Origin: Actinomyces sp. ICM47
Lineage (GTDB): Bacteria; Actinomycetota; Actinomycetes; Actinomycetales; Actinomycetaceae
NCBI RefSeq assembly: GCF_000278725.1
Contig: NZ_ALCA01000093.1
Coordinates: 1 to 21,234, forward strand
Direction: 5' to 3'
DNA: 21,234 nt
Shown piece by piece: positions 1 to 21,234 of this stretch (positions are counted from its first letter, which is position 1; every line of letters begins with the position of its first letter). Made by a program: the position numbers and the translations under genes. The notes under the pieces were generated by a model. The model made no database searches, was not told where the DNA came from, and was given only the letters and a program-made list of their open reading frames with translations.

Positions 1-185
1 GTGCGGCGGGTGGCCATGGGGTCGTGGCTTGGGGTGGGCGCGGAGATTCGTCAGCGAGTGTGGCGCGGTTCCGGCGGTGCGGGGGTGGGGTGTTCTGGAG
101 GGGTCGGCTTGTCGCGCGTCAAACGCGTGCGAAACCGCGAGGCCGTGGCGCTTTGGCGACACGCGGCAGCCCCGCGTCATGGAGC
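1..185. other. G-rich stretch with no supported gene
   Basis: The plus strand is strongly G-rich (runs such as GGGGGTGGGG around 81-90). Several short open frames cross it on the plus strand, but none has a ribosome binding site, a recognisable domain or a composition like the real genes downstream. It may be the flank of a gene lying to the left of the window. A 23-bp segment at 117-139 resembles 3162-3184 (19 of 23 positions match), near the C-rich stretch upstream of purU. Confidence 0.4.
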
Positions 186-361
186 GATTCACTAGATGCT
201 GCAGCAATGCACTAGATAGCAGAGCATTGCACTGCTTACTACCTAGTGCAATTCTGCGCTAAGTAGTGCAACGCTACTGAGCAACGAGCCTGCGTGCGGC
301 AAGGCTTGCCCCATAGCTGCTCCAACAAGGTTCCAGCCGAGCCATGCCGGGCAGCCCTGCA

Positions 362-399
362 CCAGTTAGGGGGCATTACACCAGTTAGGGAGCATTGCA
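362..399. repeat. Two tandem 19-bp direct repeats
   Basis: The units 362-380 and 381-399 are adjacent 19-bp repeats beginning CCAGTTAGGG and differing at two positions. The second unit runs directly into the left arm of the dyad at 394-420. The phased spacing suggests repeated protein-binding sites or unit expansion within the repeat cluster. Confidence 0.7.
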
Positions 400-420
400 C
401 TAGCTCCGAGCTAGTGTAAT
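394..420. repeat. 13-bp inverted repeat, one mismatch
   Basis: The arm 394-406 (ATTGCACTAGCTC) is mirrored by 408-420 (GAGCTAGTGTAAT) around a single central base. The one mismatch would be a G-T pair in RNA. It belongs to the 186-660 repeat cluster. Confidence 0.8.
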
Positions 421-426
421 ACCCCG

Positions 427-449
427 CTAAGTGGTGTAACACCACTTAG
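427..449. repeat. 23-bp near-perfect palindrome
   Basis: The arm CTAAGTGGTGT (427-437) is followed by one central base and its exact reverse complement (439-449). The spacer is too short for a good RNA hairpin, so dyad recognition by a DNA-binding protein or a repeat-element core is more likely. A degenerate relative lies at 259-281 (two mismatches, three-base centre). Confidence 0.85.
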
Positions 450-620
450 GAACAAGCGTTATTGTGGCCTGATGTCTACTACGCCTTGGTGAGAACCATG
501 TGAGCGGCCACGGGTCAGTGAAATGGTGCGTAGTGTCGGACCTGTTGGCGGGGGTCGCGCTGACCTGAAGTGTATCCGCGCTATCGCGTGTTGCGATCAG
601 GGCGTGCACCCCATCAGTGG

Positions 621-651
621 GCATTGCACCCGCTCTGATCGGGTGCAATGC
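621..651. repeat. 12-bp perfect inverted repeat with 7-nt loop
   Basis: The arm GCATTGCACCCG (621-632) is mirrored exactly by 640-651. Immediately right of it, CTCCCTAAC extends the match to the inverse copy of 384-400. It could fold as a stable hairpin or serve as a repeat-family unit. There is no T tract on either side, so it is not a typical terminator. Confidence 0.8.
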
Positions 652-679
652 TCCCTAACGGGTGCGGCCTTCATGAATT

Positions 680-785
680 TCGCACGTAATTCTATTCAGC
701 GTTCTTCAGAATTTGAAATCGGAACGTTGAAATTCTGCGCTTTCTGGGGTTCCGCAAATTTGTGGTGTCTAGGAATTACGTGCGA
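680..785. repeat. 106-bp element with 13-bp terminal inverted repeats
   Basis: TCGCACGTAATTC at 680-692 is exactly mirrored by GAATTACGTGCGA at 773-785. An inner 8-bp inverted repeat lies at 707-714/730-737 (CAGAATTT/AAATTCTG). The interior is more AT-rich than the flanks and has no supported coding. The size and perfect ends suggest a MITE-like relic or a large foldback. I saw no clear target-site duplication, so a mobile origin is inference only. Confidence 0.55.
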
Positions 786-815
786 GATTATTGGGCAAGT
801 GCTTAAGGGGCGAGC

Positions 816-1358
816 CTAGCGTGTTACTGTGCTCGCCGGGGCGTCCTTGAGCCAGTCGTAGGCGACGCGCTCCGTGCCGTTAGCGACAATGATTGTGCCG
901 TACTCGCGGAATCCGAAGGACTCAAGTGCATGTCGCATCGGTGCGTTGTCCTCGTGGGTGCCGCAGCGCAGGTGATCGGAGCGGGCGGCCGCGAAGTTGA
1001 AGATCGCCCGAGCGACACCGCGTCCGCGAACCGCCGCCACGCGGTGGATGACGTGGTACTCAGCCTCGGAATGCCATGCGCCGACAATCTTAGAGTAGGT
1101 CTCGTCTGGCCCGGGAGCGAAAGAAAAGACGGCGAGCGGCCCCTCGTCGTCGGACACGAGGAAGCAGTGTCCGAGTGCGATGTCTTCCTCAGCGTCAATG
1201 CGGCCCGGGTACCCGTCGGGCCACTGAGTCGCATTCCCATTTGCCTGCATGAACGCCCGAGCATGCGCATACGCGCCCTCGATGAACTTGAGGTCGTCAG
1301 GAGATGCGATTCGAATCTGCATGACAGCTCTAGATATCCTGAGGTCGCAACCTGTCAT
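816..1358 (-). CDS. GNAT-family N-acetyltransferase
   Basis: This encodes a 180-residue protein of the Gcn5-related N-acetyltransferase fold, which transfers acetyl from acetyl-CoA to an amine; the substrate cannot be read from sequence. The N-terminal part has an NGNATQWPDGYPG segment (about 41-53) typical of a common small GNAT subfamily. The acetyl-CoA-binding motif A is RVAAVRGRGVARAIF (about 106-120), with the RGRGVA loop at 111-116. Motif B is the EDNAPMRHALESFGF stretch (about 136-150). The start at 1358 has AAGGG about 7 bases upstream. An alternative ATG at 1322 would give 168 residues beginning MQIRIASPDD, which matches where relatives usually begin, so the start is uncertain. It lies 104 bp downstream of the AT-rich minus-strand gene and probably has its own promoter. 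Confidence 0.85.
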   Translation of the reverse strand: MTGCDLRISRAVMQIRIASPDDLKFIEGAYAHARAFMQANGNATQWPDGYPGRIDAEEDIALGHCFLVSDDEGPLAVFSFAPGPDETYSKIVGAWHSEAEYHVIHRVAAVRGRGVARAIFNFAAARSDHLRCGTHEDNAPMRHALESFGFREYGTIIVANGTERVAYDWLKDAPASTVTR

Positions 1359-1390
1359 TGAATGCCCTTGGAGATGTAATATTTTGCATA

Positions 1391-1396
1391 AGTATA
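1391..1396 (-). promoter_or_regulatory. Probable -10 box for the GNAT gene
   Basis: On the minus strand TATACT lies 32 bases before the ATG at 1358, in an AT-rich gap. It is an excellent -10 match, but no convincing -35 lies 17 bp upstream. The transcript would carry a leader of roughly 25 nt containing the AAGGG ribosome site. Confidence 0.4.
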
Positions 1397-1462
1397 TGAG
1401 ATTGACTCAATGGTTGATCATGCGCTGAACTATCAGGTTTCTATATGGTAGTTGTAGAGATT

Positions 1463-2830
1463 CTAACGGTCGGATGGGCCAAAATATTCGCAGTCAGTGA
1501 ATTTGAAGTGCTCTGGAGCTATGTTGTTGGCGTCTGTCTCATTATCTTGTGTAATTTTACATTGAGTGAAATATGTTTTCGAGAGGTGCGATGTGTTTGA
1601 GGTGCTTAGTCTTCCAAATATGCATTTTTTGAAATAGAGAGTGGTGTCGACGTTCTCATCCAATAGATCGAAATTAAAGGAGATTGTCGCCCAAATGTAA
1701 TTATCTGGGGGAGTTGGGGTTTCTGGCTCATCAAAAAAATCGGTATCTGCATCTGCTGACACATCAGTTGGATGTTGTTGTGTTGCTTTTGGTCGCAGGA
1801 AATTACATTCTTTAAATAATGGAAAGTCTTGGTTAGGAAGTGGCCCGCCTGGGGCTATTTGGTGTTGTAGATCCTCTAAAATGCAGAGTGCAATATTCTC
1901 AAAGTGCCAAAGTTTTACTTCGCTTGGGAAGTTGTCTTGGTGTAATACTGGTTTCTCGTTATTAGTGCCCTTCGGTTGCCCTGTTACTGTGAGCTGGGAA
2001 TGGAAGGTGGCATATTTCCATAGCAATGTCGCCTTTTGAAAAATCTCCAAATTTACCTTATGGTTGAAAGTTGAATGATTGAAGTGAATCATTGAACTAC
2101 TTGTAAAATTGGTGATTGAAATGGGGGTGAGGAATATGGTGTCTGTTAAGTTGATTGACATTCCGTCCCAGTAGCCTTTGAGGTTGGTGTTGATTCGTTC
2201 AAGGATGTTGTTCAGTATTAGGTTCTGCAATTCTCCCCTCTCGTTTTCATTTTCAAAATTGTTGGGAAGGGGGTCTCCTAAGTATCTTATGTGTGCGCAA
2301 AGTGCGCTGAGGATGGCGCTGTTTAATATTCGTGTCGTGTTCGATTCTTTTTGTATACTTTTATTAAGTTGGTCTGCGAGTTCGAAGTATCTGCAGATTC
2401 CTTCGTATTGATCATAATATGAATTTGCGGAGAGGAGTTCGTGCGCGGTATTGCGCATGTGCCAGAGAGTCTCAGTAGCTCTTTCTAGTTCGCGAGTCGC
2501 ATTGTCGCTGTTCCTCTGCTGCCAGGCTGAGAATGCGAATCCTGCGCCGGTGATCGTCATACAGAGCTTCATTGCGTTAGATGATGGCCAATGCCATTGC
2601 CATCCCCAGCCCAATGCGCTGATAAAACTCAGCACAAACAGGACAAACGCTATGAGCAGTGGAGTCCACCACTTCATTAGGCATGGGGGCATAGCGGTTA
2701 GTCGTGCAGGTTCGTCGTCTTCCTGTTTGCAGCGCTTCCAGAACTTCAATTTCTCGAGGAAGTTCTTTTGTCTCGAGGTGTTGTCCTCGGGCTCGTTGGC
2801 GCTCGTTCGCTCATCGTCGGCGGGGACCAT
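1463..2830 (-). CDS. Membrane-anchored protein with beta-helix-like C-terminus, unknown function
   Basis: This 455-residue protein is not recognised as a named family. Residues 1-50 are charged and hydrophilic. A membrane segment lies at about 54-75, and a second weaker one at about 86-103. A helical region rich in Glu, Gln and Leu follows (about 105-215). From about 222 onward short strands recur with Phe, Leu or Ile at regular spacing (for example SINLTDTIFL, HFNHSTFNHKVNLEIF, LYFKKCIF, HFKFTDCEYF). This resembles a degenerate pentapeptide-type right-handed beta-helix. The start has AAAGGA six bases upstream. The gene is far more AT-rich than its neighbours and rich in Asn, consistent with horizontal acquisition. 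Similar layouts, membrane pair plus pentapeptide-like repeats, occur in accessory regions, but no function can be assigned. Confidence 0.75.
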   Translation of the reverse strand: MVPADDERTSANEPEDNTSRQKNFLEKLKFWKRCKQEDDEPARLTAMPPCLMKWWTPLLIAFVLFVLSFISALGWGWQWHWPSSNAMKLCMTITGAGFAFSAWQQRNSDNATRELERATETLWHMRNTAHELLSANSYYDQYEGICRYFELADQLNKSIQKESNTTRILNSAILSALCAHIRYLGDPLPNNFENENERGELQNLILNNILERINTNLKGYWDGMSINLTDTIFLTPISITNFTSSSMIHFNHSTFNHKVNLEIFQKATLLWKYATFHSQLTVTGQPKGTNNEKPVLHQDNFPSEVKLWHFENIALCILEDLQHQIAPGGPLPNQDFPLFKECNFLRPKATQQHPTDVSADADTDFFDEPETPTPPDNYIWATISFNFDLLDENVDTTLYFKKCIFGRLSTSNTSHLSKTYFTQCKITQDNETDANNIAPEHFKFTDCEYFGPSDR

Positions 2831-3025
2831 GCTGGTTCCTTTGCTCTGGGTTCACTGCTTCGCATCGTAGCAGCCTGTCTAGGCAGTTGGCCCCACAACG
2901 AACGCTCAGGCAGCAGGGGTGTCAAGCGAATGCCCTGTTGGGGTCTGCGGCATCGCAGTCCTATGGCGTGGTGTGTGGCAACTGGGCCCGATGGGTGCTG
3001 CCCTGGGCCTGTCACCCGGAGCGCC

Positions 3026-3097
3026 AACCCGCTGTTCCGCAGCCTAACCCTCTGTTCGGTACGTGGGCGAGGCTGCCCACGCTCGGAATAGCGGGTT
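3026..3097. repeat. Long imperfect inverted repeat with nested hairpins
   Basis: AACCCGCTGTTCCG (3026-3039) is mirrored by CGGAATAGCGGGTT (3084-3097) with one mismatch. Inside lie two competing pairings: CGTGGGC/GCCCACG (3062-3068 with 3075-3081) and CAGCCT/AGGCTG (3040-3045 with 3070-3075). Mutually exclusive inner stems on a long outer stem are what a structured RNA or a foldback element would show. It does not match a tRNA or other common RNA that I recognise. Confidence 0.5.
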
Positions 3098-3215
3098 AAC
3101 GTGCGGATTGAAGGGCAAGGCTACCGCCGACGCGTGAAATTAGCCGTTAGCCCTGGCTGTTCGTAAAACGTGTGTGAAACCGTGGCGGTGCCCGCTCAGG
3201 CAGTAGCCCACCAAG

Positions 3216-3332
3216 CAACAACGCAACCCCGACCGCAACAATGCAACCCCGCCCAGCAACAACCCCGACCGCAACAACGCCCACAACGATGCAGCCTCAC
3301 CCCGCAACAATCCCACCCCACCCCGCAACCCC
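3216..3332. repeat. Degenerate C/A-rich tandem repeat
   Basis: Units beginning CAACAA or CAACCCC and ending CCCCG or GACCG recur at 3216, 3236, 3257, 3272, 3305 and 3326, with lengths of about 15 to 33 bp. The best pair is 3216-3235 and 3236-3256. The plus strand has very little G or T here, giving strong strand asymmetry. It lies 50-180 bp upstream of purU and looks like slippage-expanded non-coding DNA or remnants of a low-complexity tail. Confidence 0.6.
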
Positions 3333-3385
3333 GTGGCATCTCCCGCAAACCCTGCCCCGGCCTCGTTCGTGGGTATGAACCTGGC

Positions 3386-3391
3386 TAGACT
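3386..3391 (+). promoter_or_regulatory. -10 box of a probable leaderless purU promoter
   Basis: TAGACT fits the TANNNT -10 pattern and ends seven bases before the ATG at 3399. That spacing would put the transcription start at or next to the start codon. No Shine-Dalgarno sequence precedes the ATG. There is no clear -35 match, which is common for actinobacterial promoters. Confidence 0.6.
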
Positions 3392-3398
3392 GGCCCCT

Positions 3399-4253
3399 AT
3401 GACTGAAAACGCGCAGCTTGTTGTGACCCTGTCCTGCCCGGACCGCCCCGGGATCGTGCACGCCGTGACCGGCGTGATCGGCGAGTCCGGCGGCAACGTC
3501 ATCCAGTCCCAGCAGTTCGGCGACCCTGACACGGGCACGTTCTTCATGCGCGTTGAGGTGGACTCCCCGAAGGGTCGCGCGCCCATCGACGATGGCTTGG
3601 CCCGCGTCGCCGAAGAATTCGGCGCAACCTACCGCGTCGACGACCTGGGCCGCAAGCTGCGCACCATCATCATGGTGTCGCGCGAAGGCCACTGCCTGAC
3701 TGACCTCCTGTACCGCCAGCAGACGCAGGGCCTGCCCATTGACGTGATCGCGGTCGTCGGCAATCATCCGGACCTGGCGCCCGTCGCCCAGTTCTACGGC
3801 GTCCCCTTCCTGAACATCCCCGTCACGAAGGACACGAAGGCCCAGGCGGAGCGCCAGCTCCTCGACCTGATCGCCTCCGAAAAGGTGGAACTTGTCGTCC
3901 TGGCCCGCTACATGCAGATCCTCTCCGACCAGGTCTGCCGCGCCATGCAGGGCCGCGTCATCAACATCCACCACTCGTTCCTGCCGTCCTTCAAGGGCGC
4001 GCGCCCCTACGCGCAGGCCCACGATCGCGGCGTCAAGCTGATCGGTGCGACCGCGCACTACGTGACCGCCGACCTGGACGAGGGGCCGATCATCGAGCAG
4101 GACGTCACCCGCGTCTCCCACGCAGACTCCACGCCGGACATGGTGGCGCTCGGCCAGGACGTGGAGCGCCGCGTCCTCGCCCAGGCCGTCCGCTTCCACG
4201 CGGAGCGGCGCGTCCTCATGAACGGCAACCGCACGGTCGTCTTCTCTCGCTGA
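3399..4253 (+). CDS. purU: Formyltetrahydrofolate deformylase PurU
   Basis: The 284-residue protein hydrolyses 10-formyltetrahydrofolate to tetrahydrofolate and formate in the cytosol, balancing one-carbon pools and supplying formate for purine synthesis. Residues 6-85 form an ACT-type regulatory domain (VVTLSCPDRPGIVHAVTGVI). Residues 87-284 are the formyltransferase-type catalytic domain. Visible catalytic residues are N189 and H191 in INIHHSFLPSF, and D227 in ADLDEGP, which correspond to the Asn-His-Asp triad of the GART fold. GNHPDL (121-126) is also typical of PurU. The ATG at 3399 gives the family's usual length (E. coli PurU is about 280 residues). An in-frame GTG at 3333 would add 22 residues of low-complexity sequence and is rejected. 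Translation is probably leaderless. It stands alone and is unrelated to the polysaccharide genes that follow. Confidence 0.95.
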   Translation: MTENAQLVVTLSCPDRPGIVHAVTGVIGESGGNVIQSQQFGDPDTGTFFMRVEVDSPKGRAPIDDGLARVAEEFGATYRVDDLGRKLRTIIMVSREGHCLTDLLYRQQTQGLPIDVIAVVGNHPDLAPVAQFYGVPFLNIPVTKDTKAQAERQLLDLIASEKVELVVLARYMQILSDQVCRAMQGRVINIHHSFLPSFKGARPYAQAHDRGVKLIGATAHYVTADLDEGPIIEQDVTRVSHADSTPDMVALGQDVERRVLAQAVRFHAERRVLMNGNRTVVFSR

Positions 4254-4303
4254 CGTCGGGTACGCGTGGTGTCAAACACTGGCACGGTGCTCCGCTGAGG
4301 TGT

Positions 4304-4347
4304 GGTGCCCACCGACGAGGCCGCGGCTGGCTCTCGCGGTGGGCACC
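4304..4347 (+). terminator. Hairpin downstream of purU
   Basis: GGTGCCCACCG (4304-4314) pairs perfectly with CGGTGGGCACC (4337-4347). Inside, after one bulged base, CGAG (4316-4319) pairs with CTCG (4333-4336). There is no T tract afterwards, so termination would be of the T-less type seen in high-GC actinobacteria. It lies 50 bp after the purU stop. Confidence 0.55.
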
Positions 4348-4577
4348 CTCTATCTGCGCGTATGTCAGTCGCAGCGCCGTGAAAGTGTCGCGTGAGGGCC
4401 TCCCGGCGTGTCGCGTCCTGTAACAAGAAAATGTGCGGCCAGGCGGTCATATTTGCCTATGATCATGCGCTTCCGCGAATGCGTTTGTCACTTTGCCTGC
4501 AACGCTGAGACGTGATCTTTCGGTCATTTAGCGGGTAAGCGTCGCGTTGACCGTCTGATAAATGGCACACTTGTTAC
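4348..4577 (+). promoter_or_regulatory. Upstream region of the polysaccharide operon
   Basis: No gene is seen here. Possible promoter elements are TTGACC at 4547-4552 and GATAAA at 4557-4562, but they are too close together to be a pair. GATAAA alone could act as a weak -10, giving a leader of only about 10 nt before the GTG at 4578. No Shine-Dalgarno sequence precedes that GTG, so initiation is probably leaderless or nearly so. Confidence 0.3.
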
Positions 4578-5075
4578 GTGGACGAAACGACTCAGCAACA
4601 CGCTCCTGTCACCGGCTACGTTCCCGGTGGTTTTGACATGTTCCATCAGGGACACCTCAACATCCTGCGCGCCGCCCGCGAGCGCTGCGATCGTCTGGTC
4701 GTCGGCGTGACCTCTGACGAGGCGCTGATCCGCATGAAGGGCCGTGCGCCCGTTATTCCGCTGAAGGAGCGCTGTGACCTCGTGTCGTCGCTGCGTTTCG
4801 TGGATGCGGTGGTCGTGGACCTGGATCAGGATAAGCGCCTGGCGTGGCGGCTCCAGCCTTTCGACGTGCTCTTCAAGGGCGATGATTGGAAGGGCACTCC
4901 TAAGGGCGCTCAGCTTGAGGCGGAGATGGCGGAGGTCGGCGCGCGCGTCGTCTATCTGCCGTACACGCCGTCGACGTCGTCGACGAAGCTGCGCCGCTTT
5001 ATCGCGCCTGAGGACTTTAGTGACGAGGCCTCGGCTGACAAGTCTGACAAGGCGACGGAAGGGGAGCAGCAGTGA
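4578..5075 (+). CDS. TagD-like cytidylyltransferase (glycerol-3-phosphate cytidylyltransferase family)
   Basis: The 165-residue protein belongs to the cytidylyltransferase branch of the nucleotidyltransferase superfamily, which couples CTP to a phosphorylated alcohol to form a CDP-alcohol. The nucleotide-binding HxGH motif is HQGH at 23-26, within GGFDMFHQGHLNIL. LKGDDWKG-type sequence (FKGDDWKG, about 99-106) and STSSTKLR (132-139) match the TagD YGSDW and RTEGISTT regions. The C-terminal tail after about 145 is charged and probably disordered. The start is GTG without a ribosome site. The stop overlaps the next gene's GTG by 4 bp. Pairing with a CDP-alcohol transferase suggests its product is used next door. 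Glycerol 3-phosphate is the default substrate guess, but ribitol-, inositol- or ethanolamine-type alcohol phosphates cannot be excluded. Confidence 0.85.
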   Translation: MDETTQQHAPVTGYVPGGFDMFHQGHLNILRAARERCDRLVVGVTSDEALIRMKGRAPVIPLKERCDLVSSLRFVDAVVVDLDQDKRLAWRLQPFDVLFKGDDWKGTPKGAQLEAEMAEVGARVVYLPYTPSTSSTKLRRFIAPEDFSDEASADKSDKATEGEQQ

Positions 5076-5842
5076 GCCTCCCAGTGGTGCTTGAGCCGGG
5101 TGCTTCGTGGGGTACTCGCTTCACGACGTATCGTGCGGCCTTGGCAGCTGCGCAGAAGCCGGGCGCGGGTGTTCCCGCGTACATGCGCTGGGTGAACCGT
5201 GGGGCTGCGCGCGTGGCCGCTGCGGCGTGCGCAGCTTTCGGCTGGACTCCGAATTTCGTCAGTTTCATCTCCGTGTGCTTCTCGACGCTCGGTCTCATCG
5301 TCCTTGTCGCGCTCGAACCTGCGTGGTGGACGGGTCTGATCGTGGGCACGTCCCTGGCGGTCGGTTTCATGTTTGACTCGGCGGACGGTCAGGTGTCGCG
5401 CGTGACCGGTGCGTCGTCGAAGACGGGGGAGTGGGTGGACCACGTGGCGGATGCGTTCCGTTCCCCGGCGATTCACTTCTGCACGGCGGCCGCCGTTATG
5501 GTGTATCGCCCCGAGTCCTGGTGGCTCGCTATTGTTGCCCTCGTTTACGGGTGGGTGACGTCGGGTCAGTTCATGAGCCAGATCCTCGCCGAGCAGTTCG
5601 TGCGTGCCGCCGGGCGCAAGCAGACCCGTGGTGGCAATCTGCGTTCGTTCATCCTGCTGCCCACCGACCCGGGCGTCGTGTGCTGGACGTTCGCGCTGTG
5701 GGGCCTCGGCGCGCCTTTCATGGTGCTTTACACTTTCCTGGCTGTGGTCGCCGTCGCGCACTCGTCGATGTCGCTGCGTCGCCGTTACCGCGACCTGCGT
5801 GCCCTGGATGCCGCGGCGAAGCAGGGGGACGGTCGTGCCTGA
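5072..5842 (+). CDS. CDP-alcohol phosphatidyltransferase family membrane enzyme
   Basis: The 256-residue integral membrane protein carries the complete family signature: D102-x2-D105-G106-x2-S-R110-x8-G119-x3-D123-x3-D127. These aspartates bind the divalent metals used to transfer an alcohol- or lipid-linked phosphate from a CDP donor. Hydrophobic segments lie at about 62-80, 85-101, 132-145, 150-170, 198-212 and 214-230. The GTG start overlaps the previous stop by 4 bp and has GGAAGGGGAG just upstream. Adjacency to a CDP-alcohol-forming enzyme suggests a two-step module. The acceptor could be a lipid, or a glycan or polyprenyl carrier. Housekeeping phospholipid synthesis is possible but less likely given the operon. 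Confidence 0.88.
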   Translation: MSLPVVLEPGASWGTRFTTYRAALAAAQKPGAGVPAYMRWVNRGAARVAAAACAAFGWTPNFVSFISVCFSTLGLIVLVALEPAWWTGLIVGTSLAVGFMFDSADGQVSRVTGASSKTGEWVDHVADAFRSPAIHFCTAAAVMVYRPESWWLAIVALVYGWVTSGQFMSQILAEQFVRAAGRKQTRGGNLRSFILLPTDPGVVCWTFALWGLGAPFMVLYTFLAVVAVAHSSMSLRRRYRDLRALDAAAKQGDGRA

Positions 5843-6743
5843 GCTTTCCGTCATTCTGCCCGCGCGTAACGCTGCGGGCACGATTGCGCGCGCCGTGGCT
5901 TCGACCCTGGCGGCCATGCCGACGGACTCGGAGTTGGTCGTCGGCAATGATTCGTCGTCGGATTCGACGGTCGGCGAAGCCATCCGCGGCGCGTCGCGCG
6001 GGGGAGTGGTCGATCCTCGCCTGCGTATCGAAGACATTACCCCGGGTGAGGGCGGCGTCTCGCGCGTCCTCACTCAGCTGATGGAGCGCACCGATTCGCG
6101 CCTGGTTGGCCGCATGGACGCCGATGATGTCTCCCTGAAGGGGCGCTTCAAGCGCACGATGCACGCCATTGAACGTGGCGATGACATGGTCTTCACGCAG
6201 ATGATCGAATTGCGCGGCTCTCGTCCGGTGCCGCGCATGCCCTATGAGATCACGCCCGAGGATATGGGCTGGCATCTGCTGCTCACCAACCCTGTGTGCC
6301 ACCCGACCATGCTGGCGACGCGCGAGATCATTGACCGTGTCGGCGGTTACCGCGCTGTTCCCGCTGAAGACTATGACCTGTGGATGCGCGTTGCGTCCGC
6401 GGGTGGTCGTATTCGTCGCCTGGCCGCCTGGGGCTTGCTGTATCGGATCCACCCCGGGCAGGTGACGGGAAATAAGGCGTGGCGCTCGGACTCGTGGAAG
6501 AATCCGGATCAGGCCCAGGCTTTCGCCGAGCTGTCGGCGCATCTGACGGGCCAGGAGCTGCCGCGCCTCGTCTCCCTCGTTTCTCTTCCTCGTGACAAGG
6601 CCGAGCGTGAGCTTGAGCGCTTCGTGCAGGTCTACACTCAGGGGGTTGCATCTCGACCCGCAACGTCCCGCCGCGTCCTCGAACGTCGGCTGAATGCGCG
6701 CGCCGCGTGGGTGCGCTCGAACCTTCAAGGAGAACACTCATGA
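5835..6743 (+). CDS. GT2-family glycosyltransferase
   Basis: The 302-residue protein is a GT-A-fold inverting glycosyltransferase (family 2), which moves a sugar from a nucleotide sugar to a growing glycan on the inner membrane face. The N-terminus SVILPARNAAGTI (5-17) and GNDSSSDST (37-45) form the nucleotide-binding part. The metal-binding DxD is within RMDADDVS (D95, D97, D98). EDYDLW (178-183) is the catalytic-base region, followed by YRIHPGQ (203-209). I chose GTG at 5835 because AGGGGG lies about 7 bases upstream and the GT2 fold begins at once. The frame stays open upstream to 5604, but that part is the shadow of the previous gene. It overlaps the preceding gene by 8 bp and the next by 4 bp. 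The sugar specificity is unknown. Confidence 0.9.
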   Translation: MPELSVILPARNAAGTIARAVASTLAAMPTDSELVVGNDSSSDSTVGEAIRGASRGGVVDPRLRIEDITPGEGGVSRVLTQLMERTDSRLVGRMDADDVSLKGRFKRTMHAIERGDDMVFTQMIELRGSRPVPRMPYEITPEDMGWHLLLTNPVCHPTMLATREIIDRVGGYRAVPAEDYDLWMRVASAGGRIRRLAAWGLLYRIHPGQVTGNKAWRSDSWKNPDQAQAFAELSAHLTGQELPRLVSLVSLPRDKAERELERFVQVYTQGVASRPATSRRVLERRLNARAAWVRSNLQGEHS

Positions 6744-8128
6744 TCCTCACCCCTCCGCCGACTGGCGGCCAGCAGATCCTGCGTCACGCCCTGGGGCGTC
6801 GCTGGAGGACGATCGCTGCGGGGACTGTGTTTGGCATGCTTCTTGGTGTTGGCGCCGCCTTCGTGATACCTGTCACGCATTCCGCGACGGTGTCGATGAC
6901 TGTGACGTCGCCGACGCTCACGCCTGCGCCCGCGATTCGTGCGTCGCTGTCGAACACGACGGACATGGTGACTGAGCAGGGAATCGCGAAGTCCGCCGCC
7001 GTCCTGGACGCCGCGGCCGCGACCATCGGCGGCGGGGCGACCGCTGACGAGCTGCGCGAGAACATGGAGGTGTCGGGCGACACGAATGGCACGATCGTCA
7101 AGATCGAGTACTCCGCGCCTACCCGCGCCGAGGCCGTCAAGGCCGCTGACGCGATCTCGGACGCCTATCTCAAGGAACGTACGGCCCTCGTCGAGCAGCG
7201 CGCGAACGAGATGGCCTCCGCCGTGAACGAGCAGATTGCCACCTTGGAGGCCGAACTCAAAAGCCTGAACCCCGTCGTGGATGAGGACGGCGACGTCGTG
7301 AGCACTAACCCGCGCGCCAAGGAGCTGACCGAAGACATCAACAAGCTGAAGGAACAGGCCGCGACGCTGGAGCCCTACCACGCCACCGCCGGCCTCGTCA
7401 TCACGAGTGGCGATGCTTCGACTGACACGGTTGAGCCCGCGAAGTCCCGCCTGATCCTCATTTTCACGGTCGTCGGTCTGTTCGCTGGCCTGGTGCTGAT
7501 GCTTCTGCGTGAGACGCGCGCTCGTACCCTCGATTCGCCCACGCAGCTGGCTGACTTGACGGCTCTGCCCGTGTGGAGCGCCGAGGAAGGCGCGCCCGAA
7601 CCGTGGCTTGCTCCCACCCGTATGCTCGCGATGGCGATTGATCGCGACCACTGGGTCGACCTCATTACTGACGCCTCCGACGCGGAGTCCCGTCAGCTGC
7701 ACCGCGTCCTGTCGCGTTCGCTCGCCGAGACTCGTGTGCCGACGCCTCGCCTGATCGACATCTACCAGCCCCTGGCCTCCCTGCTTGACGAGGTCCGTCC
7801 TTCCCGCCACGTGCTCATCGCCGTGCGTAAGGGCCACGACCTCAAGGAGCTGCACGCCCTCCTCAACGAGCTGGCCATCATCAACCGCGAGGTGAACGGC
7901 ATGCTCTACCTGGATGGCACGGTGACGGCCGGGGCCGAGGACCTGGCTGAGCCTGCGCCCGTCGCTCAGGTGATCGAACCCACGGACGAGGTCGTGGCGG
8001 ACCCGTCCCCGGAGGAGACGGCTATCCTGCGCAAGGTAGAAGTCAGCTCCGAGCCGACCCCCAAGAAGACGTCGGACAACAAGGCGTCCAAGAAGAACGA
8101 CTCCACCGATTCGAAGGATAAGAAATGA
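6740..8128 (+). CDS. Wzz-like polysaccharide chain-length / co-polymerase protein
   Basis: The 462-residue protein has the polysaccharide co-polymerase layout: a membrane segment at about 24-45, an exported region with helical, coiled-coil-like stretches (about 125-215), and a second membrane segment at about 237-256. Such proteins set glycan chain length with the Wzy polymerase. The cytoplasmic C-terminus (about 257-462) is long but shows no Walker A P-loop and no Tyr-rich tail, so it is not a functional BY-kinase by these marks. It ends in a Lys/Asp/Ser-rich tail. The ATG at 6740 has AAGGAG 7 bases upstream and overlaps the previous stop as ATGA; an upstream ATG at 6707 is inside the preceding gene and less likely. 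The gene lies between two glycosyltransferase genes, two genes before the polymerase. Confidence 0.82.
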   Translation: MILTPPPTGGQQILRHALGRRWRTIAAGTVFGMLLGVGAAFVIPVTHSATVSMTVTSPTLTPAPAIRASLSNTTDMVTEQGIAKSAAVLDAAAATIGGGATADELRENMEVSGDTNGTIVKIEYSAPTRAEAVKAADAISDAYLKERTALVEQRANEMASAVNEQIATLEAELKSLNPVVDEDGDVVSTNPRAKELTEDINKLKEQAATLEPYHATAGLVITSGDASTDTVEPAKSRLILIFTVVGLFAGLVLMLLRETRARTLDSPTQLADLTALPVWSAEEGAPEPWLAPTRMLAMAIDRDHWVDLITDASDAESRQLHRVLSRSLAETRVPTPRLIDIYQPLASLLDEVRPSRHVLIAVRKGHDLKELHALLNELAIINREVNGMLYLDGTVTAGAEDLAEPAPVAQVIEPTDEVVADPSPEETAILRKVEVSSEPTPKKTSDNKASKKNDSTDSKDKK

Positions 8129-9462
8129 GTGCCGAGGAGACCCTGGTGGTCGACGATCAGGCAGCGTCCATCTGGCACGTTGACCGCACCGCCCGCGTCA
8201 CCCAGCTGATTTCGGGTGACCCGAAGGACCCCCGCGCGCTCGTTCTCGTGCGCGACAATGGGCGTAACTCCGACTTCATTGAGATCGAGGGGACGGCTCA
8301 CCCCGAGTACTCGGCGCGCGTCGCCGCAGTCGAAGCTGCGTCCCCGCGCGGATGGGAAGAAGGTGCCGGCGCGAAGGTCGACGCCACGGTCATCATGTGC
8401 ACGGTCGGCTCCTGCGACATGCTCGAGGCTGCGGTGCGCGCGATTCTGGCCCAAAAGCATCATCGCTTCACCCTGGTCGTCGTGGATAACGCCCCCGAGA
8501 CCGGCCAGACACGCGAGAAGCTCGCGAGTATCGACGACACACGCATGACCATCGTGTCCGCCTCGCGTCCCGGCCTGTCGCGCGCCCGCAACCGCGGCGT
8601 GCTGGCCGCCCGCGGCGAGGTCATCGTCTTCACCGACGACGACGCGATCGTCGACCCCAACTGGCTGACCGCGATGATCGACCCCTTCACGGCATCGCCG
8701 TACGTAGCTGCCACCACCGGCATCGCCCTGCCGCTGGAGGAACGCTACAAGCCTCAGCGCTGGTTCGAATCGCGCGGTGGCTTCCCCAAGGACATGAAGC
8801 CCCGCGTGTGGTGCGCGGGCGACATGCCCGAGGGCCTGGAGGTGCTGGGTGAAAAGGGTGAAGGAGGCCCGCTCTTCCCGATCACGACGGCTCGCGTGGG
8901 GGCCGGCGTCTGCATGGCCATGCGTCGCGACGTCCTCATGGAGGTCGGCCCCTTCGACCCCGCGCTCGGCGCTGGCACCTCGACGCGAGGCGGCGAGGAC
9001 CTCGACATGTTCGCGCGCATCTTGGCCACAGGCGACGTCATCATCCACACGCCTGACGCTCTCGTGCACCATCGTCACCGCGTCGACGAGGCCGGCCTGG
9101 ATAAGCAGATTCGCGGCAACGGCTCCGGCATGGCCGCTCTGCTGACGAAGGCCATCATCGAGAAGCCCTCGGTCCTGTGCACCCTCGTGGGACGCATTCC
9201 CGGAATCCTTAAGCGCATCAAGCCCGGCGGTGCCCGCGTGGCCGGCCGTGATGACGATACGCCCGGTTCGCTCACCAGGTCCGAAATCAAGGGCTTCCTG
9301 GAGGGCCCCTTCCTCTACCTGTCTTCGCGCAAGCGCAACAGGCTCGCCCCGCTCCACCCGGCTGACGAGCCGGCGGCCGACGCGACCGCGCAGAACAACG
9401 CTGACGCAGCCCCGGCCTCGTCCGAGGAACGTGGCACTCCTGAAGGGAACACGAGCGCGTGA
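8125..9462 (+). CDS. GT2-family glycosyltransferase with N-terminal extension
   Basis: The 445-residue protein has a GT-A-type domain from about 85 to 345. Marks are ATVIMCTVGSCDMLEAAV (about 87-104), VVVDNAPE (118-125), RPGLSRARNRGV (148-159), the DxD-type DDD at 171-173 in VFTDDDAIVDPNW, and GGEDLDMF (289-296) with the likely catalytic acidic residues. The first 80 or so residues form an extra domain I do not recognise. The last 70 are charged and Ala/Pro-rich, probably disordered. The ATG overlaps the previous stop by 4 bp and has AAGGATAAGAA upstream. It probably adds one sugar of the polysaccharide repeat unit at the inner membrane face; specificity is unknown. Confidence 0.88.
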   Translation: MSAEETLVVDDQAASIWHVDRTARVTQLISGDPKDPRALVLVRDNGRNSDFIEIEGTAHPEYSARVAAVEAASPRGWEEGAGAKVDATVIMCTVGSCDMLEAAVRAILAQKHHRFTLVVVDNAPETGQTREKLASIDDTRMTIVSASRPGLSRARNRGVLAARGEVIVFTDDDAIVDPNWLTAMIDPFTASPYVAATTGIALPLEERYKPQRWFESRGGFPKDMKPRVWCAGDMPEGLEVLGEKGEGGPLFPITTARVGAGVCMAMRRDVLMEVGPFDPALGAGTSTRGGEDLDMFARILATGDVIIHTPDALVHHRHRVDEAGLDKQIRGNGSGMAALLTKAIIEKPSVLCTLVGRIPGILKRIKPGGARVAGRDDDTPGSLTRSEIKGFLEGPFLYLSSRKRNRLAPLHPADEPAADATAQNNADAAPASSEERGTPEGNTSA

Positions 9463-10973
9463 GTTGGGGCCGCGGAATCTGGAGGAAGCCGCCACCGGCG
9501 CGCATCGGGCCGCTGCGGGAGGACGCGCAGGACCTGCCGGCGTGGCCCTTCGTCGCGGCCTACTCGATGTACCTGCTGTGGTGGGTCCTGGGCTCCGGCG
9601 ACCTGATGTGGCCGTTCTTCGGGATCATCATGCTCGTGCTGATGCTTGGCCGAAGCGGTCTGCGTTTCCCGCCCGGAACGATCATCTGGATGTTTTTCCT
9701 GGCGTGGGTGTTGGCGTCTATGTCGATGCTCGACTCGGGCGGGCGCGTCATTGGCGCGTTCTACCGCTTCCTGCTCCAGCTCGCTCCCGGTATCTTCGCG
9801 GTCTACGCGTACAACGCGCGTAAGACGCTGAGCGTGCGCGTCATCGTGGGCACGATGTGGGGTTTTCTCCTGTCGACCACGATTGGTGGCTTCATCGCCA
9901 TGGCGTGGCCCGAGCTGCGCTTCAAGACGCTCATGTACTACCTGGTGCCGAAGCCCCTGCATGCCAACGACTTCGTCAAGGAGTTCACGAAGCGCGCCAC
10001 TACCCAGTGGAACCCGTCGTCGTGGATTCTGTCCGACCCGCGTCCCTCCGCGCCGTTCATCTACGCGAATACGTACGGCAACGTGTACTCGATGATCTTC
10101 CCGCTCGCGCTGATTTTTGCGTACGTGCTGTGGCGCGAGCGCTCGACATATCGTTTCATCGTTGTTGGCGTGTGCGCGCTGTCGATCATCCCGGCGGCAG
10201 CAACGCTCAACCGCGGCATGTATATCGGCCTCATCGTCATCGTGACGTGGGTCGGTTTCCAGCGCCTGCGCGCCGGGGCGTGGCGCACCGTTGTGGGCAT
10301 CATTGGGGCCCTCGTCGTCGCTGTGGTGGCCTGGCTATCCACGCCCGCCTCGAAGTCCCTGTTCGACCGTCTCCAGGAATCCTCCTCAACCGCGGACCGT
10401 GCGTCGAACTACCTGGAGACCCTCGACGAGCTTGCTGAATCGCCGTTCCTGGGATTTGGTGCTCCTCGCCCCTCGGCGTCGTCCTGGCTGCCAGCCTTGG
10501 GCACCCAGGGCCAGTTCTGGACCGTCATCTTCTCCTACGGCCTCGTCGGCATTTTCCTGTTCATCCTGTTCTTCCTGCGCATGTTCCCGCGCATCTGGCG
10601 GGCCAAGGATGTCTACGGTTCGATCCTGGGCGGCATCATGCTGGCCACCCTGGTCGAGCAGTTCTACTACGGCATGAACACGGGCCTGATGCTCTCGGTC
10701 GTCGCTGCCGCCTTGCTGTCGCGTCACCTGGAAGAAGAGAACGACCCGCTGCGCGTGGCCGCCGTACAAGCCGGTACACCCACGCCCGGTTCCGTTGCTG
10801 GTACGGTCCGCGCCGCGGCTCCCGTGCGTCTGGGCGAATGGGGAAGCCCCGCCGCGAACGACGGGGCTTTCTCCACTCGGATGCTCGAACGACTCAACAG
10901 GTCGGGTCGTCGGGGAAGGAGACACCGGAGAGCTTCCAGTTCTGACCATCCTTCACAAACTGAAAGTATGTGA
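9459..10973 (+). CDS. Wzy / O-antigen-ligase-like polysaccharide polymerase
   Basis: The 504-residue protein has about 12 hydrophobic segments (from about residue 30 to 421) with two longer exported loops at about 150-204 and 295-355. The second loop contains RLQESSSTADRASNYLETL followed by ESPFLGFG (about 305-334), the pattern typical of O-antigen ligase/Wzy proteins. These enzymes join lipid-linked repeat units, or transfer glycan, on the outer membrane face. The GTG start overlaps the previous stop by 4 bp. The tail after about 425 is hydrophilic and very Arg/Ser-rich. Its last 80 bp overlap the opposite-strand gene at 10894-11538, and its coding sequence runs through the hairpin at 10844-10869. 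The true C-terminus may therefore differ. Confidence 0.82.
   Translation: MSWGRGIWRKPPPARIGPLREDAQDLPAWPFVAAYSMYLLWWVLGSGDLMWPFFGIIMLVLMLGRSGLRFPPGTIIWMFFLAWVLASMSMLDSGGRVIGAFYRFLLQLAPGIFAVYAYNARKTLSVRVIVGTMWGFLLSTTIGGFIAMAWPELRFKTLMYYLVPKPLHANDFVKEFTKRATTQWNPSSWILSDPRPSAPFIYANTYGNVYSMIFPLALIFAYVLWRERSTYRFIVVGVCALSIIPAAATLNRGMYIGLIVIVTWVGFQRLRAGAWRTVVGIIGALVVAVVAWLSTPASKSLFDRLQESSSTADRASNYLETLDELAESPFLGFGAPRPSASSWLPALGTQGQFWTVIFSYGLVGIFLFILFFLRMFPRIWRAKDVYGSILGGIMLATLVEQFYYGMNTGLMLSVVAAALLSRHLEEENDPLRVAAVQAGTPTPGSVAGTVRAAAPVRLGEWGSPAANDGAFSTRMLERLNRSGRRGRRHRRASSSDHPSQTESM
10844..10869 (+). terminator. Terminator-like hairpin inside the polymerase 3' end
   Basis: AAGCCCCG (10844-10851) pairs exactly with CGGGGCTT (10862-10869) around a 10-nt loop, followed on the plus strand by TCTCC, giving a short TTTCT run. 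It sits between the two convergent genes as a transcription terminator would. It is 25 bp past the minus gene's stop, but about 100 bp before the polymerase stop codon. Confidence 0.6.
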
Positions 10974-11538
10974 GGGCGCGGGTCATGGTCGTGTCGTCCG
11001 TCAAAGACGTCCCCGCGTCGTTGAGGATGCGCACGGAGGAGGAGTCCACACAGGCCGACACGGTGAGGTTTCCGGCACCGTCATCGGCGATGACCTGCGG
11101 GTTTTCGACAGTTGGCGTGCCCTCGGAGTGCAGGCCTTCCTTCGCCCATTCGACAGCCTGCGCATCGAATTCTTCGAGCGCGGACTCGGTGAGCACGGAA
11201 GACAGGTCGGTCGCCTGGGCCTGCTCGGGATCGGTGTACGCGTCGTACAGGGTTGTCAGGATGTACGAGGCCTGGTCGCCAGCCTCGGTGGCCGTCTCCA
11301 TCGCGCCGTTTGCGTTGGCGGGACCCGCCGACTGCGGCGTGATGGTCTTGGCGATGGATTGCGGGGCGTCGGATTGGCCGGGACCCACGCTCTGCACGCC
11401 GGAGGCTGCGGTGGTCTCAGTGTCGGAAGAACCCGTCAGGCGCAGTACCACGACGATGACGAGCGCGATGACCAGGAGGATCGCTGCTGCCACGAGGCCC
11501 TTCTTGCGGGTGGGGGAGAGAGAGTTGATGAAGTTCAT
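10894..11538 (-). CDS. Membrane-anchored NTF2-like protein, unknown role
   Basis: The 214-residue protein has a short basic N-terminus (SPTRKKG), one membrane segment at about 14-33, a Thr/Ser/Gly/Pro-rich linker to about 85, and an exported domain at about 86-212. That domain has the helix-then-strands pattern of NTF2/SnoaL-like actinobacterial surface proteins (YILTTLYDAYTDPEQA; ALTYFQFVKDGQNWKLSGVSF). It contains only two cysteines, C163 and the last residue C214, which could form a disulfide outside the cell. It is the only minus-strand gene in the polysaccharide region, lies between polymerase and flippase, and overlaps the polymerase gene end by 80 bp. A TATAAC -10-like box precedes it. 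No enzymatic motif is visible; a structural or regulatory role at the envelope is only a guess. Confidence 0.75.
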   Translation of the reverse strand: MNFINSLSPTRKKGLVAAAILLVIALVIVVVLRLTGSSDTETTAASGVQSVGPGQSDAPQSIAKTITPQSAGPANANGAMETATEAGDQASYILTTLYDAYTDPEQAQATDLSSVLTESALEEFDAQAVEWAKEGLHSEGTPTVENPQVIADDGAGNLTVSACVDSSSVRILNDAGTSLTDDTTMTRALTYFQFVKDGQNWKLSGVSFPDDPTC

Positions 11539-11555
11539 GTGTTTCCCATCGATCG

Positions 11556-11561
11556 GTTATA
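11556..11561 (-). promoter_or_regulatory. Possible -10 box for the NTF2-like gene
   Basis: On the minus strand TATAAC lies 17 bases before the ATG at 11538. The transcript would have a leader of about 10 nt containing ATGGGAAAC. No good -35 is visible. The box sits in the 59-bp gap between this gene and the divergent flippase gene. Confidence 0.35.
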
Positions 11562-11597
11562 GGGAAAGGCTACCGCGTGGTAGCGGGAAGGTTAATC

Positions 11598-13085
11598 ATG
11601 AGTGAGGCAAATCAAGCCAGGCGGTCCCTCGCTCGCGGGGGCATCGTCGGGTTCGTCGGAGCCATGGCCTCGGCCATCCTGGGTTTCGCTTTCACGATCA
11701 TTCTCTCGCGCATGTTGGGCGCGACCGGCGCGGGCGTCGTCACGCAGGCGACGGGCGTGTTCGCCATCGTCATGGCCTTGGCGAAGGTTGGCCTGGACTC
11801 CACGGCCATCTACCTGATGCCTCGCCTGTCCCTGGATGCGCCCCAGGAGATCCGCGCAACCCTGTCGTTTATGGCGACGATGACGGTGGGCGTGTCCACC
11901 GTGTGCGTCCTCGTTCTCGAGGCCGTGGCCCCGTTGATCTGGAATGCTGAGGTGTCGGGTGCGACCCGCGCTGTCCTCTGGTTCGTCCCGATCGGTGCAC
12001 TCACGCTCGTGGCGTCCGCCGCGCTGCGGGCGCTGGGTAACATGCGTGAGTACGTGCTCGTCCAGAACCTGCTGCTGCCGGGCCTGCGTCCCCTTCTGGT
12101 GGCCCTGGCGGCCGCGCTGACGGGTTCTCTGGCGCTCGTCTCAGTCGCGTGGGCCCTGCCCTTCGTCGTGGTGCTGGTGGCATCTTGGTGGCTGTTGCTG
12201 CGGCACATGCCGTCGGTGGCGGACTCTGAGGGGCGCTGGCCGAGTGTGCAGCGTCGTCGTCAGGTCGTCTCCTTCGCGCTGCCTCGCACCCTGACTGCCG
12301 GTCTCGAGCAGGCCCTGCAGTGGCTGGACGTCCTGCTGGTCGGCCTGCTCGCGGGCGATGCTGCCTCGGGTATCTACGGCGGTGCGATCCGTTTCATTCA
12401 GGCGGGCATGGTCGTCGATACGGCCCTGCGCGTCGTCGTCTCTCCGCAGTTCTCCAAGCTCCTGCACCAGGAGCGCATCAAGGAGCTGCGCGACCTCTAC
12501 GGCACGGCCTCTATCTGGCTGGTGCTTTTCGCCGCGCCGATCTACGCGCTCATGGCGATCTACGCTCCGGCTCTCATGAGGATCCTCGGTGATGGTTTCG
12601 CGCCGGGCGCGAACGTGCTCGTTGTCCTGTGCATCGGCTCTATCGTGACCTTCATGGCGGGCAACATTCACTCGCTGCTCATCATGAGTGGGCGCTCTGG
12701 GTGGGCGGCCGTGAACAAGGTTGTGGTGCTGACGCTGAACGTTGTGGGCAACGTCATTTTCATTCCTCGTGGAGGTATGGTCGCAGCTGCGGCGGTTTGG
12801 GCGTTTTGCATGGTGCTTGACGCTGTGATGGCGACCGTTCAGGTGTCGCGCTTCATCGGTGTGACACCGAAAATCTCTGAAGTGGTCAAGCCGATCCTTG
12901 TTGTGGGCGCATCTGCCGCAATTCCTGGTGGTTGTATAGCATGGTTGTGCGGGCGCGATTCTTTCGTCGGGATGGTCGCTGGGTCGGCCCTCTCGGTCCT
13001 CGTTTTCGCTTGTGTTTGTTGGGCTTTTCGGGATCGGCTCCATCTCTCGGGACTTGGGTCCTTGGCAAAGAAAAAACGGGGGTAA
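11598..13085 (+). CDS. Wzx-like polysaccharide flippase (MOP superfamily)
   Basis: The 495-residue polytopic membrane protein has about 12-14 hydrophobic segments. Its N-terminus, LARGGIVGFVGAMASAILGF then SRMLGATGAGVV, matches the opening helices of Wzx/MurJ/MATE-like exporters. Such proteins flip polyprenyl-linked repeat units across the membrane. The Lys-rich end (LAKKKRG) is cytoplasmic by the positive-inside rule. The ATG at 11598 has GGAAGG six bases upstream; an in-frame GTG at 11577 has no such site. It follows the minus-strand gene, so it must be transcribed from a promoter in 11539-11597 or by read-through. It supplies the flippase matching the polymerase and chain-length protein upstream. 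Confidence 0.88.
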   Translation: MSEANQARRSLARGGIVGFVGAMASAILGFAFTIILSRMLGATGAGVVTQATGVFAIVMALAKVGLDSTAIYLMPRLSLDAPQEIRATLSFMATMTVGVSTVCVLVLEAVAPLIWNAEVSGATRAVLWFVPIGALTLVASAALRALGNMREYVLVQNLLLPGLRPLLVALAAALTGSLALVSVAWALPFVVVLVASWWLLLRHMPSVADSEGRWPSVQRRRQVVSFALPRTLTAGLEQALQWLDVLLVGLLAGDAASGIYGGAIRFIQAGMVVDTALRVVVSPQFSKLLHQERIKELRDLYGTASIWLVLFAAPIYALMAIYAPALMRILGDGFAPGANVLVVLCIGSIVTFMAGNIHSLLIMSGRSGWAAVNKVVVLTLNVVGNVIFIPRGGMVAAAAVWAFCMVLDAVMATVQVSRFIGVTPKISEVVKPILVVGASAAIPGGCIAWLCGRDSFVGMVAGSALSVLVFACVCWAFRDRLHLSGLGSLAKKKRG

Positions 13086-13115
13086 GGAAGGGGTGTATGA
13101 GGCACCTGTGAAGGT

Positions 13116-13144
13116 TTGACTTGACCGGCCGGTTGATGGACTAT
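13116..13144 (+). promoter_or_regulatory. Possible promoter of the first fibrinogen-like gene
   Basis: TTGACT (13116-13121) and GACTAT (13139-13144) are separated by 17 bp. The spacer includes the palindrome ACCGGCCGGT. A 7-bp inverted repeat, CTTGTTG/CAACAAG (13147-13153 and 13168-13174), follows at the expected transcription start. The layout is similar upstream of the paralogous gene at 16942. Confidence 0.45.
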
Positions 13145-13154
13145 TCCTTGTTGT

Positions 13155-13170
13155 GTAATCATTAGTGCAA
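13155..13170 (+). promoter_or_regulatory. Motif shared by the two fibrinogen-like genes (copy 1)
   Basis: GTAATCATTAGTGCAA lies 31 bases before the start codon. It matches GTAACCATTAATGCGA at 16910-16925 at 13 of 16 positions, while the surrounding upstream sequences are otherwise not alike. It may be an operator or a conserved leader segment controlling both genes. Confidence 0.4.
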
Positions 13171-13201
13171 CAAGATTATTGTCCCGCTGAAAGGCCGTGT
13201 C

Positions 13202-16200
13202 ATGGCTTCCGCACTTTCGCGCCTTGTAACCCTTGCATCTGCACCGATTATCGCGTGTGCATCGCTTGCGTTCGCCCCGATGGCGCACGCAGATGATGGC
13301 AATCCACCTCCCGTTTCTCCTGGTCAAACCGTCCTTCATGACGGTTTGAGCGCCGCCACCGCGGCGGCCTCGTGCTGGGACATCAAGCAGCGCGATCCCA
13401 ACTCTCAGGACGGCACCTACTGGCTCCAGACCCCCGCGATGGACGCCCCCGCTCAGTTCTTCTGTGATCAGACCACAGATGGCGGCGGCTGGGTCATGAT
13501 CGGTCGTGGCCGCGAAGGCTGGGAGCCGTGGAGTGGCGGCAAGGGCGATCCGGCCAAGCTCGCAACGCGCGAGCGTAACCAGTCGGCCTTCGACGTCGTT
13601 CAGCTCTCCAACGACGCTGTCAACGGCCTGCTCAACAATGAGGACGTCAAGGACCAGCCGGACGGCGTGCGCGTCCTGCGCTCGTGGAGCGCCTCGGGCC
13701 GCTCCTACCAGAAGCTGGACATGAAGTTCTCCAAGATGACGGACTTCGTGTGGCCCTTCAAGATGGCTCACCCGGTGAGCATCTCGATGGACGGTGCCAG
13801 CCCCGTCTCCGGCCTCCTGTGGAATACCCTCGGCTACGACCAGGGGTGGAACGCCCTCCAGGTCTACCCGTCGGCGCGCACCGGCTGGACTGTCGGCTGG
13901 GGATACGGCATCGGTGCCGGAAACTGGGGTGGCGACCTGAGTTCTGCGTCTTCCTTCTTCCACAAGAACGGCCAGACGGTCTTCGCCTACTCTGAGGCCT
14001 ACGTGCGTCCGCGCGTTGCCTCCGACTCCTCGGCCTTCACCCGCATCCCGGACGAGGGCGAGGCTGGTTCCACCGTGAGCCGCGCCGTCTCCAACTACGC
14101 GGCCACAACCTCGTGGGGCGTCACCGGTAACATCAACGGCTCCTACGCGGAAGGATCCATTCAAGTCCAGGCCCTCAAGCAGGTCGGCTCCACCATGTAC
14201 GTGGGTGGTAACTTCACCGGCGTCAAGCAGGGCGAGAACGGTTCCGAGAACCCGTCGCGCGGCCTGGCGGCCTTCGACGTCAACACCGGCGACTGGACCG
14301 GCCAGGCCTTCGACTTCAACAATCAGGTCAAGGCCCTCCTGCCGCTGCCCGATGGTCGCCTCCTCGTGGCCGGCGACTTCACGCGCGTCAACGGCGAGAC
14401 TCACATCGGCACCGTCGTCATCAACCCCTCCACCGGCCAGATCGACCCCTCGTGGGACCTGTCGATCACTAACGCGCTGAACGGCGGCCAGGTGAGCGTG
14501 CGCGCGCTCGACTACTACGACGGCAACGTCTACCTGGGCGGTGTCTTCACGCACCTGAGTGGCGGCGGCTCCTCAAAGGTCTACGGGCGCAACGCTGCCC
14601 GCGTGTCCCTCGACGGGCGCCCCGACCGCAGCTGGAACCCGGAACTCAGCGGCTCCGTTCAGGCCGTGGGCGTCAGCGAGGCTAACGGTGCCTTCTACGC
14701 CGGCGGACACTTCACCCGTGCACACGGCTCCGAGCGTGCATGGTACGCGGCGAAGTTCTCGACCCAGCCCGGTGCCGCCCAGGACTTCGAATTCAATTTC
14801 GAACCTTCCACCGTGAGCGCCGGCAAGTACCAGCAGACCATCGCCACCGGCGGTAACCGCGTCTTCATCGGCGGCTCCGAGCACTCCCTGTTCGGCTACG
14901 ACACCGGCACGAACTCGCGCACCTCCGGCACCGTCACCATGAGCATGGGCGGCGACATGCAGGCCAGCACCATCTCCTCCAAGAACGTCATTTACGGCTC
15001 CTGCCACTGCTCTGACGGGGCCTACCAGGACAAGTACGACTGGGCCGTGTCCGACCGCTGGTCTCGTATCGACGAGATCAAGTGGGTGGGTGCGTGGGAC
15101 GCCACCACTGGTGAAAACCTGCACTGGACCCCCTTCGAGCTCTCCTCCAAGCGCAAGACCGGTGCGTGGGCGCTCACGACCGATACCAACGGCAACCTGT
15201 GGGTTGGCGGCGACTTCGACCTGTCGCATATCGACGCTTCGCGGACTCAGTGGAACGGTGGCTTCGCCCGCTACGATAACCGCGACAATGTAGCCCCCGA
15301 GACCCCGACGCTGGTGCGTACGACCGCTTCCACGGCCTCGTCCGTCACCCTGGCCTGGGAAGGCGTTTCCGACGCCGTCTCCTACGAGATCCTGCGCGAC
15401 GATCGCCCGATCGCCTCCACGACCTCGGCCAGTGTTGAGGTCCCGCGCGGCGGCGACAACCGCTTCTTCGTGCGCGCCGTTGACGCTGCGGGCAACCGCT
15501 CCGCCACCACCGCCGTCTACGTGCCCCCGGCCGACGGCGAGGTCGATCCCGCCAACCCCGTTCTGCTGGAAACTGGTGCCACCTGGAGCTACCGCGCACT
15601 CAACAGCGCCGCCCCCGAGAACTGGACACAGACCTCGTTCGACGACTCCCAGTGGTCCACCGGTACCGCCCCGCTCGGCTACGGCGACCCGAGCATCGCG
15701 ACCGTCCTGCAGTCGAACATCGCGCGCCCCGTGACCTCCTACTTCCGCTCGCACTTCACGGTCGCCGACGCCAAGGCGCTCAAGGGTGTCACCGTGAAGT
15801 ACCTGGCTGATGACGGTGCCGTGGTCTACGTCAATGGCACCGAGGTCGACCGTACACGCATCGACGCAGGTGCCGTGAGCTACACGACGCGAGCCAACGC
15901 CGCACCGAGCTACAGCGCGGCCTCGAACTCCCTGTCCGAGGTCTTCGTACCGGCCTCACTGCTCACCACCGGCGACAACGTCATCGCAGTCGAAACGCAC
16001 GTGAACTACACGCGCAGTGCGACCGTGGGCATGTGGGCCTCCGTGACCCGCGTCGACGGAACACCCGATTCGGCTTCCGGGGACGACGATGTGAAGCCGC
16101 AGCCACAGCCCGCACCCGAGCCGGACCCGGTTCCCCACACTGAACCCTCAGCGCCCGCAAACCTTGAGGACGCCACCAAGGCCATCGACGTGAGCGCCAT

Positions 16201-16714
16201 GACGAATGGCGAGATCATCCCTTCGGCTTCCACCCAGTGGAACTACTGGACCGCCATGGCAGCTCCCGCCACTGACTGGGCAACGACCGCATCCCTGGCG
16301 GACTGGTCGCGCGGTGCAGGCCCCATCGGATGGGGAGACTCGGACGCGGTCACTCGCCTGGACATCGCCAAGAAGGATCGCCCTGTCACGTACTACTTCG
16401 CGCGTGACATCGACCTGGGCACCATCACCCCCAATACCAGCCTCACCTTCAAGGTGCGTGCAGACGACGGCGTCGTCCTGCGCATCAACGGACAGGTCGT
16501 GGACACGAAGCGTATGTCGCCTGGCAACATTAGCCACGACACGTACGCGAATGCGGCGGTTACTGCCCCCCAGGCGGCCTCCGATCTGCTCGAGGTGAAG
16601 ATTCCTGCCAGCTACTTGACATCTGGGGTGAATCGCATCGGCGTTGAGGAACATATCAACTACAAGGGCACGCCGTCCATGTCCTTTGATTTGTCCGCAA
16701 CAATGGCCAAATAG
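13202..16714 (+). CDS. Large secreted fibrinogen-like / beta-propeller / FN3 protein (paralog 1)
   Basis: This 1170-residue exported protein has a Sec signal peptide (1-30, cleaved after AHA). A fibrinogen-like domain at about 44-272 carries FFCDQTTDGGGWVMIGRGREGW, the bacterial CDxxTxGGGW signature. A repeat region at about 300-693 has YVGGNFTGV, LLVAGDFTRVNGETHIGTV, YLGGVFTHL and FYAGGHFTRAHG, blades of a DUF5122/delta-60-like beta-propeller. FN3 lies at about 699-780. Two related galactose-binding-like beta-sandwiches follow (about 785-955 and 997-1170; WSYRAL/WNYWTA, then DDGAVVYVNG and DDGVVLRING), split by a Pro/Glu-rich linker. The mature protein has four cysteines: C58, C88, C601 and C603. 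There is no LPXTG signal or C-terminal anchor. GAAAGG lies 7 bases before the ATG. It probably binds glycans or host ligands at the surface; this is inference from domains and position. Confidence 0.9.
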   Translation: MASALSRLVTLASAPIIACASLAFAPMAHADDGNPPPVSPGQTVLHDGLSAATAAASCWDIKQRDPNSQDGTYWLQTPAMDAPAQFFCDQTTDGGGWVMIGRGREGWEPWSGGKGDPAKLATRERNQSAFDVVQLSNDAVNGLLNNEDVKDQPDGVRVLRSWSASGRSYQKLDMKFSKMTDFVWPFKMAHPVSISMDGASPVSGLLWNTLGYDQGWNALQVYPSARTGWTVGWGYGIGAGNWGGDLSSASSFFHKNGQTVFAYSEAYVRPRVASDSSAFTRIPDEGEAGSTVSRAVSNYAATTSWGVTGNINGSYAEGSIQVQALKQVGSTMYVGGNFTGVKQGENGSENPSRGLAAFDVNTGDWTGQAFDFNNQVKALLPLPDGRLLVAGDFTRVNGETHIGTVVINPSTGQIDPSWDLSITNALNGGQVSVRALDYYDGNVYLGGVFTHLSGGGSSKVYGRNAARVSLDGRPDRSWNPELSGSVQAVGVSEANGAFYAGGHFTRAHGSERAWYAAKFSTQPGAAQDFEFNFEPSTVSAGKYQQTIATGGNRVFIGGSEHSLFGYDTGTNSRTSGTVTMSMGGDMQASTISSKNVIYGSCHCSDGAYQDKYDWAVSDRWSRIDEIKWVGAWDATTGENLHWTPFELSSKRKTGAWALTTDTNGNLWVGGDFDLSHIDASRTQWNGGFARYDNRDNVAPETPTLVRTTASTASSVTLAWEGVSDAVSYEILRDDRPIASTTSASVEVPRGGDNRFFVRAVDAAGNRSATTAVYVPPADGEVDPANPVLLETGATWSYRALNSAAPENWTQTSFDDSQWSTGTAPLGYGDPSIATVLQSNIARPVTSYFRSHFTVADAKALKGVTVKYLADDGAVVYVNGTEVDRTRIDAGAVSYTTRANAAPSYSAASNSLSEVFVPASLLTTGDNVIAVETHVNYTRSATVGMWASVTRVDGTPDSASGDDDVKPQPQPAPEPDPVPHTEPSAPANLEDATKAIDVSAMTNGEIIPSASTQWNYWTAMAAPATDWATTASLADWSRGAGPIGWGDSDAVTRLDIAKKDRPVTYYFARDIDLGTITPNTSLTFKVRADDGVVLRINGQVVDTKRMSPGNISHDTYANAAVTAPQAASDLLEVKIPASYLTSGVNRIGVEEHINYKGTPSMSFDLSATMAK

Positions 16715-16804
16715 AGCGAACGTCGTGTCGCTTCATGCAGGTTGAGGTGATGTCGTGACTAGTTTGAGTAGTTTGACCTACCTCATATATTCCTGTTGAC
16801 AGGG

Positions 16805-16833
16805 GGAGCCCTCGCCGTTCTGGCGAGGGCTCC
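16805..16833 (+). terminator. Strong intrinsic terminator after paralog 1
   Basis: GGAGCCCTCGCC (16805-16816) pairs perfectly with GGCGAGGGCTCC (16822-16833) around a 5-nt loop, followed by TTCGTAT. It lies 90 bp after the stop and separates the two paralogous genes into independent transcripts. Confidence 0.85.
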
Positions 16834-16876
16834 TTCGTATGTGGTAGAACACTCTCGTTTTTGGCTAACCACATGG

Positions 16877-16905
16877 TTGAGCGTGATGGGTTTTCGTGAC
16901 ACTAT
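16877..16905 (+). promoter_or_regulatory. Possible promoter of the second fibrinogen-like gene
   Basis: TTGAGC (16877-16882) and CACTAT (16900-16905) are separated by 17 bp. This mirrors the TTGACT-17-GACTAT arrangement upstream of paralog 1. Transcription would begin near 16912, within or beside the shared 16-bp motif. Confidence 0.45.
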
Positions 16906-16909
16906 AGGG

Positions 16910-16925
16910 GTAACCATTAATGCGA
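16910..16925 (+). promoter_or_regulatory. Motif shared by the two fibrinogen-like genes (copy 2)
   Basis: GTAACCATTAATGCGA lies 16 bases before the ATG at 16942 and matches 13155-13170 at 13 of 16 positions. It starts 4 bases after the proposed -10 here, against 10 bases in copy 1, so the position relative to the promoter is not strictly fixed. Confidence 0.4.
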
Positions 16926-16941
16926 TACCAGTGAGGATCCG

Positions 16942-19900
16942 ATGAAGACTATCCGCCGCTGCTTGGCCCTCGGCCTAGCATCAATAACCGGTTTCGGAGT
17001 GCTTGCACTCAGCCCCGTCGCAGCTCAGGCGGCGGTTGACCCCCTCCACGATGGCCTCTCCGAAGCAACTGCTGCGGCCTCATGCTGGGAGATTAAACAG
17101 AACAACCCACGCTCGTCGGACGGCACCTACTGGCTCCAGACGGCCACAATGGATGCCCCCGGCCAGTTCTTCTGCGACCAGACGACGGATGGCGGCGGCT
17201 GGGTCATGATCGGTCGCGGCCGTGAAGGCTGGGAAACCTGGAGCCAGGGCAATGGCGACCAGACTCGCCTCCAGACCCGCCCGCGCACTCCCGGCGACTT
17301 CGAGGTCGTCCAGGCGTCCCACGAGACCGTCAACGGACTGCTCGGAGGCACCAAAGTTTCTGACCTCCCGGACGGAGTCATGGTCCAGCGTGCCTGGAAC
17401 CACCGAGGCAGCGCCTACCAGACCGTGCGCATGCAGTTCCCCAAGATGCGTGACTTCATCTGGCCCTTCAAGAGCGCCCACCCCGTCAACGTCAAGTTCA
17501 ACCGCGAGTGGTGGGTCAACGGCGGCATCGTGTGGTCAGGCTTCGGCACGAACACCAGCTGGGGCTACGTCAACCTGAACGCTTCTCCTCAGAACCAGTA
17601 CACGATGGGCTTCGGCTATGGTCCCCTCGCGTCCTCCTGGTACGACACCTCCTCCTCGACGTCGTTCTTCCACCGCAACGGCTCCATCATCAATCCCTAC
17701 GCGGAGGTTTACATCCGTCCCGAGCTGAGCTCCACGGACTCCTCTTTCCGCGCCATCGGTGACGGCGGCACTGCCGCAGAGACCCAGAAGGCATCGGTCT
17801 CCGAATATGCGACCCCCACGACGTGGGGCGTGACCGGTAACCTCAACGGCTCCATCCAAGAGGGAAGCATTCAGGTCCAGGCCTTCGAACAGGTCGGCTC
17901 GACCATGTACGTCGGCGGTAACTTCACCGGCGTGCAGAAGGGCAAGAACGGCTCGGAGACCACCAGCCGTGGCCTGGCAGCCTTCGATGCCACCACCGGT
18001 GACTGGAACGGTCAGACCTTCGACTTCAACAACCAGGTGAAGGACCTCGTCGAGCTGCCCGGCGGTAAGCTGCTGGCAGTCGGTGACTTCACCAAGGTCA
18101 ACGGTGAAACCCACGTCGGAACCGTCCTGATCGACGCTGCCACCGGCCAGATTGATCCCTCGTGGGACCTGCAGATCCGCAACGGCAACGCGTCCGTCGT
18201 GACCGTTAAGGCTGCAAAGGTCATCGGCCAGCATATCTACCTGGGCGGCGCGTTCACGCACCTGACGGGTAACGGCTCCTCCTCCGTGTACGCCCGCAAC
18301 GGTGCCCGCCTGGACCTGTCCGGCAAGCCTGACCGCTCCTGGAACCCCGAGTTCAACGGCAGTGTCATCGACATCGACGTGGACGAGAACGACTCCTATT
18401 ACTACGCCGCGGGCCACTTCACTCGTGCACACGACCTCGTTGCCGAAAATGCTGCCCGTCTGGGCACCGGGGCCGGAGCCGATCTCGACCAGTCCTGGTC
18501 CTTCCGCCACTCCTACTTCATCGGCAAGTACCAGCAGGCTGTCACCGTCGGTAATGGGCGTGTCTACTTCGGTGGCTCCCAGCACTCGCTGTTCGGCTAC
18601 AACACCTCCGACATGACCCGTACCTCCGGTTCCATCACCATGCAGAACGGCGGCGACCTGCAGGCGACCACTGCCTCTGCGACCGGCGTCGTCTACGGCT
18701 CCTGCCACTGCTCCGACTACGCTTTCCAGGACGCCTACCAGTACCTCGCCCTCGGCGACACATGGACGCGCGCCGACGAGATCCAGTGGGTCGGCGGATG
18801 GGACCAGGCCACCGGTCGCCAGATCGGCTGGACGCCCTACCGTCTGTCCTCTCTGCGCTCCACTGGTGCCTGGGCCCTCGAAATGGGTGATGACGGAGCC
18901 CTGTGGGCCGGCGGTGACTTCAACTTCTCCTACACTTCCAAGACGGCCGGCCAGTGGTCCGGCGGCTGGGTGCGCATGCCCGCACGCAGCGCCACCGCCC
19001 CCGCCGTGCCCGCCAATCTGCGCGCCTCCGACGGCAACGCGAAGGAAGTAACCCTCAAGTGGTCGTCCGTGCCCGGTGCCGAGTCCTACGACATCCTGCG
19101 CGATGATCGCACAATCGCCACCACGACCTCGACCTCCATCACCGTGCCCCTGGGAGGCAATAACCGCTTCTTCGTGCGCGCCGTCGCCTCCGACGGCCTG
19201 CGAGGTGCCTCGACCCACGCCTACACAGTCGACGCCAACGGCCAGCCGACCCAGCCCGACGACTCGACCATCCTCGTTGAGGACGACGCCACCTGGGCGT
19301 ACCACTGGTCGACCGACGCCGTGCCCGCAGACTGGGCCCAGACCTCGTACGACGACTCCTCGTGGAGCCGCGGCACCGCACCCATCGGCTACGGCGCAGC
19401 CGACCTGGGCACCACGCTCAAGCCCGGCACACCCAAGACCCGCCCGCTGACCACCTACGCGCGCACCACCTTCACTGTCGCTGACCCCACTGCCATCGGC
19501 GGCGTGAACGTTGCGGTGACGGCCGACGACGGTGCCGTGGTCTACGTCAACGGCACCGTGATCGTACGCCAGCGCATGAACGATGGTGCCGTCACCGCCG
19601 GAACCTACGCGTCCGCCTCCGTGACGACCGCCTCCGCGCGCGCCGACCGTCAGCTGGTCTTCGTCCCCGCGTCCCAGCTCGTCGCTGGAACCAACACCCT
19701 GGCCGTCGAGACACACCTCAACTACCGGTCCAGCTCCTCGATGACCATCGACGGCACCGTCCAGGTCGTGGCAAAGGCTGATGTGCCCGAACCCGAGCCG
19801 CAGCCCGAACCCGAGCCGGAACCCGCGCCGCAGCCCGACCCGGACAAGCCAATCACCCCGGATCCCGATCAGCCCCTCGAGGTACTCGACGTATCCGGCG

Positions 19901-20412
19901 TGAACTTCGGTGAGTTCCTGCCCACCGGACAGTACTGGAACTACTGGAACTCCAAGGACGCTCCCGACGCCGCGTGGAACTCTACTGCCGACCTGTCAAA
20001 GTGGAAGCACGGAGCCAGCCCGCTGGGCTGGGGCGACCGCGACGCCGCTACCCCCTTCGTGCTCGCCGCCTCCGAGCGACCCATCACAACCTACTTCGCC
20101 CGTGACGTGAACCTGGGCACCATCAGCGCTGACTTCGAGCTTACCCTCGACGTTCGCGTCGACGACGGCGCCGTCATCTACGTCAACGGAACCGAAGTAA
20201 AGCGCGTGAACATGCCGGAAGGTACCGTCACGAACAACACCAACGCCAAGTCCAACGTGTCCCTCGGCGCAGCCAAGAAGAATCTTGCCACGGTGTCCGT
20301 CCCGCGTGATGTTCTCAAGGACGGTGTTAACCGCATCGCGGTCGAAGAGCACGCCAACTACGCTGGTGCCGTCTCAGTTTCCTTCGACCTGAAGGCAAGC
20401 CTGCTAAGGTAG
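16942..20412 (+). CDS. Large secreted fibrinogen-like / beta-propeller / FN3 protein (paralog 2)
   Basis: This 1156-residue exported protein is a tandem paralog of the preceding one, with the same domain order. The signal peptide is 1-30 (cleaved after AQA). The fibrinogen-like domain is at about 34-258 with FFCDQTTDGGGWVMIGRGREGW, and the propeller-like region at about 285-680. FN3 is at about 687-770, and the galactose-binding-like modules at about 777-945 and 985-1156, split by a Pro/Glu repeat linker (about 950-979). C48, C78, C588 and C590 match the four cysteines of paralog 1. No sorting signal is present. GAGGA lies 4 bases before the ATG. The most divergent part is the middle of the fibrinogen-like domain (about 180-250), where ligand contacts lie in animal fibrinogen-related domains. 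The next gene, a GT26 enzyme, begins 4 bp after the stop, so they are probably co-transcribed. Confidence 0.9.
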   Translation: MKTIRRCLALGLASITGFGVLALSPVAAQAAVDPLHDGLSEATAAASCWEIKQNNPRSSDGTYWLQTATMDAPGQFFCDQTTDGGGWVMIGRGREGWETWSQGNGDQTRLQTRPRTPGDFEVVQASHETVNGLLGGTKVSDLPDGVMVQRAWNHRGSAYQTVRMQFPKMRDFIWPFKSAHPVNVKFNREWWVNGGIVWSGFGTNTSWGYVNLNASPQNQYTMGFGYGPLASSWYDTSSSTSFFHRNGSIINPYAEVYIRPELSSTDSSFRAIGDGGTAAETQKASVSEYATPTTWGVTGNLNGSIQEGSIQVQAFEQVGSTMYVGGNFTGVQKGKNGSETTSRGLAAFDATTGDWNGQTFDFNNQVKDLVELPGGKLLAVGDFTKVNGETHVGTVLIDAATGQIDPSWDLQIRNGNASVVTVKAAKVIGQHIYLGGAFTHLTGNGSSSVYARNGARLDLSGKPDRSWNPEFNGSVIDIDVDENDSYYYAAGHFTRAHDLVAENAARLGTGAGADLDQSWSFRHSYFIGKYQQAVTVGNGRVYFGGSQHSLFGYNTSDMTRTSGSITMQNGGDLQATTASATGVVYGSCHCSDYAFQDAYQYLALGDTWTRADEIQWVGGWDQATGRQIGWTPYRLSSLRSTGAWALEMGDDGALWAGGDFNFSYTSKTAGQWSGGWVRMPARSATAPAVPANLRASDGNAKEVTLKWSSVPGAESYDILRDDRTIATTTSTSITVPLGGNNRFFVRAVASDGLRGASTHAYTVDANGQPTQPDDSTILVEDDATWAYHWSTDAVPADWAQTSYDDSSWSRGTAPIGYGAADLGTTLKPGTPKTRPLTTYARTTFTVADPTAIGGVNVAVTADDGAVVYVNGTVIVRQRMNDGAVTAGTYASASVTTASARADRQLVFVPASQLVAGTNTLAVETHLNYRSSSSMTIDGTVQVVAKADVPEPEPQPEPEPEPAPQPDPDKPITPDPDQPLEVLDVSGVNFGEFLPTGQYWNYWNSKDAPDAAWNSTADLSKWKHGASPLGWGDRDAATPFVLAASERPITTYFARDVNLGTISADFELTLDVRVDDGAVIYVNGTEVKRVNMPEGTVTNNTNAKSNVSLGAAKKNLATVSVPRDVLKDGVNRIAVEEHANYAGAVSVSFDLKASLLR

Positions 20413-20416
20413 GACT

Positions 20417-21202
20417 ATGACTGACAAGTCGCTCGTCGCTGGCGGTCTCGACACGAACGAGGCCGCCAGCGCGGTCGGTGCCAACACGTCCGACCCTGCT
20501 TTCATTGCTATGGCCCAGCGCGTGCTCAGCCGTGGGCACGCGACCACCTGGCTCAATCACTGGTCCCTGCTACACGCCGACTTCCGCGCGCTCGCGCGCA
20601 TGGACACTGTCGGCTTCGATGGGACCCTCCTGCAAATGCGTTTGCGCGGTGCCGGGCACGAGATCGAACGCACCTCCGCCGACCTTGTTCTGCCCCACGT
20701 CTTTTCCCGCCTCGATGATGGAACCCGCATCACTCTGATCGGTGCCGTTCCTGAGGCCGGGCGTGCTGCAGCTGAGCGCCTCAGTCGCTTTGACGTCCAG
20801 GTTATCGATGGATACGACGGCCTCCGCCGCTTCAAGGTGAACCCGAGTTTGCTCTCGTCTTTCGATCCTCGTCTGGTAATTGTCGGACTCGGAGCTGGTC
20901 TGCAGGAAGTCGTCGCTTCCGTCGCGCGGGACCTCGTTCCCCAGGCGTCTGTGTGTACTGCTGGCGGCTGGATCGACCAGTATGCAAAGGCAGCCGATGA
21001 CTACTTCCCCGACTGGGTCCACAACGCTCGCCTGGGCTGGGCGTGGCGCATCGCGCACGAACCCAAGCGCCTGACGAAGCGCTACACGGTGGAGGCTCTG
21101 GACTTCATTGCTCACTGGCCTGAGCTGATTCGTCGCCTTGAGGCCATGGGTACCTTCGACGAGCTGGGCCTCGTCGTGGAGAAGAACGCGTCGCAGGCGT
21201 GA
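20417..21202 (+). CDS. WecG/TagA/CpsF-family (GT26) glycosyltransferase
   Basis: The 261-residue protein matches the GT26 family, whose members include TagA and WecG, N-acetylmannosamine(-uronate) transferases acting on lipid-linked glycans. Visible marks are LNHWSLLHA (46-54), MDTVGFDGTLLQ (62-73) with the DG pair at 68-69, a Rossmann-like GAVPEAG (109-115), and GYDGL (132-136). VIVGLGAGLQE (154-164) and TAGGWIDQYA (181-190) follow, then the C-terminal PDWVHNARLGWAWRIAHEPKRLTKRY (198-223), the typical membrane-associating TagA tail. The start codon is 4 bp after the preceding stop, with AAGG and AGGA overlapping that stop. Its place next to a secreted protein and a Wzx/Wzy cluster suggests it adds a sugar to the same polysaccharide. 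The sugar donor is unknown. Confidence 0.88.
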   Translation: MTDKSLVAGGLDTNEAASAVGANTSDPAFIAMAQRVLSRGHATTWLNHWSLLHADFRALARMDTVGFDGTLLQMRLRGAGHEIERTSADLVLPHVFSRLDDGTRITLIGAVPEAGRAAAERLSRFDVQVIDGYDGLRRFKVNPSLLSSFDPRLVIVGLGAGLQEVVASVARDLVPQASVCTAGGWIDQYAKAADDYFPDWVHNARLGWAWRIAHEPKRLTKRYTVEALDFIAHWPELIRRLEAMGTFDELGLVVEKNASQA

Positions 21203-21234
21203 TGCGCGCGGCGTAAGTGATGCTCGCTGAGGCG

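What the first reader, a model, noticed from the sequence alone, without database searches (positions are those of the whole stretch)
13202..20412. Tandem giant fibrinogen-like mosaic proteins inside a polysaccharide locus
Two secreted paralogs combine a fibrinogen-like GGGW domain, a beta-propeller-like region, FN3 and two galactose-binding-like modules, and lack any wall anchor. They sit between the flippase and a GT26 glycosyltransferase. Fibrinogen-related domains often recognise sugars or acetyl groups. The pair may be lectin-like proteins held on the polysaccharide made next door, a potential new surface or adhesion system.
Basis: partly seen in the sequence, partly recalled or inferred. 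Interest (0 to 1): 0.8.

Follow-up and report, generated by a model that had tools for sequence, protein, structure and literature searches.

The report
Giant secreted partners of one polysaccharide
Two very large secreted proteins of a Schaalia/Actinomyces-like bacterium belong to a family that mostly travels with one type of surface-polysaccharide export machinery in actinobacteria, so they are probably dedicated protein partners of that sugar polymer, which a direct binding test could settle.

Summary
In detail: 13202-16714 and 16942-20412 encode 51%-identical secreted paralogues (GGGW fibrinogen-like domain, propeller, FN3, two galactose-binding-like modules, no LPXTG) between wzx and a WecG/TagA/CpsF gene.

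The locus link is general. In the family sample 23 of 200 genomes hold a full relative, the same 23 hold this Wzx, all 23 in this locus. In the order sample 27 of 347 hold the core, and all 27 hold the Wzx type; of the 22 not already counted, 17 have both on one stretch, 4 do not, 1 is cut off.

FReD-propeller-FN3 is fixed and predicted as one rigid body; the C-terminus varies. The lectin argument is weak: similarity to lectins covers only ~50 residues. The densest invariant polar residues (H561, D585, Q587, C601-H602-C603) lie in the propeller, though FReD has some too.

Best reading: dedicated polysaccharide-binding matrix proteins, working like Vibrio Bap1/RbmC but of different architecture. 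Binding is inferred, not shown.

The parts
13202..16714 (+). FIB1, 1170 aa secreted FReD-propeller-FN3-GBD-GBD protein
13202..13291 (+). FIB1 Sec-type signal peptide (cleavage after A30 judged by eye)
13340..14056 (+). FIB1 GGGW fibrinogen-like domain (residues 47-285)
   Evidence: NF040941 72.1 bits vs cut-off 30; blocks of the core model mostly over pLDDT 90
14096..15283 (+). FIB1 beta-propeller, seven GGxF-type blade motifs (residues 299-694)
14882..15010 (+). Stretch holding the invariant propeller residues H561, D585, Q587, C601-H602-C603
   Evidence: 100% in 77 of 77 rows of A3; CHC in 62 of 64 core sequences
15290..15535 (+). FIB1 FN3 domain (697-778)
15554..16051 (+). FIB1 galactose-binding-like module 1
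16199..16708 (+). FIB1 galactose-binding-like module 2
16802..16836 (+). Conserved hairpin between FIB1 and FIB2, terminator- or attenuator-like
   Evidence: -32.7 kcal/mol, z -5.8; such a hairpin in 11 of 14 tandem loci folded; 10 of 16 pairs with compensatory change in 10 aligned sequences
16942..20412 (+). FIB2, 1156 aa paralogue, same domain order
17050..17766 (+). FIB2 GGGW fibrinogen-like domain
   Evidence: NF040941 70.5 bits
17806..18987 (+). FIB2 beta-propeller with CHC at 18703-18711
   Evidence: alignment with FIB1
18991..19236 (+). FIB2 FN3 domain
   Evidence: alignment
19264..19761 (+). FIB2 galactose-binding-like module 1
   Evidence: alignment
19897..20409 (+). FIB2 galactose-binding-like module 2
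   Evidence: alignment
20417..21202 (+). WecG/TagA/CpsF glycosyltransferase, 4 bases after FIB2
11577..13085 (+). Wzx-type flippase, the gene that tracks FIB
10894..11538 (-). w10, small membrane-anchored extracytoplasmic protein; several relatives look like lipoproteins (by eye)
9459..10973 (+). Wzy/O-antigen-ligase-like polymerase
   Evidence: PF04932 E 1.4e-7, just over cut-off
8125..9462 (+). GT2 glycosyltransferase
6707..8128 (+). Wzz-like chain-length protein (sub-threshold Pfam)
5826..6743 (+). GT2 glycosyltransferase
5072..5842 (+). CDP-alcohol phosphotransferase
   Evidence: PF01066 E 7.4e-10
4578..5075 (+). Cytidylyltransferase-like enzyme; solved relatives include ethanolamine-P and glycerol-3-P cytidylyltransferases

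Best explanation
FIB1 and FIB2 are secreted, non-anchored proteins dedicated to the one Wzx/Wzy polymer made by this locus, perhaps a phospho-alcohol-decorated polysaccharide. After Sec export the rigid FReD-propeller-FN3 core binds that polymer at the cell surface, and the exchangeable C-terminal modules (here two galactose-binding-like jelly rolls) bind a second partner: another stretch of polymer, the wall, or a foreign surface. The protein thus cross-links or decorates the polymer layer, in the way Vibrio Bap1/RbmC act as double-sided tape. Shown: architecture, signal peptide, co-occurrence and co-localisation with the Wzx pathway, fixed core versus variable C-terminus, invariant residues. 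Inferred: polymer binding, surface retention, cross-linking, the phospho-alcohol.
For: The same 23 of 200 genomes of the family sample hold a full FIB and Wzx, all 23 with FIB between wzx and wecG (in G184 wecG lies after copy one of three). In 347 order genomes 27 hold the core and all 27 the Wzx type, which 10 of the 320 others hold. Gene order differs from the family sample but both are on one stretch in 17 of 22 further genomes. The GGGW domain over cut-off occurs in these 27 genomes and in no other of the 347. Core fixed, C-terminus exchanged, including SLH (P0137) and CWB2 (P0219) modules (the 8 proteins were picked for their listed domains). Rigid confident core model. FIB2 stop and wecG start 4 bases apart.
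Against: No binding or localisation data. In four order-sample genomes FIB lies on stretches without a hit to the locus HMMs (G231, whole contig from base 2000; G339, 17 kb; G246 and G287, 12-kb contigs only); their Wzx lies elsewhere and those Wzx stretches lack w5 and w10, so the polymer may differ. One phylum-sample genome has a propeller-FN3 relative without FReD outside a recognised locus (L120). A pure scaffold need not keep an invariant H/D/Q/CHC set. Shared ancestry inflates all co-occurrence figures, some family-sample genomes were the seeds of the search, and profile A5 was built from Wzx proteins next to FIB.
Confidence: 0.5

Rival explanations
1. FIB is an extracytoplasmic enzyme of the pathway: the propeller site around H561 and C601-H602-C603 modifies, trims or transfers the polymer after Wzx export, and the other domains hold it on its substrate.
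For: H561, D585, Q587, C601, H602 and C603 are invariant in 77 of 77 rows. By blade register EH and CHC replace the ordinary GGxFT motif in two neighbouring blades. Biosynthetic genes flank it, and the strongest matches to the Wzx profile are all in FIB genomes (profile biased).
Against: No enzyme family is detected in the propeller. CHC is absent from L108 and from L119, the latter in a polysaccharide locus by my reading. FReD has invariant polar residues too. Tandem paralogues and a changing C-terminus look more like a matrix protein. A CxC pair may be a structural disulphide.
Confidence: 0.2
2. Lectin-like adhesin: the fibrinogen and galactose-binding modules recognise foreign glycans (host mucin, other oral bacteria, Saccharibacteria) and the proteins sit on the polysaccharide.
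For: The GGGW subdomain is homologous to intelectins (profile E 1.5e-9); FReD keeps invariant residues; the GBD profile reaches glycan-acting proteins; a relative is in a Saccharibacteria basibiont, ORNL0103 (L002; PMC8567789 seen only as a search listing with abstract start).
Against: Sequence similarity stops before the sugar-pocket half of lectins. The FReD beyond its first part is less conserved (mean 0.55 vs 0.72). The family also occurs in genera such as Kineosporia, Arthrobacter and Nocardioides, which are not oral (recalled), so no oral role explains it as a whole.
Confidence: 0.2
3. Passenger: FIB is a secreted protein of unrelated function that happens to share a conserved chromosomal block.
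For: Vertical descent could keep a block together; four unlinked cases exist.
Against: The neighbourhood persists with different gene orders, and the four unlinked genomes still hold the Wzx type.
Confidence: 0.1

Closest known systems
Vibrio cholerae Bap1/RbmC (VPS-binding biofilm adhesins)
   Same: Secreted paralogous proteins with a conserved beta-propeller plus non-conserved partner-binding domains; rbm genes lie in the vps intergenic region (PMC8295476, PMC10102183, passages read).
   Different: Bap1 has an eight-bladed propeller with a beta-prism insert; here seven blade motifs, an N-terminal FReD, FN3 and GBDs. bap1 itself lies away from the vps genes (recalled). No direct sequence comparison was made. 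Polymer binding is shown there, not here.
Intelectins (X-type lectins) and fibrinogen-related lectins
   Same: GGGW N-terminal subdomain, profile E 1.5e-9 to XEEL.
   Different: Match limited to ~50 residues; no propeller, FN3 or GBD in those lectins (recalled); pocket half not matched by sequence.
NCBIfam NF040941 'fibrinogen-like YCDxxxxGGGW domain' proteins
   Same: The pair are members by score; in the order sample the domain over cut-off marks the same 27 genomes (34 of its 36 matches lie in the cores, 2 in short frames).
   Different: The model names a 46-residue domain only; it says nothing of the fixed core or of the polysaccharide link.
Vibrio RbmA
   Same: Matrix protein that binds VPS through FnIII domains (PMC10102183, passage).
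   Different: Here FN3 is one small domain of a large core.
Galactose-binding-like accessory domains of rhamnosidases and PL4 lyases
   Same: GBD profile against 3w5m, E 2.2e-6 whole sequence; 4 of 13 modules match Pfam CBM-like at E 0.01.
   Different: No catalytic domain detected; the single stretches against 3w5m are weak (E 0.13 and 0.56).

Membership tests
NF040941 GGGWT_bact | score over curated cut-off of 30 bits | tested here: met
   72.1 and 70.5 bits
Fibrinogen_C / FReD lectins (PF00147) | whole ~220-residue domain over Pfam gathering score | tested here: not met
   16.6 and 18.1 bits vs 22, profile 12-52 and 5-56 of 221
Fibrinogen_C / FReD lectins (PF00147) | homologous N-terminal subdomain | tested here: met
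   profile A2 vs XEEL E 1.5e-9, intelectin-1 8.3e-8
Fibrinogen_C / FReD lectins (PF00147) | sugar or acetyl pocket in the C-terminal subdomain | tested here: inconclusive
   no sequence alignment beyond the first part; FReD could not be folded and searched alone (prediction cap)
Intelectin (X-type lectin) | calcium-dependent binding of terminal 1,2-diols (recalled) | not testable with these tools
   needs protein
Bap1/RbmC-type matrix adhesin | secreted, propeller-bearing, encoded with the polysaccharide genes | tested here: met
Bap1/RbmC-type matrix adhesin | conserved part plus variable partner-binding domains | tested here: met
   core fixed, C-terminus GBD/LamG/PKD/SLH/CWB2; that they bind partners is not shown
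Bap1/RbmC-type matrix adhesin | eight-bladed propeller | tested here: inconclusive
   seven blade motifs; Foldseek lists both 7- and 8-bladed structures
Bap1/RbmC-type matrix adhesin | propeller binds the cognate polysaccharide | not testable with these tools
   needs EMSA or staining
Sortase- or SLH-anchored surface protein | LPXTG, SLH or CWB2 anchor | tested here: not met
   no LP.T[GA] motif, no anchor Pfam hit in FIB1/FIB2 at E 0.1
Wzx/Wzy-dependent polysaccharide locus | flippase, polymerase, chain-length protein, glycosyltransferases | tested here: met
   Wzz is below Pfam cut-off

The most novel reading that the evidence does not exclude
The FReD-propeller-FN3 core is an unrecognised extracytoplasmic component of an actinobacterial Wzx/Wzy pathway that often also carries a CDP-alcohol phosphotransferase and the small anchored protein w10. 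Its propeller holds a new metal or catalytic site (H561, D585, Q587, C601-H602-C603) that acts on, or captures, the phospho-alcohol-decorated polymer, making FIB an obligate last step in building the surface layer rather than an accessory lectin.
Probability: 0.2. Interest if true: 0.8.

Novelty: new variant of a known kind. Interest (0 to 1): 0.6.

Why it matters
It proposes a function class for a family now named only by a 46-residue domain or as 'galactose oxidase' (names), ties it to one flippase type in two genome samples, and shows that the propeller deserves attention as much as the fibrinogen domain. Relatives are in oral Schaalia, hosts of Saccharibacteria, so this surface layer is of practical interest. 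A transposon library exists for S. odontolytica XH001 (PMC12369343, passages seen), so the prediction can be tested.

Tried and rejected

Considered and rejected: that the tandem pair is a recent duplication (each paralogue forms a clade of 13 rows from the same 12 genomes plus the window; the node joining them has 86/88 support, so the exact root of the duplication is open); that the hairpin between the genes is a known RNA (no Rfam match over gathering score in the window). A draft count of 17 of 20 linked order-sample loci in my notes was miscounted: it is 16 of 20 within the first stretch, plus L105 by its extension L122. On checking I also withdrew the statement that the invariant polar site is only in the propeller, because one search shows invariant polar residues in FReD too; the enzyme rival went from 0.22 to 0.20 and the adhesin rival from 0.18 to 0.20 for that. 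My text pattern for the EH motif missed 4 of 64 cores; three of these four (L044, L094, L101) are rows of A2, where the His column is invariant; the fourth, L055, was not aligned there.

Literature: no paper in the held library for 'YCDxxxxGGGW', for GGGW + fibrinogen-like + Actinomyces, or for Actinomyces + Wzx + exopolysaccharide + fibrinogen; titles and abstract starts listed (10 of 419; 12 of 14) show nothing on this family. Term searches of the main texts of PMC12369343 and PMC10768705 found no 'fibrinogen' or 'polysaccharide'; supplements could not be opened, so essentiality of this locus is unknown to me.
Full report

WHERE IT SITS. Upstream are a cytidylyltransferase-like enzyme, a CDP-alcohol phosphotransferase, two GT2 enzymes, a Wzz-like protein, a Wzy-like polymerase, a reverse-strand small anchored protein (w10) and Wzx; downstream is a WecG/TagA/CpsF enzyme. 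FIB2 and wecG are 4 bases apart; they overlap by 4 bases in three of the four relatives measured and are 6 apart in the fourth. The closest named relatives are Actinomyces bouchesdurhonensis (79% in FIB1) and Schaalia strains (72-74%); the window's own species is not told.

IS THE LINK GENERAL? Family sample (family of G003, 200 genomes, some of them seeds of the search): 27 match FIB1 at E 1e-3; 23 are full relatives and four (G013, G113, G181, G187) are weak partial matches (at most 3 candidates per genome were scored). Wzx at E 1e-60 is found in 23 of the same 200, and these are the same 23 genomes. In all 23 the first FIB follows wzx, and wecG follows the last FIB except in G184, where it follows the first of three. 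Copy number is 2 in 13 genomes, 1 in 9, 3 in 1.

Order sample: 28 of 347 genomes match profile A1 at E 1e-20 (at most 2 candidates per genome scored). NF040941, with all candidates scored, is over cut-off in 27 of the 347, the same genomes without G352, which has only partial matches. Five of the 27 were counted above. The other 22 were not in the family sample; whether some belong to that family is not told. Of the 22, the Wzx gene is on the same stretch in 16 and in G509 after extending the stretch, making 17; G248 is cut off by its contig end (its Wzx is on another contig, beside a CDP-alcohol enzyme); G231, G339, G246 and G287 show no hit to the locus HMMs next to FIB (the last two on 12-kb contigs only; a GalU-like gene is there in L104 and L126 by my reading). 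A Wzx profile finds 37 of 347 genomes at E 1e-60, including all 27; the four unlinked genomes, none of which contributed to the profile, hold it at E 1e-108 or better, against 10 of 320 genomes without the core at E 1e-60, the best of those at 1e-109. Chance figures are very small but ignore common descent, and the profile was built from Wzx proteins beside FIB.

Phylum sample: 5 of 396 at E 1e-40. Of the three new genomes, G727 and the partial match without FReD in G779 lie in loci with Wzx; G627 has one core copy among polysaccharide genes (my reading of the ORFs; of the locus HMMs only WecG scored there) and one propeller-FN3 copy without FReD elsewhere.

Gene order around FIB in the further genomes differs from the family sample, so the neighbourhood is probably kept by more than inertia. 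w10 is found in 18 of 23 stretches of the family sample and in 11 of 17 linked further loci (L105 counted with its extension L122), the CDP-alcohol enzyme in 9 of those 17, and neither in 9 of the 10 Wzx loci from genomes without the core (G352 was not read), nor in the four Wzx stretches of the unlinked genomes (Fisher p 0.002 and 0.009 for 17 versus 9; the HMMs were trained on FIB loci). The polymer may therefore carry a phospho-alcohol; which one is not known.

WHICH PART DOES WHAT? The core is fixed and the C-terminus is not: 0 to 3 GBDs in the loci read, and LamG, PKD, Ig-like, FN3, SLH (P0137, three stretches) or CWB2 (P0219, three stretches) in eight database relatives that I picked for their listed domains. 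This is the logic of Bap1/RbmC, where a conserved propeller binds VPS and other domains bind other surfaces (PMC10102183, PMC8295476, passages read). The fibrinogen domain is a weak basis for a lectin claim: only about 50 residues at its start resemble lectins, and that is also its most conserved part (0.72 against 0.55). Invariant polar residues are densest in one part of the propeller: H561, D585, Q587, C601, H602, C603 in 77 of 77 rows; CHC is in 62 of 64 cores from the loci read, missing in L108 and L119. But FReD has invariant polar residues too (D89, R104, R160, Q170, R269), so a site there is not excluded. That the propeller residues face one another is inferred from blade motif register, not from coordinates.

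HISTORY. In the tree of 64 cores FIB1 and FIB2 each form a strongly supported clade of 13 rows from the same 12 genomes plus the window; the pair in G186 and the three copies in G184 group by genome, so they arose separately; the three copies in G509 do not form one clade, one of them pairing with G253. FIB2 is more conserved than FIB1 in FReD, and the linker is the least conserved part of both.

JUDGEMENT. The mechanism I consider most likely is binding of the cognate polymer by the core, with the C-terminus as second hand (0.5). An enzyme role centred on the propeller site (0.2) and the adhesin reading (0.2) are the main rivals. No tool here can show binding.

Noticed in passing
window 16802-16836: A strong hairpin between FIB1 and FIB2, present in 11 of 14 tandem loci folded (not in L041 and L042, whose gap is 41 bases; a weaker fold in L045), with compensatory changes in 10 of 16 pairs over 10 aligned sequences; it lacks a T run. 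It may end or attenuate transcription so that FIB1 and FIB2-wecG are expressed separately.
   Followed up: partly
L004 and L005: Records titled Sanguibacter keddieii 250_SKED and Xylanimonas cellulosilytica 352_XCEL carry loci nested inside the Schaalia clade; the species labels look wrong.
   Followed up: no
window 10894-11538 (-): w10 is antisense to the operon and overlaps the end of the wzy ORF by 80 bases here, whereas in several distant loci (for example L095, L097, L100, L109) its relative sits on the FIB strand directly before FIB; some relatives look like lipoproteins by eye.
   Followed up: partly
window 1463-2830 (-): A 455 aa protein with a hydrophobic stretch near its start (by eye) and no Pfam or NCBIfam hit, in a stretch of 48-49% GC against 59-68% in the rest of the window; possibly acquired DNA.
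   Followed up: no
L137, L139, L140: Wzx loci from genomes without the FIB core still encode proteins that score against the FIB profile at E 1e-19 to 1e-29, perhaps GBD-bearing secreted proteins.
   Followed up: no
L098:3996-11381: A 2461 aa FIB relative with the usual core, then about 1200 residues of unassigned sequence before two terminal GBDs.
   Followed up: no
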